Below the pieces are notes generated by a model. The model ran no database searches. It saw only the letters and a program-made list of their open reading frames with translations, and had not been told where the DNA came from. A DNA stretch of 64,000 nucleotides from Runella defluvii (GTDB lineage Bacteria > Bacteroidota > Bacteroidia > Cytophagales > Spirosomataceae), in the NCBI RefSeq assembly GCF_014195535.1, contig NZ_JACIBY010000001.1, positions 62,001 through 126,000 on the forward strand. Direction: 5' to 3'. Below are positions 1 through 64,000 of the stretch, one piece after another. Position 1 is the stretch's first letter. Every line of letters starts with the position of its first letter. The position numbers and the translations under genes were made by a program.

Positions 1-2
1 TT

Positions 3-1376
3 CAAAGCTCCGACGAAAAAGCGTGGCAAGTGGGACGGAACTATCAGTTGTTTAGGTACATGTTGGCCTGTAATGCGTACGGAGAATGGCCTACCAAATT
101 CAACGGCGGGTTGTTTACGTTCGACCCAGGCACGGTGAGTAGCGCAAAGTTTTCTCCTGATTTTCGCCGCTGGGGAGGCGGTACAATGACAGGCCAAAAT
201 CAGCGGTTGGTTTATTTCCCAATGTTTAAAAATGGGGACTTTGATATGCTCCCTTCCCAGTTTAACTTTTACACCAAAAACCTTCGTAATGCCGAGTTGC
301 GAAGCAAGGTATATTGGGGTGTCAACGGCGCAAGTTTTACGGAACAAATCGAAAACTTTGGTCTTCCCAACAATGCCGAATACGGTTGGGCTCGTCCAAC
401 ATCGCGCTGGATACCGCTTGAGGAAGGGGTAGAAGATAACGACTACTTAGCGCATGATTGGGAAAGTTCATTGGAGTTCTGTTTGATGATGATTGATCTC
501 CACGCGTACACAGGCACCGACATCAAAAAATACATTCCTTTCATCGAAAGTTGCCTTCGTTTTTATGATGAATATTACCAAAAAAGAAATGGTTTAGACA
601 AGGATGGGAAGTTGATAATTTACCCAGGTAGCGGTTTAGAACGCTACAAAATGGCCGTCAACCCCGTCAATACGGTGAGTGCACTCAAAACTGTTTTGAG
701 TCGTTTTGTGGCCTTGCCTGAGCGCTTTCTTTCGGCTTCTCAAAGGACATTTTGGCAGGGAATGCTAGCGCGAATCCCACCTTTAGAAACTACCCAAATT
801 GAAGGAAAAACGCTGTTGAATGCCTACAAAAATGGGCCTTATACGTTGGGGAAAGGGCCGTTCGCGCACGGAAATGAATTGCCTGAACTGTACCCGATTT
901 ATCCTTGGGGGCAATTTGGAGTAGGGCTTCCTCTATTGGATATTGCCCTGAATACCTGGAATTACAATCCCTCAGTGGTCAAAATACTGAAACAAAACCT
1001 GTACTTAAGTTGGCGACAAGAAGCTATTTATGCCGCTCGGTTGGGCTTAACGGAAGAAGCTGCCAAGCGCACTTTGCAAAAAATGAAAGATTCGCCCTAC
1101 CGCTTTCCTGCTTTTTTTGAGCCTGGGCACGACTGGACGCCCGACCACAATTGGGGCGGAAGTGGGATGATTGCCGTTCAAGAAATGCTTATGCAAACCG
1201 TGGGAGATACAATTTATTTGTTGCCCGCTTGGCCTAAGAACTGGGACGTGGATTTTAAACTACATGCTCCCAAAAATACAACGATTAAGGGGGTGGTCAA
1301 ACAAGGTAAACTGGTAAAGCTGGAGGTTTTTCCGAATGCACGCAGGGCAGATATTAAAGTGATGGGCAATGAGTAG
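3..1376 (+). CDS. DUF5703/GH95-like glycoside hydrolase, C-terminal part
   Basis: This is the C-terminal 457 residues of a larger protein; the frame is open at the left edge, so the true start lies outside the window and the GTG at 30 is only internal. The segment around KFNGGLFTFD, the following DFRRWGGG and GDFDMLPSQFNFY, resembles the (alpha/alpha)-barrel part of DUF5703/GH95-like proteins. The end (LLPAWPKNWDVDFKL, then a beta-rich tail) matches the closing domain of GH95-type enzymes. Such proteins are secreted or periplasmic and act on fucosylated or related glycans; the exact substrate cannot be read here. The sialic acid genes that follow on the same strand suggest a host- or plant-glycan degradation locus. 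Family assignment is from recall of motifs and is moderately secure; the specificity is unknown. Confidence 0.7.
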   Translation, partial: QSSDEKAWQVGRNYQLFRYMLACNAYGEWPTKFNGGLFTFDPGTVSSAKFSPDFRRWGGGTMTGQNQRLVYFPMFKNGDFDMLPSQFNFYTKNLRNAELRSKVYWGVNGASFTEQIENFGLPNNAEYGWARPTSRWIPLEEGVEDNDYLAHDWESSLEFCLMMIDLHAYTGTDIKKYIPFIESCLRFYDEYYQKRNGLDKDGKLIIYPGSGLERYKMAVNPVNTVSALKTVLSRFVALPERFLSASQRTFWQGMLARIPPLETTQIEGKTLLNAYKNGPYTLGKGPFAHGNELPELYPIYPWGQFGVGLPLLDIALNTWNYNPSVVKILKQNLYLSWRQEAIYAARLGLTEEAAKRTLQKMKDSPYRFPAFFEPGHDWTPDHNWGGSGMIAVQEMLMQTVGDTIYLLPAWPKNWDVDFKLHAPKNTTIKGVVKQGKLVKLEVFPNARRADIKVMGNE

Positions 1377-1565
1377 CAGTAGCTGATTGAGGTATTTGAA
1401 CAACCAAGGTGGTCGTGCCTCTTTTTTGTAGGGAGGTAGGAAGATGTCGTTTTCCATTCATTACTTTGACTCAAAATCAGTATGAAACCCTGAAAAATGA
1501 CTTAGAAAGGATAGGGTTTTGGGAAGCCCATCGGAATGCCAAGTTGAGTCACCTTTCTTTTTCAC

Positions 1566-2669
1566 ATGCGTCTAGCGAAGCCTAGTTTCCTGCTTTTTAT
1601 CACCGTTTTTGTTTCGGTCAACTTGCTGTTTGCGCAAAAACGTATGTTGGTCGAAAACCTACCGCCCATTCCCGACGGCGACGGGTTTGCGGGGTCGCTT
1701 GCGGGCGTTTCCAACGGTGGACTGCTGGTGGCAGGGGGGAGTAATTTTCCCAACGGCGGACGGCCTTGGACGGGGGCGACCAAAACGTGGTACGACGGCA
1801 TTTTTTTGCTAGAAACCCCCAAAAGTCAATGGAAAAAAGTGGGAGTGCTGCCTCGGCCTTTGGGATACGCCGTGACAGTTTCGTGGCGCGATGCCGTGGT
1901 GTGCGTAGGAGGAAGCAATCAACAGGGGCACGTGGCGGAGGCGTTTTTGATGCGTTGGAAAAATCACCAAATAGCGTTCGAGGCTTTGCCCGATTTTCCT
2001 CACCCCATTGCCAATGCCTGCGGCGCGTTGGTGGGAACTACATTGTACGTAGCGGGAGGCTTAGAAACGCCTAATTCGCCCGAGGCGCTCAAGAAATTTT
2101 ATGCCCTAGACTTGGCCGCGTCACCGCGTGTATGGAAAGCCCTATCGACTTGGGAAGGAGAGGGACGAATGCTCAGCGTAGCGGCCAGTGCGGAAGGAAA
2201 GTTTTATTTAATTTCTGGAGCAGCTCTGACCCAAGACAAAGCCACGGGCGTGATAAGTCGGGTGTATCTGAAAGAAGTACACCGTTTTGACCCCCAAAAA
2301 CAGCAATGGGAACGCTTGCCAGACCTACCTCATGCCACCGTGGCGGCGGCCAGTCCAGCGTTGGTTGTAGGAAATAACGTAGTGGTATTGGGAGGAGATA
2401 CGGGCGAGTGGGCCAGTCAAACGCCCGTACTCAAGGACAAGCACCCAGGATTTAGTACCGATGTGTTGGAGTTTTCGTCCGTTACCAATCGCTGGAAAAT
2501 GGTGGCTCCTTTTCCCGTGGACATACGTTCGGATGCCGACGCCCGCCCCAATGAAAGTACGTATTTGCCCGTCACTACTTCCTTTGTTCTTTGGAAAGGA
2601 AGGTACGTCATTCCTGGCGGAGAGGCACGCCCAGGCACGCGTACGCCACGGGTAATGTGGATAAAATGA
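1566..2669 (+). CDS. Cyclically permuted mutarotase, NanM-like (sialic acid epimerase)
   Basis: A 367-residue secreted Kelch-type beta-propeller. The N-terminus ([11 protein letters not shown] to LLFAQ) is a signal peptide. Kelch blades are visible as recurring hydrophobic-GG turns: [35 protein letters not shown] and [15 protein letters not shown]. This family converts alpha-N-acetylneuraminate released by sialidases to the beta anomer in the periplasm, which speeds uptake. The sialidase gene starts 16 bp downstream on the same strand, which supports the role. The ATG at 1566 puts the signal peptide at the very start. A general galactose-oxidase-like propeller is the alternative, but the conserved GSNFP and [11 protein letters not shown] blocks favour the mutarotase family. 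Confidence 0.85.
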
Positions 2670-2685
2670 CCATTTCTATTATATC

Positions 2686-3822
2686 ATGATGAATTCGTTA
2701 AAACAACTGGGCGTGAGCTTGGTACTTTTGGCTTCTTTCTCGGCCTTTGGGCAAGAAGGAAACGCTCTTTTCAGAGCAGGCGACAAGGGCTACCAGTGCT
2801 TTCGTATTCCTGCAATGGTGACAACCAAAAATGGAACGCTGCTGGCTTTTGCGGAAGCCCGTAAAAAGGGATGCGGCGACGCGGGCGACATTGATTTGGT
2901 GCTAAAACGCTCTAACGACGGTGGTAAAACGTGGTCGGAAATGAGTGTGGTATGGGACGACGCCGACAATACCTGTGGCAATCCTGCTCCTGTGGTGGAT
3001 CAAAAAACGGGAAACATTGTGCTACTCTCAACGTGGAATTTGGGTGCCGACCACGAAAAGCAAATCATTGACCAAACTAGTAAAGATACGCGCCGTATTT
3101 TTGTGCTATCGTCCAGCGACGACGGGCTGAGTTGGTCAAAAGCCCGCGAAATCACGGCCGATGTAAAACTCCCCAACTGGACTTGGTACGCAACGGGGCC
3201 TTGCAACGGGATTCAGATGCAGTCCAAAAAATACAAAGGACGATTGGTGATTCCCTGCGACCACATTGAGGCCAATACCAAAAAATATTTTTCGCACAGC
3301 ATTCATTCCGACGACGGTGGCCAAACCTGGCAGTTGGGTGGAACTACGCCCTCGGACCAAGTAAATGAGTGCAGCGTGGCCGAATTGCCCAAAGGTGTTT
3401 TGATGCTGAATATGCGCAATTATACGTCGGTGCGCGTGCGGCAAGTGTCGATGAGCAAAGATGGTGGAGCAACGTGGGCGGAATTGCAGCGAGACACCAC
3501 CCTGATTGAGCCTGTGTGTCAAGGGAGTTTGCTTTGGTACGGAAAAAAAGGAAGAAAATCATTTTTGGCCTTTTCTAATCCCGCCCATCAAAAAACAAGA
3601 GCCAACATGACAGTTCGGCTGTCGTACGACCAAGGGAAGTCGTGGACGCAAAGCCACGTAGTCTATGAAGGCCCTTCGGCGTATTCCAATTTGGCGATTT
3701 TACCCAACGGAAACTTGGCGTGTTTGTACGAAGCAGGCAAAAAAAGCCCTTACGAAAGCATCGTTTTTAAAGAACTGTCGTTCGACGATTTCACTACGTC
3801 CATTTACTCAAAAAAACGCTGA
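2686..3822 (+). CDS. nanH: Exo-alpha-sialidase (neuraminidase)
   Basis: A 378-residue secreted GH33 sialidase that cleaves terminal sialic acids from glycoconjugates. After a signal peptide ending near FGQEG comes the FRIP motif (residues 39-42) with the first arginine of the catalytic triad. Asp-box repeats follow: [32 protein letters not shown] and SYDQGKSW. The nucleophile region and further arginines ([10 protein letters not shown]) are in the expected order. Length fits single-domain bacterial sialidases without lectin domains. It probably forms an operon with the upstream NanM-like gene. Its last 29 bp overlap tail-to-tail with the response regulator on the opposite strand. MMNSL leaves two possible start codons one residue apart. 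Confidence 0.92.
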
Positions 3823-4552
3823 AGGCATCTTTGTATTGATCGCTGACGGGAATCGTCATCGTGCCAATTTGAATGCTATTTCGGGTGAGGCTGGAGATTT
3901 TATCCAACGAAACAATAAACGACCGATGCACCCGCATAAACTTGCGGGCAGGAAGTTTGTCTTCCAACGCTTTTAGACTCGTTAGCGACAAAATAGGCTT
4001 GTTGCTTCCCTGAAGGTGAACTTTGACGTAATCCTTTAGCCCTTCGATGTACAAAATATCTTTGAAGGCCACCCGAACAAGCTGGTATTCAACCTTCAAA
4101 AAGAGTGAATCTTCTTCAGGTTCGGTGGCAACGGGCGCTGCGGCAACGGCAGGAGCGGGTGCAGGGCGGTTGATTAACTCAAAATACGCCTTGGCTTTGT
4201 TGGCAGCCCGAAGAAACTCTTCGTAGTTGAAAGGTTTTAATAAATAGTCTAAGGCATCGACTTTATAGCCCTCAATGGCAAAGTTGTTGAAGGCAGTCGT
4301 GAAGATAATGCGCGGGCCAGCCCCATTTTGTTGGGCTTGTCCCAAAACCCTAGCAAGCTCAATACCCGTCAAATCGGGCATTTGGATGTCCAAAAAAATG
4401 AGGTCAACTTTTTGGTCATGTAGCCCTTGTAGTGCTTCAACGGCACTGGAGTATTTGCCGACCAACGTCAGAAAAGGCGTTTTTTCGATAAATACACTCA
4501 CCAATCCCAAAGCGAGGGGTTCGTCATCAACGGCTATGCAAGTCAGGTTCAT
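3794..4552 (-). CDS. LytTR-family response regulator
   Basis: A 252-residue cytoplasmic transcription regulator. Residues 1-120 are a receiver domain with acidic pocket DD at 9-10, phosphoacceptor D55 in FLDIQMPD, and the FTTAF and YLLKPF switch motifs. A proline/alanine-rich linker (about 132-147) leads to a LytTR DNA-binding domain that contains [12 protein letters not shown]. The kinase gene lies upstream on the same strand and overlaps it by 26 bp, so the two are co-expressed and translationally coupled. The stop codon lies inside the convergent sialidase gene. Target genes are not evident. Confidence 0.93.
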
Positions 4553-5648
4553 AGGAAGGAGTTTGGGTCGATTGCGTTACATTAGGCGTTTGAATCACCA
4601 ATACCACCAAATATTCGTTGGTGGGCGTATGCTCGGTGATGTCGAGGCGATAGCGGTTGGGATAAAGTAAATCCAACCGACGGCGAGTATTTACCAAACC
4701 AATGCCATTGCTCTCGTCCAACGTAGGCCCTTTTCCCGAAAAGAGGGTATTTCTAACTTCTACTCTGAGGGTAGTGCCTTCTTGGGTCAAACCTACAAAA
4801 ATTTCGCTGGGTTGTGTGGCACTGACGCCATGTTTGAAGGCATTTTCCAAAAATGGTAACAAAAGCATGGGCGCAATCGACACATCGTGGTAAGGCTCGG
4901 GTTTGTCGAACGTTATTTTTACTTTATCCGTTAGGCGCAGTTGCATGAGCTGGATGTAGTCCTGTAAAAATGCAATTTCGTGGCTCAGGCTCACCATGCC
5001 TTCTTTGGTTTCGTACAACACATACCGCATCATGCGCGAAAGCCGATGAAGTGCCTCACGGGCGTGTTCTACGTCGAGCATCGTCAGTGCGTATATGTTG
5101 TTGAGGGTATTAAAGAAAAAGTGCGGGTTGATTTGTGCCTTTAAAAAAGACAATTCGGACGTTACCTTTTCTTGTTCGAGTTGTTCGCGGATGCGTGCGT
5201 CTTTTTGCCATTTTTGAACCATCGTCAAGCTGGTACTTGCTCCCAGCGACAAGAGCGAATAAAGCAGCGTAAAGGTATCAAAACGACGACCCCTAGCTAT
5301 GCCATCCCATTTTTTATCGGGACGAACGGCCTTGTGCCAAAGCTCAGGTAAGTTCAACCACGACTCCACGCCCTGAATCGTCCAGTAAATGACGAATACC
5401 GCGGCAGCGATTGAGACCAAGTACCACAAGGTGTGGTTTTTAAAAAGCAATTTGGGAATGAGTACTTTAGCATTAAAATAAAAACTACTGATAAGCAGTA
5501 CCAAAAGTATCCATTGTTTCACCCAGTATTCATCGGGAACAGCCAGCCGTCCACCAAAGGGTGGCATTAAGACCAGCCCTGAGATGAGGGACCATGCCAA
5601 AAGATGAATGACAAGCGGTAGGTTTTTTCTATTCGGATTGAGTAACAT
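4527..5648 (-). CDS. LytS-type membrane histidine kinase
   Basis: A 373-residue sensor kinase. Four hydrophobic segments (about 9-28, 44-62, 72-92 and 123-144) form a membrane module without a separate extracellular domain. A short coiled coil (145-170) leads to the His_kinase domain with the phospho-accepting histidine in AQINPHFFFNTLNN (H176). The HATPase region shows LLPFLENAFKHGV (N box) and SNGIGLVNTRRRL (G box). It pairs with the overlapping LytTR regulator. The ligand is unknown. The start ATG at 5648 gives a normal N-terminus before the first membrane helix. Confidence 0.92.
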   Translation of the reverse strand: MLLNPNRKNLPLVIHLLAWSLISGLVLMPPFGGRLAVPDEYWVKQWILLVLLISSFYFNAKVLIPKLLFKNHTLWYLVSIAAAVFVIYWTIQGVESWLNLPELWHKAVRPDKKWDGIARGRRFDTFTLLYSLLSLGASTSLTMVQKWQKDARIREQLEQEKVTSELSFLKAQINPHFFFNTLNNIYALTMLDVEHAREALHRLSRMMRYVLYETKEGMVSLSHEIAFLQDYIQLMQLRLTDKVKITFDKPEPYHDVSIAPMLLLPFLENAFKHGVSATQPSEIFVGLTQEGTTLRVEVRNTLFSGKGPTLDESNGIGLVNTRRRLDLLYPNRYRLDITEHTPTNEYLVVLVIQTPNVTQSTQTPSYEPDLHSR

Positions 5649-5832
5649 GTGTTTCCTGATACAGTATGACGGAACAATCTTACTTAAAAAACAAAAATGA
5701 TGGTTGCTATAATCGGCAGTTTATGAAAATTTACCGATAAAATACAAACCTGATTCTTTTGGCAATCAGTGAATTGGTTAAGTGTCTGTAAAAAAGAAAG
5801 TTTAATAACTGTCCCTCTTCTCAACAAGTTGT

Positions 5833-5840
5833 TAAATTTG
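5833..5840 (+). promoter_or_regulatory. Candidate -7 box for rsmH operon
   Basis: TAAATTTG matches the Bacteroidota -7 consensus TAnnTTTG and lies 52 bp before the rsmH start. No clear -33 TTG lies at the expected distance, so the call rests on the -7 box and position. The 244-bp gap holding it contains no mraZ-like reading frame. Confidence 0.45.
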
Positions 5841-5892
5841 TGGCGGTTCGCATACCCATTTACTAAAACGAACCCAGCAGCTAAAAACCGAG

Positions 5893-6795
5893 ATGTATCA
5901 TAACCCAGTATTATTGGAAGAATGTTTGGAAGGATTAGACATACAGCCCGACGGCGTGTATGTGGACGTGACGTTTGGCGGCGGTGGTCACTCAAAAGCG
6001 ATTTTAGCGCGCTTGGGTGAAAAAGGCCGTTTGTTTGCCTTCGACCAAGACCCCGACGCACGAGCCAATGCCGAAGCCATCAACGACAAGCGTTTGACGT
6101 TTGTGGATGCCAATTTTCGCTACCTTCAAAAGTACCTTCGCCTGTACGGTGTCAAGCAAGTCAATGGGATTTTGGGCGACTTGGGCGTGTCTTCGCACCA
6201 ATTTGATACCCCAGAACGAGGTTTTTCTACGCGTTTTGAGGCATCGCTTGACATGCGCATGAACCCCCGAATTGGCAAAACCGCCCGCGACATTATCGAC
6301 ACCTATACCGTGGAGGAATTACACCGTATTTTTGGAATGTACGGCGAACTCCAAAATGCCAAAACTGCGGCGCAGGCCATTGTGGCGGCCCGTGCCAATC
6401 GCTCGATTGAAACAGTGACCGACCTCAAGACGGCTTTGCAACGGTTTGCCCCGCGTGGAAAAGAGAACAAATACTTTGCGCAGGTGTTTCAGGCGTTGCG
6501 GATTGAGGTAAACGAAGAAATGGCCGTTTTGCAAGAGTTTCTCACGCAGTCGGCCGAAGTACTCAAGCCTCAGGGGCGTTTGGTGGTGATGTCGTATCAT
6601 TCATTGGAAGATCGTCTTGTTAAAAACTTCATTGCCAAGGGGAAATTTTTTGGGGAAGTCGAAAAAGATTTTTTTGGAAACGACCTCAAACCATTGCAGG
6701 CCATCACCCGCAAGCCCATCGAAGCTAGTCCTGAGGAAATCGCTGAAAATTCGCGTGCTCGTAGTGCCAAATTACGGGTAGCTGAAAAGTTATAA
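5893..6795 (+). CDS. rsmH: 16S rRNA (cytosine(1402)-N(4))-methyltransferase RsmH
   Basis: A 300-residue SAM-dependent methyltransferase that modifies C1402 of 16S rRNA in the ribosomal P site. The start YHNPVLLEECLEGLDI and the SAM loop DVTFGGGGHS (residues 25-34) are signatures of the RsmH/MraW family. GILGDLGVSSHQFD, RGFSTRFEASLDMRMN, QALRIEVNEE and VMSYHSLEDRLVK follow in order, so the protein is complete. It opens a three-gene division block: ftsL-like 21 bp downstream, then a PBP. The usual upstream mraZ is absent here. Confidence 0.97.
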   Translation: MYHNPVLLEECLEGLDIQPDGVYVDVTFGGGGHSKAILARLGEKGRLFAFDQDPDARANAEAINDKRLTFVDANFRYLQKYLRLYGVKQVNGILGDLGVSSHQFDTPERGFSTRFEASLDMRMNPRIGKTARDIIDTYTVEELHRIFGMYGELQNAKTAAQAIVAARANRSIETVTDLKTALQRFAPRGKENKYFAQVFQALRIEVNEEMAVLQEFLTQSAEVLKPQGRLVVMSYHSLEDRLVKNFIAKGKFFGEVEKDFFGNDLKPLQAITRKPIEASPEEIAENSRARSAKLRVAEKL

Positions 6796-6816
6796 ACCCA
6801 AACCCTTAAAACTGTT

Positions 6817-7209
6817 ATGGCTATTAACGTAGTAGGTGGGCCGAATGCAAATGGTCGCCCAAATAAAAAAAACAAAACGGGCAATAGTAAAGTCTTGGGA
6901 TGGCTGAGCCAATGGTTTAACGTAGAAAATGTAATGGGAGGGAAGCAGTTTCCTGTCAAGTACATCGACGGCTCCCTTTTTTTACTATTTCTAGGGCTAA
7001 TTATGGTGTTTTTCCGAATCAACGCCGAGCGCCAAATGCGCCAATTGCGCAAGTCAAATGAAGAGGTGAATAACTTACGGGCCGAATACACCATCCTGAA
7101 AGCCAATTATATGAAGATGGGAAAACAATCGGAATTGGCTCCCAAGGTAGAGGTGTTTGGTATTAAAGAGAGCCGTAAAACACCACAGCGGATTGTGGTG
7201 GAAGAGTAG
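6817..7209 (+). CDS. FtsL-like cell division protein
   Basis: A 130-residue bitopic membrane protein: basic, flexible cytoplasmic part (1-50), one membrane segment (about 52-67, SLFLLFLGLIMVFF), then a short coiled coil with regular heptads (ERQMRQLRKSNEEVNNLRAE, 71-90). This is the topology of FtsL/DivIC septal proteins that stabilise the FtsW-FtsI synthase. Sequence conservation in this family is low, so the assignment leans on topology and on its position between rsmH and the PBP gene, which is the conserved dcw order. Confidence 0.82.
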   Translation: MAINVVGGPNANGRPNKKNKTGNSKVLGWLSQWFNVENVMGGKQFPVKYIDGSLFLLFLGLIMVFFRINAERQMRQLRKSNEEVNNLRAEYTILKANYMKMGKQSELAPKVEVFGIKESRKTPQRIVVEE

Positions 7210-7239
7210 TGTGAGGTTTCCATTTAAAAAAATTAGACG

Positions 7240-9438
7240 ATGCTTTCCCGACCCAAAAATATTCGTGAAGATATATCTCGCCGCTCGTGGATAGTGGCTA
7301 TTGGCCTGATTGTCCTCGGAGCAGTAGTAATTTACCGTATTTTTTACATCCAGCATTTTGCCCTTCACAAAGATAAGCCTTGGATTGAGTACATGTCAAC
7401 CACGATGCACATTGATACCATTGAAGCAATGCGTGGAAACATTTATTCGAATGATGGGAGTTTGATGGCAACGTCGCTGCCGTACTTTGAAGTATCTCTG
7501 GATCCTACTGTCACGGATAGTACGTATTTCTATAGCCGCGTTGATTCGGTGGCGACGCTTCTTTCTGCGTTATTTCAACAAAGAACGGCTGAAGACTACC
7601 GCCGTGAGATGGTGTTTGCACGCCATGAGTTTGAAAAAAATAAGAAAAAAGGAAATCGTAACATTCGGCTGGTGAAACGAAGAATAACGTATCGGGAGTA
7701 CAATATCATTCTTAACCAGTCTTTTACGGGATTTGTTTATGACAAGAAAGCGAAGAAAAAAGTAAAAGGAACTTGGAAAGGTTGGCCGTTTTTTCGCCGA
7801 TTTGCCACAACTGGCCGAAGCCGTGGCGGAAAACTGACGGTGGTTTATGAGCGCTATAATCCGTTTGGGTCGCTGGCTGAGCGTACCATTGGTGATTTAG
7901 ATAAAAAAACACGGCATGGCTCTTTTGGGATAGAGGCTAGTTTTGATAACCGATTGGCGGGGACGCCCGGTATTGGCCTATACCGCGTCTTGGACGACCA
8001 AACCTTTATGCCCAACGACGATGACGAAAAAATACAGCCTGTCAATGGTTACGATTTACACACAACCATTGACGTGAATTTTCAGGACATTGCCGAAACA
8101 GCCCTGCGCAATACGCTCGAACGGTACAGGGCTTCGTACGGTTCGGTGATTGTGATGGAAGTCCAAACGGGTGAGATTCGGGCCATTGCCAACTTGTCGC
8201 GCTCCTCCGATTCTACCTACAGCGAAACCTACAACTACGCCTTGGCGGGGTTGAGTAATCCAGGTTCTACGTTTAAGCTACCCACCATGTTGGCAGCTTT
8301 TGAAGAAGGGTTGCCCTTGAGCAAAATGTATCATACAGGCAATGGCAATGCCAAATACCGTTCGGCGGTGATTCGGGATACCAAAAAAACGGGCCACGGA
8401 AGCATTACAGCCCAGCAGGTATTTGAGAAATCGTCGAATGTAGGGGTGCATTTGATTATGAAAGATTATTTCTACGCCCACGGAGACAAGTATGTGGGAT
8501 ACCTGAAACGGTTTCATTTGCGCGAACCTACGGGTATTCACATGAAAGGTGAGCCTGCACCACGGGTTCGGACGCCGTCGGACAAGCGTTGGAGCAAAAC
8601 TTCGCTGACCTACATGAGCTACGGATATGAGTCGGAGCTGACGCCTTTGCAGATGTTGGCTTTTTACAATGCCATTGCCAACGACGGGTATTGGGTGCGC
8701 CCCATGATTGTGAAGCAAGTAAAAGATGCGGATAAGGTGATTCAGGAATATCCAGTGTTTAAAAGCGAAGAACGTATTGCGTCAGAAAATTCAATCAAAA
8801 AAGCGCGTACCATTCTCGAAGGGGTAGTGGACCACGGAACGGCTACCAACATTAGAAATGACCATTATAAAATTGCGGGTAAAACAGGAACGGCGCAAAA
8901 ATTGGTGAATGGACGATACCTGCAAGGGCTATACAATACGTCGTTTATTGGTTATTTTCCTGCCGATGAGCCGCGCTACACGTGCTTGATTGTCGTTGAC
9001 AGTCCGCGCGGGTTTAGCATGGAGCAGTTGTACGCAGGAAGTGTGGCCGCGCCCGTGTTTAAAGAAGTGGCTGATCGTATCATTGGGTACGACATAAAAA
9101 TGCACCCGCCGTTGACGAAGCAAAAAAATAAAACATCGGAAATGCAGAAGCAACTGCGGGCGGGACATTCGGCTGATATTCGGATTGTGGCCGAAGAAAT
9201 GGACATCGAAGCTCCCGTAAACGTAGATGGTTGGGTGGAAGCTAAAAAAGAAGGAGATAAAGTTGCGTGGGCCAACCGCGATACGGATCCTACGAAAGTG
9301 CCTAATTTGAAAGGAATGTCGCTACGTGATGCGTTGTATCTGCTCGAAAACCACGGCTTTAAGGTTAAATATTCGGGGCGGGGAAAAGTGGCTTCTTATA
9401 CCAATCAGGGGGGCGTGTATTCGCTGGTGCTGAGGTAG
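7240..9438 (+). CDS. Penicillin-binding protein (FtsI/SpoVD type) with PASTA domain
   Basis: A 732-residue class B peptidoglycan transpeptidase anchored by one N-terminal membrane helix (about 17-40). A dimerisation/pedestal region with an inserted lysine-rich stretch (about 110-180) precedes the transpeptidase domain. Its active-site motifs are S343-TFK (in NPGSTFKLPT), SSN at 398-400 and KTGT at 548-551. The C-terminus (about 685-732, VPNLKGMSLRDALYLLENHG) is one PASTA domain. It should cross-link septal peptidoglycan together with the FtsL-like partner encoded 30 bp upstream. In most dcw clusters murE follows, but here the block ends at a terminator. Confidence 0.94.
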   Translation: MLSRPKNIREDISRRSWIVAIGLIVLGAVVIYRIFYIQHFALHKDKPWIEYMSTTMHIDTIEAMRGNIYSNDGSLMATSLPYFEVSLDPTVTDSTYFYSRVDSVATLLSALFQQRTAEDYRREMVFARHEFEKNKKKGNRNIRLVKRRITYREYNIILNQSFTGFVYDKKAKKKVKGTWKGWPFFRRFATTGRSRGGKLTVVYERYNPFGSLAERTIGDLDKKTRHGSFGIEASFDNRLAGTPGIGLYRVLDDQTFMPNDDDEKIQPVNGYDLHTTIDVNFQDIAETALRNTLERYRASYGSVIVMEVQTGEIRAIANLSRSSDSTYSETYNYALAGLSNPGSTFKLPTMLAAFEEGLPLSKMYHTGNGNAKYRSAVIRDTKKTGHGSITAQQVFEKSSNVGVHLIMKDYFYAHGDKYVGYLKRFHLREPTGIHMKGEPAPRVRTPSDKRWSKTSLTYMSYGYESELTPLQMLAFYNAIANDGYWVRPMIVKQVKDADKVIQEYPVFKSEERIASENSIKKARTILEGVVDHGTATNIRNDHYKIAGKTGTAQKLVNGRYLQGLYNTSFIGYFPADEPRYTCLIVVDSPRGFSMEQLYAGSVAAPVFKEVADRIIGYDIKMHPPLTKQKNKTSEMQKQLRAGHSADIRIVAEEMDIEAPVNVDGWVEAKKEGDKVAWANRDTDPTKVPNLKGMSLRDALYLLENHGFKVKYSGRGKVASYTNQGGVYSLVLR

Positions 9439-9489
9439 AGGGGGAATGACGAGGGACGAATGAGCGAATGACGAAATATGCTTTAAACA

Positions 9490-9524
9490 AACAAGGCTTG
9501 GCGAAATCTTCGCCAAGCCTTGTT
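9490..9524. terminator. Bidirectional terminator hairpin
   Basis: A perfect 16-bp inverted repeat (arms 9490-9505 and 9509-9524, loop of 3) between the convergent PBP and isomerase-like genes. The arms begin and end with AA/TT, so it could stop transcription from both sides. Confidence 0.75.
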
Positions 9525-9541
9525 GTTATATGGAGCGTTTG

Positions 9542-9587
9542 CGAGGTTTTGAGAAACCTCGGTTTTCGGTTTTGAGAAACCGAAAAC
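9542..9587. repeat. Pair of TGAG-loop mini-hairpins
   Basis: Two adjacent stem-loops with the same TGAG loop. The first has an 8-bp stem (9542-9561, CGAGGTTT/AAACCTCG). The second has an 11-bp stem (9562-9587, GTTTTCGGTTT/AAACCGAAAAC). They belong to the same family as the hairpins at 52318-52489, 53371-53458 and 63987-64000. Confidence 0.75.
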
Positions 9588-9601
9588 ACACAACCGAAAA
9601 C

Positions 9602-10468
9602 TTACCCCCACTTAGCGGCTTGGATGTTGTCGATGCTGATTTTGATGCTTTCTAGTGGTGGACGCTGACACACGTCTTGCTCTACAAAATAATGCTTTAA
9701 GCCTGCTTTTTTGGCATCTTTGAACAACGCGCCAAAATCAATGGTGCCTACGCCTACTTCTGCAAACTCTTTCTTTTCGGTATTGGCCATGTCTTTTACG
9801 TGCCAAAGCGGAAAACGACCTGGGAATTTTTTGAAGTATTCGTTGGCATTTTCACCTGCTTTCGCTACCCAATACAAGTCCACTTCCATGATGACGTTGG
9901 TGTTTTTCAACAACAAGTCGTATGGTTTTTCGCCGTCAATTTTTTGGGTAAATTCAAAATCGTGGTTATGGTAACCGAGTGTAAGACCTGCTTTTTTTGC
10001 CACTTCTGAGCCTTTGTTCAACAGCTCAAAAAGTTGTTTGTAATCTTCAGGTTTGCGTTCGTTGTCAATCAAATAGGCGATAACTGCGTATTCTTGCCCA
10101 ATTGCTGCGGCATCTTCCACTATTTTATCCCAGTTTTTGGTCAAGCCATCGGTGTCTCCAAATGCCTTGGAGCGGGCTGTCATGTAGTGGCCGCTGATGG
10201 CTTTGAGGCCATTATCGGCAAGAATCTTACGGTATTCGGTAGGGGTTTTTCCAAAAAACTTGCCTTGGTTGTACCCAAAGTTTTCTACTTTTTTATATCC
10301 AAGTTTGGCAACTTCGGCCAAAATTTTCTCGATTCCCTGCTTTTGGATGTCGCTGCGAAGGGTGTACAACTGTAATCCTACCGATTTGGCATTGGGGCGG
10401 GCTTCCAACCCGAGCATAGCGAGGGCACTTAGTCCCGCTGTGCTTTGAAGAAAGGTTCTACGGTTCAT
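9602..10468 (-). CDS. Tat-exported sugar phosphate isomerase/epimerase-like protein
   Basis: A 288-residue TIM-barrel protein of the xylose-isomerase-like (AP endonuclease 2) superfamily. Starting at the ATG at 10468 puts a twin-arginine signal (MNRRTFLQSTAGLSALAML) at the very N-terminus; an ATG three codons upstream is possible but less likely. Barrel features include GLQLYTLRSDI, YKKVENFGY, LGYHNHDFEF (metal-binding histidines), VIMEVDLYWV, PLWHVKDM and KHYFVEQDVC. These fit a divalent-metal isomerase or epimerase acting in the periplasm. The substrate is unknown; homologues occur in many Bacteroidota carbohydrate loci. It is transcribed alone towards the PBP gene. Confidence 0.85.
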   Translation of the reverse strand: MNRRTFLQSTAGLSALAMLGLEARPNAKSVGLQLYTLRSDIQKQGIEKILAEVAKLGYKKVENFGYNQGKFFGKTPTEYRKILADNGLKAISGHYMTARSKAFGDTDGLTKNWDKIVEDAAAIGQEYAVIAYLIDNERKPEDYKQLFELLNKGSEVAKKAGLTLGYHNHDFEFTQKIDGEKPYDLLLKNTNVIMEVDLYWVAKAGENANEYFKKFPGRFPLWHVKDMANTEKKEFAEVGVGTIDFGALFKDAKKAGLKHYFVEQDVCQRPPLESIKISIDNIQAAKWG

Positions 10469-10669
10469 TTGGTACAAAAGGTGATTTGATAGGTTGAACT
10501 TCGTACAAAAGTAATCAGAATCGGATAATTACTTGAAAAGTATTTATCAATTTGATACTAAGTTGTATTTCAAGGTGTTATGAGTTGAAAAAAAGAAATT
10601 TGTGCTAAAACAAAGATGTTGGCGTGCTAAAAACGGCAAAAACGACTCAGTAGTATGACGATTAAAAAA

Positions 10670-10677
10670 TAACTTTG
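10670..10677 (+). promoter_or_regulatory. Candidate -7 box for the DUF2807 lipoprotein gene
   Basis: TAACTTTG fits TAnnTTTG exactly and lies 79 bp before the start codon at 10757. No obvious TTG -33 element is present. The rest of the 288-bp intergenic gap is AT-rich and shows no gene. Confidence 0.4.
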
Positions 10678-10756
10678 AGAAGAATGCAACGTTAGCCGTT
10701 TTAGATGCATCTTATAGACAAATACCAAATACAACCGTTTTAACACTAGTAACCAC

Positions 10757-11479
10757 ATGAAAACAATCTTCAGAAGTCAGTTAATGCTTGCAATGTTGGC
10801 AAGCGCATTGGTAGTAGTCGCTTGTTCATTTTCTTCAAAACAAGACGACAGCCGCAGCTCACGTACCTACGATTTGAAAGGTTTTGACCGTTTGTCGTTG
10901 GGAAGTGCGTTTGAAATTTCGGTAACAAAAGGCAATTATTCGGTCAAAGTGGAAGGCCGTAAACAGGATATTGACGATTTGGAAGCAGGCGTTTCGGCGG
11001 GAAAACTTCGGATTCGCTACAAGGACTCATTGGGCTGGGGAAGAAACCGCAAGCGAGTGACAGTAACGGTTTCGATGCCTACACTCAAAGGATTGGACTT
11101 GTCGGGTGCAACGACCTCAAGGGTGTCGGGCTTCAACGATTTAGGAACACTCGACTTGGATATTTCGGGAGCTTCTAAGTCGGATATTCAAGTAAAAGCA
11201 CAAAAAATAATCATGGACGCCTCGGGTGCTTCTAGCATTACATTGACAGGAAATGCCAACCGTATCGAAGGGGAAGTGTCGGGTGCTACTTCGATTAGAG
11301 CGTACGATTTTCCCGTAAAAGAAGCATTTTTGGACGTGTCGGGCGCGAGCAACGTACGCGTGAGTGTCAACGGCAAAATGGAGGTAGAAGCGAGTGGCGC
11401 TAGTAGTGTGCGTTACCGTGGAACGGCCTCGGTTCGTTCCAATACCTCAGGCGCAAGCTCCGTCAAAAGCGAATCATAG
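10757..11479 (+). CDS. DUF2807 (head GIN domain) lipoprotein
   Basis: A 240-residue lipoprotein. The signal peptide ends in a lipobox (LVVVAC, C23), so it should be anchored in the outer or inner membrane. The mature part is a repetitive right-handed beta-helix typical of DUF2807: an opening YDLKGFDRLSLGSAFEISV and repeated GAS/GAT turns (LSGATTS, ISGASKS, DASGASS, VSGATS, VSGAS, ASGASS, TSGASS). The family is common in Bacteroidota and is thought to be a surface or envelope protein of unknown function. Nothing in the neighbourhood indicates a specific role. The gene is monocistronic and ends at a convergent terminator. Confidence 0.88.
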   Translation: MKTIFRSQLMLAMLASALVVVACSFSSKQDDSRSSRTYDLKGFDRLSLGSAFEISVTKGNYSVKVEGRKQDIDDLEAGVSAGKLRIRYKDSLGWGRNRKRVTVTVSMPTLKGLDLSGATTSRVSGFNDLGTLDLDISGASKSDIQVKAQKIIMDASGASSITLTGNANRIEGEVSGATSIRAYDFPVKEAFLDVSGASNVRVSVNGKMEVEASGASSVRYRGTASVRSNTSGASSVKSES

Positions 11480-11509
11480 GGAATGTTGAGTGAGTGTCGA
11501 GTGTAAAGT

Positions 11510-11548
11510 GCAGAATGTCGAATAATTTAAAAAAATTCGACATTCTGC
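11510..11548. terminator. Convergent terminator hairpin
   Basis: A 13-bp perfect inverted repeat (11510-11522 with 11536-11548) around an A/T-rich loop, between the convergent lipoprotein gene and the LytTR gene. Its right side plus the following bases up to 11568 resemble 57408-57441, so it may be built from a dispersed repeat. Confidence 0.65.
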
Positions 11549-11568
11549 ATTCTCCCCTCGACATTCCT

Positions 11569-12330
11569 TTATCTATCTATCCAGCGTTTAAAAACGGGGG
11601 CTTTTTCGCGACTAATTTCTACTTCGGGGAGGTGGTTGGTTTTGAGTTTTAGGTACAATTTTCCTGCCGCATCTCCTTTATAACTTTCAATGGCTTGCTG
11701 ATTAATAATTTGTCGGCGGCCCGTTCTGAAAAATTCGATAGGACTCAGAATATCTTCTACTTCATCGAGCGTGTTTTGTTCGGCAATGTATTTTTGTCCG
11801 TCGTGCGTAACGACATAGATGACTTGGTCGAGGTAAAAAGCGGCGATGTCAGAGATTGAAATAGGAATGGAGGCATTGCGGTGCTGCACAATGAGTTTTT
11901 CTTTGTACAACTTTCCTTTTTGCGCTGGGTGATTGACCAACGTCTGGAGCAACTCAGTGGGCATCTGGGCATTCTTTTTCAGGGCTTTGTATTTTTCCAA
12001 AGCCCGAATGAGGTCTTCTTCATCAATGGGCTTGAGCAAATAGTCAATACCGTTGACCTTGAAGGCTTTGATGGCATATTCGTCGTAGGCCGTGGCAAAA
12101 ATAATGGGACATTTGATGTCGAAATAATTGAACAAGTCGAAGCTAATGCCATCCGAAAGCTGGATGTCCATAAACAGCAAATCAGGTTCAGGGTTTTGCA
12201 TAAACCAACGGCGGGCCGTTTTGACGCTGTGGAGTACGTCAAGGACTTCCGTTTGGGGTGCTATGTCTTTTAGCATCCGTTGGAGCTGTTCAGCAATCAA
12301 AATTTCATCTTCTACGATTAGGACTTTCAT
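11569..12330 (-). CDS. LytTR-family response regulator
   Basis: A 253-residue regulator with a receiver domain (ED at 7-8, phosphoacceptor D55 in FMDIQLSD, ATAYDEYAI, YLLKPID) and a C-terminal LytTR DNA-binding domain (about 150-253) containing FFRTGRRQIINQQAIESYKG. It is the last gene of a same-strand set with a soluble kinase, a globin and a large propeller kinase. It is the only response regulator there, so both kinases may signal to it (inference). A 92-bp spacer with a small repeat separates it from the kinase. Confidence 0.92.
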   Translation of the reverse strand: MKVLIVEDEILIAEQLQRMLKDIAPQTEVLDVLHSVKTARRWFMQNPEPDLLFMDIQLSDGISFDLFNYFDIKCPIIFATAYDEYAIKAFKVNGIDYLLKPIDEEDLIRALEKYKALKKNAQMPTELLQTLVNHPAQKGKLYKEKLIVQHRNASIPISISDIAAFYLDQVIYVVTHDGQKYIAEQNTLDEVEDILSPIEFFRTGRRQIINQQAIESYKGDAAGKLYLKLKTNHLPEVEISREKAPVFKRWIDR

Positions 12331-12344
12331 ATAAGTTAGGACTT

Positions 12345-12380
12345 GGGAATGACGAATTAGGGATTACGAATGACGAATTG
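12345..12380. repeat. Short direct repeat, GAATGACGAATT type
   Basis: GAATGACGAATT occurs at about 12348 and again at 12368 in the spacer between kinase and regulator. A related array (GAATGACGAGGGACGAATGA) occurs at 9444-9475 downstream of the PBP gene. No stem structure or coding potential is evident. Confidence 0.5.
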
Positions 12381-12422
12381 GGGGAACCAATCAACCAAAA
12401 ACCAGTTAACCAATAACCAAAA

Positions 12423-13061
12423 TCACAGCAAAGGCAGGGTGACTCGGAAGGTTTCGGGGGTTTGCTCTACGACCATGGGTACACTCGAAAAATAAGCGTA
12501 CAAGTCGGTGAGGCTTTTGAGGGCTTCGTTGCGTTTTGGTTCTAAAATTTGCTTCTTTTGAAGGTTGTTTTCTATAATTAATTGGTTATCAATTGATTTT
12601 ATGGATATTTTCAATGGACTATCGGGGTCGGTGATGTTGTGACGGGTCGCGTTTTCTACTAAGATTTGCAAAACAGCAGGAACAAGCTTTCGTTCGAGGT
12701 ACTGAGGTGGCACGTCGATGAGCACCGTAAGCCCTTTTCCAAAGCGCGTTTGGAGTAAGTCGGCATAATCTTTAATAAAATTTAGCTCATCGCTGAGTGG
12801 TATGAGCGGCGTGCTACGGGTCGAAAGTAAGTAACGATACACCCGCGTAAGCTGGCTCAGAAACTTGACGGCGAGGCGCTGGTCGCTGTAAATGAGGCTT
12901 TCTAAGGTGGCTAGGCTATTAAACAAAAAGTGTGGGTTTAGCTGGCTAACTAAACTCTGGTACCTGACGTCGGACTGGGTACTGTCATAGTTGGTTGCGT
13001 CACTCGCTGGTTTGGCGGGGAGTTCGTGGGATTGGTTAGGTTGGTTAGCGAGTGGTTTCAT
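12423..13061 (-). CDS. Soluble LytS-type histidine kinase without sensor domain
   Basis: A 212-residue protein consisting almost only of the His_kinase and ATPase domains. The phospho-accepting histidine is H44 in SQLNPHFLFNSLATLESLIY; ILVENATRHNI is the N box. There is no membrane segment and no sensory domain, and the first 30 residues look disordered. It is clearly similar to the kinase end of the 13618-16827 protein (both have IENNLQK, a VYRYL segment and a final VPLL/LPLL), so it looks like a kinase module derived by duplication. It begins 3 bp after the globin stop codon, which suggests the globin is its sensor. The ATPase G box is weak, as in the propeller kinase. Confidence 0.85.
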   Translation of the reverse strand: MKPLANQPNQSHELPAKPASDATNYDSTQSDVRYQSLVSQLNPHFLFNSLATLESLIYSDQRLAVKFLSQLTRVYRYLLSTRSTPLIPLSDELNFIKDYADLLQTRFGKGLTVLIDVPPQYLERKLVPAVLQILVENATRHNITDPDSPLKISIKSIDNQLIIENNLQKKQILEPKRNEALKSLTDLYAYFSSVPMVVEQTPETFRVTLPLL

Positions 13062-13064
13062 AGA

Positions 13065-13481
13065 TTAGGTGATTTCTTGGCTGGCTGCCTCGGCCATAGC
13101 AGCTGCCATTAGGCTGTAAACATCGAGCCACGCTTGCCGAATTTCGGGCGTGAAATCGTCTTTAAGTACTTTTTCTAGCGTCCAAATCAGCGATTCGCCA
13201 ACAAAGGCATAATGACTGTCTTGAGTGCCATATTTTACGTGGCGGCGTCCCAAATCATGAAGAAGTGGGAGCAACTCGTCCATATTATCTAACGAACAAA
13301 CCGCAAAGCTAATCACTTGAAATAGCTTAATTCCTTGGGTTTTAAGGTCGCTTTTAAACAAAGGTTGTACTTCGGGGATAATTTCAAATAGGCGACCATA
13401 AAAAACCTTGGCGGCATATTCAGATTTAGGAACAATACGCGCAAAGCTTGTTTGGACGAGTCTTTTTTGTTGGTCATTCAT
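13065..13481 (-). CDS. Single-domain bacterial globin
   Basis: A 138-residue globin of the Vitreoscilla haemoglobin/flavohaemoglobin type that binds haem and O2, NO or CO in the cytoplasm. Visible haem-pocket residues, by alignment with Vitreoscilla haemoglobin from memory: B10 tyrosine Y28 (VFYGRLFEIIPEV), E7 glutamine Q49 (LKTQGIKLF) and proximal F8 histidine H81 (RRHVKYG). Length fits a globin domain alone with no reductase part. The tight spacing to a kinase lacking a sensor, and the LytTR gene beyond, suggest a split gas sensor rather than NO detoxification. That role is inference; plain O2/NO binding is the alternative. Confidence 0.9.
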   Translation of the reverse strand: MNDQQKRLVQTSFARIVPKSEYAAKVFYGRLFEIIPEVQPLFKSDLKTQGIKLFQVISFAVCSLDNMDELLPLLHDLGRRHVKYGTQDSHYAFVGESLIWTLEKVLKDDFTPEIRQAWLDVYSLMAAAMAEAASQEIT

Positions 13482-13617
13482 GGTTTCAACAATTGAGCAA
13501 GGGTTGATGTACTAATCAGGTGGCTGAAATTATGTAAATTCAATGGGGACTTTACAAAAAAAGCAATTGAGTCGTGGGTTTCGCGACTTAATCCGCCCCA
13601 AAAACTTGGGCGAACCG

Positions 13618-16600
13618 TTAATCTAATAAGGGTACCCGTACGACAAAATGCGTGTTTGTTTCTTCGATAAACAGGGGTCGGTTGGTTAGATAGCTGTACA
13701 ATGCCTTAAAATCACTGAGACCCCGTTTGTTGGAGGTCGCAACGGTACCTCGTTTTTGTAAGTTATTTTCAAAAATTAAATACTCATTGTCTTCATATAT
13801 CAACACTTTTAGCGGTGATTCCAAAGCGGTAATGTTGTGTTTGATGGCGTTTTCAATCAGGTTTTGGAACGTCACTGGGACAATTCGTTTTTGGTTTAAA
13901 GTCTCCGAAAGGTGGATGTCAATCTGTAGCCCGTCGCTATAACGCATGTGAAGCAGGCTGACAAAATCGCGGGCAAAACGTAATTCTTGTTCCAGCGTCA
14001 CGGTTTCGTGGTCGTCGTTTTCGATGAGGTAGCGATATACCTTTGTTAGCTGACGCAGGTACTTCGAGGCCAGTTTGTGGTCTTTGTAAATCAAACTGTC
14101 GAGCACGGCCAAGCTATTGAACAAAAAGTGCGGATTGAGCTGATTGACAAGGTTTTGGTATTTGGATAAAAACTTTTCTCGTTCCAGCAAAATCGTTTTG
14201 CGTTCCGTCTCGGCTTGTTGTTTTTGGGCTATTTCAAACTTCTGTTGGTAGTCGAGTTTTTCGGTCAACTCTTGGTTCAATTGATTTTGGAGCGTTTGTT
14301 GTTCTTCCAACAGTTTTACTTCGGTGGCGTGTTCGTGTTCAATCATTTTGACCCGCCAGCGGTACAAATACACGCCCGAACCAATCAGGGTAGCAAGGAC
14401 CAAAAGCCGAAACCACCAACGTTGCCAGAAGGGTGGATGAATGATGATGTGCAGGTGGTACGGGACAGGGTTCCAGACACCGTCGTTGTTGGCCGCTCGC
14501 ACGTGCAAAATATATTCGTTAGGCTGTAAATTGAGGTAATTGAGGGTGGTTTGGTGGGTGGGTGCTCCCCAAGTTTTTTCAATGCCTTCGAGCCAAAACG
14601 AAAATAGATTGTTTTCGGAATGGTCATAACTCAGGGCGGCGACTTCAATCGTCAGGTCGTTTTGGTCATAATCTAGCTCTATTGGGACGTTGGTTTGGCG
14701 GTAAAGCGTTGGCAATACTTCCTTGCCATACACTTTGACCGATGTTACGGCTACGGGCGGGATAAACGAATTGGTCTTGACTTGGTTGGGGTGAAAACTC
14801 ACCAGCCCGTACAAGCCGCCAAACAGCAAATTGCCTTGGCTGTCTTTGGCGACGCATTCGGTTTCTACCGACAATACTTGCAGGTTGTCGGCCGAGCCAA
14901 AAGAAGTAAATCGTTTGCCATTTTCCTCAAAACGAGTTAAGCCATTGGCCGTTCCCATCCACAGGGTGCTTCCTACGCGAATCAGGGCCGATATATAATT
15001 GTTAGCCAGCCCGTTGCGGGTGGTGAAGTTGGTAAATTGCTGCGTTTGTCGGTTTAAACAACCCAATCCGTTGTCGGTGCCCATCCAGATATTTCCCTTT
15101 GAATCTTCGGCAAAAGCCATGACGCCGTTGTCGGGTAGTCCTTTGGGGTTACTTTCTTCGTAACGGTATGAAACAGTTTTGGTCAAATCGGGGCTAATGC
15201 AAAGCACCTCATCGACGCCGCAGCCTACCCACAGGTAGTTTTTGCTGTCAAAAAAGAGTGAATTAAAACGGTTGATAGGTACTTTCCGAATCCGCGCATC
15301 ATTGAAATGATTGGTGAAAATGCGTGTTTTGGGGTTGTAAATGGTCAAACCTTCTTCTGTCCCAATAAAAATGCGGCCATCGGCACTTTCGGCAAGGTCG
15401 TAAATCAGTTTGCCTGCCACAAAATCGGTACGGGTAATACCCTCCGAAGGGGAGGGATTTTCTTCATTTGGCAGGTGGTCGAAGTGCGTAAATCTGCCCG
15501 TTTTAACGTCAAAATAGTGTAAATACGAACGAGTTCCTACCCACACGCCGTCGTTGCGGTCCACCAGCACACTGTTGATGTAATTGTCAGTCAGGCTATA
15601 CGGGTTATTGGGATCATGTAAATAGCGTTTGTGGGTCGTTTTTTTTGCATCAATCCAGAGCAAGCCTTCGCTTGTGGCCAGCCAAAGGTTGTCTTTGCTA
15701 TCGACCGCAATCCGATTGATGGTACTGGCGTTGGCATTGGGCTGAGGAACGTTGGCATCTTTGAGCAACGAGCGAAACGACTGGTTGTAAGGGTTGAACC
15801 GACTTAGCCCTTTGTACGAAGTAGAAAACCAAATAACTCCCGCACAGTCCTGAAAAACGGATTTGACGTAGTTGGAGCCGAGGCTGCTTGGGGTATTGAT
15901 GTCAGATAGAAATTGCCCTACTTTGTCCGAATTTTTGGTAAAATAAAAAACCCCTTCGCCCAAGGTAGAAATCCATAAGGTTTGGTCACGGTCAAAATAA
16001 ATACGGCTGATTTCTTGGGGTTCTTTGAGGGGGAGTTTGATGATCCGAAAAAGCTCACTGGATAAACTCAACGAAGCGACCATTCCGCTCCGCGACCCTA
16101 CCAGAATATCGCCCGTTTGGGGGTGCTTGGCCAGGGCCGAAAGCGAATTGTCGGGGATGCTACCAAGCTCATCGCTTTTGCAAAATACCTGAAACGACTT
16201 AGACGAACGATGATAACGATACAGCCCCATGTCGGTACCCACCCAAATCGTCTCGCCGTCGGCCATGATACTCCGAATCGAATAAACTTGGGTTTTGGAG
16301 GAGGCGTCAGTGGGCAGTTTAACGAGTTCCGATTTTTTAGAAATAGGGTCAAAAACAAGGAGCCCAGAGGCGGTACCTAGCCAAAGTTTCCCTTGGGTGT
16401 CTTCGGCCACGCAGCGAATGTAATTGCAGCGCTTGCCGTGTTGGCTAAAGTAAAATCGTTCAAATTGTTGGGTGCGAAAATCGAAGCGGTTAAACCCATT
16501 TTGGGTGCCGACCCATAACGTACCATTTTTGGACATAAAAACGGCACGCACCAGCATGTCGGACAAAGAATGAGGGTTGAGCCGTTCGTGGTCAAAAATA

Positions 16601-16827
16601 CGGCACTGTTTTCCATCGTACCGCACCATTCCCATCATGGTACCCACCCACATAAAGCCCGACGTATCCTGAACTGTCGCCGTAATGTAGTGGATGGGAA
16701 GGCCCTGCTCGGGGCCAAGGTGCTGAAACGAGACGTTCGAGAATTGGGCATGACTCCTATGCTGCCCCCAGCAGATGAAAACCAAAAAGAGCAGGGACGA
16801 CAGGCGAAATGGCATAAATGCGACCAA
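13618..16827 (-). CDS. Beta-propeller sensor histidine kinase (Reg_prop/Y_Y_Y)
   Basis: A 1069-residue membrane sensor. A signal peptide (best start M5 at 16815, MPFRLSSLLFLVFICWG) precedes a periplasmic double propeller of Reg_prop repeats, seen as recurring GLxxF/Y and W(V/L)GT units (SGFMWVGTMMGMVRYDG, TLWVGTQNGFNRFD, NIWMGTDNGLGCLN, TLWMGTANGLTRFE). A Y_Y_Y domain (about 690-780) is followed by one membrane helix (about 800-820), a coiled coil with many Q and E residues, and a His_kinase domain with NQLNPHFLFNSLAVLD near residue 897. There is no fused response regulator. The ligand is unknown; such sensors often detect extracellular glycans in Bacteroidota. It is divergent from the lanthipeptide precursor array. 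Confidence 0.92.
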   Translation of the reverse strand: MVAFMPFRLSSLLFLVFICWGQHRSHAQFSNVSFQHLGPEQGLPIHYITATVQDTSGFMWVGTMMGMVRYDGKQCRIFDHERLNPHSLSDMLVRAVFMSKNGTLWVGTQNGFNRFDFRTQQFERFYFSQHGKRCNYIRCVAEDTQGKLWLGTASGLLVFDPISKKSELVKLPTDASSKTQVYSIRSIMADGETIWVGTDMGLYRYHRSSKSFQVFCKSDELGSIPDNSLSALAKHPQTGDILVGSRSGMVASLSLSSELFRIIKLPLKEPQEISRIYFDRDQTLWISTLGEGVFYFTKNSDKVGQFLSDINTPSSLGSNYVKSVFQDCAGVIWFSTSYKGLSRFNPYNQSFRSLLKDANVPQPNANASTINRIAVDSKDNLWLATSEGLLWIDAKKTTHKRYLHDPNNPYSLTDNYINSVLVDRNDGVWVGTRSYLHYFDVKTGRFTHFDHLPNEENPSPSEGITRTDFVAGKLIYDLAESADGRIFIGTEEGLTIYNPKTRIFTNHFNDARIRKVPINRFNSLFFDSKNYLWVGCGVDEVLCISPDLTKTVSYRYEESNPKGLPDNGVMAFAEDSKGNIWMGTDNGLGCLNRQTQQFTNFTTRNGLANNYISALIRVGSTLWMGTANGLTRFEENGKRFTSFGSADNLQVLSVETECVAKDSQGNLLFGGLYGLVSFHPNQVKTNSFIPPVAVTSVKVYGKEVLPTLYRQTNVPIELDYDQNDLTIEVAALSYDHSENNLFSFWLEGIEKTWGAPTHQTTLNYLNLQPNEYILHVRAANNDGVWNPVPYHLHIIIHPPFWQRWWFRLLVLATLIGSGVYLYRWRVKMIEHEHATEVKLLEEQQTLQNQLNQELTEKLDYQQKFEIAQKQQAETERKTILLEREKFLSKYQNLVNQLNPHFLFNSLAVLDSLIYKDHKLASKYLRQLTKVYRYLIENDDHETVTLEQELRFARDFVSLLHMRYSDGLQIDIHLSETLNQKRIVPVTFQNLIENAIKHNITALESPLKVLIYEDNEYLIFENNLQKRGTVATSNKRGLSDFKALYSYLTNRPLFIEETNTHFVVRVPLLD

Positions 16828-16910
16828 TTTTAGAGGGTTAAAGCTAAAACTTTACGAAGTAAAAACCCAAAAAGAGAAAGCGAGTCGTGGATTTTGGGAA
16901 TTAAACCGTA

Positions 16911-16956
16911 TTGAAACGATAAATGAACCGTTGGAAAGAAAGTTAAAACGTTTCAA
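16911..16956. promoter_or_regulatory. Inverted repeat upstream of lanthipeptide precursors
   Basis: TTGAAACG (16911-16918) is repeated inverted as CGTTTCAA (16949-16956) in the 248-bp gap between the divergent propeller kinase and the first precursor gene. It could be an operator for either side. No convincing TAnnTTTG box at the right spacing was found here. Confidence 0.3.
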
Positions 16957-17075
16957 TGGGGAATTTAACCGCTTTACTTTTTTGATTTTTCCCAGCGTCG
17001 TTTTACCCACCACCTTTGCAATGTCAATCACGACAAACAAATCATTCAAACACAAAAAACAAAACAAACACAACA

Positions 17076-17219
17076 ATGAAAAAGCAACTTTCAAAACTTC
17101 ATTTAAAAACGGATAACATCGTTGTGCTCTCTAAAAACGATATTCTAGCTATTAAAGGAGGGGCACCTGCGGTCAAAACTCTTTCTTGCCAAGTAGGTCG
17201 CTGCTGGCCAAATGGTTAG
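17076..17219 (+). CDS. Lanthipeptide precursor 1 (GG leader)
   Basis: A 47-residue precursor. The leader (MKKQLSKLHLKTDNIVVLSK then NDILAIKGG) has the basic, leucine-rich start and double-glycine end seen in Bacteroidota class I lanthipeptide leaders. The predicted core after GG is 18 residues, APAVKTLSCQVGRCWPNG, with one Thr, one Ser and two Cys, so at most two (methyl)lanthionine rings. The start is set by the ATG at 17076, which follows the same A/C-rich CAAACACAACA leader as the next three genes. Its core differs completely from precursors 2-4 while the leader is shared, as expected for substrates of one LanB/LanC set. Confidence 0.85.
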   Translation: MKKQLSKLHLKTDNIVVLSKNDILAIKGGAPAVKTLSCQVGRCWPNG

Positions 17220-17297
17220 TCGTTCTATTGAAACAATCTCTCATTTTTCTTTCCATTCACTTAAACACAAAACACAAAACACAAAACAAACACAACA

Positions 17298-17465
17298 ATG
17301 AAAAAGCAACTTTCAAAATTGAACTTGAAGACTGACAAAGTAGTAAACTTGTCAAAAGACAACAGCCAAGGCGTCGTAGGTGGCCGTCCTCAATCGAACC
17401 CTAATTCAAAAGTGTATTGTCTGACTGACTTATGTACATTCACGGGGGCAACATTCTCTTGCTAA
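17298..17465 (+). CDS. Lanthipeptide precursor 2 (tandem array)
   Basis: A 55-residue precursor with leader MKKQLSKLNLKTDKVVNLSK then DNSQGVVGG, and a 26-residue core that starts RPQSNPNSKVYC and ends CTFTGATFSC. The core holds three Cys and seven Ser/Thr, so up to three thioether rings. The start ATG follows an A/C-rich leader with no Shine-Dalgarno sequence. It is the first unit of an exact 215-bp tandem duplication and differs from precursor 3 at only two core residues (LT versus VS after YC). C39 cleavage after GG is expected. Confidence 0.9.
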   Translation: MKKQLSKLNLKTDKVVNLSKDNSQGVVGGRPQSNPNSKVYCLTDLCTFTGATFSC

Positions 17466-17512
17466 TTTTTCTTTCCATTTATTTAAACACAAAACACAAA
17501 ACAAACACAACA

Positions 17513-17680
17513 ATGAAAAAGCAACTTTCAAAATTGAACTTGAAGACTGACAAAGTAGTAAACTTGTCAAAAGACAACAGCCAAGGCGTTGTAGGTGGCC
17601 GTCCTCAATCGAACCCTAATTCAAAAGTGTATTGTGTGAGTGACTTATGTACATTCACGGGGGCAACATTCTCTTGCTAA
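17513..17680 (+). CDS. Lanthipeptide precursor 3 (tandem array)
   Basis: A 55-residue precursor whose leader is identical to that of precursors 2 and 4. The core starts RPQSNPNSKVYCVSDLC and ends TFTGATFSC, with three Cys. The in-frame upstream ATG at 17432 lies inside precursor 2 and would translate the spacer, so the conserved MKKQLSKL start at 17513 is chosen. It lies 215 bp after precursor 2 and 215 bp before precursor 4, including the shared A/C-rich 5' leader, so each copy keeps its own ribosome landing site. Confidence 0.9.
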   Translation: MKKQLSKLNLKTDKVVNLSKDNSQGVVGGRPQSNPNSKVYCVSDLCTFTGATFSC

Positions 17681-17727
17681 TTTTTCTTTCCATTCATTTA
17701 AACACAAAACACAAAACAAACACAACA

Positions 17728-17895
17728 ATGAAAAAGCAACTTTCAAAATTGAACTTGAAGACTGACAAAGTAGTAAACTTGTCAAAAGACAACAGCCAAG
17801 GCGTTGTAGGTGGCCGTCCTCAATCGAACCCTACCTCGAAGCACTATTGTCATTCTGATTTGTGCACATTTACTTGCCCATCTTGGAGCTGCTAA
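17728..17895 (+). CDS. Lanthipeptide precursor 4 (diverged core)
   Basis: A 55-residue precursor with the same leader as precursors 2 and 3 but a changed core: RPQSNPTSKHYCHSDLC, then TFTCPSWSC. A fourth Cys replaces the Gly of TFTG, and a Trp and a Pro appear near the end, so the ring pattern should differ. The leader DNA is almost unchanged while the core carries many replacements, which points to selection for diversity or recombination in the core. The start is placed at 17728 for the same reasons as in copy 3. Confidence 0.9.
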   Translation: MKKQLSKLNLKTDKVVNLSKDNSQGVVGGRPQSNPTSKHYCHSDLCTFTCPSWSC

Positions 17896-17935
17896 TTTTT
17901 CTTTCCATTTACTTACAGCCAAAAAATCAATAACA

Positions 17936-18064
17936 ATGAAAAAGCATTTGTCAAAACTCAGCCTGAAAACCGACAAAGTCGTATCGCTTTCAAAGACCCA
18001 ACTTCAAGATGCTCAAGGAGGTGCCGTGCCTTTTACGCAGAAAAAAACTTGTTTTTGTTTGTAG
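17936..18064 (+). CDS. Lanthipeptide precursor 5 (short core)
   Basis: A 42-residue precursor. The leader MKKHLSKLSLKTDKVVSLSK then TQLQDAQGG is homologous to the others but diverged. The predicted core is 13 residues, AVPFTQKKTCFCL, with two Thr and two Cys. T9-C10 adjacency would require the rings to form from T5 to one Cys and a spacing-limited second ring, so one or two rings are possible. It lies 208 bp after precursor 4 and is the last gene before a strong terminator. Its 5' leader (AAAAAATCAATAACA) differs from the array spacer. Confidence 0.82.
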   Translation: MKKHLSKLSLKTDKVVSLSKTQLQDAQGGAVPFTQKKTCFCL

Positions 18065-18091
18065 TAGCTATCTTTTAGCGGTCTTATGTGG

Positions 18092-18124
18092 CAGCCACCC
18101 TTCTCTAGGGTGGCTGTTTTTTTA
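18092..18124 (+). terminator. Terminator after the precursor genes
   Basis: CAGCCACCC (18092-18100), a 7-nt loop and GGGTGGCTG (18108-18116) followed by a run of eight T residues: a textbook intrinsic terminator. It separates the five precursors from lanC, so the precursors can be made in excess over the enzymes. Confidence 0.9.
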
Positions 18125-18252
18125 TAACCAATATTCGCGTTCTTATGGTGGCTTGCCTACGCTTCAAAAGAGATTTCTGACGGTTTAGCAAGATTGATTT
18201 TAGACCCTGAAAAAGTTTAATGAATTTTAAGCCTTACTCATCTAAGTGAACC

Positions 18253-19467
18253 ATGACAAGTGTTTATACGCTTACTTCGGAGGATTTCTCCGCCGACTGT
18301 AGAACTATTTTGGATCGAATCTATCACCATATTGCGGGTCAGCCAACCGACGGGCACGCGTCGCTGTTGGGGGGGCAAATGGGCTATGCCTTGTTTGAGG
18401 CATATTATCACCGCCATTTTGGAATCAAGGACGATGGCCGAATTTGGGAACGGGTGTCATCAAGCCTCAACGCTATTCAAGAAGGCAAACTCATTCATTC
18501 GTTTGCGGGTGGAATCGCGGGGGTTGCGTGGGGCTTTTTACATTTGTTCAACGAAGGCTTATTGCAAGACGATGAAATAGACCCGCAGTCGATTGTCGAA
18601 GACCTCGACGAAGGCTTGTTTGAAAGCGCGATGTTGTTGTTGGCCGACGGCAATTTTGACTATTTGCACGGGGCGCTTGGGGTGTGTTTGTATTTTCTGG
18701 AACGAACTCCCAGTCCTAAAATAACGTCGTACATCGACCAAATTGTCGAACAGCTATCGCTGGTAGCCGTTCGTTTTCCGAGTGGTAGCATTACGTGGGA
18801 GTTTGATGATTTTGGGCGTCGAGGTTCGTCTTCACCTTCCTTGTACAATTTGGGTCTATCGCACGGAACCGCCAGTATTGTCGCTATTTTAACACTTCTT
18901 TACGAAAAAGGTCATGCGCCAGCCCGTTGTAAAGAACTGATTGCGGGGGCGCTTCGGTGGATGTGGAACGTCCGCAATAAAAGTGCGCAATCAGTGTTTC
19001 CAAGCGTGGTTCAAGCCAATGCGCCCGACCAAGAGAGCCGCCTTGCGTGGTGTTATGGAGATTTGGGCATTGCCAATACGTTTTTGTTGGCGGGGCAAAA
19101 ACTCCAAAACGAATTTTGGGTCGAGATTGCCGAACAAACGATCATCCGCGCGGCGGCGCGTCGAGGCCGTGATGTAGCGATGAAAGACGCTGCACTTTGC
19201 CACGGAACCTTGGGAGCGGCGTATCTCTTTGGAAAATTTGCTAAAGCGTTTCCACAACACCTGTTGGAACCAACGGAAACCTATTGGCTTTCAAAGACAT
19301 TTGACTATGTCCAACCGACTGAGAGCAGCGATGTTTTTTTGAGCTACAACGGCGAGAGATACGAATCAAACCTATCATTGCTTGACGGAGAGGCGAGCAT
19401 TGGCATGGCGCTTTTGACGTATTTGGGCGCAGCACGGGCGTGGGAGCGTTTTTTGTTGTTGTCTTGA
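18253..19467 (+). CDS. lanC: Lanthionine synthetase C (LanC cyclase)
   Basis: A 404-residue LanC. It adds precursor Cys thiols to dehydroalanine/dehydrobutyrine to form (methyl)lanthionine rings. The zinc site is intact: C267 in AWCYGDLG, C316 and H317 in ALCHGTLG. The catalytic-type histidine H204 lies in LGLSHGTAS. Other barrel repeats are visible (DYLHGALG at 137-143, SFAGGIAGVAWG at 83-94, LLDGEASIGMALL at the end), so all toroid repeats are present. Length matches NisC-like enzymes. It follows the precursor terminator by 128 bp, so it needs its own promoter or read-through. The next gene is on the opposite strand, so lanC stands as a single gene. Confidence 0.93.
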   Translation: MTSVYTLTSEDFSADCRTILDRIYHHIAGQPTDGHASLLGGQMGYALFEAYYHRHFGIKDDGRIWERVSSSLNAIQEGKLIHSFAGGIAGVAWGFLHLFNEGLLQDDEIDPQSIVEDLDEGLFESAMLLLADGNFDYLHGALGVCLYFLERTPSPKITSYIDQIVEQLSLVAVRFPSGSITWEFDDFGRRGSSSPSLYNLGLSHGTASIVAILTLLYEKGHAPARCKELIAGALRWMWNVRNKSAQSVFPSVVQANAPDQESRLAWCYGDLGIANTFLLAGQKLQNEFWVEIAEQTIIRAAARRGRDVAMKDAALCHGTLGAAYLFGKFAKAFPQHLLEPTETYWLSKTFDYVQPTESSDVFLSYNGERYESNLSLLDGEASIGMALLTYLGAARAWERFLLLS

Positions 19468-19482
19468 AAAATAGCCTTGGTT

Positions 19483-22400
19483 TTATGCCTGCGGAGCGGT
19501 TGGGATGAACATTTCAATGCGCGTACCTGCGGCTTGGTTTTCGACATCAAACAAATCGACGACTTGAATTTTTGCTTTTTTATCCTTGTATTTCAACGAT
19601 TCAAAAATGCCGCGTGTCATTTCTTGTCCTCGTGAAATATGTCCCTCTCGGCGTGGGGCAAACTGACGTCCTACGCCGTTGTCTTGAATCGTACAAAAAA
19701 TATAATTTCCCTCACAACGGGCCGAAATGACCAGTTTTTTATCTCCTTCTTTGGGCATAAGGCCGTGCCAAATGGCATTTTCCACATAAGGCTGCAATAA
19801 CATTGGAGGCAGGAGTGTGTCGAGCATATCTTCGTCTTCGTCGATGTTAAATTCATAGCTAAACTCATGACTAAATCGAAATGCTTCCATTTCGACGTAC
19901 ATTTTGAGGGTTTCGATAATTTCTTCAAAACGTAGGTATTGGTGGTTAGAATTTTCCATGATTCGACGCACCAAGCGCGAAAATTTAGAGAGGTACTTGG
20001 CTCCTTCAACGCCTCGGTTTTGGAGTAAATAATTTTGAACCGAATTAAGTGAATTGAACAAAAAATGGGGGTTCATTTGCGATTGAAGCGCTTTGAGTTT
20101 CCATTCGCTCATTTGAAGTTCTAGCTGGTTGCGAATTTGGAGCGTATTTAGCCGCCAACGAATCAGTCCTGCTACTATGATTCCGACCATCAAGGCGATA
20201 ATTAATTTAAACCACCATGTTTCGGTAAAATAGGGCTCAACCGTAATTGTAAACTTCAACGGGGTTGTTGTCCAAAATCCAAAACTGTTGCCACTTTTGA
20301 CCCTTAGGGTGTAGGTTTTGGGGGCTAAATTGGTAAACGAAACGGTATTTTGATTACCCATATTGACCCAGTCGTTACTAAAGCCTTCGAGTTGGTATTG
20401 ATAGACGTTTTCGGTACTGGGCTCAAAATTGAGGGTTGAAAACTGGAGGTTGAGGATTTTTTCGTGCGGCTGTAACCCAATTGCTTGGCTCGTATCCAAC
20501 GCCCTTGCCTGACCACTCACTTCTATAGCACTCACAACGATTTTTGGAAGTAGTTTTTTGGAGTTTACTTCGTTGATTTTCAGTATATTGATGTGGTTGA
20601 TGTGTCCTAGTAACAATTCGTTGGGGGGATGGTAATAAAAACCCACGGGTGAGTTACTGTAAAGCCCCTCAATCGTAGAAAGGTGGCGAACGCTACGCGT
20701 TGGAACGTTACCAATTTGAATGCCTTCGTTGGTGCTAAACCAAAAATTTCCCCGTGGATCTTCGAGTATATTGGAGCAGTAGGTGTCTAAAATGTCATCT
20801 TTTTTGTAATCAAAACTTGCCCCAATTTTACCCGATGTTTCAATTTTGTCCACTCCACCCCAGCCCGATAATAGAACGCTGTTATTAGCGCCATTCTGCA
20901 AAGAAAGGTTACACATTGAACTAATTTCTACTCCTTTGTTGAACGGGAGTTCGTGAACATTGACAAAGGTTTTTTGAGGTTCGTCCCAATAAAAAAGACC
21001 TTTGCCGCAGGTAGCAAACCATATTTTGCCATTGGCAGTTTGGGTGATTGATTTAATAAGATTGTCTTTGTAAATCTTTTGATAAGCTTCTTGGGTCCAA
21101 AGTGAGAGCGGCCGTAACGTTGGATAATCAAGAACATGCAAACCGTGATTTTGGGAGGAAATCCATAGACGTTTTTGGGCGTCAAGCAAAACGTCCGTAA
21201 AATTAGCGGAGACTAGGTTCATGATTTCTTTCCACGGGCGAAGTACTTTTTGTTGAAAGTCAATTTTGTAGATACCGTTGTCGGAAAGGGCAACGGCTTG
21301 ATTCCCAATCCAGCGTAAACGATGAATGTACTCGGATTTGGGGAGAGGAAATAGCTGGATGGCTTGGGTTTCAGGTGCCCATTTGAGCACACCCGTGTGC
21401 GATAGCCCTAAGAGGTAGTGGCCATTAGGTAGTGGCAAGATTGAGGTAATGGTCACGGGGGCATTGACGGCCTTATGAGCAATGTGAAAGGTGCGAATGC
21501 CAATGTTTTTGTATCGATATTTGTAAAGGCCCATTTTGGTGCCCATCCACAATAGCCCATTTTCCTTGTCATCGAAAAAAGTTTTGATGGGGATACCGCT
21601 TTTGTAAAACGCTGGAAATGAATAAACCCGCTGTTGTTCAGGGTAAAAAGCCCGTAACCCAGTTTCAGTACCGAGTAAGAGAAGATGTTGCCCGTTGAGG
21701 TCGGCTACATCGACACCGCACAGAATATCTGCATTTTCAAACCCGCTGGAAAAATGCGTCAGGTGGTCGTTGGGGGCGATGCGCGTCAAGGTCCCATGAT
21801 GGCTGCCTACCCAAACATTGCCATGAATGTCTTCAAATCCTTGGGTAAATCGAACGGCTTTGTGCTTTCCTTTTTCGACAATACCGTGGTCGAGCAAGCA
21901 CTCAAGCTTGTCGGTGTTGGGAAGGTAGCGATACACGCCAATTTCGGAGATAATCCATAACCTACGGCGGCTATCTTCAAAAAAGCTGGCGTATTGGTAA
22001 TCATTTTCATTGGTAGAAATACGGTAAAAATGAAGCTTTCCCGTGGCGGGGTCATAACGTTTTACGTGGGTATAATCGCATAACCATACGTGATTGCGGG
22101 TGTCCACGAAGGCTTTTTCGTGAAGGTCGTTTTTGGTGTCTTTGTCGGCGTAGTTGTTTTCGAGTAAAGTTTTAACTGTGAGCGAACGACGCTCAATTTT
22201 GCAAAACCCTTTGCTGTCGATGGAAGCGTAAATGGTACCTTTTGAATCTGCGGAGACTCCAGAAGCGTACCCGATTTGAGCGTCTTTGAAGGTCAGAAAA
22301 CGATACCCATCGTAGCGACAAATACTACGAGCGGTGCCAAGCCACAGAAAACCGTCAGGGTCTTTGGTAATCGACCATACATCGTTAGAAGGAAGCCCTT

Positions 22401-22500
22401 CTTTGGTGGTAATAGACTCAAAAGTGAGTTCGGGAATTTGTGCTTCTAACGAATAGCCCCCCACTACCAGCATACAAAACAAAAAAACGATGCGGTTCAT
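19483..22500 (-). CDS. Beta-propeller sensor histidine kinase inside lanthipeptide cluster
   Basis: A 1005-residue sensor kinase. A signal peptide (MNRIVFLFCMLVVGGYSLEA) precedes a large periplasmic Reg_prop propeller (SNDVWSITKDPDGFLWLGTA, NVWVGSHHGTLTRI, GLLWMGTKMGLYKY, NFWFSTNEGIQIG), then a Y_Y_Y domain ending near LRVKSGNSFGFW, one membrane helix (about 752-775) and a His_kinase domain with LQSQMNPHFLFNSLNSVQ near residue 810. The ATPase part has LQPYVENAIWHGL. The response regulator lies 2 bp upstream of its start and is co-transcribed. Its location between lanC and lanB makes it a candidate regulator of the cluster, but this is inferred from position only. Confidence 0.92.
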   Translation of the reverse strand: MNRIVFLFCMLVVGGYSLEAQIPELTFESITTKEGLPSNDVWSITKDPDGFLWLGTARSICRYDGYRFLTFKDAQIGYASGVSADSKGTIYASIDSKGFCKIERRSLTVKTLLENNYADKDTKNDLHEKAFVDTRNHVWLCDYTHVKRYDPATGKLHFYRISTNENDYQYASFFEDSRRRLWIISEIGVYRYLPNTDKLECLLDHGIVEKGKHKAVRFTQGFEDIHGNVWVGSHHGTLTRIAPNDHLTHFSSGFENADILCGVDVADLNGQHLLLLGTETGLRAFYPEQQRVYSFPAFYKSGIPIKTFFDDKENGLLWMGTKMGLYKYRYKNIGIRTFHIAHKAVNAPVTITSILPLPNGHYLLGLSHTGVLKWAPETQAIQLFPLPKSEYIHRLRWIGNQAVALSDNGIYKIDFQQKVLRPWKEIMNLVSANFTDVLLDAQKRLWISSQNHGLHVLDYPTLRPLSLWTQEAYQKIYKDNLIKSITQTANGKIWFATCGKGLFYWDEPQKTFVNVHELPFNKGVEISSMCNLSLQNGANNSVLLSGWGGVDKIETSGKIGASFDYKKDDILDTYCSNILEDPRGNFWFSTNEGIQIGNVPTRSVRHLSTIEGLYSNSPVGFYYHPPNELLLGHINHINILKINEVNSKKLLPKIVVSAIEVSGQARALDTSQAIGLQPHEKILNLQFSTLNFEPSTENVYQYQLEGFSNDWVNMGNQNTVSFTNLAPKTYTLRVKSGNSFGFWTTTPLKFTITVEPYFTETWWFKLIIALMVGIIVAGLIRWRLNTLQIRNQLELQMSEWKLKALQSQMNPHFLFNSLNSVQNYLLQNRGVEGAKYLSKFSRLVRRIMENSNHQYLRFEEIIETLKMYVEMEAFRFSHEFSYEFNIDEDEDMLDTLLPPMLLQPYVENAIWHGLMPKEGDKKLVISARCEGNYIFCTIQDNGVGRQFAPRREGHISRGQEMTRGIFESLKYKDKKAKIQVVDLFDVENQAAGTRIEMFIPTAPQA

Positions 22501-22502
22501 AA

Positions 22503-23306
22503 CTACACTATTTTGCCTGAGTTGACATAAAAATCAGAAAGAAGCGCTAAGAAATCGTCCTTTCTTCGTCGCGATACCTCGATTTCGGCCCCGTCGCTCA
22601 TCCATACTTGTCCACCGTCGCCTTTGACGTAGCGCTTGATATGCTCCAAATTGATGATATTAGACTGGTGGACGCGAAAGAAATAATAATTGTCCAGAAT
22701 CTCTTCGTACTCCTTTAGTAGCCTCGACACGACAATCACTTTGTGGTGGGTCAAATGGAATTTTGTATATGACCCCAGCGACTCACACTGAATGATATCG
22801 TTCATTTGTACAATATGAATGCCTTCGGCTGTGGGGAGGGCAATCCGCTGATGATTGTTTCTGAGGCGTTGTTTGAGTGAAGATGTTTTGGGATTTTGAA
22901 TGTTTTCCTGCAAAATCGTCACCTGTTGTGGCGTGATGGAGGTCGCTTGAGATTTGTATTTTTCTACCGCCGCTTGGAGTTCGTCGGGATCAATAGGTTT
23001 GAGAAGATAATCGATGGCGCTGACCCGAAATGCTCGCACGGCGTACTCTTGATAGGCAGTGGTAAAAATCACTCCAAAATCAATTTTTTCAAAACACGCC
23101 AATAAGTCAAATCCTGATTTGCCAGGCATTTGAATGTCCAAAAAAACCAAGTTGGGACGTTGAAGGTGAATCAAGTCAAGGGCCGAATCAACGTTTTTGG
23201 CTTGTCCACTTATTTCTACCTCAGGGCACACGATTTGGAGAAGATTGGTGAGGGCTTGGCGGGCGTTGGCTTCGTCATCGACGATGATGGCACGGAGTTT
23301 TTCCAT
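22503..23306 (-). CDS. LytTR response regulator, partner of embedded kinase
   Basis: A 267-residue regulator. The chosen start at 23306 gives MEKLRAIIVDDEANARQ, the usual opening of the family; an ATG eight codons upstream would add MFCSILFL and is less likely. Receiver features are DD at 10-11, D57 in FLDIQMPG, FTTAYQEYAV and YLLKPIDPDEL. The C-terminal LytTR domain (about 165-267) contains YYFFRVHQSNIINLEHIKRY. The kinase starts 2 bp after its stop, so the pair is an operon. Promoter and targets are not identified; the neighbouring lan genes are the obvious candidates. Confidence 0.92.
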   Translation of the reverse strand: MEKLRAIIVDDEANARQALTNLLQIVCPEVEISGQAKNVDSALDLIHLQRPNLVFLDIQMPGKSGFDLLACFEKIDFGVIFTTAYQEYAVRAFRVSAIDYLLKPIDPDELQAAVEKYKSQATSITPQQVTILQENIQNPKTSSLKQRLRNNHQRIALPTAEGIHIVQMNDIIQCESLGSYTKFHLTHHKVIVVSRLLKEYEEILDNYYFFRVHQSNIINLEHIKRYVKGDGGQVWMSDGAEIEVSRRRKDDFLALLSDFYVNSGKIV

Positions 23307-23572
23307 AAGAAACAAGATTGAGCAAAACAAGGTAGTTCTTTTTTGAGAAATGCCCTATTAGTTGACGATAAGTGGTACTTTTTACTTCAAATTAGGCGGC
23401 TTTGGGTTTATATCTGGGGAAAAGGTAACTGCTGAATATAGACCTTCCCAATTATCAATTCATCACTGCCAATTTTAGAAATAAACAGGCCGTTTATAAA
23501 GTAAGGCTCTATATAAATAAAGGAATCGGCAACTTTGGGGTAGCTGGTATTATAAAAATGAAGTGATATGCT
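23307..23572. other. Intergenic gap, no clear gene
   Basis: The stretch from the regulator start to the small ORF at 23573 is AT-rich and has stop codons in all frames at short intervals. It should contain the promoter of the kinase pair on the minus strand and possibly one rightward promoter near CAACTTTG (about 23530). Nothing else is recognisable. Confidence 0.4.
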
Positions 23573-23686
23573 ATGAAAACAACGAAGTGGAAGAAACAAG
23601 TTTTGGGGCAAATACACCAACGTTTTGAATGGATGATGCTGATTATAGTGGCACTGATTGTGTTTTTGAGTTTGGTGTGGCGGTGA
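23573..23686 (+). CDS. Putative 37-residue single-pass membrane peptide
   Basis: A short frame starting MKTTKWKKQVLGQIHQRFEW and continuing with a strongly hydrophobic segment (MMLIIVALIVFLSLVW) to a stop at 23684-23686. A basic amphipathic N-terminus and one membrane helix is a design seen in small immunity, toxin or regulatory membrane peptides. It has an ATG and lies in a gap with nothing else on this strand. Position between the kinase pair and lanB allows an immunity role, but there is no sequence family to support it. It may be chance. Confidence 0.4.
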   Translation: MKTTKWKKQVLGQIHQRFEWMMLIIVALIVFLSLVWR

Positions 23687-23891
23687 ACTTGGAAGCTAGC
23701 CACATCTTTCCGAAAAGTAAAGTACCGTAGGCCAACGCAAAACGGCCGAATGTAAGCTCAAACTAACCGCGTACAAACTGTCAATTTTTCAAAACCTGAG
23801 AAAATGCAACTTTACATCGTCAATCACGACGACACAGGGATGCCGAAAACTGAACGTAGAGTAAGCACAATCAATCAACACGTTAAAACTC

Positions 23892-24008
23892 ATGAAAAAG
23901 ACAACCGAAAAAAACGCACCTAAAGCAGCCAAAACAGTATTGTCGAAAGACGCCGCCCAACACATTCAGGGAGGAGCTTATAAACTTCGTGGCAATACGG
24001 GATCTTAA
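23892..24008 (+). CDS. GG-leader peptide without cysteine
   Basis: A 38-residue peptide: MKKTTEKNAPKAAKTVLSK, then DAAQHIQGG and a predicted 10-residue C-terminal part AYKLRGNTGS. It keeps the MKK start, the VLSK block and the double glycine of the lanthipeptide leaders, but its tail has no Cys, so no lanthionine ring can form. It may be an exported signal peptide, a linear peptide with only dehydrated Thr/Ser, or a decayed precursor. It is followed after 12 bp by a strong hairpin and T-run, which supports it being a real transcription unit. It lies about 180 bp before lanB. Confidence 0.6.
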   Translation: MKKTTEKNAPKAAKTVLSKDAAQHIQGGAYKLRGNTGS

Positions 24009-24020
24009 TCAAAGGAAATA

Positions 24021-24070
24021 AAAACGCTGTAAGAAGCGCTCAACAGGTAAGCAGTCTTACAGCGTTTTTA
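24021..24070 (+). terminator. Terminator between GG peptide and lanB
   Basis: A perfect 14-bp inverted repeat (24021-24034 with 24055-24068) with a 20-nt loop and T-run. It closes the small-peptide unit and would attenuate transcription into lanB, which starts 120 bp downstream. Confidence 0.8.
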
Positions 24071-24185
24071 GCAACGCTTCCGTAGTAAAATGCCACTGCT
24101 TAAAAGCAAAAAACCACGCTTCGTTCCCCTTTTTTTGAGTCAGGCAGACCGTACCGCTATTTTTACTAAAAAATCAGCCACAGTC

Positions 24186-27100
24186 ATGTCAACTACCTAT
24201 TTTTCAACGGCCTTTGTACGAGTGCCTCTCGCGGGGAGCGAAGCAATTGAAAACATTGATTGGGAAAAACTCAGCCACCAGCTCACCCAACCTGCTTTTT
24301 TAGAAGCGTTGTACATTGCTTCACCTGCCCTGTACGAAGAAGTACAAAAATTGGATGTAACGCAGCATCCCGACGAAAAATCGAAGCGAATTGTTTATTC
24401 TCTCCTCAAATACCTCGCGAGGTATGCCACCCGCTGTACACCTTTTGGGTTGTTTGGAGGGTTTGCTACGTTGCCCATTACCACTGCATCCACAGCTGTG
24501 CGTATAGATAACATCGGTACTCCTCGTAAAGTGACGCGCCTCGACATGAACTACCTCTGCGCGCTCACCCAAGACCTTGAAAAACACCCTGATATTAAGC
24601 CTTTCCTTCGTTTTTACCCCAATACCAGCTTGTACAGCATCAACGGCCAATACCGCTACGTGGAGTATCGGTACAATGGCGGCGGAATGCGTGTTCATCA
24701 CCTGAGTAGCGCCGAGCAGTCGGAGTACTTGGAGGCGGTGCTGGCCCGTGCTCAAAAGGGAGCATCGCTGTATGCTTTGGCTGAAATGCTTGTTTCGGAA
24801 GAGATTACGCTCCAAGAAGCCCTCGACTACGTCGAAGAGGTGGTGGCTTCGCAGCTACTGGTGAGCGAGCTAGAACCTGCGCTTACGGGCGGTGACTTTT
24901 TGGCACAAATCATCGGGACGCTCCAAAAGATTGCGGAGATTGAAACGTCGGAACACCTAGCGGAAATTTTGAGCCTTTTGGGCGAAGTTCAGCAGGCATT
25001 GTTGGCCATTGAGCAATCGGGGAGCGATTATGGTAGCGCTAAATTTGAAAAAGTGGAAGCCTTATTAAGCCAACTTCCGACGCCGTTTGACCGTAAAGTG
25101 TTGTTCCAAATTGATACTTATTTACCCGAACTTTCAGGCCAATTGAACCGTGGCTTGTTGAATAAATTAGCTTCCAAAATCCCTACTTTATTAAAACTAT
25201 CGCCCGCAGGAAATCCGATGCTCGACGAATTTCGGAATCGGTTTTATGAAAAATACGAAGACGAAGAAGTTCCCTTTGTGTTGGCCCTCGACCCCGAAGT
25301 GGGCATTGGGTATCCTGGAGGACAAGCCAAAAACGATATTTCGCCCTTGGTGGAAGGTGTATGGGTGGGTAGTAACCAGTCATCCAATCAGACCCTCAGT
25401 ATTCCGCCTGAGCACAGCTATTTGCTGCAAAAAGTAGCCGAAGCTCAACTGACAGGTGCGTACGAAATTTGCCTCAAAGAAGAAGACCTGCGTGCCGTAG
25501 AAGTACGTCAGCCGCAGTTGCCGCTCACCAACACGGCCATGTTTTCGGTGATTCGTGAGGAGGGGCGGGAGAAAATCGTACTCGATACCTTTGGCGGTAC
25601 GACGGGAACGTTTTTGCTCGGGCGCTTTGGCCATACCGACGCCTCGGTGTTGGCGTTGCTCAAAGAAATTAGTGCCGCCGAAGACCGCAGCGTCCCAGAG
25701 GTGATTTTTGCGGACATTGTCCACCTGCCCGAAGCGCGGACGGGCAACGTCATCATTCGTCCTCAATTGAAAAAGTACCAAATTCCGTTTTTGAGCAAAG
25801 CCTCTACGGCGCCCGAATTTGAAATCGCGCTTTCGGATTTAATGTTGAGCGTACGGGGCGGGACGATTTTTTTACGGTCAAAATCACTGAACAAAATCAT
25901 CGTTCCGCGTTTGTCCAATGCCCACAATTTTTCGAGTACTCAGTCATTGGATACGTACCACTTTTTGTGTGCGTTACAATCGCAGCACGTGCGCTCGGGA
26001 CTCAGTAATTTTACGGGCAGTTTTGCGCCATTGTTTATGTTTATTCCGCGTTTGGTACTCGACAACATCGTGTTGGCCGAAGCCCAGTGGAATTTCAAAG
26101 AGCAGCACGTGAAGTCGATGGTAGCGGCGTTTAAAAACAATAATTGGCCTGCGCTAAAAGCTGAAATTGAGGCGTGGAGAGCGCAATATTCGGTACCGAG
26201 GTACATCTGTTTGACACAGTTCGACAATGAACTGTACGCCGATTTAGAAAACCAATGGTTGGCCGAGACTTTCTTAAACGAAATAAAATCACTAGAGCAG
26301 TTCAATATCAAAGAGTTTTTGCACCGTGCCGATTCGTCGGTGGTGCAGTCGGGGCGGGGCTGGCACACCAATCAGTTTGTCGTTGCCTTTGATAATACCG
26401 CTTCGTATCCCGCAGTCTCAGTAGCCTCTCCTGCGCTGCCTGTACAAAACTCTACTCCAACGACGCGCAAATTTTTTACGGGTTCGGAGTGGCTCTATTA
26501 TAAAGTTTATACAGGTATCAAAACCGCCGACCGCCTTCTGACCGACGTGTTATATCCGTTGACGGAGCGTTTCAAGGCCAACGGTTGGACCGATAAGTTT
26601 TTCTTCATTCGCTACGCCGACCCGAACGTGCATTTTCGTTTGCGTTTTCATTTGGCAAACCCTGCGCACATCGGGCAAGTGGTGCAAGAATTGCACGATG
26701 CTTTGGCGCCGTACATGGCCAACAAAACCGTCACTTCGGTCGTAAACGACACCTACAACCGTGAATTGGAACGGTATGGAAGCAATTCTATCGATGCCAT
26801 TGAAGACTACTTTCACCTCGATAGCGATACCATTTTGCGGTTTTTGTCGATGATTGACGGCTCCGAAGGCGAAGAATGCCGCTGGCGTTTTGGCATGAAA
26901 CTTACTGATGACCTGCTAACGGCGTTTGGGTTTGATTTAAAACAAAAAATGGAGTTTACCGAAAAACGTGCTGCCGATTTTGGTCGTGAATTTGGGTATA
27001 ATGCAGGGTTGAAAAAACAGCTGGATGCCCGTTACAAAGACGTTGAACCTGCGCTCCAAGAACTGTTTGCGTTGGCGAATCCCGAACACGCGTTTTTCTA

Positions 27101-27362
27101 CGAATTGTCAAACCAACGCACCGAAAATTTACAGTTGATGATTGAGTACGTTCGGATGTTGCACGCGCAGAGGGAGTTACAAATTTCGTTGGAAGACTTG
27201 CTGGCGAGTTTGGTTCACATGAACATCAATCGCCTGTTTCGGAGCCAACAGCGCTTGGTAGAATACATGGTTTTTTACCACCTCCATAAATATTACCGCA
27301 TCAACTACGGACGCAACGTATTAGCCAAAAAAACAGCCGATTCCAACGTAACAGCCCAATGA
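24186..27362 (+). CDS. lanB: Lantibiotic dehydratase, full-length LanB
   Basis: A 1058-residue class I dehydratase. It uses glutamyl-tRNA to glutamylate precursor Ser/Thr and then eliminates glutamate. The N-terminal glutamylation region spans about 1-740, starting MSTTYFSTAFVRVPLAG and including RYATRCTPFGLFGGFATL, a classic LanB block. The C-terminal elimination (SpaB_C, thiopeptide-type) domain starts near residue 757 (KFFTGSEWLYYKVYTG) and includes FFFIRYADPNVHFRLRFH and NDTYNRELERYG. Both halves are in one chain, unlike split LanBs known from some Bacteroidota clusters. An in-frame ATG at 24090 would add 32 unrelated residues right after the terminator, so 24186 is preferred. Its stop overlaps the exporter start (ATGA). 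Confidence 0.93.
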   Translation: MSTTYFSTAFVRVPLAGSEAIENIDWEKLSHQLTQPAFLEALYIASPALYEEVQKLDVTQHPDEKSKRIVYSLLKYLARYATRCTPFGLFGGFATLPITTASTAVRIDNIGTPRKVTRLDMNYLCALTQDLEKHPDIKPFLRFYPNTSLYSINGQYRYVEYRYNGGGMRVHHLSSAEQSEYLEAVLARAQKGASLYALAEMLVSEEITLQEALDYVEEVVASQLLVSELEPALTGGDFLAQIIGTLQKIAEIETSEHLAEILSLLGEVQQALLAIEQSGSDYGSAKFEKVEALLSQLPTPFDRKVLFQIDTYLPELSGQLNRGLLNKLASKIPTLLKLSPAGNPMLDEFRNRFYEKYEDEEVPFVLALDPEVGIGYPGGQAKNDISPLVEGVWVGSNQSSNQTLSIPPEHSYLLQKVAEAQLTGAYEICLKEEDLRAVEVRQPQLPLTNTAMFSVIREEGREKIVLDTFGGTTGTFLLGRFGHTDASVLALLKEISAAEDRSVPEVIFADIVHLPEARTGNVIIRPQLKKYQIPFLSKASTAPEFEIALSDLMLSVRGGTIFLRSKSLNKIIVPRLSNAHNFSSTQSLDTYHFLCALQSQHVRSGLSNFTGSFAPLFMFIPRLVLDNIVLAEAQWNFKEQHVKSMVAAFKNNNWPALKAEIEAWRAQYSVPRYICLTQFDNELYADLENQWLAETFLNEIKSLEQFNIKEFLHRADSSVVQSGRGWHTNQFVVAFDNTASYPAVSVASPALPVQNSTPTTRKFFTGSEWLYYKVYTGIKTADRLLTDVLYPLTERFKANGWTDKFFFIRYADPNVHFRLRFHLANPAHIGQVVQELHDALAPYMANKTVTSVVNDTYNRELERYGSNSIDAIEDYFHLDSDTILRFLSMIDGSEGEECRWRFGMKLTDDLLTAFGFDLKQKMEFTEKRAADFGREFGYNAGLKKQLDARYKDVEPALQELFALANPEHAFFYELSNQRTENLQLMIEYVRMLHAQRELQISLEDLLASLVHMNINRLFRSQQRLVEYMVFYHLHKYYRINYGRNVLAKKTADSNVTAQ

Positions 27363-29593
27363 AAGACTTCACAAAAACAATTTTTGGCGGTAAAATGAGC
27401 CCCTATGGATTAGTTGACCGATTTCCCCATATTCAACAAGGGGCGTCGATGGACTGTGGCCCTACTTCGTTGGCCATTATTTTTCGGCACTACGGCGTCG
27501 ATAATGTCAAGCATTTGTTTACGCAGTTGGCCGAAATCAACCAAGAAGGGACAAGTTTGTACGCCCTGCTCGAAATTGCCGAAAATTACGGTTTTAAGGC
27601 CGAAGGCTATGAGCTGGATTATGACTATTTGCAGCAAATTCAGTTGCCCTGCATTGCCCATTACGAAGGGCAGCATTTTGTGGTCATTTACGAAGCCAAC
27701 GACAATTTCGTGCGCGTTTCTGACCCTGCTTTTGGAAAAGTTCGGTATTCCAAAGAAGAGTTTACCAATAAGTGGAGCGGCATTGTACTCGAACTAAAAC
27801 CCACCGAAGCTTTTTACCAAAATGCCGAACTTGCGGAGGCTGGGAAGAAAAATAAAGAAGAAAAACGCTCCATTTTTCAACAAATTTATTGGCCCATCAT
27901 CAAAGAGAATAAGCGGGTATTGGGGGAAATCTTGTTGTTTTCGCTGTTGCTTGAGTTGGTGGGACTCGTCATGCCGCTTTTCACCCAAACCATGCTCGAC
28001 GATGTGCTGGTCAACCAAAACAAAAAATTGATGCTGGGTTTGTTGGTGGGGCTGGGGTTGGTGTTTATCGTGCAAGTTGTTCTCACTTACACGCGCAGTA
28101 TGCTCATGGTGCATTATCGGTTTCGGTTTGAGGTCGATTTTATGACCCAATTTTTCGACCGTCTTATTTCGCTCAAACAAAAATACTACGATAGCCGCAA
28201 GCGGGAAGAGTTTATGTCGCGTTTTCAGGAGGGAATCGGGATTCGTCAACTTACGAATCCGATGATTATTCAAAACTTCCTCGACATTTTCTTCATGCTT
28301 ATTTACTTCCCCGTGTTGTTTGCTTTTAGCGGGTCGTTGGGCTTGATTTCGCTGACTTGTTTTGTGGCTTACTGCGTTACCACGGTCTTTTTTATTCCTA
28401 TTGTTAAAAACCTTCGCTCGAAAGTCTATCATAAAAATCAGGCGTCGTTGGGCGGTTTTTTGGATACGTTGTTGGGGATTAAAACCGTCAAACTGTTGTC
28501 GCTCGAAAAATATAAATTGGTAAAATGGAAACACCTTCACCGCGAGTCCATCAACTCGGTGATGCAAGACGAGCAAAAGCAGATTCTTATCAACTCCCTT
28601 CAGCGACTTATTTTTATTTTTAGCCAAATCGCGGTGTTTTGGGTGGGCGCTTATCAGGTGTTTACGGGCCAACTGAGCATTGGGCAATACATGGCGTTTT
28701 CGTCTATTTTTATGACGCTGATGAACTCCGTCAATAGCGTAAGTACACTTTGGATGATGATGACGCAGTTGACGGTGAGTTTTGAAAAAGTCAACGAAAT
28801 TTTCTTAGAAGAGCGCGAAACGAGCAATTACCAAGAACAAATCAATGCCTGTTCGAGCAAAGTTGTGAAGTTTGAAAATGTATCGTTTCGGTATAGTCAA
28901 CGCGAAGAAAAATACCAATTGCGTAACATTAACTGTGAAATCAAAAAAGGAGAGCGCATTGGTATTGTAGGGCGAAATGGCGCGGGGAAATCAACTTTTG
29001 TGAAGCTTCTTGTGGGTCTTTACCCCGAATACGAAGGAAAAATACGTTTTGACGGTGTTGAGCTTCGTGAAATCAACCCCAAAGTGCTGCGTAGCCACAT
29101 ACACATGTTTCCGCAGGATACGTATATTTTTAACGATACCATCAAAGAAAACATCCGCTGTGCCAACCTCGCTGCTTCCACGGAAGATGTCGTTGAGGCG
29201 GCCAAGCTGGCCGATTTGCACAATTTTGTCAAAGGCAATCACCTCGGGTACAACCAAATGGTGGGCAATTTTGGCGGAAACCTTTCGGGCGGACAAGTCC
29301 TCAAAATTGGTTTTGCCCGCTTGTTTATTTGCCCCGATCCCGACATTATTATTTTGGACGAGGCGAGTAGTGCCTTAGACGTAGAAACCGAACGGACGAT
29401 TTTGGAAAATATCTATAAACGTTTTGAGGGTAAAACCATCATTTCGATTGCGCACCGCCTGCATACACTCAAAAAAGCTGACCGCATTTTGGTATTTGAC
29501 GATGGAATGATTTCCGAACAAGGCAAGCACGAAGACCTCCTATCGCAGCGCGGCATTTACTATGATTTTATGAAAACGTACATTGATTACTAA
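27359..29593 (+). CDS. lanT: C39-peptidase ABC exporter (LanT type)
   Basis: A 744-residue bacteriocin-type peptidase/permease/ATPase. The N-terminal C39 domain (1-145) has the oxyanion glutamine in HIQQGASMDCGPTSL (Q26/Q27), the catalytic C33, H106 in EGQHFVVIYE and D122 in VSDPAFG, so it should be active and cut after the GG leaders. Membrane helices fill about 175-450. The ATPase has Walker A GRNGAGKST (538-546), signature LSGGQ and Walker B IIILDEASSALD. It overlaps lanB by 4 bp, so translation is coupled. It would act in the inner membrane with the HlyD-type protein and an outer-membrane channel encoded elsewhere. Confidence 0.95.
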   Translation: MKDFTKTIFGGKMSPYGLVDRFPHIQQGASMDCGPTSLAIIFRHYGVDNVKHLFTQLAEINQEGTSLYALLEIAENYGFKAEGYELDYDYLQQIQLPCIAHYEGQHFVVIYEANDNFVRVSDPAFGKVRYSKEEFTNKWSGIVLELKPTEAFYQNAELAEAGKKNKEEKRSIFQQIYWPIIKENKRVLGEILLFSLLLELVGLVMPLFTQTMLDDVLVNQNKKLMLGLLVGLGLVFIVQVVLTYTRSMLMVHYRFRFEVDFMTQFFDRLISLKQKYYDSRKREEFMSRFQEGIGIRQLTNPMIIQNFLDIFFMLIYFPVLFAFSGSLGLISLTCFVAYCVTTVFFIPIVKNLRSKVYHKNQASLGGFLDTLLGIKTVKLLSLEKYKLVKWKHLHRESINSVMQDEQKQILINSLQRLIFIFSQIAVFWVGAYQVFTGQLSIGQYMAFSSIFMTLMNSVNSVSTLWMMMTQLTVSFEKVNEIFLEERETSNYQEQINACSSKVVKFENVSFRYSQREEKYQLRNINCEIKKGERIGIVGRNGAGKSTFVKLLVGLYPEYEGKIRFDGVELREINPKVLRSHIHMFPQDTYIFNDTIKENIRCANLAASTEDVVEAAKLADLHNFVKGNHLGYNQMVGNFGGNLSGGQVLKIGFARLFICPDPDIIILDEASSALDVETERTILENIYKRFEGKTIISIAHRLHTLKKADRILVFDDGMISEQGKHEDLLSQRGIYYDFMKTYIDY

Positions 29594-29594
29594 C

Positions 29595-29887
29595 ACGCGT
29601 CAGACGATAGTCAGACGCAAAAAGAAAAGTTGTCAGACCGAATAGAGCAAACAACAACCGTCTGACTACCGTCTGACGGCCAGCACGCGTCAGACGATAG
29701 TCAGACGCAAAAACAAAAAGTTGTCAGACCGAACAGAGAGCAAACAACGACCGTCTGACGGCCAGTACGCGTCAGACGATAGTCAGACGCAAAAAGAAAA
29801 AGTTGTCAGACCGAACAGAGAGCAAACAGCGACCGTCTGACTATCGTCTGACGGCTAGTACGCGTCAGACGATAGTCAGACGCAAAG
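29595..29887. repeat. Palindromic tandem repeat between lanT and hlyD
   Basis: Three full units (starting 29595, 29685 and 29767; lengths 90, 82 and 93) and a partial fourth at 29860. Each begins ACGCGTCAGACGATAGTCAG and ends with the inverse, CGTCTGACTATCGTCTGACG or a shorter form. The 20-nt element at 29770-29789 is the exact reverse complement of 29834-29853, which also pairs with 29863-29882. GTCAGAC/GTCTGAC recurs throughout, so the whole 293 bp can fold into stacked hairpins. There is no open reading frame and no unique spacers. Confidence 0.92.
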
Positions 29888-29919
29888 CAACCAAAATGTA
29901 TTATAAACCTCAATGAGCC

Positions 29920-31194
29920 ATGAATAATCCAGCATTCCAAGACCTTCAAGCCACGCAATACGAAGATTTGTACCACGTTGACGACGCGCCTGTGGCCGAT
30001 TTGCGCATCAAAGCGCTCAGCCGAATGGGGTGGTGGGCGGTTATTTTTGCCCTGACGGGCATGTTGGCAGGCGCACTGATTATTTTGCCCGATACCATCC
30101 AAACCCCGTTTGTGCTAAAATCAGAAGTGACCGAAGACATTTATCGTTTTCCATCGGCGGTTTATGTAGAGCGGGTACACGTTCATAACGGTCAGCAAGT
30201 AAAGGCAGGCGATACGATTCTTGAAATCAGCGCTCCCGACATTGCCGCATTGACGGCAGACCTGACTTCTGCCCAAGCCAATTTGAAAAGTTTTGAGCAG
30301 TTTAAAGCGGTGGCAACGCAAAATGAACGGCAGATTATCGAAGTCAACATTCAACGGATTCGAGAAGAAATTGCGTTAAAAAAATCACAGCTTGCCATTG
30401 CCGAACAAAAATGGGCGTCGGAATCGCAAAAACTAGCCCACGAAGCGCAAGAAGCGAAACGCCTTTTTGTAGTAAATCAGGAATTATACAAAAACGGAGA
30501 TGTGAGTAAAAACGAACTTAATCAGCACGAAACGAATGCCTTGCGTTCCAAAAATGCGCAAGAAATTGCTTACCAAAGTTATTTGGAAAGCCGTAACCTA
30601 CTCCAGCGCGACATCGCTTCTAAAGAGTTGGAAATAACTGGTTTAGAAAAACAAATTGCCAAAAATAGCAACGACCATCTGCTCGAAGGTGATCGCCTCA
30701 AAGGAAGTTATTCGTCGGTGCAGCAGCGTTTGAAGGGAACTTACGGAGTTTTTGAAACGACAGCCGACAATCATTTGCTCTTAAAAGCCAAGCACAACGG
30801 TACGGTCTCGTTTGTGTTTGAAGGGGATAAAGAAGTAGCTCCAAGTACTATTTTGCTCAAAATGATTTATGAAGACGCTCCTTTGTACGCTTATACGCAG
30901 GTCAATTCGTCGCAAATTGGCAAAGTAAAAGTGGGACAAGAAGTGGTAATGAAGCTGGATGCCTATCCCGTGTACGAATGGGGCGGAGCAACGGGTATGG
31001 TATCAGAGGTATCGCTGACGCCTAACGAAAAGGGAATGTTCAACGTGCGGGTACAAGTCGAAGACTTACAAAAACTGCGCGGCCGCCTCAACATTGGTAT
31101 GCTAGGTAAAGCCAATATCGTTACGGATGAACGTACGATTTTTGGGTACTTGTTCCGCAAGTTTCAAAAAACAACGTCCGCGTTAGTTGAGTAG
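29920..31194 (+). CDS. HlyD-family periplasmic adaptor of the exporter
   Basis: A 424-residue membrane fusion protein. After a cytoplasmic start comes one membrane helix (about 45-65, WAVIFALTGMLAGALIIL), a first biotinyl-lipoyl half (RVHVHNGQQVKAGDTILEIS), a long coiled-coil hairpin (about 110-265), the second lipoyl half (LLLKAKHNGTVSFVFEGDKE) and a beta-barrel end. It should bridge the C39 ABC exporter to a TolC-type outer-membrane channel, which is not in this window. It lies 326 bp after lanT, separated by the palindromic repeat, so its expression level may be set separately. Confidence 0.92.
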   Translation: MNNPAFQDLQATQYEDLYHVDDAPVADLRIKALSRMGWWAVIFALTGMLAGALIILPDTIQTPFVLKSEVTEDIYRFPSAVYVERVHVHNGQQVKAGDTILEISAPDIAALTADLTSAQANLKSFEQFKAVATQNERQIIEVNIQRIREEIALKKSQLAIAEQKWASESQKLAHEAQEAKRLFVVNQELYKNGDVSKNELNQHETNALRSKNAQEIAYQSYLESRNLLQRDIASKELEITGLEKQIAKNSNDHLLEGDRLKGSYSSVQQRLKGTYGVFETTADNHLLLKAKHNGTVSFVFEGDKEVAPSTILLKMIYEDAPLYAYTQVNSSQIGKVKVGQEVVMKLDAYPVYEWGGATGMVSEVSLTPNEKGMFNVRVQVEDLQKLRGRLNIGMLGKANIVTDERTIFGYLFRKFQKTTSALVE

Positions 31195-31233
31195 GTATTT
31201 TAGAGAAGTTAGCCACCTTACTCAAAAAAATGT

Positions 31234-31241
31234 TACTTTTG
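31234..31241 (+). promoter_or_regulatory. Candidate -7 box for MazG-like gene
   Basis: TACTTTTG fits TAnnTTTG and lies 34 bp before the start codon at 31276. No good TTG -33 element was seen at the usual distance. Confidence 0.4.
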
Positions 31242-31275
31242 GGCAACGTTAGTCACCAACACACTCGTCCCAAGC

Positions 31276-31740
31276 ATGGAAAAATTAGACTGTCTCAATC
31301 AAGTCGCTGAGTTTCACCGTACCTTCAAACATCCTATTCTCTCTACTCCCCAAATTCCTTCTGAAGACCGCTGTAAATTGCGCGTTGCACTTATCGCCGA
31401 AGAGTTAAAAGAATTGGAAGTAGCTATTTTAGAAAAGGATATTTTTGGGGTGGCCGACGCACTTGCCGATATTCAGTATGTATTATCGGGAGCAGTTCTT
31501 GAATTTGGTTTGGGAGAACAGTTCAAAGCATTGTTTGACGAAGTTCAGCGCTCCAATATGAGCAAAGCTTGCAACACCGAGGAAGAAGCCCAAGCAACCG
31601 TAAAACACTTCCAAGACAAAGGCACGGAATGTTATTATGTCGAAGATGCAGGGAAGTATTTGGTGTACCGTACCGCCGATAACAAAACGCTCAAATCTAT
31701 TTTTTATTCACCTGCCGATTTGGAAGGTGTCTTAAAATAA
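31276..31740 (+). CDS. MazG/HisE-like nucleoside triphosphate pyrophosphohydrolase
   Basis: A 154-residue all-alpha NTP pyrophosphohydrolase of the MazG/PRA-PH superfamily. The Mg-binding motif is visible as EELKELEVAILEKD followed by VADALADIQYVLSG, i.e. ExxE with a later ExxD-like DxxD. Such enzymes hydrolyse (d)NTPs or related nucleotides to monophosphate and pyrophosphate. The C-terminal part (about 100-154, EAQATVKHFQDKGTECYYVE) is an appended segment typical of Bacteroidota members. It stands alone after the lanthipeptide cluster and ends at a convergent terminator. Exact substrate unknown. Confidence 0.82.
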   Translation: MEKLDCLNQVAEFHRTFKHPILSTPQIPSEDRCKLRVALIAEELKELEVAILEKDIFGVADALADIQYVLSGAVLEFGLGEQFKALFDEVQRSNMSKACNTEEEAQATVKHFQDKGTECYYVEDAGKYLVYRTADNKTLKSIFYSPADLEGVLK

Positions 31741-31825
31741 TAAATTATGTCGTTTAAGAAACTTGTTTGGCATGGAGTTTGATGTCAAATTAAGTATAAT
31801 AATAGAGTAGGGTAATTTGGCATTA

Positions 31826-31848
31826 GCCCCGTTCCATTGGAGCGGGGC
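31826..31848. terminator. Convergent terminator hairpin
   Basis: GCCCCGTTCC, ATT, GGAGCGGGGC: a 10-bp stem with one G-U pair and a 3-nt loop between the convergent MazG-like and M14 genes. Confidence 0.75.
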
Positions 31849-31870
31849 CATGTTTTGTTATAGGGGGTAA

Positions 31871-34606
31871 CTAATTCTTCTTAATCAATTTAAGGGTGCG
31901 CCGCCGACTAGGGAATTGTACTTGCAGTAAATAACTCCCTTCGGCCAAATGCGAAGTCGCAATTTCAAGTTCAGAAAGGCCATCGAGTGTAGCATTTTGG
32001 TAGATAGTGCGGCCATCAACACCATACAGTATAAGTTCCTTTACAGGCTCAGGGGCATGATTCCAGTTCACTTTTAAAGTATGTTGGAAAGGGTTTGGAA
32101 ATGCTTTTATGTCTTCGTCGGTGCTTATATCCAATGCTTCCGCAGCCAAGCGTGTCGTAGCCGAATGGCAAGGAGTGCTCTGTGAAGGCCCCGTTCCCGT
32201 GGGCGTAAAACTGCTGCTGTTGGTCACCACAATTTTATCAATGCGTATGCCATCTTCGCGCATCCAGATGTTGAGCACGTTGTAGCCCGGAGTAGTGACA
32301 TTGGCCGTAACCCGAACGGCACTAACGGCTCCTACCCACGTCCACGCTGTGCCTCCGTTGTTATTGATACCATTGGTAAAGTTAGAAGAAACAGAAACCC
32401 CGTTGAGACCTACATAAAATGCGTCGTCGGAGGTGGTACTTGACCCTGCTGACATCCGAACCCAAACATAATATGTGCCGGGCGTGCTGATATTGAGTAC
32501 GTAGTCGAGGCGAGGGCCGTTTAGACTTGTGCCTGTGTTTACACCAGTCCCCGTTACGCGCATAGCTACGCCGCCCGAAGCACTTGAGTTGGAAAACGAC
32601 GACCAAGAACGTGAAGCTGCCGAACCCGTTCCTGCGGCAGCCGTGTTGTAATTTTCAGCTTCAACGGTTACAATACCCCCTGCGTCAGAATAACATTGGG
32701 CAGGAAAACAAGTACTAGAAGCACTTGTACTGCCTGGACAGTAAGTTTGGAAGGTAGAGGTTGCGGCTGTGCTTGAGAGCGAAGGGCAATTGGCCTTGAC
32801 GCTGTATTCGTAGGTCGTAAATGACGTTAATCCCGCTAGAGCACTGGAAAGATTGGTCGAAGTTGAACTTTGCCAAGTACTGCTTCCCGTGGGGCGATAA
32901 TCGAAGGTATAAGAAGAGGCACCACTGACACTTGCCCACGAAACGGTTGCGGTAGAACTACTAAGGTTCGTAACCGTTACACTGGCGGGCGTGGGGCAGC
33001 TAGGTGTGTTGTAGGTTTTGGTAACGGTTTGTTGCTGAACGTGCATTCCGTTATCAACACTGATGGTAAAAGTAATGGCTGTGCCTAGTGGCGTGGCGGA
33101 ATCTATGGTAAAGCCAATGCCATCATTGAGGGTTTGTAAAAATCCAACGGTAGCGTTTGTATAGGTTTTAGGGGCAGCTACCGAGGTAACATAGGGACTC
33201 GTTGACGATATACTAACGGTATAACTCGCATTTTTGAGGCTAAAGTTTTTGAACGCATACTGAAGGGTACTATTGGTACTGGCAAAAGTAGCGGGGCCAT
33301 TGTCGGTAGCAGTAGCATAGAAGGTTGAAACACGCAAAATTTTCTTGTTCATATCAATAGTGCTATTGCACAACGGAACTATGCGCGTAGAGGCAGGCCA
33401 AAATCCGTCAGACGAACTTCCTACTTCTGGGGTAAATCCAAACATTTTCACTTTACTTGTTTGTTGGCCATATTCCCAGTCGGGGGCGGTGCCGTTGGCC
33501 GTATAACCCACCGTTTGGTAGGCATTGCCTGCTACAAAGCCATTTTCTTGGGTGAAATAGGTGCTAATTTGCTGAAAAAGCGCTTGTTCGGGATTATTGT
33601 TGGGGTTGAGGCTCTCAAAAGGGTAGATTAAATAATTGCCATATGAGTGAAAATTGATGGTAGTAACAAACGGATGTTGTTGGCAAAACAGGTTGACGGC
33701 ATTGGTTTCTGGTTCCGAAAAAGCGGCGGTACCTCGGTAGGTATCGGAGGTTTGGGTGGGAGAGGAGCCCGTATTGTTTAGCGCATAATTGTAGCCGTAA
33801 TTGCGGTTTAGGTCAACTCCGTACGAGCCCCCTGAATTGAGCCGACGGTTTTTGCGCCACATTCCCCCGCCGTTGGGGTTGGTGGTTTGGTTATAGACGT
33901 AGCCGTCGGGATTGAGGCAAGGCAAAATGTAGAGTTCTGAGCTGTTGAGTAACGTCTTGACTTCGGGGTCAGTATTGTAATTTTCAAGTAAGTGCCACAT
34001 AAAAAATACGAGCTGGGTAAGGCTCATAGGTTCACGGGCATGGTGGAGGGCATTCATCATGAGTTCAGGCTCGTTTTCATCTACGTCGGGGTTGTCACTG
34101 ATTTTGACCATATAAATGGGGCGGCTCTGCACAGAACTTCCTATCGAAACTTTGGAGGAAATCAGGTTAGGGTAGAGTGCTCGCATGTTGTCAAGAATAG
34201 CCTCTAACTGTTGAAAAGTGTAAAAACCACCCATACTTCCCGTACCAAAGTTAGCGGGAGTTGGTACGGCACTTGTTCGGGCCATTTGACCTATCTTGCG
34301 GTTTTGTTCATCCATTTTAAGATTGAAAGCTTGATACGATTTTTCAAGGTCTTCAATCAAGTAGTTTACTTTTATTCCATGTTTGCGAAAGACCCGTAGG
34401 TCGTTATCGGAGATTTCGGCCACTAACGTTTTTTTGTCAAAACTAAAGTGGTCAATTTCTAGGCCATCGTTAAACAACTTTTCCAATTGATAAGGGTCAA
34501 TGTTGACCTGTATGCGGTGAAATTTAAGGCGATTTTGCCCAAAAGAAGTGCAGAAAGCTGCTAATAGCAGCATGGCGGAGCATAAAAATGGTTTCATAAC
34601 GGACAC
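31871..34606 (-). CDS. Secreted M14 zinc carboxypeptidase with FN3, CBM and T9SS tail
   Basis: A 911-residue secreted protease. Signal peptide (start at M1 or M4, MKPFLCSAMLLLAAFCTSFG), an N-terminal pro-region (about 25-115), then an M14 carboxypeptidase domain with zinc ligands in NALHHAREP (H189, E192), a third histidine in TINFHSYGNYLIYPFE and the catalytic glutamate in GFTPEVGSS. A fibronectin type III domain (about 545-625), a carbohydrate-binding-like domain starting near GGIVTVEAENYNTAAAG, and a C-terminal T9SS type A sorting domain (AFPNPFQHTLKVNW to the end, KLIKKN) follow. It should be exported by the T9SS and digest peptides at the surface or outside. Confidence 0.92.
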   Translation of the reverse strand: MSVMKPFLCSAMLLLAAFCTSFGQNRLKFHRIQVNIDPYQLEKLFNDGLEIDHFSFDKKTLVAEISDNDLRVFRKHGIKVNYLIEDLEKSYQAFNLKMDEQNRKIGQMARTSAVPTPANFGTGSMGGFYTFQQLEAILDNMRALYPNLISSKVSIGSSVQSRPIYMVKISDNPDVDENEPELMMNALHHAREPMSLTQLVFFMWHLLENYNTDPEVKTLLNSSELYILPCLNPDGYVYNQTTNPNGGGMWRKNRRLNSGGSYGVDLNRNYGYNYALNNTGSSPTQTSDTYRGTAAFSEPETNAVNLFCQQHPFVTTINFHSYGNYLIYPFESLNPNNNPEQALFQQISTYFTQENGFVAGNAYQTVGYTANGTAPDWEYGQQTSKVKMFGFTPEVGSSSDGFWPASTRIVPLCNSTIDMNKKILRVSTFYATATDNGPATFASTNSTLQYAFKNFSLKNASYTVSISSTSPYVTSVAAPKTYTNATVGFLQTLNDGIGFTIDSATPLGTAITFTISVDNGMHVQQQTVTKTYNTPSCPTPASVTVTNLSSSTATVSWASVSGASSYTFDYRPTGSSTWQSSTSTNLSSALAGLTSFTTYEYSVKANCPSLSSTAATSTFQTYCPGSTSASSTCFPAQCYSDAGGIVTVEAENYNTAAAGTGSAASRSWSSFSNSSASGGVAMRVTGTGVNTGTSLNGPRLDYVLNISTPGTYYVWVRMSAGSSTTSDDAFYVGLNGVSVSSNFTNGINNNGGTAWTWVGAVSAVRVTANVTTPGYNVLNIWMREDGIRIDKIVVTNSSSFTPTGTGPSQSTPCHSATTRLAAEALDISTDEDIKAFPNPFQHTLKVNWNHAPEPVKELILYGVDGRTIYQNATLDGLSELEIATSHLAEGSYLLQVQFPSRRRTLKLIKKN

Positions 34607-34691
34607 GATATTTGGTTTATAACGTTGTAAAAAACGATGATAATGTTGTCATAAAAAATGACTTTTCCAAATACATATTCATGTAAAATAA

Positions 34692-34719
34692 AAAAGGCCG
34701 AACCTGTGTTCGACCTTTT
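34692..34719 (-). terminator. Terminator of ald
   Basis: Arms 34692-34703 and 34708-34719 form a 12-bp stem with one mismatch and a 4-nt loop. On the minus strand it is followed by a T-rich run, as expected downstream of the alanine dehydrogenase stop. Confidence 0.75.
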
Positions 34720-34761
34720 CAGACATCAATCTCAATTTATAAAAAATTAACCCACCAGTTC

Positions 34762-35877
34762 TTAATTTAGTACTTCCTCAAGGGGAGTATATGTCAAGCC
34801 CCACGCATCGGCAACGGCTTTGTAAACAATCTTGCCATTTACGACGTTTAGACCTTTTTTCAATTCTTCGTTTTGAGTGCAAGCTTGTTGCCAACCTTTG
34901 TTTGCCAATTGAATTGCGTACGGCAAGGTCGCGTTGGTCAAAGCAAGTGTTGACGTATAAGGTACGGCTCCTGGCATGTTGGCTACGCAGTAGTGAACAA
35001 TACCGTCGATTTCGTACGTTGGATTTTCGTGTGTGGTCGGCGTACAAGTCTCAATACATCCGCCTTGGTCAACGGCCACGTCCACCAATACCGTTCCTTT
35101 TTTCATCAACGAAAGCATGTCACGCGTGATGAGGTGAGGCGCCTTCGCACCAGGAATCAACACGGCTCCTACGATAAGGTCAGACTGTGAAACTAATTGA
35201 CGAATGTTGTACTCGTTCGACATCACAGTGTCGGCATTGGCAGGAAGTACATCTTCCAAATAACGCAAACGGTTCAAGTTTACGTCCACAATCGTCACGT
35301 TAGCACCCAAGCCTGTCGCCATTTTAGCTGCCTGAGTTCCTACAATTCCACCGCCCAAAATCAATACATTGGCAGGTTTTACGCCTGCTACCCCGCCGAG
35401 CAAAATACCGCGTCCGCCCATTGGTTTTTCCAAATACTTGGCACCTTCCTGAATCGCCATCCGACCTGCTACTTCCGACATAGGTACCAAAAGTGGCAAC
35501 GAGCGGTCTGCTTTTTCTACGGTTTCGTAGGCCAAACATACGGCGTTACGTTCAATCATTGCGTGCGTCAAAGGCTCCGACGAAGCAAAGTGAAAGTACG
35601 TAAACAGCAATTGATTTTCTTTGATTAATGCGTATTCCGACGTAATCGGCTCTTTCACCTTTACAATCATTTCGGCGATTTCGTACACCGCTTCAATGGT
35701 TGGAAGGATGGTTGCGCCCGCTTTTTCGTATTCCGAATCTTCAAATCCACTACCTACCCCTGCCGTTGACTGTATGTAAACGGGATGGCCATTTTTACGA
35801 AATTCTGCTACTCCTGCGGGAGTCAACGCTACGCGGTTTTCGTTGTTTTTGATTTCCTTAGGTACGCCGATAATCAT
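34762..35877 (-). CDS. ald: Alanine dehydrogenase
   Basis: A 371-residue NAD-dependent L-alanine dehydrogenase (alanine + NAD+ + H2O to pyruvate + NH3 + NADH). It opens MIIGVPKEIKNNENRVALTP, the family signature with the catalytic-site arginine and lysines. The Rossmann segment is VLILGGGIVGTQAAKMATGL; LVDVAVDQGGCIETCTPTTH and VANMPGAVPYTSTLALTNAT are the typical C-terminal substrate-domain motifs. Length is exactly that of the family. The divergent Lrp/AsnC gene 195 bp away is the probable regulator, since Lrp-type proteins often control ald in response to amino acids. Confidence 0.97.
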   Translation of the reverse strand: MIIGVPKEIKNNENRVALTPAGVAEFRKNGHPVYIQSTAGVGSGFEDSEYEKAGATILPTIEAVYEIAEMIVKVKEPITSEYALIKENQLLFTYFHFASSEPLTHAMIERNAVCLAYETVEKADRSLPLLVPMSEVAGRMAIQEGAKYLEKPMGGRGILLGGVAGVKPANVLILGGGIVGTQAAKMATGLGANVTIVDVNLNRLRYLEDVLPANADTVMSNEYNIRQLVSQSDLIVGAVLIPGAKAPHLITRDMLSLMKKGTVLVDVAVDQGGCIETCTPTTHENPTYEIDGIVHYCVANMPGAVPYTSTLALTNATLPYAIQLANKGWQQACTQNEELKKGLNVVNGKIVYKAVADAWGLTYTPLEEVLN

Positions 35878-35930
35878 TGTCGTAATTGGTTTAGAATAAG
35901 TGTCAGAATGTTGACTTTTGGAATACGGTA

Positions 35931-35938
35931 CAAAATTA
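35931..35938 (-). promoter_or_regulatory. Candidate -7 box for ald
   Basis: On the minus strand this reads TAATTTTG, a match to TAnnTTTG, 53 bp before the ald start. A -33 TTG at the usual spacing is not evident. The gap up to 36072 is very AT-rich and could hold Lrp binding sites. Confidence 0.4.
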
Positions 35939-36072
35939 CGGCGAACGAAAATATTTTCTGTTATTGAAAAATAAATAAGAAAATAAAACTTATTTATCGA
36001 AAAAAAGATGAAAAATTTCTATTATTGAACTGAATTTTGATTGAAAGACGAAAAATATTCGCCCCCTTTAGT

Positions 36073-36534
36073 ATGGTTCATCTTGACGATACCGATTTGC
36101 AGATTTTGAGGCTGCTGCAAACCAATGCACAGCTGACAATCAAAGAGATTGCGACGCAGATTAATCTCTCCATTACGCCCGTTCATGACCGCATCAAAAA
36201 ACTGGAACGGGAAGGCATCATCGAAAAATACGTGACGATGCTAAACCGCAAAAAACTAAACAAAGGCTTGGTGGTTTATTGTAATGTAACCCTCGATAAG
36301 CAGCAACATGAAAACTTTCGTGAGTTCAACGAAGCCATGCTTCAAATGCCTGAGGTGGTAGAGTGCTGCGTGGTGTCGGGGACGTTTGATTACCTCATCA
36401 AAATCGTGGCCACCGACGTGGAGAGTTACCACGCCTTTTACCAAGAAAAATTAGCCAGTTTTAAAGCCATTTCGCACATCAGCAGTTTTTTTGTGATGTC
36501 GGAAGTGAAAAGCACGACGGCAATACCGATTTAA
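36073..36534 (+). CDS. Lrp/AsnC-family transcriptional regulator
   Basis: A 153-residue regulator with an N-terminal winged helix-turn-helix (LDDTDLQILRLLQTNAQLTI, then KEIATQINLSITPVHDRIKK) and a C-terminal RAM/effector domain (about 68-145, with VVSGTFDYLIKIVATDVESY). The ATG at 36073 gives the usual family start; an in-frame TTG at 36037 would add 12 unlikely residues. It is divergent from ald and probably regulates it and itself in response to alanine or another amino acid (inference from family and arrangement). Confidence 0.93.
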   Translation: MVHLDDTDLQILRLLQTNAQLTIKEIATQINLSITPVHDRIKKLEREGIIEKYVTMLNRKKLNKGLVVYCNVTLDKQQHENFREFNEAMLQMPEVVECCVVSGTFDYLIKIVATDVESYHAFYQEKLASFKAISHISSFFVMSEVKSTTAIPI

Positions 36535-36729
36535 CCATCAAAACCTATCAAGTTGTCTTTTGCAAATAAAAGTTACTCTTCTCATTTTTTGAAATTTTAC
36601 CGTTTGATAAATATTCTTGAAAAAGGAAAGCATATTTTTTGAGTCTATAATTCAAATTTCTATCATTGAGAATAAAAACTAAGGTGTGTTTTTGGTTGAC
36701 ATACTGGCTATGTTATTATCTCAAAAAAA

Positions 36730-39700
36730 ATGAAAAGACTAATTGTACTGATTCTATTCATTGCCAATGTCTGCTTTGGGCAAAATTCTCCTCTAAACAC
36801 AATGGGGAAAGTCGTTCCATTTAGTATAAAAGACTTTAAAACAGCCAGTTTGAATGTGGGACCTAATGCACCACTAATCCAAGAAATGGCAGTTAAGTTA
36901 CCTACTCCAGATGGTAATTTAAAAGACTTTGTTTTAAACGAAACCTTGATTAGTGACAGGAAAATACAAAATATCCAGACCTTTGATGGTACGTCTAGTG
37001 ATGGTACAATTAAGATAAAAGTAACCCTATTGCCAGAGCGAATAGAAGCATTGATGCATACGCCTGATGGCTATTTTATTGTAGAACCGTTTGATTCAGG
37101 CCCAAACTTATACATTGTATATGGAATGAATGAGGTTCCTGCAGATAGAATGAAATGTGGGTCAAATGAAGAAATTATCAACAATATAGTTAAAAAAAAT
37201 GGACGTGTACTAAGCAGTAGCCCTTTTCCAGTAGGTTCTCAATTAAGGGTCTTTCGTATGGCTGCGGCTGCTACGGGAGAGCTTGTAACATTTTATGAAG
37301 GACAAGCCAATGCGCTGGCGCGGATTGTGTCGGTGATGAATGCGGCCAACCTTATCTATGAACTTGAGGCTTCGATTCGGTTTCAGCTGATTACGGCTAC
37401 GACTGATTATAGCCTTCTCTTTACCAACCCTGCCACCGACCCTTTTACTCCTGACCCTAATTTTGCAAGCGCTAACCAATCACAAATAGGGTTTAATACC
37501 ATGAATACCAATGGGACACTTCCCTATTCAAATTATGACGTAGGACATACGTTTAGTATTTATACGGCCACGGGCATTTCATGCAGAGGACAAGCTGGAA
37601 CGGCTCCTTGTAATAACTCTTTCAAAGCACGAGGTTGGACGGAGTGGAGCTCGTCCACCAATTTATCAACTTCAGGGCATTTAGGATTGGTGGTGGGGGT
37701 AATGGTTCATGAGGTAGGTCATCAATTTTCAGCAGCTCATACTTACAATGCCACAGGAGGAAGTGTGGGTTCTCCTACTTTTTGTGAAAGTGGGTGGTCA
37801 TCCACCGATGCCATTGAGCCTGGAGGGGGAAGTACACTCATGAGCTACGGCAACAATTGCACATCTCCTACTAATCAGTCGTTGACTGGAAACAACAATC
37901 TACAATACTTTAATACCAAAAGCTTAGAGAAAATTTATAACTTTTTAATCAGTACAGCCAATTGCCATACTGCGAGTGCTACCAATAATACCCCTCCCGT
38001 TGCAAATGCGGGGGCAGACATTACGATTCCTAAAGGGACGCCTTTCAAACTTAGTGGAACAGCCTCCGATGCCAACAATGACGCCATGAGTTATACATGG
38101 GAGCAATATGATGTAGCAGTAGCCAATGATAAAGGAGCGTTGGGGACTTCGGTGGCGGGGGTTGGTGGTTATACGGCTGTCAACAGTACTACAGCACCAT
38201 TGTTTAGAAGCGAAAGATCTACTACGACCACCGAGCGAACGTTCCCTAAATTAGCTTACATTCTCAATAACGAAAATAATCCTGCTGATAATGAGGGAGA
38301 AGACCTGCCACAAGTAGCTCGTACAATGAAGTTTCGTTTTACAGTACGTGACAATAAGCCCAACGGGGGAGGGGTTGATTCAGACGAAACCGTGGTTACA
38401 GTCGCCAATTCGGGGCCATTTTTGGTTACTTCACAGAATGTTTCTGAACTGTGGATTTACAATGGGAGTCGTACTGCTACGATTACATGGAGTGTCAACG
38501 GGACTAATACGGCACCTTTGAACGTAGCAAATGTGAAGATTAGCCTCTCAACCGACGGAGGGAATACTTTTCCTGTTGTATTGGCAGCTAGTACCCCCAA
38601 CGATGGTTCTGAAACCATTATCATCCCCAACAATCAAACTGCGCAGGGTAGAATTAAGATTGAGCCTGTGGGGGCATTTGCTTTTTTTGACATAAATAAT
38701 GCCAATGTAACCATCTCTACTTCCTGTAGTGCAGAAATTTCAAGTATTACCCCCGCAGAACCTGTCACAGCCTCCGCGGGCAATAGCGCCTTGAATCTAA
38801 ATCTGAGTGCTTATGGCACTGGTATTACCTCTTTTAGTGGTACAATAGACAACTCAGATGCCAGAACAAATATGGTGTTTTCTAATTCGGGCTCTTGTAG
38901 CTCTGCTAATACTCCTTACTATGACATCTATGCTTTCAAAGTAACCACTGGGGGTAATTATACCTTTACAAAATCGTCTGGGACTTTAGGGTCATACGTG
39001 ATTAATTTGTACAATGGCACGTATTCTTCATCCAATCCGTGTGCAAACTGGGTAAATTCAAGCGGAAATTTTTGCAGTCCACTCGTGTGTCTAAGTTCTA
39101 ATGTGACAGCTAATTTGACGCCTGGTACTTACTACTTGGTTGTGTCTGGTTTTTCTAGTACGGATGTGGGTAATTACACAATCACTCCATCAGGCGGAAC
39201 GGTTTATAATCTTGTCCCAACCCTCAACGCTCCCTACGCTTATACTTATCCAGTGATCAATAGCAACGGCACGATTGTCGCTTTTAGCGATAATGCTAAT
39301 TTGACCAATACTGCTACCTTCCCAACGGGAAATTATACGCTTTATGGTTTGTCTTACCAAGGGGGGCTAAACTTAGGTTCTTATGTTGGCACTAGTTTCG
39401 TTTCCTTTCAAACTTTGCTGGATAACAACACCATTTGTGGTAAATTAAGTACAAATTCTAAAAATGTAACCATTAATTGTGGTGCATTGCCCAACCAGCC
39501 GAGTGCATTTACAGTATCATCTTCTACCGTTTGTCAAGGACAAAACAACGTGGTCTATACAATTCCAACGGTAGCTGGTGCAACGAGTTACACGTGGGGG
39601 TATTCTGGAACGGGTGCGACGATAACAGGAAATACGGAGAGTGTAACTGTCAGTTTTTCGACCGTGGCTACGGCGGGGACGTTGAGTGTGGCGGCTAATA

Positions 39701-42222
39701 ATAGTTGCGGAACGAGTACCGCGCGCACAGTGGAGGTTACAATGAATGGAGTACCAACGGCGACGTTATCAGGAACCCAAACGATCGTGGTGGGGCAGAG
39801 TGCGAACTTGAGTGTTATGCTGACAGGTACGAGTCCATGGAGCATTGTTGTGAACGGGACGACGTACAACAATGTCCAGAGTTCACCTCATCCATTGACA
39901 TTCACTCCGATTTCCACGACGACCTACACGTTGAGTAGTGTGAGCAACGTCTGTGGTACGGTCAATGTGTCGAGTAACAACACAGCAACAGTGACGGTGA
40001 ATCCTGCTGCGGCTTGTGATAATGAAATTTCTGGGACATTGGTAAGCAATACCAATGCCATTTGCCCCAACGAATCAGCTGTTTTGAGCGTCTTAGATGC
40101 TCCTTTGGGCTACACCTACACATGGCGTGTCAATGAAAGTGTCGTCGCCAATGAAAATAAACCTACGTTGATGGCTAATCAAGTGGGTATTTATCGAGCT
40201 GATATTGCCCCGAATTGGTATCAAGTAGAACCTACACCTACGCATGAACACCTCTATGGCCTTACTTTTTTAAATGACTATAACGGGTGGATTGTAGGGG
40301 AAGGAGGGACTATTTTGCGGACGCAAGATGCGGGAGAAAATTGGTCTAAAATTTATTCAGGAGTAACCCAAACGTTAAATGATGTCCACTTTACGACTTC
40401 CAATACGGGCTGGATTGCAGGCGATGGAGGGAAGTTGCTCAAAAGTACCACAGGTGGTGTGAGCTGGGCAAATGTAGGAGTAGCATTTAATAGTAAAGCT
40501 GTTGATTTTTTCAGCCCCAAAATAGGTATTGTTGTGGGTTCTTCGGGCAATGTGATGTTTACTTCGGACGAAGGCAAAACATGGACTAATGGCAGTAGCG
40601 CAACAGCCAATACCCTGAATGATGTTAAATTTGTTTCAGCTAACGTTGCATTGGCGGTAGGTGATGGCGGAGTGATTGTAAGAAGTACAGATGCGGGGCA
40701 AACGTGGAGTAATGTGGCTTCGGGAGTTACTGCTAATTTTAGCCGGGTCTATTTTTATAACCAAAACCTCGGCTGGATTATTGGTAATAATGGAGCTATT
40801 TTGAGAACAACAGATGGTGGTGTAGTTTGGAACAGTGTAACGATAACGGGCGAATATGCAAATCGCGAATGGAAAGATGTCTATTTTACAGATACTACAA
40901 ACGGCTGGTTGATTGATTACGGAAATACGTTACTTAAAACGATCGACGGAGGAAATTCGTGGAGTTTGGTAACGCGCTTTTTTCAAGATGGTATTAGTCT
41001 AAGTCAGGCAAATCGAATCGTTTTTACCAACAGACAGTCTGCTTATATTATCGGTGTATGGGGAGCCATTCTTAAAAGTACCAACGGTGGAAACAACTGG
41101 GCGGCAAAAGGGAACAGTTCTTCTTCCTCGCTAAACGATGTTCAGTTTTTAGATGCAAACAATCTAATTGCAGTTGGTGACAACGCAAAAGTGTTGAAAA
41201 GTAGTAATAGGGGGAAAAGTTGGAATAAAATCGCTCCGACAGGCCTTGAACCTAATAATTGGCTCAAAGCAGTACATTTTATTTCTTCGTCGGTCGGCTG
41301 GATGGGCGACTCAAAAGCCAATATTTTTAAAACAACGGATGGAGGTACCACTTGGCAAAAACAAAGAACTGCCGTTGATGGAGAGAATCTCAATGACATT
41401 GTATTCATAAACCCTAACAAAGGTTTTGGGATTGGAGTCAATGGCTTATTTATTGAAACACTAGATGGGGGAGTAAACTGGTCAGTAAGAAATATTGGTT
41501 CTGGAGCGTCATTTTTAAAAATTTTCTTTGTCAATAGCACGACTGGATGGATTTGTGGACAAAATGGTCTATTGCTCAAAACAATGGATAGTGGTGCTAC
41601 GTGGCAGCCACAAAGTACTTCAACTACCAATCAACTATCTAGTGTGTTTTTTATAGATTCTTCGATTGGGTGGGCAGTAGTAAACGCGCTTGCGGGGGCA
41701 CAAACAATCATTAAGACTACGGATGGGGGAAATACCTGGAGTACGATTGCTACTACCCCCACCTACGTCAAGGATATAAAGTTTGTTGATAGCAATAAAG
41801 GTTATATCTGTGGTGGGAATGGGTATATTGCTACGACGACGGATGGCGGGGCGACTTGGGTTCAGAATGTGACCAATACGGCAACCCCTCTGAATACATT
41901 AGCATTCAATTCATTGGGGACAGCGGTGATTGTTGGGGATGCTAATACCATCTTTCGCTACAATTCAAACGCTTGTACTTTTACAACTAATCTTGTTAAT
42001 GTTGCCAATGCTACGCTTATCAGTGCCGCGACGATGTCGGGTACTTCTCCTCTTTCAACACCATTTGTTTATAAGTCCAATCAAACAATTTCGTCATCAC
42101 AACTGATTCATCCAGGAGCAAACATTGAATATAAAGCGGGTAATAGCATTACGCTAACACCAGGTTTTAGTACATCTGACCAAACTACGTTTCAAGCCGA
42201 GATTAAGGGCTGCAACAATTAG
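36730..42222 (+). CDS. Giant secreted metzincin protease with YCF48-like repeats
   Basis: An 1830-residue secreted protein. Signal peptide (MKRLIVLILFIANVCFG), pro-region, then a reprolysin-type (M12B-like) metzincin domain with zinc motif HEVGHQFSAAH (327-337) and Met-turn SYG at 371-374. Ig/PKD-like and pre-peptidase-C-like beta domains follow (about 420-1150). From about 1166 to 1740 there are at least a dozen YCF48/Asp-box-like propeller repeats such as DDGG-W units (DVHFTTSNTGWIAGDGG, KTTDGGNTW). The end (about 1755-1830: KSNQTISSS, SITLTPGF, AEIKGCNN) is a coathanger-stack/GCX-type C-terminus linked to T9SS export. Role probably extracellular protein degradation or adhesion. A terminator follows. 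Confidence 0.88.
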   Translation: MKRLIVLILFIANVCFGQNSPLNTMGKVVPFSIKDFKTASLNVGPNAPLIQEMAVKLPTPDGNLKDFVLNETLISDRKIQNIQTFDGTSSDGTIKIKVTLLPERIEALMHTPDGYFIVEPFDSGPNLYIVYGMNEVPADRMKCGSNEEIINNIVKKNGRVLSSSPFPVGSQLRVFRMAAAATGELVTFYEGQANALARIVSVMNAANLIYELEASIRFQLITATTDYSLLFTNPATDPFTPDPNFASANQSQIGFNTMNTNGTLPYSNYDVGHTFSIYTATGISCRGQAGTAPCNNSFKARGWTEWSSSTNLSTSGHLGLVVGVMVHEVGHQFSAAHTYNATGGSVGSPTFCESGWSSTDAIEPGGGSTLMSYGNNCTSPTNQSLTGNNNLQYFNTKSLEKIYNFLISTANCHTASATNNTPPVANAGADITIPKGTPFKLSGTASDANNDAMSYTWEQYDVAVANDKGALGTSVAGVGGYTAVNSTTAPLFRSERSTTTTERTFPKLAYILNNENNPADNEGEDLPQVARTMKFRFTVRDNKPNGGGVDSDETVVTVANSGPFLVTSQNVSELWIYNGSRTATITWSVNGTNTAPLNVANVKISLSTDGGNTFPVVLAASTPNDGSETIIIPNNQTAQGRIKIEPVGAFAFFDINNANVTISTSCSAEISSITPAEPVTASAGNSALNLNLSAYGTGITSFSGTIDNSDARTNMVFSNSGSCSSANTPYYDIYAFKVTTGGNYTFTKSSGTLGSYVINLYNGTYSSSNPCANWVNSSGNFCSPLVCLSSNVTANLTPGTYYLVVSGFSSTDVGNYTITPSGGTVYNLVPTLNAPYAYTYPVINSNGTIVAFSDNANLTNTATFPTGNYTLYGLSYQGGLNLGSYVGTSFVSFQTLLDNNTICGKLSTNSKNVTINCGALPNQPSAFTVSSSTVCQGQNNVVYTIPTVAGATSYTWGYSGTGATITGNTESVTVSFSTVATAGTLSVAANNSCGTSTARTVEVTMNGVPTATLSGTQTIVVGQSANLSVMLTGTSPWSIVVNGTTYNNVQSSPHPLTFTPISTTTYTLSSVSNVCGTVNVSSNNTATVTVNPAAACDNEISGTLVSNTNAICPNESAVLSVLDAPLGYTYTWRVNESVVANENKPTLMANQVGIYRADIAPNWYQVEPTPTHEHLYGLTFLNDYNGWIVGEGGTILRTQDAGENWSKIYSGVTQTLNDVHFTTSNTGWIAGDGGKLLKSTTGGVSWANVGVAFNSKAVDFFSPKIGIVVGSSGNVMFTSDEGKTWTNGSSATANTLNDVKFVSANVALAVGDGGVIVRSTDAGQTWSNVASGVTANFSRVYFYNQNLGWIIGNNGAILRTTDGGVVWNSVTITGEYANREWKDVYFTDTTNGWLIDYGNTLLKTIDGGNSWSLVTRFFQDGISLSQANRIVFTNRQSAYIIGVWGAILKSTNGGNNWAAKGNSSSSSLNDVQFLDANNLIAVGDNAKVLKSSNRGKSWNKIAPTGLEPNNWLKAVHFISSSVGWMGDSKANIFKTTDGGTTWQKQRTAVDGENLNDIVFINPNKGFGIGVNGLFIETLDGGVNWSVRNIGSGASFLKIFFVNSTTGWICGQNGLLLKTMDSGATWQPQSTSTTNQLSSVFFIDSSIGWAVVNALAGAQTIIKTTDGGNTWSTIATTPTYVKDIKFVDSNKGYICGGNGYIATTTDGGATWVQNVTNTATPLNTLAFNSLGTAVIVGDANTIFRYNSNACTFTTNLVNVANATLISAATMSGTSPLSTPFVYKSNQTISSSQLIHPGANIEYKAGNSITLTPGFSTSDQTTFQAEIKGCNN

Positions 42223-42291
42223 GTTACTAAATAGTTTTTATTTTTGTTGCAGAATAGACGACAAATTCAAAAGCTGCTAGTAACCTTAAAG

Positions 42292-42325
42292 GGAGCGGGG
42301 AGTTAGCTATTACTTTCCCCGCTCC
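42292..42325 (+). terminator. Terminator after the giant protease gene
   Basis: GGAGCGGGGA (42292-42301) and TCCCCGCTCC (42316-42325) form a perfect 10-bp stem with a 14-nt loop, followed by GTTTCATTT. It lies just before menD, which starts at 42335. Confidence 0.75.
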
Positions 42326-42334
42326 GTTTCATTT

Positions 42335-44107
42335 ATGATACTTCAATCCATCAATAACATCGCCGAACTCTGCGCCCGTAAAGGAGTCCAAAACGTAGTG
42401 ATTTCACCAGGGTCGCGAAGTGCGGCGCTTACCTTGGCGTTTGCGCGCCATGGTAGTATAAAAACAAAAGTAATTCCTGACGAACGAGTGGCGGGTTTTG
42501 TCGGTATGGGCATGGCACAATATAGCGGCCAAACGGTGGCTTTGGTATGTACCTCAGGCAGTGCGGCTTATAACCTTGCCCCTGCGGTAGTGGAAGCGTT
42601 TTTTCAAGAAATACCGTTGCTGGTGTTGACCGCCGACCGCCCCAAAGAATGGATACACCAACAAGACGGGCAAACCATTTACCAAAATGAGTTGTATGGC
42701 AAGCACGTCAAAAAGTCGTTTGAACTTCCTGCTGATTATGCCCATCCTGATACCAATTGGTACATCGAACGTGTACTCAACGAAGCGATAAATCTTTCCC
42801 AAACGTACCCCAAAGGGCCAGTACACGTCAACGTGCCGATTCGCGAACCGTTTTACCCCACGGCCAACGAAAAAATCACCTACGACCGCAACGTCCGTTT
42901 GGTCGAGCGACTTGCAACGCAACCGACCCTTTCTCCCGAAACGTGGCACCGTTTGCAAGAGGAGTTTGAAAATACGTCTCGCGTACTGATTGCGGTAGGA
43001 CAGCTTCCGCCCCAATCGGCTTTATGGAAGGTTTTGAAAGAATTTAGCGAAGAAATGGGTGTGCCCGTGTTGGGAGATATTATTTCAAACATTCCTGCCG
43101 ACGATGCTTTTGTTCGCCACCATGATGTGTGTTTGCGGCCAAAAAATCACGAACAATTGGCTGATTTACAGCCTGATTTGTTAATCACCGTGGGAGATTC
43201 GTTTATTTCTAAAAACCTGAAACTGTTCCTGCGCAAGTTTGCTCCCGCGCGTCATTGGCACATCAAACCCACCGAGCAGCTGATAGATACCTTTCAAACC
43301 CTGTCGTTGCAAGTGCCCGTGGAGCCAGTTTATTTCTTTCAAAAATTGCTAGAGGATATTGATTACCAGCAGTTTGTGCATCAAGATGATGACAGTGAAG
43401 AGCGGACCCAATACCGCGAAAAATGGCTGCAAGCCGACCGTAACGCCCAACGGAAACTTGCACAGTTTTTTCGTCAAGAAACCCGTTGGAATGAATTTAC
43501 GTTGGTTGATTCTCTCATGCGTTCGTTGCCCGAAAATAGCGTCTTGCATTTGGCCAACAGTATGCCCGTGCGCTACGCAAACTTAGTGGGGACAAGCACC
43601 CAAGTTGAAGTGTTTGCCAATCGTGGTACGAGTGGGATTGATGGTTGCACAAGTACGGCCGTCGGTTCGGCGATGATGACTGATAAGTTGGTGTTTTTGC
43701 TGACTGGCGATGTCTCGTTTTTTTACGATCGCAACGCGCTTTGGCATCCACATCTTCCTGAAAACCTGCGCATTGTACTTTTTAATAATAACGGTGGAAA
43801 TATTTTTAGGTTGATTGATGGGCCGTCGGCACAACCCGAACTGGAGCAATATTTTGAAACGCGTCACCATACATCGGCACGTAATGCGGCAGAGGATGCA
43901 GGCGTTACCTATTTTGCTTTGGATAATAATACAAATAATCACCAGGACATGATGGCTGCTGTTTTGACTGGCACTGTCCGAGAAGACGCATTTGAATCCA
44001 TCTGGAAGCAATTTTTGGTTCAAAATGGCAAAGCCAAATTGTTAGAGATTTTTACTGATCCTGTGATGAATGGAAACGTTTTTGAGGCGTATCGAAAAAT
44101 GAGCTAG
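42335..44107 (+). CDS. menD: MenD, SEPHCHC synthase of menaquinone synthesis
   Basis: A 590-residue thiamine-diphosphate enzyme that joins 2-oxoglutarate-derived succinic semialdehyde to isochorismate (first committed step of menaquinone synthesis). The N-terminus NIAELCARKGVQNVVISPGS, then RSAALTLAFARH, is diagnostic. TADRPKEWIHQQDGQTI and the ThDP-binding stretch GTSGIDGCTSTAVGSAMM with LLTGDVSFFYDRNALW and NNGGNIFRLIDG are all present. Length is normal. No other men genes are in the window, though the convergent methyltransferase overlapping its last 4 bp could be a UbiE/MenG-like enzyme. Confidence 0.96.
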   Translation: MILQSINNIAELCARKGVQNVVISPGSRSAALTLAFARHGSIKTKVIPDERVAGFVGMGMAQYSGQTVALVCTSGSAAYNLAPAVVEAFFQEIPLLVLTADRPKEWIHQQDGQTIYQNELYGKHVKKSFELPADYAHPDTNWYIERVLNEAINLSQTYPKGPVHVNVPIREPFYPTANEKITYDRNVRLVERLATQPTLSPETWHRLQEEFENTSRVLIAVGQLPPQSALWKVLKEFSEEMGVPVLGDIISNIPADDAFVRHHDVCLRPKNHEQLADLQPDLLITVGDSFISKNLKLFLRKFAPARHWHIKPTEQLIDTFQTLSLQVPVEPVYFFQKLLEDIDYQQFVHQDDDSEERTQYREKWLQADRNAQRKLAQFFRQETRWNEFTLVDSLMRSLPENSVLHLANSMPVRYANLVGTSTQVEVFANRGTSGIDGCTSTAVGSAMMTDKLVFLLTGDVSFFYDRNALWHPHLPENLRIVLFNNNGGNIFRLIDGPSAQPELEQYFETRHHTSARNAAEDAGVTYFALDNNTNNHQDMMAAVLTGTVREDAFESIWKQFLVQNGKAKLLEIFTDPVMNGNVFEAYRKMS

Positions 44108-44790
44108 CTTGAACACTTAACTGTTTTAAAATAAGATAATGTTCCAAAGAGAGTGGATTGATTTCCAAGAATTTCCACCTCTTTAAAACCTGCTTTTTGC
44201 ATTAAATCAGGGAGTTTTCCTTCGACATTATCGTTGGTGGTATAAAAATTGTCAAACACCTGTAACACAAAAAATAAAAACCTCATCAGAGCGGTTTCTG
44301 ATTTTCCCCAATCTGCAATGTGCAACTCTCCCTGTGGTTTCAGTACCCGATTGATTTCTTTAAAAGCTGTTATTTTCTGAGCAGTAGTCAAATGATGAAA
44401 TACCCAAGAAGATAAAACTTTATCAAAGACACAGTCGGGGAAAGGGAGGGTACTTCCTTCATGGGTTAACAACGTAATTGCTGACTTTTTTTGACTGATT
44501 TTCTTTTGAGCGATGGCCAATATCTGCGGGTCAGTATCTAAGCCAATAACTGTACCACTACTACACCGTTCTTCGATGAGTAGCGTTAGGGTAGCAGTAC
44601 CGCAGCCAAAGTCTAATACTTTTTCATTAGGCTGAAGTTGTGCTTGGTAAATCAAACGATTTTTGACTTTTAGCTCAGGCATGGTCAATCGGATAAACCA
44701 ATCGTAGAAAGGCGTTAGAAAATGATATTTGAGGGCTGGGATGTAGGTCGTGGGCATCAGTTTTGGGGAGGTTGTGGGTACAATAGACAA
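44104..44790 (-). CDS. Class I SAM methyltransferase, UbiE/MenG-like
   Basis: A 228-residue Methyltransf_11-type enzyme. The SAM motif is VLDFGCGTATLTLLI; motif II acidic end is VIGLDTDPQILAIA; then LPFPDCVFDKVLSSWVFHHL and INRVLKPQGELHIADWG. This pattern is shared with UbiE/COQ5 quinone methyltransferases, and the tail-to-tail overlap with menD makes demethylmenaquinone methylation possible. It lacks the standard UbiE N-terminal signature, so a different small-molecule substrate is equally likely. The likely real start is M12 (44757, MPTTYIPALKYHFL). Confidence 0.8.
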   Translation of the reverse strand: MSIVPTTSPKLMPTTYIPALKYHFLTPFYDWFIRLTMPELKVKNRLIYQAQLQPNEKVLDFGCGTATLTLLIEERCSSGTVIGLDTDPQILAIAQKKISQKKSAITLLTHEGSTLPFPDCVFDKVLSSWVFHHLTTAQKITAFKEINRVLKPQGELHIADWGKSETALMRFLFFVLQVFDNFYTTNDNVEGKLPDLMQKAGFKEVEILGNQSTLFGTLSYFKTVKCSS

Positions 44791-44881
44791 ATAAATGAGT
44801 CATATTGCAGTAATTGCAAAACCTGCTGGACTTTATTTCCATAAACAAGCAATCCAATACGAAACCGCTCCTTTTCCACAA

Positions 44882-46249
44882 ATGAATAATTTTACGCTCA
44901 ATCGTCGTCGATTTCTTCAAGGGACTTCGGCTTCTATAGCATTATCCACCCTAGATGCTAGTGGTTTAAATGTGAATAATCCTGCCAAAACGTACCGCGT
45001 TGCCTTGATTGGAACGGGCTGGTACGGAAAAAGTGATTTGTTCCGCCTTATTCAAGTGGCTTCGGTAGAGGTAGTAGCCCTTTGTGATGTGGACAAAAAC
45101 ATGCTTGAAGCCGCTGGGAAGCTGGTAAGCCAACGCCAGAAATCAGGCAAAGTGCCCCTTTTGTACGGCGATTACCGCAAAATGCTCGCCGAAAACAAAC
45201 TCGATATTGTGCTGATTGGCAGTCCTGACCACTGGCATGCCATGCAAGCGATTGACGCCGTTAAGGCGGGAGCGCACGTGTATGTACAAAAGCCGATTAG
45301 TGTCGATGTAATGGAAGGTGAAGCGATGGTAGCGGCTGCTCGTAAGTACAAGCGAGTGGTACAAGTAGGCACTCAGCGAAAAAGTACGCCGCACTTGATT
45401 GAGGCCAAAAAGAACATTGTAGATGCAGGTTTGTTGGGGAAAATATCGCACGTAGAAATGTGCTGTTATTATCACATGCGCAACAACGGAAATCCACCTG
45501 TACAAGCCGTTCCTGACTTCTTTGATTACGAAATGTGGACAGGCCCCGCGCCAATGCGTCCGTACGATGGTTTGCCGCACATTCGCTGGTGGCGGACGTT
45601 TAAAGAATACGGAAATGGCATCATGGGCGATATGTGTATTCACATGTTTGATACCGTGCGATGGATGTTGCATTTGGGCTGGCCTAAGCGCATTACATCG
45701 TCGGGGGGAATTTATGTGCAAAAAGAAGGTAAATCAAATATTTCAGATACGCAGTCGGCGATTTTTGAGTACGACGAACTGAACTGTGTATGGCAACACC
45801 GCACGTGGGGAACACCCAATAATCCCGATTATCCGTGGTCGTTTACGCTCTACGGCGAAAAAGGGACGCTTTGGGCAAGTACGATGGCGTATGATTTTAT
45901 TCCACAAGGAAAGGGTGAAAAGATTCATAAAGATGTGGTGTATGAAAAAGAAAAATACCCCGAAGATTTGACCGAAGAACGCATTGAGCTAAATGCCGCC
46001 CCTGCGACGCGCTTGCACATGCTCGATTTTATTGCGGCTATTGAAAATAATTCGCGCCCAGTGGCAGATATTGAAGAAGGACACATTTCGACGGCTAGTT
46101 GTATTCTTGCCAATATGTCGATGGAATTAGGGCGTCCTTTGGTATATGATCCTAAAAAACGGGTGGTTGTAGGTGATGCCGAAGCAACAAAAAAATTGGT
46201 TCGCCCCTACCGAGGCTCATGGGTGCATCCAGACCCCAATCTAGTCTAA
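44882..46249 (+). CDS. Tat-exported Gfo/Idh/MocA oxidoreductase
   Basis: A 455-residue NAD(P)-dependent sugar oxidoreductase homologue. The start at 44882 gives the Tat signal MNNFTLNRRRFLQGTSASIA at the N-terminus; upstream in-frame codons from 44795 add 29 residues with no signal character. The Rossmann motif is ALIGTGWYGKSDL; VALCDVD and GSPDHWHAMQAIDAVKAGAH follow; YVQKPIS stands in place of the usual EKP motif. Bacterial Tat-exported members are common in Bacteroidota and act on sugars in the periplasm. Ends at a terminator. A paralogue lies at 57443-58747. Substrate unknown. Confidence 0.9.
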   Translation: MNNFTLNRRRFLQGTSASIALSTLDASGLNVNNPAKTYRVALIGTGWYGKSDLFRLIQVASVEVVALCDVDKNMLEAAGKLVSQRQKSGKVPLLYGDYRKMLAENKLDIVLIGSPDHWHAMQAIDAVKAGAHVYVQKPISVDVMEGEAMVAAARKYKRVVQVGTQRKSTPHLIEAKKNIVDAGLLGKISHVEMCCYYHMRNNGNPPVQAVPDFFDYEMWTGPAPMRPYDGLPHIRWWRTFKEYGNGIMGDMCIHMFDTVRWMLHLGWPKRITSSGGIYVQKEGKSNISDTQSAIFEYDELNCVWQHRTWGTPNNPDYPWSFTLYGEKGTLWASTMAYDFIPQGKGEKIHKDVVYEKEKYPEDLTEERIELNAAPATRLHMLDFIAAIENNSRPVADIEEGHISTASCILANMSMELGRPLVYDPKKRVVVGDAEATKKLVRPYRGSWVHPDPNLV

Positions 46250-46273
46250 AAACAAGGCGAAAAACAAGGTTTT

Positions 46274-46296
46274 AGGAGCAGAAATGCTCCTTTTTC
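46274..46296 (+). terminator. Terminator after Gfo/Idh/MocA gene
   Basis: AGGAGCA, GAAA tetraloop, TGCTCCT (46274-46291) followed by T-rich sequence: a compact intrinsic terminator. Confidence 0.85.
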
Positions 46297-46420
46297 ATTT
46301 TTAAATTAAGGTTAAAAATATCCCTATGCGACGATAACAGGAAGGTAGATTCGAAAATTTTGTGTTTATTTAGGGGATTTTTAATGCCCTTTTAATCTAG
46401 CAGCGTCACTTTACCCCATT

Positions 46421-46786
46421 ATGCCCCAATTGATAGATTTAAGTACCTTCGGAGAAGATGAAGGGAAATTGACTGTTTTTGAGAAAATTTTACCAGGAGA
46501 TATAAAACGAGCTTTTTATATTTACGGGGTTCCTTATGGCCAAGAGCGTGCAAAACATGGCCATTTTACAGCGACAAATGCTTTAATAATAGTGGCAGGG
46601 AGTTGTCGGGTTCAGGTTAGTCACAGTGGACAGGAAGATACATATATTCTTAATTCGCCTTCGCAAGCACTCATTTTACATCCAGGAGATTGGCATATTA
46701 TGGATCAATTTACGCCAGATGCGGTACTGTTGGTGATGTCAAATCAATACTACGATAAGAACGACTATTTCTTTGAAAAACCATGA
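46421..46786 (+). CDS. FdtA/WxcM-type cupin sugar ketoisomerase
   Basis: A 121-residue cupin related to TDP-4-oxo-6-deoxy-D-glucose 3,4-oxoisomerases (FdtA/QdtA). Visible features are [18 protein letters not shown] with the conserved arginine and histidines, the beta-barrel [11 protein letters not shown] and [14 protein letters not shown]. The enzyme makes 3-keto sugars for transamination. The aminotransferase gene follows with a 4-bp ATGA overlap, the classic pairing for 3-amino-3,6-dideoxyhexose (Fuc3N/Qui3N) synthesis. It is the first gene of a five-gene surface-sugar operon. Confidence 0.88.
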
Positions 46787-47910
46787 TACTTCATCTTGAT
46801 CTTAAACGTACAAATCAGCCGTATCAGGCTGAAATAGCGGAAGCGATGCAACGCGTGGCGGAGTCAGGATGGTACGTTCTGGGAAAAGAAGTAGCGTCGT
46901 TTGAAGAAAATTGGGCGGCGTACTGTGGAGCGTCTCATTGTTTGGGAGTTGCCAACGGACTCAATGCCTTAGAACTTATTTTTAAAGCTTTTGATTTTCC
47001 AGCAGGAAGTGAAGTAATCGTTCCTGCCAATACTTATATTGCTTCCATTCTTTCGGTTACTTCTTTGGGTTTAACTCCGATTTGGGTAGAACCAGACCCC
47101 AAGACGTTCAACATTGACCCACGTAAGATTGAAGAAAAAATTACGCCTCGTACCAAAGCCATTTTAGCCGTACATCTCTACGGAAAATGCTGTGATATGA
47201 AACCCATTTGGGCCATTGCGCGCAAATACAGCTTGAAGATTGTGGAAGATGCAGCGCAAGCACACGGGGCTACCTATCAGGGGCACAAAGCGGGGAATTT
47301 GTCGGATGCGGCAGCCTTCAGTTTTTATCCTACCAAAAATTTGGGAGCACTCGGCGATGCGGGGGCGATTACAACCAACGATGCTGACTTGGCCCGCAAA
47401 ATTGCCAGCTTGCGTAATTATGGTTCCACTATCAAGTACTACAACGACCACGTAGGAACCAATAGTCGTTTGGACGAATTGCAAGCGGCGATTTTGAACG
47501 TGAAATTGAAATATTTAGAAACGGAAAATCAGCGCCGCCGCGAACTAGCACGTTTTTATTTGTCTGAAATAAAGCATCCTGATTTGGTGCTTCCGAGCCT
47601 CAAAACGCTTTACGAGGATGCGTGGCATTTGTTTGTGGTTCGCCACCCCAAACGGGAACAATTCATTGATTATTTGATGGAAAATGGCATTCAAGCCACG
47701 GTGCATTATCCCGTTCCGCCGCACAAACAAAAAGCCTATTCGGAATACAATCATTTGAGTTTGCCCATTTCGGAACAGATTCACAATGAAGTGATTAGTC
47801 TTCCTTTGAACCCTTCGCTAACCGACGAAGAGGCGCGCCATATTGTTCAAGTCATCAACCAATCTGTCTATCAACCCCATGCTGCTGTCGGTTATCATTC
47901 CCGTCTATAA
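46783..47910 (+). CDS. DegT/DnrJ/EryC1-family sugar aminotransferase (FdtB-like)
   Basis: A 375-residue PLP enzyme. The PLP lysine is K185 in [15 protein letters not shown]; the GANGL-type start ([14 protein letters not shown]) and [20 protein letters not shown] fit the family. Coupled by ATGA overlap to the cupin ketoisomerase, it should transfer an amino group to the 3-keto position of a dTDP-6-deoxyhexose. Its C-terminus overlaps the next gene by 32 bp in another frame. Fully canonical length. Confidence 0.92.
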
Positions 47911-48811
47911 CAGCGAACAGACGATTAATCGACTCGTTGAGCATGTACTGGAAACGCTGAACCGAACCACCCTCGAAATCGTGTTGGTCAACGACGGTAG
48001 TCGCGACCGTTCGGAGCAAGTATGCACGGAATTAGCCAAGCGTTTTTCGGAAGTAAAATTTATTTCATTGCGTCGTAATTCGGGCGAGTTTAACGCCGTC
48101 ATGTGCGGTTTGAACCATGCTTCGGGCGATTATTGTGTGATGATTGACGACGATTTTCAGAATCCTCCTACCGAAATTTTAAAACTCGTTGAAACGGCTC
48201 AACAGGGTGATTACGACGTGGTATATTCATTTTATGCCACCAAAAAACACTCCTGGTTTCGAAATTTTGGCAGTTGGCTGGTCAACCGTGTGACTACGTG
48301 GTTACTCGAAAAACCCAACGATTTGTACTTGTCGAGTTTCAAGTTGATTAATCAAGCTGTCGTTCAAGAAATTATCAAATACAAAGGCCCGTATCCGTAC
48401 CTCGACGGCCTGATTTTTAGAGTCACCCGCAACGTGGGACGCGTGCAGGTGTCGCACAATGCCCGCGAAGAAGGGGAGTCGGGCTATACGTTGCGCAAGC
48501 TTACGTCGCTCTTTATGACGATTTTGTTTGGGTATTCGCTCAAACCTTTGCGGTTGTTGACGGCCACGGGTTTGGCCTTTTCGGGTTTCTCACTATTGGC
48601 AGTGTTGATAGACTTGGTGTTGTACGCCATTCATTCTGAGTTTTTTATCCTCAATTCGGTACTCATTCTGCTTACTTTTTTTAGTGGATTGATTTTGACC
48701 TGTTTAGGAATTGTGGGGGAATACATTGGTCGTATTTTTATGACCCAAAGCGGTTTGCCACAGTACGTGGAAAAAATGGTGGTTACAAAGGAGCCGCAAA
48801 TAAAAAAATAA
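47879..48811 (+). CDS. GT2 polyprenyl-phosphate glycosyltransferase
   Basis: A 310-residue membrane-associated glycosyltransferase of the dolichol-phosphate-mannose/ArnC type. The start at 47879 ([20 protein letters not shown]) gives the family N-terminus; an upstream in-frame ATG at 47843 is deeper in the aminotransferase gene. Nucleotide-sugar motifs are [12 protein letters not shown] and [10 protein letters not shown]. Two C-terminal membrane helices (about 225-295) anchor it. It should load a sugar, plausibly the amino sugar made upstream, onto undecaprenyl phosphate. The next genes supply a methyltransferase and a GT-C-like protein. Confidence 0.88.
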
Positions 48812-48831
48812 GAATTTTTAACGCGATTGCG

Positions 48832-49602
48832 ATGATAGGTAAACAGGACGAATACGAACGGATGTTCAACGCTGAACGCCAATTGTGGTGGTACAAAGTG
48901 CTGCACCAGAAGGCAACCGAGCGTATCAAACAACATTTTACGAACCCAACAAACCTTACGATTTTGGACGCAGGATGCGGAACAGGCGGAATGTTGATTC
49001 ATTTAAAAGAACAAGGTTTTAAGGCCATCGAAGGGTTTGATTATTCGGAAGATGGCGTCAAGTTTTCGCAGTCGCGCGGCTTGGATGTGACGTATTTTGA
49101 CCTAACCAAAATTGCCGCTTATAAACCCGAAAAAAAGTTTGACGTTATTATCTGCAATGACGTTTTTACGTATTTTTCGGATGAAGTTATTGTGGATGTT
49201 TTAACCGCTATTAAGGCCAAATTGGCCCCAAACGGCATTTTTATTACCAATAATAATGCCCACGCTGCTTTTGCGGGAGTACACGATGTGGTGGTGGGAG
49301 GACAAAAAAGATTTGTCAAAGAAGACATGCAAAGGTTGGCAAAAGCCGCCGATTTGGAAGTGACCTACGCCACCTACTGGAGTTTCTTTTTATCGCCACT
49401 CATCATGGCCGTACGGGCATGGCAACGATTTCAGATGAAACGGGGGTGGATTGACCTCAGTAAAGAGTCGTCTGATGTGGCAGTTCCGCCGTCTTTCATC
49501 AATACTACACTGTATTGGTTGGTAAAAATCGAAGAAAGTATCATTGGCAAAGGCCCTTTCGGAAGTTCGGTTTTTGTGACAATGGCTCCTAAGAACGTAT
49601 GA
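48832..49602 (+). CDS. Class I SAM methyltransferase of the surface-sugar operon
   Basis: A 256-residue Methyltransf_12/23-type protein. SAM motif ILDAGCGTGGMLIHLKEQGF, acidic FDYSEDGVKF, then FDVIICNDVFTYF. It starts MIGKQDEYERMFNAERQLWW, a pattern common to polysaccharide-locus methyltransferases. The C-terminal hydrophobic region (about 180-215) may touch the membrane. It overlaps the next gene by 4 bp. Probably methylates a sugar or lipid-linked intermediate; exact target unknown. Confidence 0.85.
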   Translation: MIGKQDEYERMFNAERQLWWYKVLHQKATERIKQHFTNPTNLTILDAGCGTGGMLIHLKEQGFKAIEGFDYSEDGVKFSQSRGLDVTYFDLTKIAAYKPEKKFDVIICNDVFTYFSDEVIVDVLTAIKAKLAPNGIFITNNNAHAAFAGVHDVVVGGQKRFVKEDMQRLAKAADLEVTYATYWSFFLSPLIMAVRAWQRFQMKRGWIDLSKESSDVAVPPSFINTTLYWLVKIEESIIGKGPFGSSVFVTMAPKNV

Positions 49603-51140
49603 CAATAAAACGCGCTGAAACTTGGTGGAATGCCCTCTTCGTCAGTAGTTTACTCGTGTTGATAGCCATTAGGTGGTTTTATCAAATTCCAACCGAATTG
49701 GATGTAGATACGAGTACCTGGATTAGTTCGGCCATCAGTACAGCGCACGCTGACCGCCCGCTTTGGACTTTACTCAATTACTCCGACAGCCGCCCACTCA
49801 CGGTACTTCCTTTGGCGGTGGCCGAAATGGCAGGAATCAACGTAGATTGGGCACTGGCCGACGGGATTGGGGTCATCCTCTGGGTCGCGACGCTGACGTT
49901 TGTTTTTCTGATTTTCAAAAATTGGTTTTCTTCGGCACGGTCATTTTTGTTTACCGTTCCTCTGCTTCTCTTCCAAGCATTTCACTTGTGGCCTGGTTTT
50001 ATGACCTACAATTCAGAACACGTTTGTATTCTGATGCTGACGGTGGGCTTTTGGGCGGTTATCAAACTGAAAGACAGCGCTTATCCTTCGTGGTGCTTTT
50101 TTCTTTTGGGGTTGTGGCTGGGACTTTTGCCTTTTGCCAAGTTTCAAACCATTCCGATGGGGTTGGTTTTGGCGCTTTTCCTCGTTTTTTTTCTATTCAA
50201 AACCCAACAATGGAAACGCCTTTTGGCGCTGATAGGAGGCGGAATTTTGCCTGTTTTGTTAGTAAACGGGTATTATTATCATTACGACCAACTGGAAACA
50301 TTCTGGAATGATTATTTCTGGAGTTATTATTACTACTCATTTTCTACCGTACATTCAAAACTAGAAACCAGCAACCGTTTCAGTCCACTTACCATTGGGC
50401 GATTTGTGTTTCAGCCTGCGGCTACCCGTGTTTTTTGGGCGGTACAAGTTGTATTAATTTTGACAGGGGTTGTTCAGTTTTTACGATTTCCTTCGCGCCC
50501 CGTGGCGGTTTCTCGCTCCGTGATTGGCCTTTCGGTAGCAGTTGCTTTGGTAAGTTTGTACGCCGTTTTACAAGCAGGAAACCCGTTTGACCATTATTTA
50601 TTGTTTTTGTTTGTTCCTTCGGCCGTGTTGGCGGGTTTTTGCTCGCTGTACTTTTCGCCAAAAATGTTTTCTAGCTTGTGGACAATTGCCCTTTTGGCAA
50701 TCGCTTTGGAAGGTGCCAGAAATGTGGTGAATTTTCCTCTTGGAACTATCCCGAAATTGCCTAAGTCAGACGTACTAATCCGTAAGGCAATACGCGCGCA
50801 CATTGGCCCCAACGAGACAATGACAATTTGGGGATATGCCGACCGTTTTTTTGTGTATGAACATTTGCCAGCGGGTAACCGCCTTCCGCACTCGTACTGG
50901 ATTTATACCAAAAGCCCCTTGCAAACCCACCGTCAACGCGAATTGATTGATGATTTAGACCAAAATAAACCTGCGTTATTTATGGATGCCATGGTGGCTC
51001 CCGTGTCAACCATTTATGTTCCTGACAATGTGAACTACCGCCACGAAAAATTTCCAATCATCGCAAAATATGTTCGGGAGCATTATACGTTGGTAGATGT
51101 AGTGAAAGGCGCTCGCTTTTACCGACGAAAAAAAGAGTAA
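49599..51140 (+). CDS. Multi-pass membrane protein, GT-C glycosyltransferase-like
   Basis: A 513-residue integral membrane protein with about ten helices between 15 and 385, then a soluble C-terminal part (about 390-513). The first periplasmic loop carries an acidic stretch (PTELDVDTSTWISSA) of the type that holds catalytic aspartate/glutamate in GT-C enzymes. With the GT2 that makes lipid-linked sugar, it could transfer the sugar to a periplasmic acceptor. It lacks a clear match to a named family, so the GT-C role is inferred from topology and operon. No downstream gene is coupled. Confidence 0.65.
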   Translation: MTIKRAETWWNALFVSSLLVLIAIRWFYQIPTELDVDTSTWISSAISTAHADRPLWTLLNYSDSRPLTVLPLAVAEMAGINVDWALADGIGVILWVATLTFVFLIFKNWFSSARSFLFTVPLLLFQAFHLWPGFMTYNSEHVCILMLTVGFWAVIKLKDSAYPSWCFFLLGLWLGLLPFAKFQTIPMGLVLALFLVFFLFKTQQWKRLLALIGGGILPVLLVNGYYYHYDQLETFWNDYFWSYYYYSFSTVHSKLETSNRFSPLTIGRFVFQPAATRVFWAVQVVLILTGVVQFLRFPSRPVAVSRSVIGLSVAVALVSLYAVLQAGNPFDHYLLFLFVPSAVLAGFCSLYFSPKMFSSLWTIALLAIALEGARNVVNFPLGTIPKLPKSDVLIRKAIRAHIGPNETMTIWGYADRFFVYEHLPAGNRLPHSYWIYTKSPLQTHRQRELIDDLDQNKPALFMDAMVAPVSTIYVPDNVNYRHEKFPIIAKYVREHYTLVDVVKGARFYRRKKE

Positions 51141-51188
51141 ATTTTGGTTCTGAGCAGTATATCAGCGAGAGAGTGTCAAGCGCTTCAT

Positions 51189-51196
51189 TAAATTTG
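51189..51196 (+). promoter_or_regulatory. Candidate -7 box for M42 peptidase gene
   Basis: TAAATTTG fits TAnnTTTG; it lies 12 bp before the first in-frame ATG (51208) and 42 bp before the preferred start at 51238, which fits a normal leader only for the latter. Confidence 0.45.
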
Positions 51197-51237
51197 TATT
51201 TATAAAAATGAGTAGTGAGTTAAATAACAAAAACATC

Positions 51238-52308
51238 ATGTCAGACAAAAGCACCGAATTCCTTTATAATTACTTAAACAACGCTTCTCCGACGGGTTTT
51301 GAATCGTCGGGACAACAAATTTGGCTGGATTATTTGAAGCCTTACATCGACGATTACCTCGTGGACACATACGGAACGGCCGTGGGTATAATCAATCCCG
51401 ACCAGCCGTATAAAGTGGTGATTGAAGCACACTCGGACGAGATTTCTTGGTTTGTCAATTACATCTCGGAAGATGGCTACATCTACGTTATCCGCAACGG
51501 TGGTTCGGATGCGCTGATTGCGCCGTCGATGCGAGTCAATTTGCACACAAAAAAGGGGACGGTCAAAGGAGTTTTTGGATGGCCTGCCATTCACGTGCGC
51601 GACCTTGCCAAAGAGGCTGCTCCCAAAGTGGCTGATTTGACGATTGACGTAGGCGCCAGCAGCAAAAAAGAAGTAGAAGAAATGGGTATCCACGTGGGTA
51701 CGGTTGCTACGTTTTCGGACGGGCTGTTTGAAATGAACAATCGCTACTACGTAGGACGTGCCCTAGACAACCGCATGGGTGGATTTATGATTGCAGAAGT
51801 GGCGCGTCGTTTGAAAGAAAATAACGTTCAACTTCCTTTTACGCTCTACATCGTCAATGCTGTTCAAGAAGAGATTGGGCTGCGCGGAGCCGAGATGATT
51901 GTGCGCCGTCTGAAACCCGACTTGGCTATTTGTACCGACGTAACGCACGATACGCAGTCGCCGATGTACAAGAAAAAAGAACAAGGGGACATGAAGTGCG
52001 GCGGCGGACCCGTATTGTGCTACGGCCCTGCGGTGCAAAACAACGTGTTGGACATGATGATTGGAGTAGCGGAAGACAAAAAGATTCCGTTCCAACGCCA
52101 AGCAGTAAGCCGCTCGACGGGCACGGACACTGATGCTTTTGCCTACGCAACCGAAGGAGTTGCTTCAGCTTTAATTTCATTGCCATTGAAATACATGCAC
52201 ACCACTGTTGAAACTGTTCACAAAGATGACGTGCAAAATGTAATCAACCTCATGTATGAGGTGCTCGTTCAACTCAAAGGAAACGAGGATTTTAGATATA
52301 TTAAATAA
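51238..52308 (+). CDS. M42-family aminopeptidase
   Basis: A 356-residue co-catalytic metallopeptidase of the M42 (glutamyl aminopeptidase/TET) family, usually a dodecameric cytosolic particle that trims peptides. Metal and catalytic residues are visible: IEAHSDEISW, GRALDNRMGG (bridging Asp), AVQEEIGLRGAEM (base Glu pair), CTDVTHDT and the last histidine in LKYMHTTVETVHKDD. Start: 51238 (MSDKSTEFLYNYLNNASPTG) matches the family; an ATG at 51208 adds ten residues and lies nearly on the -7 box. Confidence 0.94.
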   Translation: MSDKSTEFLYNYLNNASPTGFESSGQQIWLDYLKPYIDDYLVDTYGTAVGIINPDQPYKVVIEAHSDEISWFVNYISEDGYIYVIRNGGSDALIAPSMRVNLHTKKGTVKGVFGWPAIHVRDLAKEAAPKVADLTIDVGASSKKEVEEMGIHVGTVATFSDGLFEMNNRYYVGRALDNRMGGFMIAEVARRLKENNVQLPFTLYIVNAVQEEIGLRGAEMIVRRLKPDLAICTDVTHDTQSPMYKKKEQGDMKCGGGPVLCYGPAVQNNVLDMMIGVAEDKKIPFQRQAVSRSTGTDTDAFAYATEGVASALISLPLKYMHTTVETVHKDDVQNVINLMYEVLVQLKGNEDFRYIK

Positions 52309-52317
52309 GAAATGTAC

Positions 52318-52524
52318 TGCGGTTGTGAGCAACCGCAGGCACGCACTATTAGTGTACTAGTAGTTTATTTCGCTTCGGCGAAGCATGACTTGTTGGTTTT
52401 TGTTATGCTTCTCCGAAGCTAGTGTTTTCGACGCGTATCTTTCAGCAACAGGGTTTTGAGAAACCCTGTTGCGGTTAGGAGTAACCGCAGGCACGGCAGG
52501 TACGAGCCTCGCGTCTGCGACGCG
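52318..52524. repeat. Array of mini-hairpins downstream of M42 gene
   Basis: Six short palindromes in 207 bp. TGCGGTTG-TGAG-CAACCGCA (52318-52337), GCTTC-GGC-GAAGC (52372-52384), GCTTC-TCC-GAAGC (52407-52419), a 12-bp stem with TGAG loop (52445-52472), TGCGGTTA-GGAG-TAACCGCA (52470-52489) and CGCGTC-TGC-GACGCG (52510-52524). The last 88 nt (52436-52523) are a direct repeat of 53371-53458 with two mismatches. Confidence 0.9.
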
Positions 52525-52602
52525 TATTTTTTTAGCCACAGAGGCGTAGGTAACGACACCTCAAGCCTTTGTGATTTTCCAAAATTTTTGTAAATTCACA
52601 AA

Positions 52603-53130
52603 GTGAAAAAGGGAAAAGAAATATTATTAGACTTTTTTGTGGATAGGTTGACAAACTCTATTCAAAATACTATTTCAGGAGATAGCTTCTCTACTGAAGT
52701 CTCCCGATTTACACTCAAAGATAGTAAACGAACTACCAAGAAGAATGGTTGGAACTTCAATTGGAAAGTAGAATTAAACGACGATGTTAATGAAGTTTAC
52801 AAACTAACGATTGTAAATAATCCTGATATTATTCAGGGAGTTTTGAGTGTTCGTAAAGAAAGGGACCATATTTTCATGAACTTGCTTGAGAACGCACCTT
52901 TTAACATTGGACAAAATAAGCTCTACGAGGGCGTTGCAGGAAACCTCGTTGCTTATGCCTGTAAACTTTCTTTTCAATACGGTTTTGATGGGTTCGTAGT
53001 GTTTACAGCCAAGACTAAACTAATAGCCCATTATGAAACTTCCTTGGGGGCTACTCACATTGGTGGACATCGAATGATTATTGAAACCCACGCAGCAAGA
53101 TTTTTAGTCGAAAAATATTTTAAAACGTAA
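52603..53130 (+). CDS. GNAT-like acyltransferase, possible toxin
   Basis: A 175-residue protein starting at GTG. The second half has a GNAT-like arrangement: NKLYEGVAGNLVAYACKLSF (pyrophosphate-loop and helix region), then FDGFVVFTAKTKLIAHYETS followed by LGA, similar to the YEKLGF-type end of the acetyl-CoA site, and RMIIETHAARFLVEKYF. The standard Q/RxxGxG/A loop is degenerate (EGVAGN). A 52-residue protein follows 4 bp downstream, an arrangement like type II toxin-antitoxin pairs with GNAT toxins. The pair lies between two 88-nt direct repeats, and its AT-richer codon use differs from the flanking M42 and DUF885 genes. Family is moderately sure; toxin role is inference. Confidence 0.65.
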   Translation: MKKGKEILLDFFVDRLTNSIQNTISGDSFSTEVSRFTLKDSKRTTKKNGWNFNWKVELNDDVNEVYKLTIVNNPDIIQGVLSVRKERDHIFMNLLENAPFNIGQNKLYEGVAGNLVAYACKLSFQYGFDGFVVFTAKTKLIAHYETSLGATHIGGHRMIIETHAARFLVEKYFKT

Positions 53131-53134
53131 CTCT

Positions 53135-53293
53135 ATGGGATTTATAAAAGAACCAAAGGGTGTTGACTTTATTATTCAAAGTAAACCCTTGACCGATAAA
53201 GACAGGCAAGACATCAGTAAACATATTGCAGACTATAAAGAGAAGTGCGCTAAAAAGTTGGTTGTCAGGACGAAAGCAAAACAGCCAGCCTAA
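53135..53293 (+). CDS. Small basic protein paired with GNAT-like gene
   Basis: A 52-residue protein beginning MGFIKEPKGVDFIIQSKPLT, then an amphipathic helix (DKDRQDISKHIADYKEKCAK) and a basic tail. It is coupled to the upstream GNAT-like gene with a 4-bp spacer. The KEPxGVDF and PLT-DKD-R-IS-I-YK pattern resembles small Bacteroidota proteins I associate with this partner, but no named domain is recognised. It could be the antitoxin or a partner subunit. It is too short for an enzyme. Confidence 0.65.
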   Translation: MGFIKEPKGVDFIIQSKPLTDKDRQDISKHIADYKEKCAKKLVVRTKAKQPA

Positions 53294-53370
53294 AATAGAC
53301 AACTTCAGAATAAATGCTTCTGTCCCCGAACTGCGATTCGGGGGCAACATGGTCTAGCGATTCCGAAGCA

Positions 53371-53458
53371 TATCTTTCAGCAAAAAGGTTTTGAGAAACC
53401 CTGTTGCGGTTAGGAGTAACCGCAGGCACGGCAGGTACGAGCCTCGCGTCTGCGACGC
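53371..53458. repeat. 88-nt direct repeat, second copy
   Basis: Same length as 52436-52523 and identical except for two bases in the left arm of the TGAG hairpin. It ends 2 bp before the stop codon of the dehydrogenase-like gene. With the first copy it brackets the GNAT-like gene pair. Confidence 0.92.
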
Positions 53459-53460
53459 CA

Positions 53461-54360
53461 TTACTCCAAAAATGACGTCAGATTAGCAATCACTTTTTGT
53501 GTCAAACGCACTTTTGATTCTTCCGTAAAACCTGCCGAACGCGGGTATAGTAAAACATTATTGAGCTCCGAAAATGGTTGGTAATGCGCACCTATTCCAT
53601 CCGAATCGAAAATACCAAAAGAAGTAGGGGCGTTTTGTAGCCAAGCAAAGCAGGCCTGCACATCGAAGGTAGGGCCTAAAGAGGTGTTGATGAGAATCGA
53701 ATTGGGCTTTTTGACCAAAAAGGCTTGTTCGTCCAGCAGAATCGTGTGTTTCGGTAGGTGAGTAGTGATGATGTCACAAGTAGATAATAGTTCGTGCAAG
53801 GGGAGATAATGAACGCCTTCTTTTTCAACTTCGGGATAGCGCGTTCTTCCAAAATAATATACTTCCATCCCAAAATGAAGCGCCGTGCGCGCCACCATCT
53901 TGCCCAACGTGCCTAGTCCAATAATCCCGATGCTTTTACCTCCCAACTCTACGGGCTGAGGTTTCCATTGGCAGGGGCCGTAGCCTTTGAATAAATGAAT
54001 AAGTTGCGCAAAAATGTATTCCACCACTCCCTCATCGCCGTAGTCTCGCACACCAAGCACTCGAATCCCTAATTCCCGCGCCTTGGCGATGTCCACGTTG
54101 GCGGCGGCTTCACTGTACAAACTACAACACATTCCGATGTATTTTAGTGAGGGAGCAGCGGCAATGACATCGGCCGAAACGGGTGTTTGCCAACTGACAA
54201 GCACGCAATCACTTTGCCCAATCCGAGCTAACGTTTCTTCGTCAGAAGTCGGGACGTCGTGGTATCGAAGCAGAGGTTGGCGGGAAAAAGTGGCAATTTC
54301 TTGAACACCTTCTTCGGTAAGGCGGCAGGAATCAATGATGGTAATTTGGTCAAATAACAT
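53461..54360 (-). CDS. D-2-hydroxyacid dehydrogenase homologue lacking catalytic residues
   Basis: A 299-residue protein with the D-isomer-specific 2-hydroxyacid dehydrogenase fold. The NAD motif GIIGLGTLGKMVARTALHFG is intact. The catalytic triad is not: the NxxRG arginine position reads INTSLGPT, the usual acidic D..SEEP region is FDSDGIGAHY, and the PH(I/T)xG histidine is YPRSAGFT. So it may bind NAD without normal 2-keto-acid reduction. The start at 54360 (MLFDQITIIDSCRLTEEGVQ) follows family pattern; 54420 would add 20 residues. It is divergent from the DUF885 gene and overlaps the hairpin repeat downstream. Confidence 0.85.
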   Translation of the reverse strand: MLFDQITIIDSCRLTEEGVQEIATFSRQPLLRYHDVPTSDEETLARIGQSDCVLVSWQTPVSADVIAAAPSLKYIGMCCSLYSEAAANVDIAKARELGIRVLGVRDYGDEGVVEYIFAQLIHLFKGYGPCQWKPQPVELGGKSIGIIGLGTLGKMVARTALHFGMEVYYFGRTRYPEVEKEGVHYLPLHELLSTCDIITTHLPKHTILLDEQAFLVKKPNSILINTSLGPTFDVQACFAWLQNAPTSFGIFDSDGIGAHYQPFSELNNVLLYPRSAGFTEESKVRLTQKVIANLTSFLE

Positions 54361-54444
54361 CCCAAAAGCTTTTTGTGCGAAGGTGCAATAGTATGAAGAA
54401 TTTGGCCTAAATTCACACATTCATTCACAAACTCTCCCTTTTCT

Positions 54445-56190
54445 ATGCTCCAACTTAGACCTGTGTTGCTGTGTGCGTCGTTGATGCTGAGTACCAGCGC
54501 AACAGTACTGGCACAACCCGCTCCTCTTTCTTCTTTGTACAAACAAACCAGCGACGTGCATCATTTGATGGCCAATTACGCCGCCGACCGAGGAAGCCTA
54601 ATCCGTTTTTACGTCATCGAAAACTCTCCCGAACGCCGACAACGTCTCGAACGGCTTTCGACCGATTACCTCCAACAACTGAAAAAATTAGATTTTGATA
54701 AACTGCCCGTTGATAGTCAGGTCGATTACCTATTGTTTCAGCGCAATTTGCAGGTGGATTTACGTGAATTGGCCAAAGAAGCCAACGAAGTTTCACAGAC
54801 CCAAGCGTGGTTTCCGTTTGCCGACCGTATGTATGCCTTAGAAAAATCGCGCCGTCGGGGTACGTCGGTGGAGGGTGAAAAAATAGCCATTGAGTTAAAC
54901 GCCCTGGCGCGTGAGGTGGCAGAAGCCCGAAAAATGGTCGAAAAACTCGATAAAATTGACCCAATTTTAGCCGACCGAGCCTCAGGAACGGCCACGGGGT
55001 TAAAATCGGCGATGAAAAGTGTATTTGAGTTTTATAATGCCTATGACCCCGATTTTACGTGGTGGGTGCCGCAGCCGTACCAAAAACTTGATAGTGCGCT
55101 GACGTCGTATGCGTCGTTTTTTGCCAAAAAAGCCAAAGTAGCTGCCCCTACAAAAGACGATGGAAGCGGTATCAACGGCGTGGCCGTGGGGCGTGATGAA
55201 CTCATCCGACAGCTCGAATTTGAATTTATTTCCTACACTCCCGAAGAACTCATTGATATTGCCAACAAAGAATTTGCGTGGTGCGACCGTGAGTTGCTCA
55301 AAGCTTCGCGCGAGATGGGTTTTGGCGACGATTGGAAAAAGGCACAGGAAAAAGTGAAAAATTCGATGGTGCCCGTGGGCGAACAACCTGCCATGATTTT
55401 GAGACTTTACAACGAGTCGGTCGATTTTCTTAAAAAGAATGATTTGATCACGATTCCGCCAATTGCGGAAGAAACGTGGCGGATGGCGATGATGTCGGCA
55501 GAGCGGCAGAAGTTTAGCCCGTTCTTTTTGGGCGGAGAAACGATTCTGATTTCGTACCCCACGGCCGCCATGTCGCACGAAGATAAATTGATGAGTATGC
55601 GGGGAAATAACCCTCACTTTTCGCGTGCTACCGTTCACCACGAACTGATTGCGGGGCACCACTTACAAGGATTTATGAACAACCGTTACAAAACATACCG
55701 TCGTTTCCGTACGCCGTTTTGGACCGAAGGCTGGGCTTTGTATTGGGAAATGATTTTGTGGGACATGAACTTTCCGCAGTCGCCCGAAGACCGCGTAGGG
55801 ATGTTGTTTTGGCGAATGCACCGTTGCGCTCGGATTATCTTTTCGCTCAATTATCACTTAGGCAAATGGACGCCGCAGCAGTGTATCGACTTTTTGGTGG
55901 ACAGGGTAGGGCACGAGCGTGCCAATGCCGAGGGAGAGGTGCGCCGCTCGTTTGTTGGTGGGTACGAGCCGCTCTATCAGTTGGCGTATATGACGGGAGC
56001 GTTCCAGTTTTATGCCCTCAAAAAAGAACTGGTTGATTCCAAAAAGATGACTTACAAGCAGTTTCATGATGCCATCATGCAGCAAAATTCATTGCCCGTG
56101 GACATGGTACGCGCCGTGATGACCAACAAAAAACTTTCGCCCGATTATAAGTCTTCGTGGAAGTTTTATGTGCCTCCTGTGATGAAGTAG
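54445..56190 (+). CDS. DUF885 family metallopeptidase-like protein
   Basis: A 581-residue secreted protein. A signal peptide (MLQLRPVLLCASLMLSTSATVLAQ) is followed by the alpha-helical DUF885 fold. The probable zinc site is TVHHELIAGHHLQGFMNNRY (HExxxGHH), with the third ligand near TEGWALYWEM, typical of the family. Members are related to M2/M32-like gluzincins and are suspected dipeptidases or carboxypeptidases acting in the periplasm. Full length for the family. It ends at a strong palindrome shared with the convergent GH43 gene. Confidence 0.88.
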   Translation: MLQLRPVLLCASLMLSTSATVLAQPAPLSSLYKQTSDVHHLMANYAADRGSLIRFYVIENSPERRQRLERLSTDYLQQLKKLDFDKLPVDSQVDYLLFQRNLQVDLRELAKEANEVSQTQAWFPFADRMYALEKSRRRGTSVEGEKIAIELNALAREVAEARKMVEKLDKIDPILADRASGTATGLKSAMKSVFEFYNAYDPDFTWWVPQPYQKLDSALTSYASFFAKKAKVAAPTKDDGSGINGVAVGRDELIRQLEFEFISYTPEELIDIANKEFAWCDRELLKASREMGFGDDWKKAQEKVKNSMVPVGEQPAMILRLYNESVDFLKKNDLITIPPIAEETWRMAMMSAERQKFSPFFLGGETILISYPTAAMSHEDKLMSMRGNNPHFSRATVHHELIAGHHLQGFMNNRYKTYRRFRTPFWTEGWALYWEMILWDMNFPQSPEDRVGMLFWRMHRCARIIFSLNYHLGKWTPQQCIDFLVDRVGHERANAEGEVRRSFVGGYEPLYQLAYMTGAFQFYALKKELVDSKKMTYKQFHDAIMQQNSLPVDMVRAVMTNKKLSPDYKSSWKFYVPPVMK

Positions 56191-56198
56191 ATTTTTTG

Positions 56199-56265
56199 AA
56201 CCATATAAGTCATATAAGAGATTATAAGTTTCTCTCTTATATGCCCTTATATGACTTATATGGTT
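56199..56265. terminator. Bidirectional terminator, 20-bp palindrome
   Basis: Arms 56199-56218 and 56246-56265 are perfect 20-nt reverse complements; both contain ATATAAG units and the loop is 27 nt. It lies between the convergent DUF885 and GH43 genes. Confidence 0.8.
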
Positions 56266-56277
56266 GAAATAAAAACA

Positions 56278-57300
56278 TTACTTCGGTGCTGTCATCTCTT
56301 GGTCGGTCGAAACAGGCGAACCAAAGGAAGGCGTGCCGTCTTTCAAGAACGTAAACGGCTGAATACGAGGCGAACGCTTGCCTCCACATCCCTGACCTGC
56401 TTCGCTGTTGGCGTGGTAAAGAATCCAGTTTTGACGTCCATCGGGCGATTTGAAGAAGCTGTTGTGGCCTGCCGCGTGCGTGCCTTTGGTATTTTCGGCC
56501 CAAAACACGGGCGTTGGATGTTTTTTCCACGATGCAAGTTTCATCAAATCATCGTTGGGAGAAGCGTAAATCATCCCCAATGAATAAAAATCCGTCCAAC
56601 ACCCGCTGGCAGAAAAAATGATATTGACCCGACCGTTGGGGCTTTTCAAAAATTGAGGTCCTTCGTTGACCAACACCAGCGGCTTATCGTCGGGGCCAGG
56701 ACGGCTGATGGTGCCGTGTTTTTCCCACGAAAACTGAGGTTCTGAGATTTTGATTCGTTCGCCTACGCAGGTCCACGGGTTGCTCATTTTGCATAAATAC
56801 ACCGACTGTTGCCCGTTTTCGTCACCTTCCCAGCCCGACCACGTCAGGTAAAACTGCCCTTTGTGCTCAAACACCGAGCCATCAATCGCCCATTTGTCCT
56901 GTGGCGTTTTGAGTTGGCCTTTCATGTTCCACGTTCCCTGCGTTGGGTCAGCGGAGGTATTTTCAAGCACAAATAAGCGATGGTTGCGGTTGTGACCATC
57001 GTCGGCCGCGAAGTAGATGTACCATTTGCCTTGGAGAAAATGCAACTCAGGTGCCCAGATTTCTTTAGAATAAGGCCCCGTTGCAGGTGGTGTCCAAACC
57101 ACCGTCGGTGAGGCAGAAGCAAGTTCGGTTAGGGTTTTTACTTTCCAAATACTCAGATTTTTGCCCGTGGTGTGCATGTAATAGTAAAACCCATCTTTGT
57201 AAATCGACCAAGGGTCTGCCCCAGCGGGCAACAACGGATTTTTGAACGTTTGGGCGTGAATAAGGAAAGGAAAAAGTACTAAAAATATGATTTTTTTCAT
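56278..57300 (-). CDS. GH43 glycoside hydrolase
   Basis: A 340-residue secreted five-bladed propeller of family GH43 (beta-xylosidase/alpha-arabinofuranosidase type). The start at 57300 gives the signal peptide MKKIIFLVLFPFLIHAQTF; earlier in-frame ATG codons add 34 residues without signal features. Catalytic residues are visible: base Asp in NPLLPAGADPWSIY, pKa-modulating Asp in AIDGSVFEHKGQFYLTWSGW and acid Glu in VLVNEGPQFLKSP. It should trim arabinose or xylose from plant polysaccharide. The adjacent Gfo/Idh/MocA gene is on the same strand but 142 bp away. Confidence 0.92.
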   Translation of the reverse strand: MKKIIFLVLFPFLIHAQTFKNPLLPAGADPWSIYKDGFYYYMHTTGKNLSIWKVKTLTELASASPTVVWTPPATGPYSKEIWAPELHFLQGKWYIYFAADDGHNRNHRLFVLENTSADPTQGTWNMKGQLKTPQDKWAIDGSVFEHKGQFYLTWSGWEGDENGQQSVYLCKMSNPWTCVGERIKISEPQFSWEKHGTISRPGPDDKPLVLVNEGPQFLKSPNGRVNIIFSASGCWTDFYSLGMIYASPNDDLMKLASWKKHPTPVFWAENTKGTHAAGHNSFFKSPDGRQNWILYHANSEAGQGCGGKRSPRIQPFTFLKDGTPSFGSPVSTDQEMTAPK

Positions 57301-57407
57301 TGGATAAAATGCGTTTCTTTTGTTGAAAGTTGCTGTTTTTTTGGAACACGGATGACACAGATTGGACGGATATTCACGGATTTTGGATGAACTCACGCTC
57401 ACCTAAA

Positions 57408-57441
57408 ATTCGACATTCTACCCTCTACCTTCGACATTCCC
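57408..57441. repeat. Dispersed TTCGACATTC repeat
   Basis: AAATTCGACATTCTACCCTC then TACCTTCGACATTCCCTTTA lies immediately downstream of the Gfo/Idh/MocA stop. The same two-part pattern lies at 11533-11570, right next to the LytTR stop codon, suggesting a family of intergenic repeats placed after minus-strand genes. Confidence 0.55.
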
Positions 57442-57442
57442 T

Positions 57443-58747
57443 TTATACTTTCGGATATTCCCAGCCTTTGCGGTAGGGGCGTTCGAGGAGTTTGTTGGCT
57501 TCGGGGTCGTTTTTGATGAGTCCTTTTTCACCGTCCCACTCAATACTTCGCCCTGCTTTCATCGAAAGCATTCCTAACAAAGCCATGTTAGAAGAACGGT
57601 AACCAATTTCAATGTCGCAGACCGACGGTTGGTTTTTCTCAATTGACATCAAAAAATCGGCCCACAAGTTGGCGATATTTTGCTGGTCGGGCATGTCAAG
57701 TTTGGCATCTTCGTGGATGACGGGCTTTTTAGAATCGGTCGGATAAAACGTCCAGCCGTCGAGCCAGCCCATGTGGAAAGTGCCTTCTGTTCCGTAAAAA
57801 TAACAACCTACGGCCTGTTGTGGGTGCGTTTTTTCGGCGTTGTTTCCCGCAAACTGACGGTGTTCCCAAGTGGCCGTAAAATTCTCAAATTCATACACTG
57901 CCACTTGGTGGTCGGGGGCATCAGTATTGTCGGTTTTGATGGCGCGTCCACCCGTCGAAAACACCTTTCTGGGATATTTTTCTTCCATTACCCAAAGCAA
58001 TTGGTCGAGCCAGTGAATGCCCCAATCGCCCAGTGTTCCGTTGGCATAATCTAAATATTGACGAAATCCACGCGGATGAATTTTGGTATTAAAAGGTCGC
58101 AACGGAGCAGGCCCACACCACATGTCCCAATCAAGCCCTTGGGGCGTTTCGGAGTCGGGAGTTACTTGGCCTGGGCCGCCGCCGTAATGTACAAACGTTC
58201 GAACCATTCCGATTTTACCCACTTTTCCCGAACGGATAAAGTCGCGACCAGATAAGTTGTGGGGCGATACCCGACGGTGCGTACCTACTTGAACAATCTT
58301 CCCTGTTTTTCGAGCGGCCGCTACCATGGCTTTGCCTTCGTTGATGGTGTGGCTAATTGGTTTTTCCACATAGACGTGGGCGCCTGCCTGCACGGCCGCA
58401 ATGCAAATCAGCGGATGCCAATGGTCGGGCGTGGCGACGATGACGATTTCGGGTTTTTCGGTGGCCAAAAGCTCGCGGAAATCGCGGTAGAGTTTAGGCT
58501 TGTCGCCGCTGAGTTTTTCTACTTCGGCGGCGGTTTTGGTGAGCTGATTTTGATCCACGTCGCACAAGGCAACAACTTTAGATTGACCTGCGGCCATTGC
58601 CACGCGGAGAATATTGCCTCCCCACCAGCCTGTGCCAATGAGGGCAGTACGGTACTTAGAAGCACGGGGCGCGGCAATGCCGTAAGGCGAGAAAAGCGTG
58701 GCAGTAGCGCCAACGGCGGAACTTTGGATGAAAGTGCGACGATTCAT
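57443..58747 (-). CDS. Tat-exported Gfo/Idh/MocA oxidoreductase
   Basis: A 434-residue paralogue of the protein at 44882-46249. Tat signal MNRRTFIQSSAVGATATLFS; Rossmann motif ALIGTGWWGGNILRVAMAAG; VALCDVDQNQ; VATPDHWHPLICIAAVQAGA; and here the standard VEKPIS motif (EKP lysine for catalysis) is intact. The second domain has GDWGIHWLDQLLW and PQQAVGCYFYGTEGTFHMGW, typical of the bacterial secreted subgroup. It follows the GH43 gene's locus and is probably involved in a periplasmic sugar step; substrate not deducible. Confidence 0.92.
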   Translation of the reverse strand: MNRRTFIQSSAVGATATLFSPYGIAAPRASKYRTALIGTGWWGGNILRVAMAAGQSKVVALCDVDQNQLTKTAAEVEKLSGDKPKLYRDFRELLATEKPEIVIVATPDHWHPLICIAAVQAGAHVYVEKPISHTINEGKAMVAAARKTGKIVQVGTHRRVSPHNLSGRDFIRSGKVGKIGMVRTFVHYGGGPGQVTPDSETPQGLDWDMWCGPAPLRPFNTKIHPRGFRQYLDYANGTLGDWGIHWLDQLLWVMEEKYPRKVFSTGGRAIKTDNTDAPDHQVAVYEFENFTATWEHRQFAGNNAEKTHPQQAVGCYFYGTEGTFHMGWLDGWTFYPTDSKKPVIHEDAKLDMPDQQNIANLWADFLMSIEKNQPSVCDIEIGYRSSNMALLGMLSMKAGRSIEWDGEKGLIKNDPEANKLLERPYRKGWEYPKV

Positions 58748-58805
58748 GGGGATGTGATAGGTGTTAAAATGAATGTTGGACGAAAGTATAAAGTCGGAAA
58801 ATCGG

Positions 58806-58833
58806 TTTGGTTACTGAATGCTTGCTACCTTTG
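58806..58833 (+). promoter_or_regulatory. Promoter of ABC-F gene, near leaderless
   Basis: TTTG (58806-58809), 16 nt, then TACCTTTG (58826-58833), matching -33/-7 elements. Only 4 nt separate the -7 box from the ATG at 58838, so the mRNA should start at or within a few bases of the start codon. Confidence 0.6.
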
Positions 58834-58837
58834 CGGT

Positions 58838-60712
58838 ATGAATTACCTATCTGCAGAAAATATATCGAAGTCCTTTGGCGATAAGTGGCTGTTTAAGGGC
58901 ATGACGCTGGGCTTGAGCCGAGGCGATAAAGTGGCGCTCATTGGGGCCAATGGTACGGGAAAAACGACGTTAATGACCATTTTGGCGGGGCTCACCCCAC
59001 CCGACGAAGGGGTAGTGAGTGTCCGAAAAGACATTCGAGTAGGGTACCTCGACCAAGCACCCGATTTTGACGGTCAGCTTCCTGTTATTGAAGTGATTTT
59101 TTCGGGTAAAAATCCCGTGGCGGCGGCGGTCAAAGAATATGAACGGGCTTTGTTGCTAGGCGATGATGCCGTGTTGGCGCGCGCCATTGAGCAAGTCGAT
59201 TCGCTGGAAGCTTGGGATTTTGAGGCAAGGGTCAAGGAAATTTTGGGAAAACTAGGCATTTATGATGTTGAGGCAAAAATCGGGACACTGTCGGGCGGGC
59301 AGCGCAAGCGCGTCGCATTGGCCAAAGTGCTCATCGAAAGTCCTGACTTGGTGATTCTGGATGAGCCTACCAACCACCTCGACTTGAGCATGGTTGAGTG
59401 GCTTGAAAATTACCTCAACACCCAAAACACAACGCTCCTTTTGGTAACGCACGACCGTTATTTTTTGGATACGGTGTGTAATGTCATTGTTGAACTCGAC
59501 AACGGAAATTTATATACTTACAAAGGCAATTACGCTTACTTTTTGGAGAAAAAAGCCGAGCGAGAAGCCGTAGAAGCGTCCGAAATCGACAAAGCGAGGA
59601 ACTTATACCGCAAAGAACTCGACTGGATTCGTCGCCAACCCAAAGCGCGTGGAACCAAAGCCAAGTACCGCGTCGATGCGTTTGAAGATACCAAAGAAAA
59701 GGCACATCAGCGCAAATACGACAACCAAATTGAGCTAAATATCAAATCGACGCGGCTGGGAAGTAAAATTGTGGAATTGAACAGTGTTGGTAAAAAATAC
59801 GGTGATAAAACCATCATCCACAATTTTTTATATACCTTCAAAAAAGGTGACCGTATTGGGATTGTGGGGAAAAATGGTGCAGGGAAGTCAACGTTGCTCA
59901 ACATGATTACGGGCGAACTCCGTCCCGACAACGGCCAAGTCGTACGCGGCGATACGGTGCAGTTTGGCTATTACACACAATCGGATTTAGAGTACAAAGA
60001 CGGCCAACGGGTGGTGGATTGGGTCAAAGACGTGGCCGAGGTGATTCGCTTAGGGACGGGCCAAACCGTGACGGCTTCGCAGTATTTGCAGGCATTTTTG
60101 TTTCCGCCCAATAAGCAAGGAACAATGATTGAAAAATTGAGCGGGGGCGAAAAACGCCGCTTGCAGCTTTTGCGTGTTATGATGCACGAGCCTAATTTTT
60201 TGATTCTCGATGAGCCTACCAACGACCTCGACATCACGACGCTGAACGTGCTTGAAGAGTTTTTGATGAATTTCCCAGGCTGTTTGGTGATTGTTTCTCA
60301 CGACCGCTATTTCCTTGACCGTTTGGTAGATCACTTGTTTGTATTTGAAGACAACGGTCACATTCGCGATTTTCCAGGGAATTATACCGATTATCGCAAT
60401 TTCTTAGCCGAAAATAAAGAGCAAGCAGCCGCTGCCAAACAGACGGTTGCAGCCCGTCCGCAGGCTACGTCGGCTACGCCTGTTTCGGCACCTGCCAAGC
60501 GCAAATTGTCGTTTAAAGAACAACGTGAATTTGAAACGTTGGAAAGCGACATGGCGAAGTTGGAAAGTCAAAAAGCGGATTTTGTCGAAAAAATGAACGG
60601 TGGAGTTGGCTCGCACGAGGATTTTGCCACGTGGGCCAAAGCCGTGGAGCGCATTACCGAAGAATTGGAAGAAAAAGAAATGCGCTGGTTGGAGCTGAGT
60701 GAGTTTATGTAA
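58838..60712 (+). CDS. ABC-F family ATPase (Uup/EttA-like)
   Basis: A 624-residue cytoplasmic ATPase with two fused ABC domains and no membrane part, acting on ribosomes. The first domain has GANGTGKTT, LSGGQRKRVALAK and LVILDEPTNHLD; the second has GKNGAGKST, LSGGEKRRLQLLR and FLILDEPTNDLD. The inter-domain linker carries RNLYRKELDWIRRQPKARGT, a P-site interaction motif of the family. A C-terminal coiled coil (about 560-624) after an alanine-rich linker is Uup-like. The start at 58838 (MNYLSAENISKSFGD) is set by homology and by the promoter; the open frame continues upstream only because it runs antisense to the Gfo/Idh/MocA gene. Confidence 0.95.
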   Translation: MNYLSAENISKSFGDKWLFKGMTLGLSRGDKVALIGANGTGKTTLMTILAGLTPPDEGVVSVRKDIRVGYLDQAPDFDGQLPVIEVIFSGKNPVAAAVKEYERALLLGDDAVLARAIEQVDSLEAWDFEARVKEILGKLGIYDVEAKIGTLSGGQRKRVALAKVLIESPDLVILDEPTNHLDLSMVEWLENYLNTQNTTLLLVTHDRYFLDTVCNVIVELDNGNLYTYKGNYAYFLEKKAEREAVEASEIDKARNLYRKELDWIRRQPKARGTKAKYRVDAFEDTKEKAHQRKYDNQIELNIKSTRLGSKIVELNSVGKKYGDKTIIHNFLYTFKKGDRIGIVGKNGAGKSTLLNMITGELRPDNGQVVRGDTVQFGYYTQSDLEYKDGQRVVDWVKDVAEVIRLGTGQTVTASQYLQAFLFPPNKQGTMIEKLSGGEKRRLQLLRVMMHEPNFLILDEPTNDLDITTLNVLEEFLMNFPGCLVIVSHDRYFLDRLVDHLFVFEDNGHIRDFPGNYTDYRNFLAENKEQAAAAKQTVAARPQATSATPVSAPAKRKLSFKEQREFETLESDMAKLESQKADFVEKMNGGVGSHEDFATWAKAVERITEELEEKEMRWLELSEFM

Positions 60713-60780
60713 TCCTCACGCCTCAACGTACTGTATCTACGCTTCAGGCATTCTTTTTATGGGATGCGACAACAAAAAAA

Positions 60781-60811
60781 TAGCTTTGAGGGTCTTTTTC
60801 CCTTAAAGCTA
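60781..60811 (+). promoter_or_regulatory. Hairpin with embedded -7 box before membrane gene
   Basis: TAGCTTTGAGGG (60781-60792) pairs with CCCTTAAAGCTA (60800-60811), a 12-bp stem with one G-T pair that reaches the A of the start codon at 60811. TAGCTTTG also fits TAnnTTTG. It could be a promoter, a terminator of the ABC-F unit, or a translation-hindering hairpin. Confidence 0.4.
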
Positions 60812-61866
60812 TGACCTTCTTTGGAAATCTTGCCCTTTTGTTGGCACTTATTGGCTACTTCAGTCTGGCTACCATGGCTGGGAAACCCACACCTGGCGGA
60901 GATGCGGGCGTTGGTCATGCCTTTGCGTTGTTGTTTGCTTATGCCGCCGTCGCTGTTGGAATCACCATTGCTACGGCGTTGGTATTTTGGAAGGGTGGCC
61001 TTGGTTGGGTTTCCGAAAAACCGTCTCTTCGCAATGCGTTGGTTGTTTTGGGGTGGACATCGGTGATGGTTTTTAGCTTTTTTGCAGCCATGAATGGCGA
61101 CGGTGGCGCACCGTGGATTATGCGTTTTTTGGGTAAATACGTCGCTGTTTGGGCTTTGCCGCCTTTATTGGTAGTGGGTTTTGTGCTTGTCAACCCTTGG
61201 CTGCAAAGTGTCATTCCAAACGTAATTTGGCAATGGGCGCTCAAAGGAACGGTGGTGTTTTGTGCCGTATGTTGTCTGGCAATAATAGGTGAATGGCTTG
61301 CCAATATTCCCGTTCAAGCGGCTCAACGCGCCGAAGCCGCTACCAATGAAGAAGTACAACGTAAGCAACAGTTTTTAAAAGAAATAGAAAATACCGACGC
61401 TCAAACGTCGTTGGTGACGATTTTGGTATTTACCAACAAATACCAAGATACCGAAGTCAGAAATGCCGCCTTGGCCAAAATCAAGTCCAATCCACAGTGG
61501 CAACAGTACCTTGTCAGTCGCTTAGAAACGCCTTGGGCGGGCGAGGTTTTTGCTTTTTTAGCCGATAACGACGTCCCCGACAAAAGTTTGTTTTTCAGGT
61601 CAATCGAAAAAGGAATCTTGGAAATGGCCAAGCAATTTGAAGATGGAATGCGCCGAACGCACACGTTTTACGATGGACAGTTTTATTCGGAAACGGAAGA
61701 TGTACTTGAAACCATTGCCAAATTTGAAGGCTCAGAAATAAACTACGTTCCTGCGGTTCGGAAGCTGCGAGCGGCCTTGGATACACCGCTCGAAAGCTAC
61801 CAAAATCGGGCCAACTTACGGTGTATTCCTGTCTTGGATAAGTGGCTCAAAAAGCACGCGCATTAA
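60811..61866 (+). CDS. Membrane protein of unknown function
   Basis: A 351-residue protein not assigned to a family. It has about five hydrophobic helices in the first half (about 3-18, 33-58, 72-90, 103-128 and 140-165), followed by a soluble helical C-terminal part (about 170-351) rich in charged residues, starting RAEAATNEEVQRKQQFLKEI. The soluble part resembles HEAT/Armadillo-type helical repeats (TKYQDTEVRNAALAKIKSNP-like spacing) but no repeat family is certain. It is not coupled to neighbours. Function unknown. Confidence 0.7.
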   Translation: MTFFGNLALLLALIGYFSLATMAGKPTPGGDAGVGHAFALLFAYAAVAVGITIATALVFWKGGLGWVSEKPSLRNALVVLGWTSVMVFSFFAAMNGDGGAPWIMRFLGKYVAVWALPPLLVVGFVLVNPWLQSVIPNVIWQWALKGTVVFCAVCCLAIIGEWLANIPVQAAQRAEAATNEEVQRKQQFLKEIENTDAQTSLVTILVFTNKYQDTEVRNAALAKIKSNPQWQQYLVSRLETPWAGEVFAFLADNDVPDKSLFFRSIEKGILEMAKQFEDGMRRTHTFYDGQFYSETEDVLETIAKFEGSEINYVPAVRKLRAALDTPLESYQNRANLRCIPVLDKWLKKHAH

Positions 61867-61878
61867 CTTTCCTTTGGA

Positions 61879-62304
61879 CTATTTTTTAACACCTGCATAG
61901 TAGAAAAAAGTACCTTGAGTGTCGGTATGGCTAACCTTTAACACTTTTGAGCGCACTTCTTTTTTTCCGTTAAACCACTTTCCCTCCTCGTACGTCCCAA
62001 TTTGTTGGTTTTGGTAGCGCAACGAAAACCCGCCTGACACGGCCACCGCCGAAATGTTTTCGAGGGTAGTGGTAGCTGTTTTTGGGATAAATGTGGTGCG
62101 TACCAAACGGTAACTTCCATCCGAATTTTTAAGAATATCAAGACGAGGAAGTTGATTCACGTCGGTAATAGCAACGCACAATGGATCTAAGAAAGCATTG
62201 GTTTGGTAGGCCCCTTCAAGCACGTTTGGGTCTTGGGTAACGGTTTCGCGCTGGCAATTTGTGAGCAACAGCACCGCGAACAATAACAGAGATAAGTATT
62301 TCAT
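61879..62304 (-). CDS. Hypothetical lipoprotein
   Basis: A 141-residue protein with a lipoprotein signal (MKYLSLLLFAVLLLTNC, lipobox LLTNC, C17). The mature part looks beta-rich, with alternating polar and aromatic residues (GSYRLVRTTFIPK, GGFSLRYQNQQIGTY), in keeping with small Bacteroidota lipoproteins of unknown function. It converges on the membrane protein gene with a 12-bp gap. I do not recognise the family. Confidence 0.72.
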   Translation of the reverse strand: MKYLSLLLFAVLLLTNCQRETVTQDPNVLEGAYQTNAFLDPLCVAITDVNQLPRLDILKNSDGSYRLVRTTFIPKTATTTLENISAVAVSGGFSLRYQNQQIGTYEEGKWFNGKKEVRSKVLKVSHTDTQGTFFYYAGVKK

Positions 62305-62423
62305 TGGCGTATCATTAAGGGTTTTGAATACGACGCATTGACGTACAAAAAAGTTGGAACTTACGCTTTAATAACCAAAACCAACGGCTGGAAAGTATAA
62401 ATCTACGCTTCAAAAAAGCATAA

Positions 62424-62454
62424 TTGAGTACCCTGTTTATCTCCCTTACTTTTG
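62424..62454 (+). promoter_or_regulatory. Promoter of TPMT-like gene
   Basis: TTG at 62424-62426, exactly 20 nt, then TACTTTTG at 62447-62454: the best full match to the Bacteroidota -33/-7 consensus in the window. The start codon follows 49 bp later. Confidence 0.65.
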
Positions 62455-62503
62455 AACCAACAATCAGTTTTATCCTCTAAACACTCTTTAATCAACTACA
62501 GCA

Positions 62504-63217
62504 ATGGAAGCAAAATTTTGGTTCGACTCATGGGACAAGGGCGGTTTTTACACGAGTTTTCACCGTCGCGACATTCATCCGTTTGTTTTAACATACTTTA
62601 CCCCCAGCGAATTACGCGGTAAAACTGTCCTTGTTCCTTTGTGTGGCAAAAGTCTTGATATGGTCTATCTCGCGGCTTTTGCCGACAAAGTCATCGGAGT
62701 AGAGCTTGTTGAAAAAGCCATCATTGAGTTTTTTGAGGAGAATAAATTATCGTATCACCAACCAGACGAAGAGACGTACGTTGCAGGCAATATTACCTTA
62801 CTTAGAAAAGATTTTATGGCGCTTACGCCCGAAGACCTCGGCCCCATCGACTGGGTGTATGACCGTGCTTCGCTCGTAGCGCTGCCGCTCGACATGCGCC
62901 ACGAATACCTGCGCGCCATCGACCGCCTCACTGACGTAGGTACTCAGTCGTTAGTAATCACACTCGAATATTTCCCCTTGATTAATTCCGCGCCGTTTAG
63001 CATCACTGCCCAAGAAATGGATGACTACTACGGACTGGGTCATTTTATCAACCATGCCGAAAGCCCGTTGTTGATGCAGCATGGAATGGTACGCCGCTGG
63101 AACTTAGAGTATTTGTACGAACATGGCTTTATTTTGTCAAAACATACCAATGGGGTGATTTTGGAGAAAAAAAACCTTGTTCAACCGCTGCACTATGAGC
63201 TAAATGCCGTAGGTTAG
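62504..63217 (+). CDS. TPMT-family S-adenosylmethionine methyltransferase
   Basis: A 237-residue protein of the thiopurine S-methyltransferase family. It has FWFDSWDKGGFYTSFH at the start, the SAM motif VLVPLCGKSLDMVYLAAFAD, VIGVELVEKAIIEFFEEN, and DWVYDRASLVALPLDMRHEY, all standard for TPMT-like enzymes, which methylate sulphur or selenium/tellurium and aromatic thiols. Complete length. A second methyltransferase follows 15 bp downstream on the same strand, so the two are probably one operon. Confidence 0.9.
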   Translation: MEAKFWFDSWDKGGFYTSFHRRDIHPFVLTYFTPSELRGKTVLVPLCGKSLDMVYLAAFADKVIGVELVEKAIIEFFEENKLSYHQPDEETYVAGNITLLRKDFMALTPEDLGPIDWVYDRASLVALPLDMRHEYLRAIDRLTDVGTQSLVITLEYFPLINSAPFSITAQEMDDYYGLGHFINHAESPLLMQHGMVRRWNLEYLYEHGFILSKHTNGVILEKKNLVQPLHYELNAVG

Positions 63218-63232
63218 GGTTTTTGAACTCCC

Positions 63233-63949
63233 ATGAGTGCTTTATACAACGAACTTGCCAAGGTCTATGACCAAATGTACCAGCAGCTCTTTGATTATGA
63301 CCAAGAGTTTGCCTTTTATCACCAGCAATTACAAAACGCCACAGCCCAGTCGGTACTCGAACTGGGCTGTGGCACAGGGAATCTAGCCCAACGGTTTTGC
63401 GCCGCAGGCTACGACTATTGGGGCATCGACCTGAGTGAGTCGATGGTAGAATTGGCTCGGCAGCGCGTTCCCAAAGCCAGCATTCATGCGGCTGATATGT
63501 GTAGTTTCGAGCTGGGGCGTACCTTCGATATGATTTGTATTACGGGTCGGAGTATAAGTTATTTGCTTCACAATCAGGATGTAGAGCAGTGCTTTGCTTC
63601 GGTTGCTCGCCATCTTGCTCCTCAAGGAAAATTTGTCTTTGATGCCATCGATGCCGCTGCTCTTTTTGACGATTTTCACCAAACCCGAACCGACGAAATT
63701 ACCGTAGGTACGTATCGAAGACTGAGCCGAAGTACGCCAAATTTGTCCACGGGTTGGACGTGGAACTGGGTATCGGATTATTACGAAGGAGACAGATTGA
63801 TTGGTCAAGACGAAGTGACATTGCGGGCTTTTTTGGTAGAAGAACTTCGATTGTTACTAACTCGAAATGGCCTCACCCTAAGCCAGATTCTCGACAAAGA
63901 CGCTTATGCTTGGAAAGACGCTTATTTTATTGCCCACAAAAAACGCTGA
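63233..63949 (+). CDS. Class I SAM-dependent methyltransferase
   Basis: A 238-residue methyltransferase of the YdhD/Methyltransf_25 type. MSALYNELAKVYDQMYQ is the usual opening; the SAM motif is VLELGCGTGNLAQRF, acidic motif YWGIDLSESMVELARQR, then FDMICITGRSISYLL. The beta-barrel-like insertion TVGTYRRLSRSTPNL and the end ILDKDAYAWKDAYFIAHKK match this family, whose substrates are mostly unknown. It is the second gene of the TPMT-like operon and its stop overlaps the terminator hairpin. Confidence 0.88.
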   Translation: MSALYNELAKVYDQMYQQLFDYDQEFAFYHQQLQNATAQSVLELGCGTGNLAQRFCAAGYDYWGIDLSESMVELARQRVPKASIHAADMCSFELGRTFDMICITGRSISYLLHNQDVEQCFASVARHLAPQGKFVFDAIDAAALFDDFHQTRTDEITVGTYRRLSRSTPNLSTGWTWNWVSDYYEGDRLIGQDEVTLRAFLVEELRLLLTRNGLTLSQILDKDAYAWKDAYFIAHKKR

Positions 63950-63970
63950 CAGTGATTGCCAGCGTTTTTT
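63938..63970 (+). terminator. Terminator after methyltransferase operon
   Basis: AAAAAACGCTG (63938-63948) and CAGCGTTTTTT (63960-63970) form an 11-bp stem with an 11-nt loop and a built-in T-run; the left arm overlaps the stop codon. Confidence 0.88.
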
Positions 63971-63986
63971 GTATTATCGTGAAAAG

Positions 63987-64000
63987 GGTTGCTCACAACC
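63987..64000. repeat. Mini-hairpin cut by window edge
   Basis: GGTTG-CTCA-CAACC, a 5-bp stem whose loop is the complement of the TGAG loops at 52318-52337 and 9542-9587. The array may continue outside the window. Confidence 0.6.

Follow-up and report, generated by a model that had tools for sequence, protein, structure and literature searches.

The locus described here is, with high confidence, the ortholog of the Rui class I lanthipeptide cluster of Runella limosa; its best reading is a Rui system with an operon split by an insert, the link between this insert and the peptides being unproven. Genes, domains, active-site alignments, orthology and the insert itself are established directly for the window (the whole 64 kb stretch of DNA that was analyzed). 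Since the enzymes of a near-certain near-twin in R. limosa already modify their peptide, we regard the cluster as, for the most part, an unremarkable further instance of a known system; it opens no new class.

Parts of the cluster

An earlier note on this DNA had described a class I lanthipeptide cluster in a Bacteroidota genome, and the leader model, domains and alignments support this assignment at the level of sequence. Window ORFs and profile searches placed every part that it had named where it had put them, in the gene order LanA array, LanC, insert, LanB, C39-ABC, HlyD. The parts do lie together in the cluster, as was claimed, but LanC and LanB are split by 4.6 kb with a histidine kinase and a response regulator on the opposite strand.

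17076..17219, + strand: LanA1 precursor, 47 aa, core APAVKTLSCQVGRCWPNG, 2 Ser/Thr and 2 Cys (NF038158, 34.6 bits)
17298..17465, + strand: LanA2 precursor, 55 aa, core RPQSNPNSKVYCLTDLCTFTGATFSC, 7 Ser/Thr and 3 Cys (NF038158, 51.1 bits)
17513..17680, + strand: LanA3 precursor, 55 aa, core RPQSNPNSKVYCVSDLCTFTGATFSC, 7 Ser/Thr and 3 Cys (NF038158, 51.1 bits)
17728..17895, + strand: LanA4 precursor, 55 aa, core RPQSNPTSKHYCHSDLCTFTCPSWSC, 8 Ser/Thr and 4 Cys (NF038158, 51.0 bits)
17936..18064, + strand: LanA5 precursor, 42 aa, core AVPFTQKKTCFCL, 2 Ser/Thr and 2 Cys (NF038158, 36.1 bits)
18090..18118, + strand: Rho-independent terminator-like hairpin after the precursor array (-22.1 kcal/mol, z -5.5), then a T run
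18253..19467, + strand: LanC cyclase (PF05147, E 2.7e-34)
19471..24074, no strand: insert between lanC and lanB (blastn break 19470/24075)
24186..27362 (alternative start 24090), + strand: LanB dehydratase, one piece, 1058 aa (PF04738, PF14028)
27359..29593, + strand: C39 peptidase-ABC exporter, PCAT type (PF03412 and ABC domains)
29920..31194, + strand: HlyD-family periplasmic adaptor (PF13437)

All five GG-leader precursors (17076-18064) score over the 27-bit cut-off of the NCBIfam leader model NF038158 ('class I lanthipeptide'), and in the 8.0 Mb window genome the matches of this model at E 1 were these five only; Pfam had no family for them. Common to the five is the leader MKKxLSKLxLKTDxxVxLSK...GG, joined in 5/5 ORFs to a core with Ser/Thr and Cys. 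The earlier count of five GG-leader peptides is right for the LanAs but misses a sixth, Cys-free one at 23892-24008. The five cores, previously called different or near-different, are there, with those of LanA2 and LanA3 just two residues apart. LanA2-LanA4 form a 215-bp tandem repeat (98% for the LanA3 repeat unit), and with its middle three copies so arranged the number of precursors probably rises and falls through duplication. As a terminator-like hairpin closes the array, it is probably transcribed apart from the enzyme genes and at another level.

Six short ORFs of the 64 kb window matched the GG-leader pattern, all inside the cluster; the pattern was set after the peptides had been seen, and at two other lanthipeptide loci (L072, L073) it missed the precursors. 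It occurred neither in eight 16.7-19.9 kb regions around orthologs of the inserted kinase nor in any of 1000 Markov-simulated copies of 23331-24089. With the pattern thus confined to the cluster, the GG-leader ORFs do not appear to be chance matches.

LanC is a separate protein, and its zinc site is intact, as reported before: aligned to NisC, it keeps the zinc Cys and Cys-His (CYG, CHG) and the catalytic His and Asp, which we take to be the residues with these roles in NisC. LanB was correctly called one-piece, with the glutamylation and elimination domains of a class I enzyme in the same ORF (PF04738, E 2.9e-134; PF14028, E 1.2e-66). Its start is more likely at 24186 than at 24090, because the upstream ATG in the related Runella genome G010 is out of frame. 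In a phmmer alignment to NisB the RxxxRxTPFGLF stretch, the LD aspartate, the RLR arginine and the ExxRYG pair are kept; we take these to be glutamylation and elimination residues, the compared part ending before the last histidine that we would count among them.

A different product, e.g. a thiopeptide-like one, is suggested by the NCBIfam label of the LanB C-terminal part (TIGR03891, thiopeptide-type) and by the similar thiopeptide-type name of 9g04, the best solved match of LanB. We consider a non-lanthipeptide product extremely unlikely, as the presumed glutamylation residues align to NisB and the TIGR03891 part is itself the elimination domain (Pfam Lant_dehydr_C). Furthermore, the cluster has an intact LanC and Cys-bearing cores, and RuiABC is reported to yield rings (PMC9993889).

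The fused LanB had been thought unusual. Among 395 Bacteroidota genomes, 20 of the 40 near-complete PF04738 matches (the window's own included) lie in ORFs >1000 aa and the other 20 in those of 732-778 aa, with seven further ORFs of 894-1002 aa that matched the profile partly left outside the 40; we therefore rejected the idea that a fused LanB is exceptional in the phylum.

The exporter and the adaptor, too, are as they had been described. The exporter joins a C39 peptidase (PF03412) to ABC domains; the best match of its C39 domain, the likely cutter of the leaders, is the double-Gly protease domain 6mpz, in the alignment to which Cys, His and Asp are kept. The HlyD protein scored over the cut-off of PF13437 and under that of TIGR01843. 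Palindromic GTCAGACGATAGTCAGACG repeats stand between the two genes (29599-29910, four exact copies of the pattern), with one at this gap in G010 and none in R. limosa. Genome-wide, at <=2 mismatches, there are 23 in the window genome, 11 in R. limosa (G003), 16 in G010 and none in four other Runella; a reversed control pattern gave none.

Export, leader cleavage and all activity of the window copy would follow its protein families and RuiABC. LanB would put glutamate from Glu-tRNA on core Ser/Thr and then eliminate it, leaving dehydro residues to which LanC would add Cys to form (methyl)lanthionine rings; the exporter C39 domain would cut after GG; and the ABC part, HlyD and an outer-membrane channel encoded elsewhere would secrete the product. 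Lanthionine rings are in print just for RuiABC of R. limosa, by analogy with which the window product may carry them. The enzyme operon of the window species is split by the 4.6 kb insert with its two-component system and Cys-free GG-leader peptide. Neither self-immunity genes nor an outer-membrane channel were recognized among the listed cluster genes.

Several further candidates were dropped. A scan for TTG/TAnnTTTG, which we take to be the Bacteroidota promoter motif, found no full match upstream of lanA or lanB, so that such a promoter was rejected there; a sigma-70 scan found 23 sites with 19.1 (sd 4.1) expected. Plasmid origin was rejected on a megablast of 17000-19470 against plasmids (no match), and phage origin on a search of LanB against phages (two matches, 22-25% identity).

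Relation to the Rui system of Runella limosa

The cluster is present in two other Runella genomes, R. limosa (locus L015; also G003) and G010. A contig of Runella limosa DSM 17973 encodes a protein that shares 95% identity with LanB; against L015 we found 95% identity for LanB, 96% for LanC, 97% for C39-ABC and 93% for HlyD, and against G010 95-99% for the four. There are five precursors in R. limosa and four in G010, where the counterpart of LanA1 was not found. The LanA1 core is identical in L015 and the LanA5 core in all three genomes; LanA3 and LanA4 cores are identical in G010 and respectively one and two residues off in R. limosa, and the LanA2 core differs at one residue from the R. limosa core consistent with the published mRuiA.

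The window shares with L015 its genus, the gene order LanA array, LanC, LanB, C39-ABC, HlyD and the flanks; the orthologous gene set stands at the same R. limosa locus. The flanks, also shared with G010, are a propeller kinase (13618-16815) on one side and a PRA-PH (MazG-like) gene at 31276 on the other. Unlike L015, the window has the 4.6 kb insert (kinase, regulator, GG peptide) between lanC and lanB and the palindromic repeat array before hlyD. The flanking kinase occurs in 10 of 12 other Runella genomes; in the eight of these ten that are without the cluster, the PRA-PH gene is 0.4-1.2 kb from it (in 6/8 the gap holds a further ORF of ~230 aa). With kinase and PRA-PH gene nearly adjoining in 8/8, the cluster sits at a site that is without it in most of the genus. 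Three Runella with the cluster-free site (G002, G005, G008) have LanB elsewhere.

Beyond the cluster, a 5.8 kb stretch (36530-42334) that both Runella relatives lack is taken up by a single 1830-aa protein, whose domains are reprolysin-like peptidase, PKD, Ycf48-like propeller and GCX_COOH. An M14 carboxypeptidase with GH115_C and Por_Secre_tail domains (31871-34606) was matched at E 1e-60 in two of the 13 Runella genomes, one of them that of the window, and is absent between matching flanks in G010.

On a wider scale the NF038158 leader family has a patchy distribution, with 3 of the 39 in the set of relatives and 5 of the 395 sampled across the phylum (4 over cut-off), the window genome being counted in both. 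LanA, LanC, LanB and C39-ABC occur together in G246 and G095 at 26-28% identity, in G095 with an extra gene before the exporter. G095 also holds, at L074:9711-11086, an L1b-type LanA neighbourhood with three Cys-bearing GG peptides whose leaders are of a different type (MLKxILxLxGxxxLSxNEQKxIxGG).

Class I lanthipeptides of Pedobacter lusitanus are said to have been described by Bothwell in 2021. For RuiABC of R. limosa, co-expressed with GluRS/tRNA-Glu in E. coli, the reported main product was 7-fold dehydrated with three thioether rings and still bore glutathione adducts, which means that the native Rui peptide was not obtained (PMC9993889, Lee et al. 2023). A refactored R. limosa class I cluster, LanI-101, gave 4-6 dehydrations and 3 rings (PMC9576775) and is probably the RuiABC cluster.

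RuiABC is most likely the L015 cluster, an identification that rests on species and on Ser/Thr/Cys counts, not on the published accession WP_157607478. Precursors 2 and 3 of L015 have 7 Ser/Thr and 3 Cys (2/2, 8/4 and 2/2 for precursors 1, 4 and 5); only these two match 7 dehydrations and three rings, and the two other R. limosa LanB-like loci, L119 (G003:C1) and L120 (G003:C34), had no filtered GG-leader ORF of 7 Ser/Thr and 3 Cys. RuiABC was for this reason taken as the ortholog of the window cluster, where LanA2 and LanA3 have the same 7 dehydratable residues and 3 Cys. Against the identity stand the very existence of two further LanB-like loci and the two precursors named for the R. limosa cluster in PMC9576775 vs five found in L015. 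One of the two loci is broken and lies beside a LanC; the other is distant, and there the LanB C-terminal part is matched by an ORF of its own, accompanied by a C39-ABC exporter and a candidate GG precursor with 7 Cys.

Claims of novelty fared less well than the description of the parts. The products had been judged likely new; two window cores are identical to those of R. limosa and two others to those of G010, and the enzymes of the putatively orthologous RuiABC have been expressed, with their peptide dehydrated and cyclized (PMC9993889; PMC9576775). Pinensins had been named as the only characterized Bacteroidota examples, while class I peptides of RuiABC, of Chryseobacterium (PMC9993889) and of Pedobacter lusitanus (LahT150 cleavage of PedA15.2, cited in PMC12328550) have also been studied. 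The Pedobacter lusitanus system resembles the window, in a likeness by description only, in its Bacteroidota class I peptides and in the GG-type leader cleavage used in the laboratory. Pinensins are likewise Bacteroidota class I lanthipeptides, but their LanB is split, as described in PMC7268733, vs one 1058-aa protein here. Leaders ending in GG and cut by C39 were not novel either: Bacteroidetes class I LanAs with such leaders, often with a C39 protease in the cluster, were reported in 2020 (PMC7268733). The window resembles these in its L-rich leader ending in GG, the C39 peptidase in the cluster and LanB plus LanC; by eye its leader reads LxLKT...L (NF038158, L1b), which does not quite follow the LxLxKx5L motif given there.

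The insert between lanC and lanB

The insert is delimited by a blastn break against L015 and G010 (L025/L026) and is absent from both of these relatives with the cluster. It contains:

19483..22500, - strand: histidine kinase with Reg_prop, Y_Y_Y and His_kinase (LytS-type) domains (Pfam)
22503..23306, - strand: LytTR response regulator (PF00072, PF04397)
23573..23686, + strand: 37-aa single-TM microprotein
23892..24008, + strand: sixth GG-leader peptide, 38 aa, no Cys, core AYKLRGNTGS (GG-leader pattern)
24019..24070, + strand: perfect inverted repeat of 16 bp, terminator-like, downstream of the sixth peptide (-22.6 kcal/mol, z -5.3)

In R. limosa and G010, as in four clusters that are more distant, lanC and lanB are at most about 130 bp apart or touch; as LanC and LanB abut in the four distant clusters too, the state with the insert is most likely derived. 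The kinase/regulator pair, missing from this gap in the two Runella relatives as well as the four distant clusters, was rejected as an old part of the cluster.

C39 peptidases follow a spacing rule that places L at -12 and I at -4 relative to the cut. The sixth peptide has both residues and is without the KLxLKT box of the LanAs, so it would be expected to be exported without modification. A search of 149 other family genomes at E 0.1, weak as a test with so short a query, gave no match to it, nor did NCBIfam.

The best-scoring match of the inserted kinase in 12 other Runella is 30% identical. Among 150 family genomes it has relatives in at least 10 other places at E 1e-120, with up to five candidates scored per genome: eight at 50-54% identity, whose neighbourhoods we read, and two at 32-33%, which were left out. 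A LytTR regulator, 74.5-78% identical, adjoins the kinase in 7/8 loci, in the order kinase then regulator, whereas the window has regulator then kinase. A stretch similar to the microprotein lies upstream of the kinase in 6/8 loci (L088, L089, L090, L091, L093, L094), the matches being weak (E 7e-5 to 0.006, composition correction off). The microprotein (type RGFDWIALxxITLIILxSLVF) travelled with the insert into the window and is possibly a small partner of the propeller kinase. No LanB, LanC or C39 match was found in any of the eight loci, so that kinase orthologs were rejected as markers of peptide clusters; the strict GG-leader pattern was found in 0/8, and a looser filter gave 9 short GG-containing ORFs in three loci, none of which fits the stricter pattern.

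Possible roles of the insert

The insert may represent regulatory capture, may be neutral or may harm lanB expression; the data do not decide among these. One could speculate that it is a peptide-sensing switch like ComC/ComD/ComE: the Cys-free GG peptide would leave via the cluster C39 transporter and be sensed by the propeller kinase, with the LytTR regulator controlling the lanthipeptide genes. One insert inside the operon indeed carries kinase, regulator and GG peptide, the peptide has C39-type leader spacing yet neither a LanA KLxLKT box nor Cys, and a strong hairpin follows it. The linkage of kinase and GG peptide across relatives expected of a ComC/D/E-type pair was, however, seen in 0/8 kinase-ortholog loci, where LanB, LanC and C39 are missing as well, and this leaves the signal-receptor pair less supported; the kinase sensor is a propeller, not of ComD type, and the peptide is found in no other of the 150 family genomes. 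We consider such a switch unlikely. A stronger version, in which the lanthipeptide operon captured its own peptide-signal switch, with the Cys-free peptide using the lanthipeptide exporter, escaping LanB and reporting export activity to the propeller kinase and LytTR regulator, which tune the separately terminated precursor array, seems very unlikely; if true, it would be a Bacteroidota peptide-pheromone circuit with a Reg_prop kinase.

Alternatively, by splitting the operon the insert would have left a cluster that is decaying and silent in the window species. The close lanC-lanB spacing of the two relatives and of the four distant clusters is lost in the window, and a terminator-like hairpin stands directly before lanB; insert and hairpin could lower or abolish lanB expression there. 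A decaying cluster seems doubtful to us, as the LanC, LanB, C39-ABC and HlyD frames are intact and 93-99% identical to those of the two relatives.

As a Rui ortholog with a split operon, the window holds a Rui-type cluster that diverges slightly and offers natural variants of the core, one 4-Cys core and two short 2-Cys cores among them; the one enzyme set common to these varied cores makes it useful for substrate-tolerance work. The insert amounts to a natural experiment, with the same biosynthetic genes found with and without a two-component system and a GG peptide.
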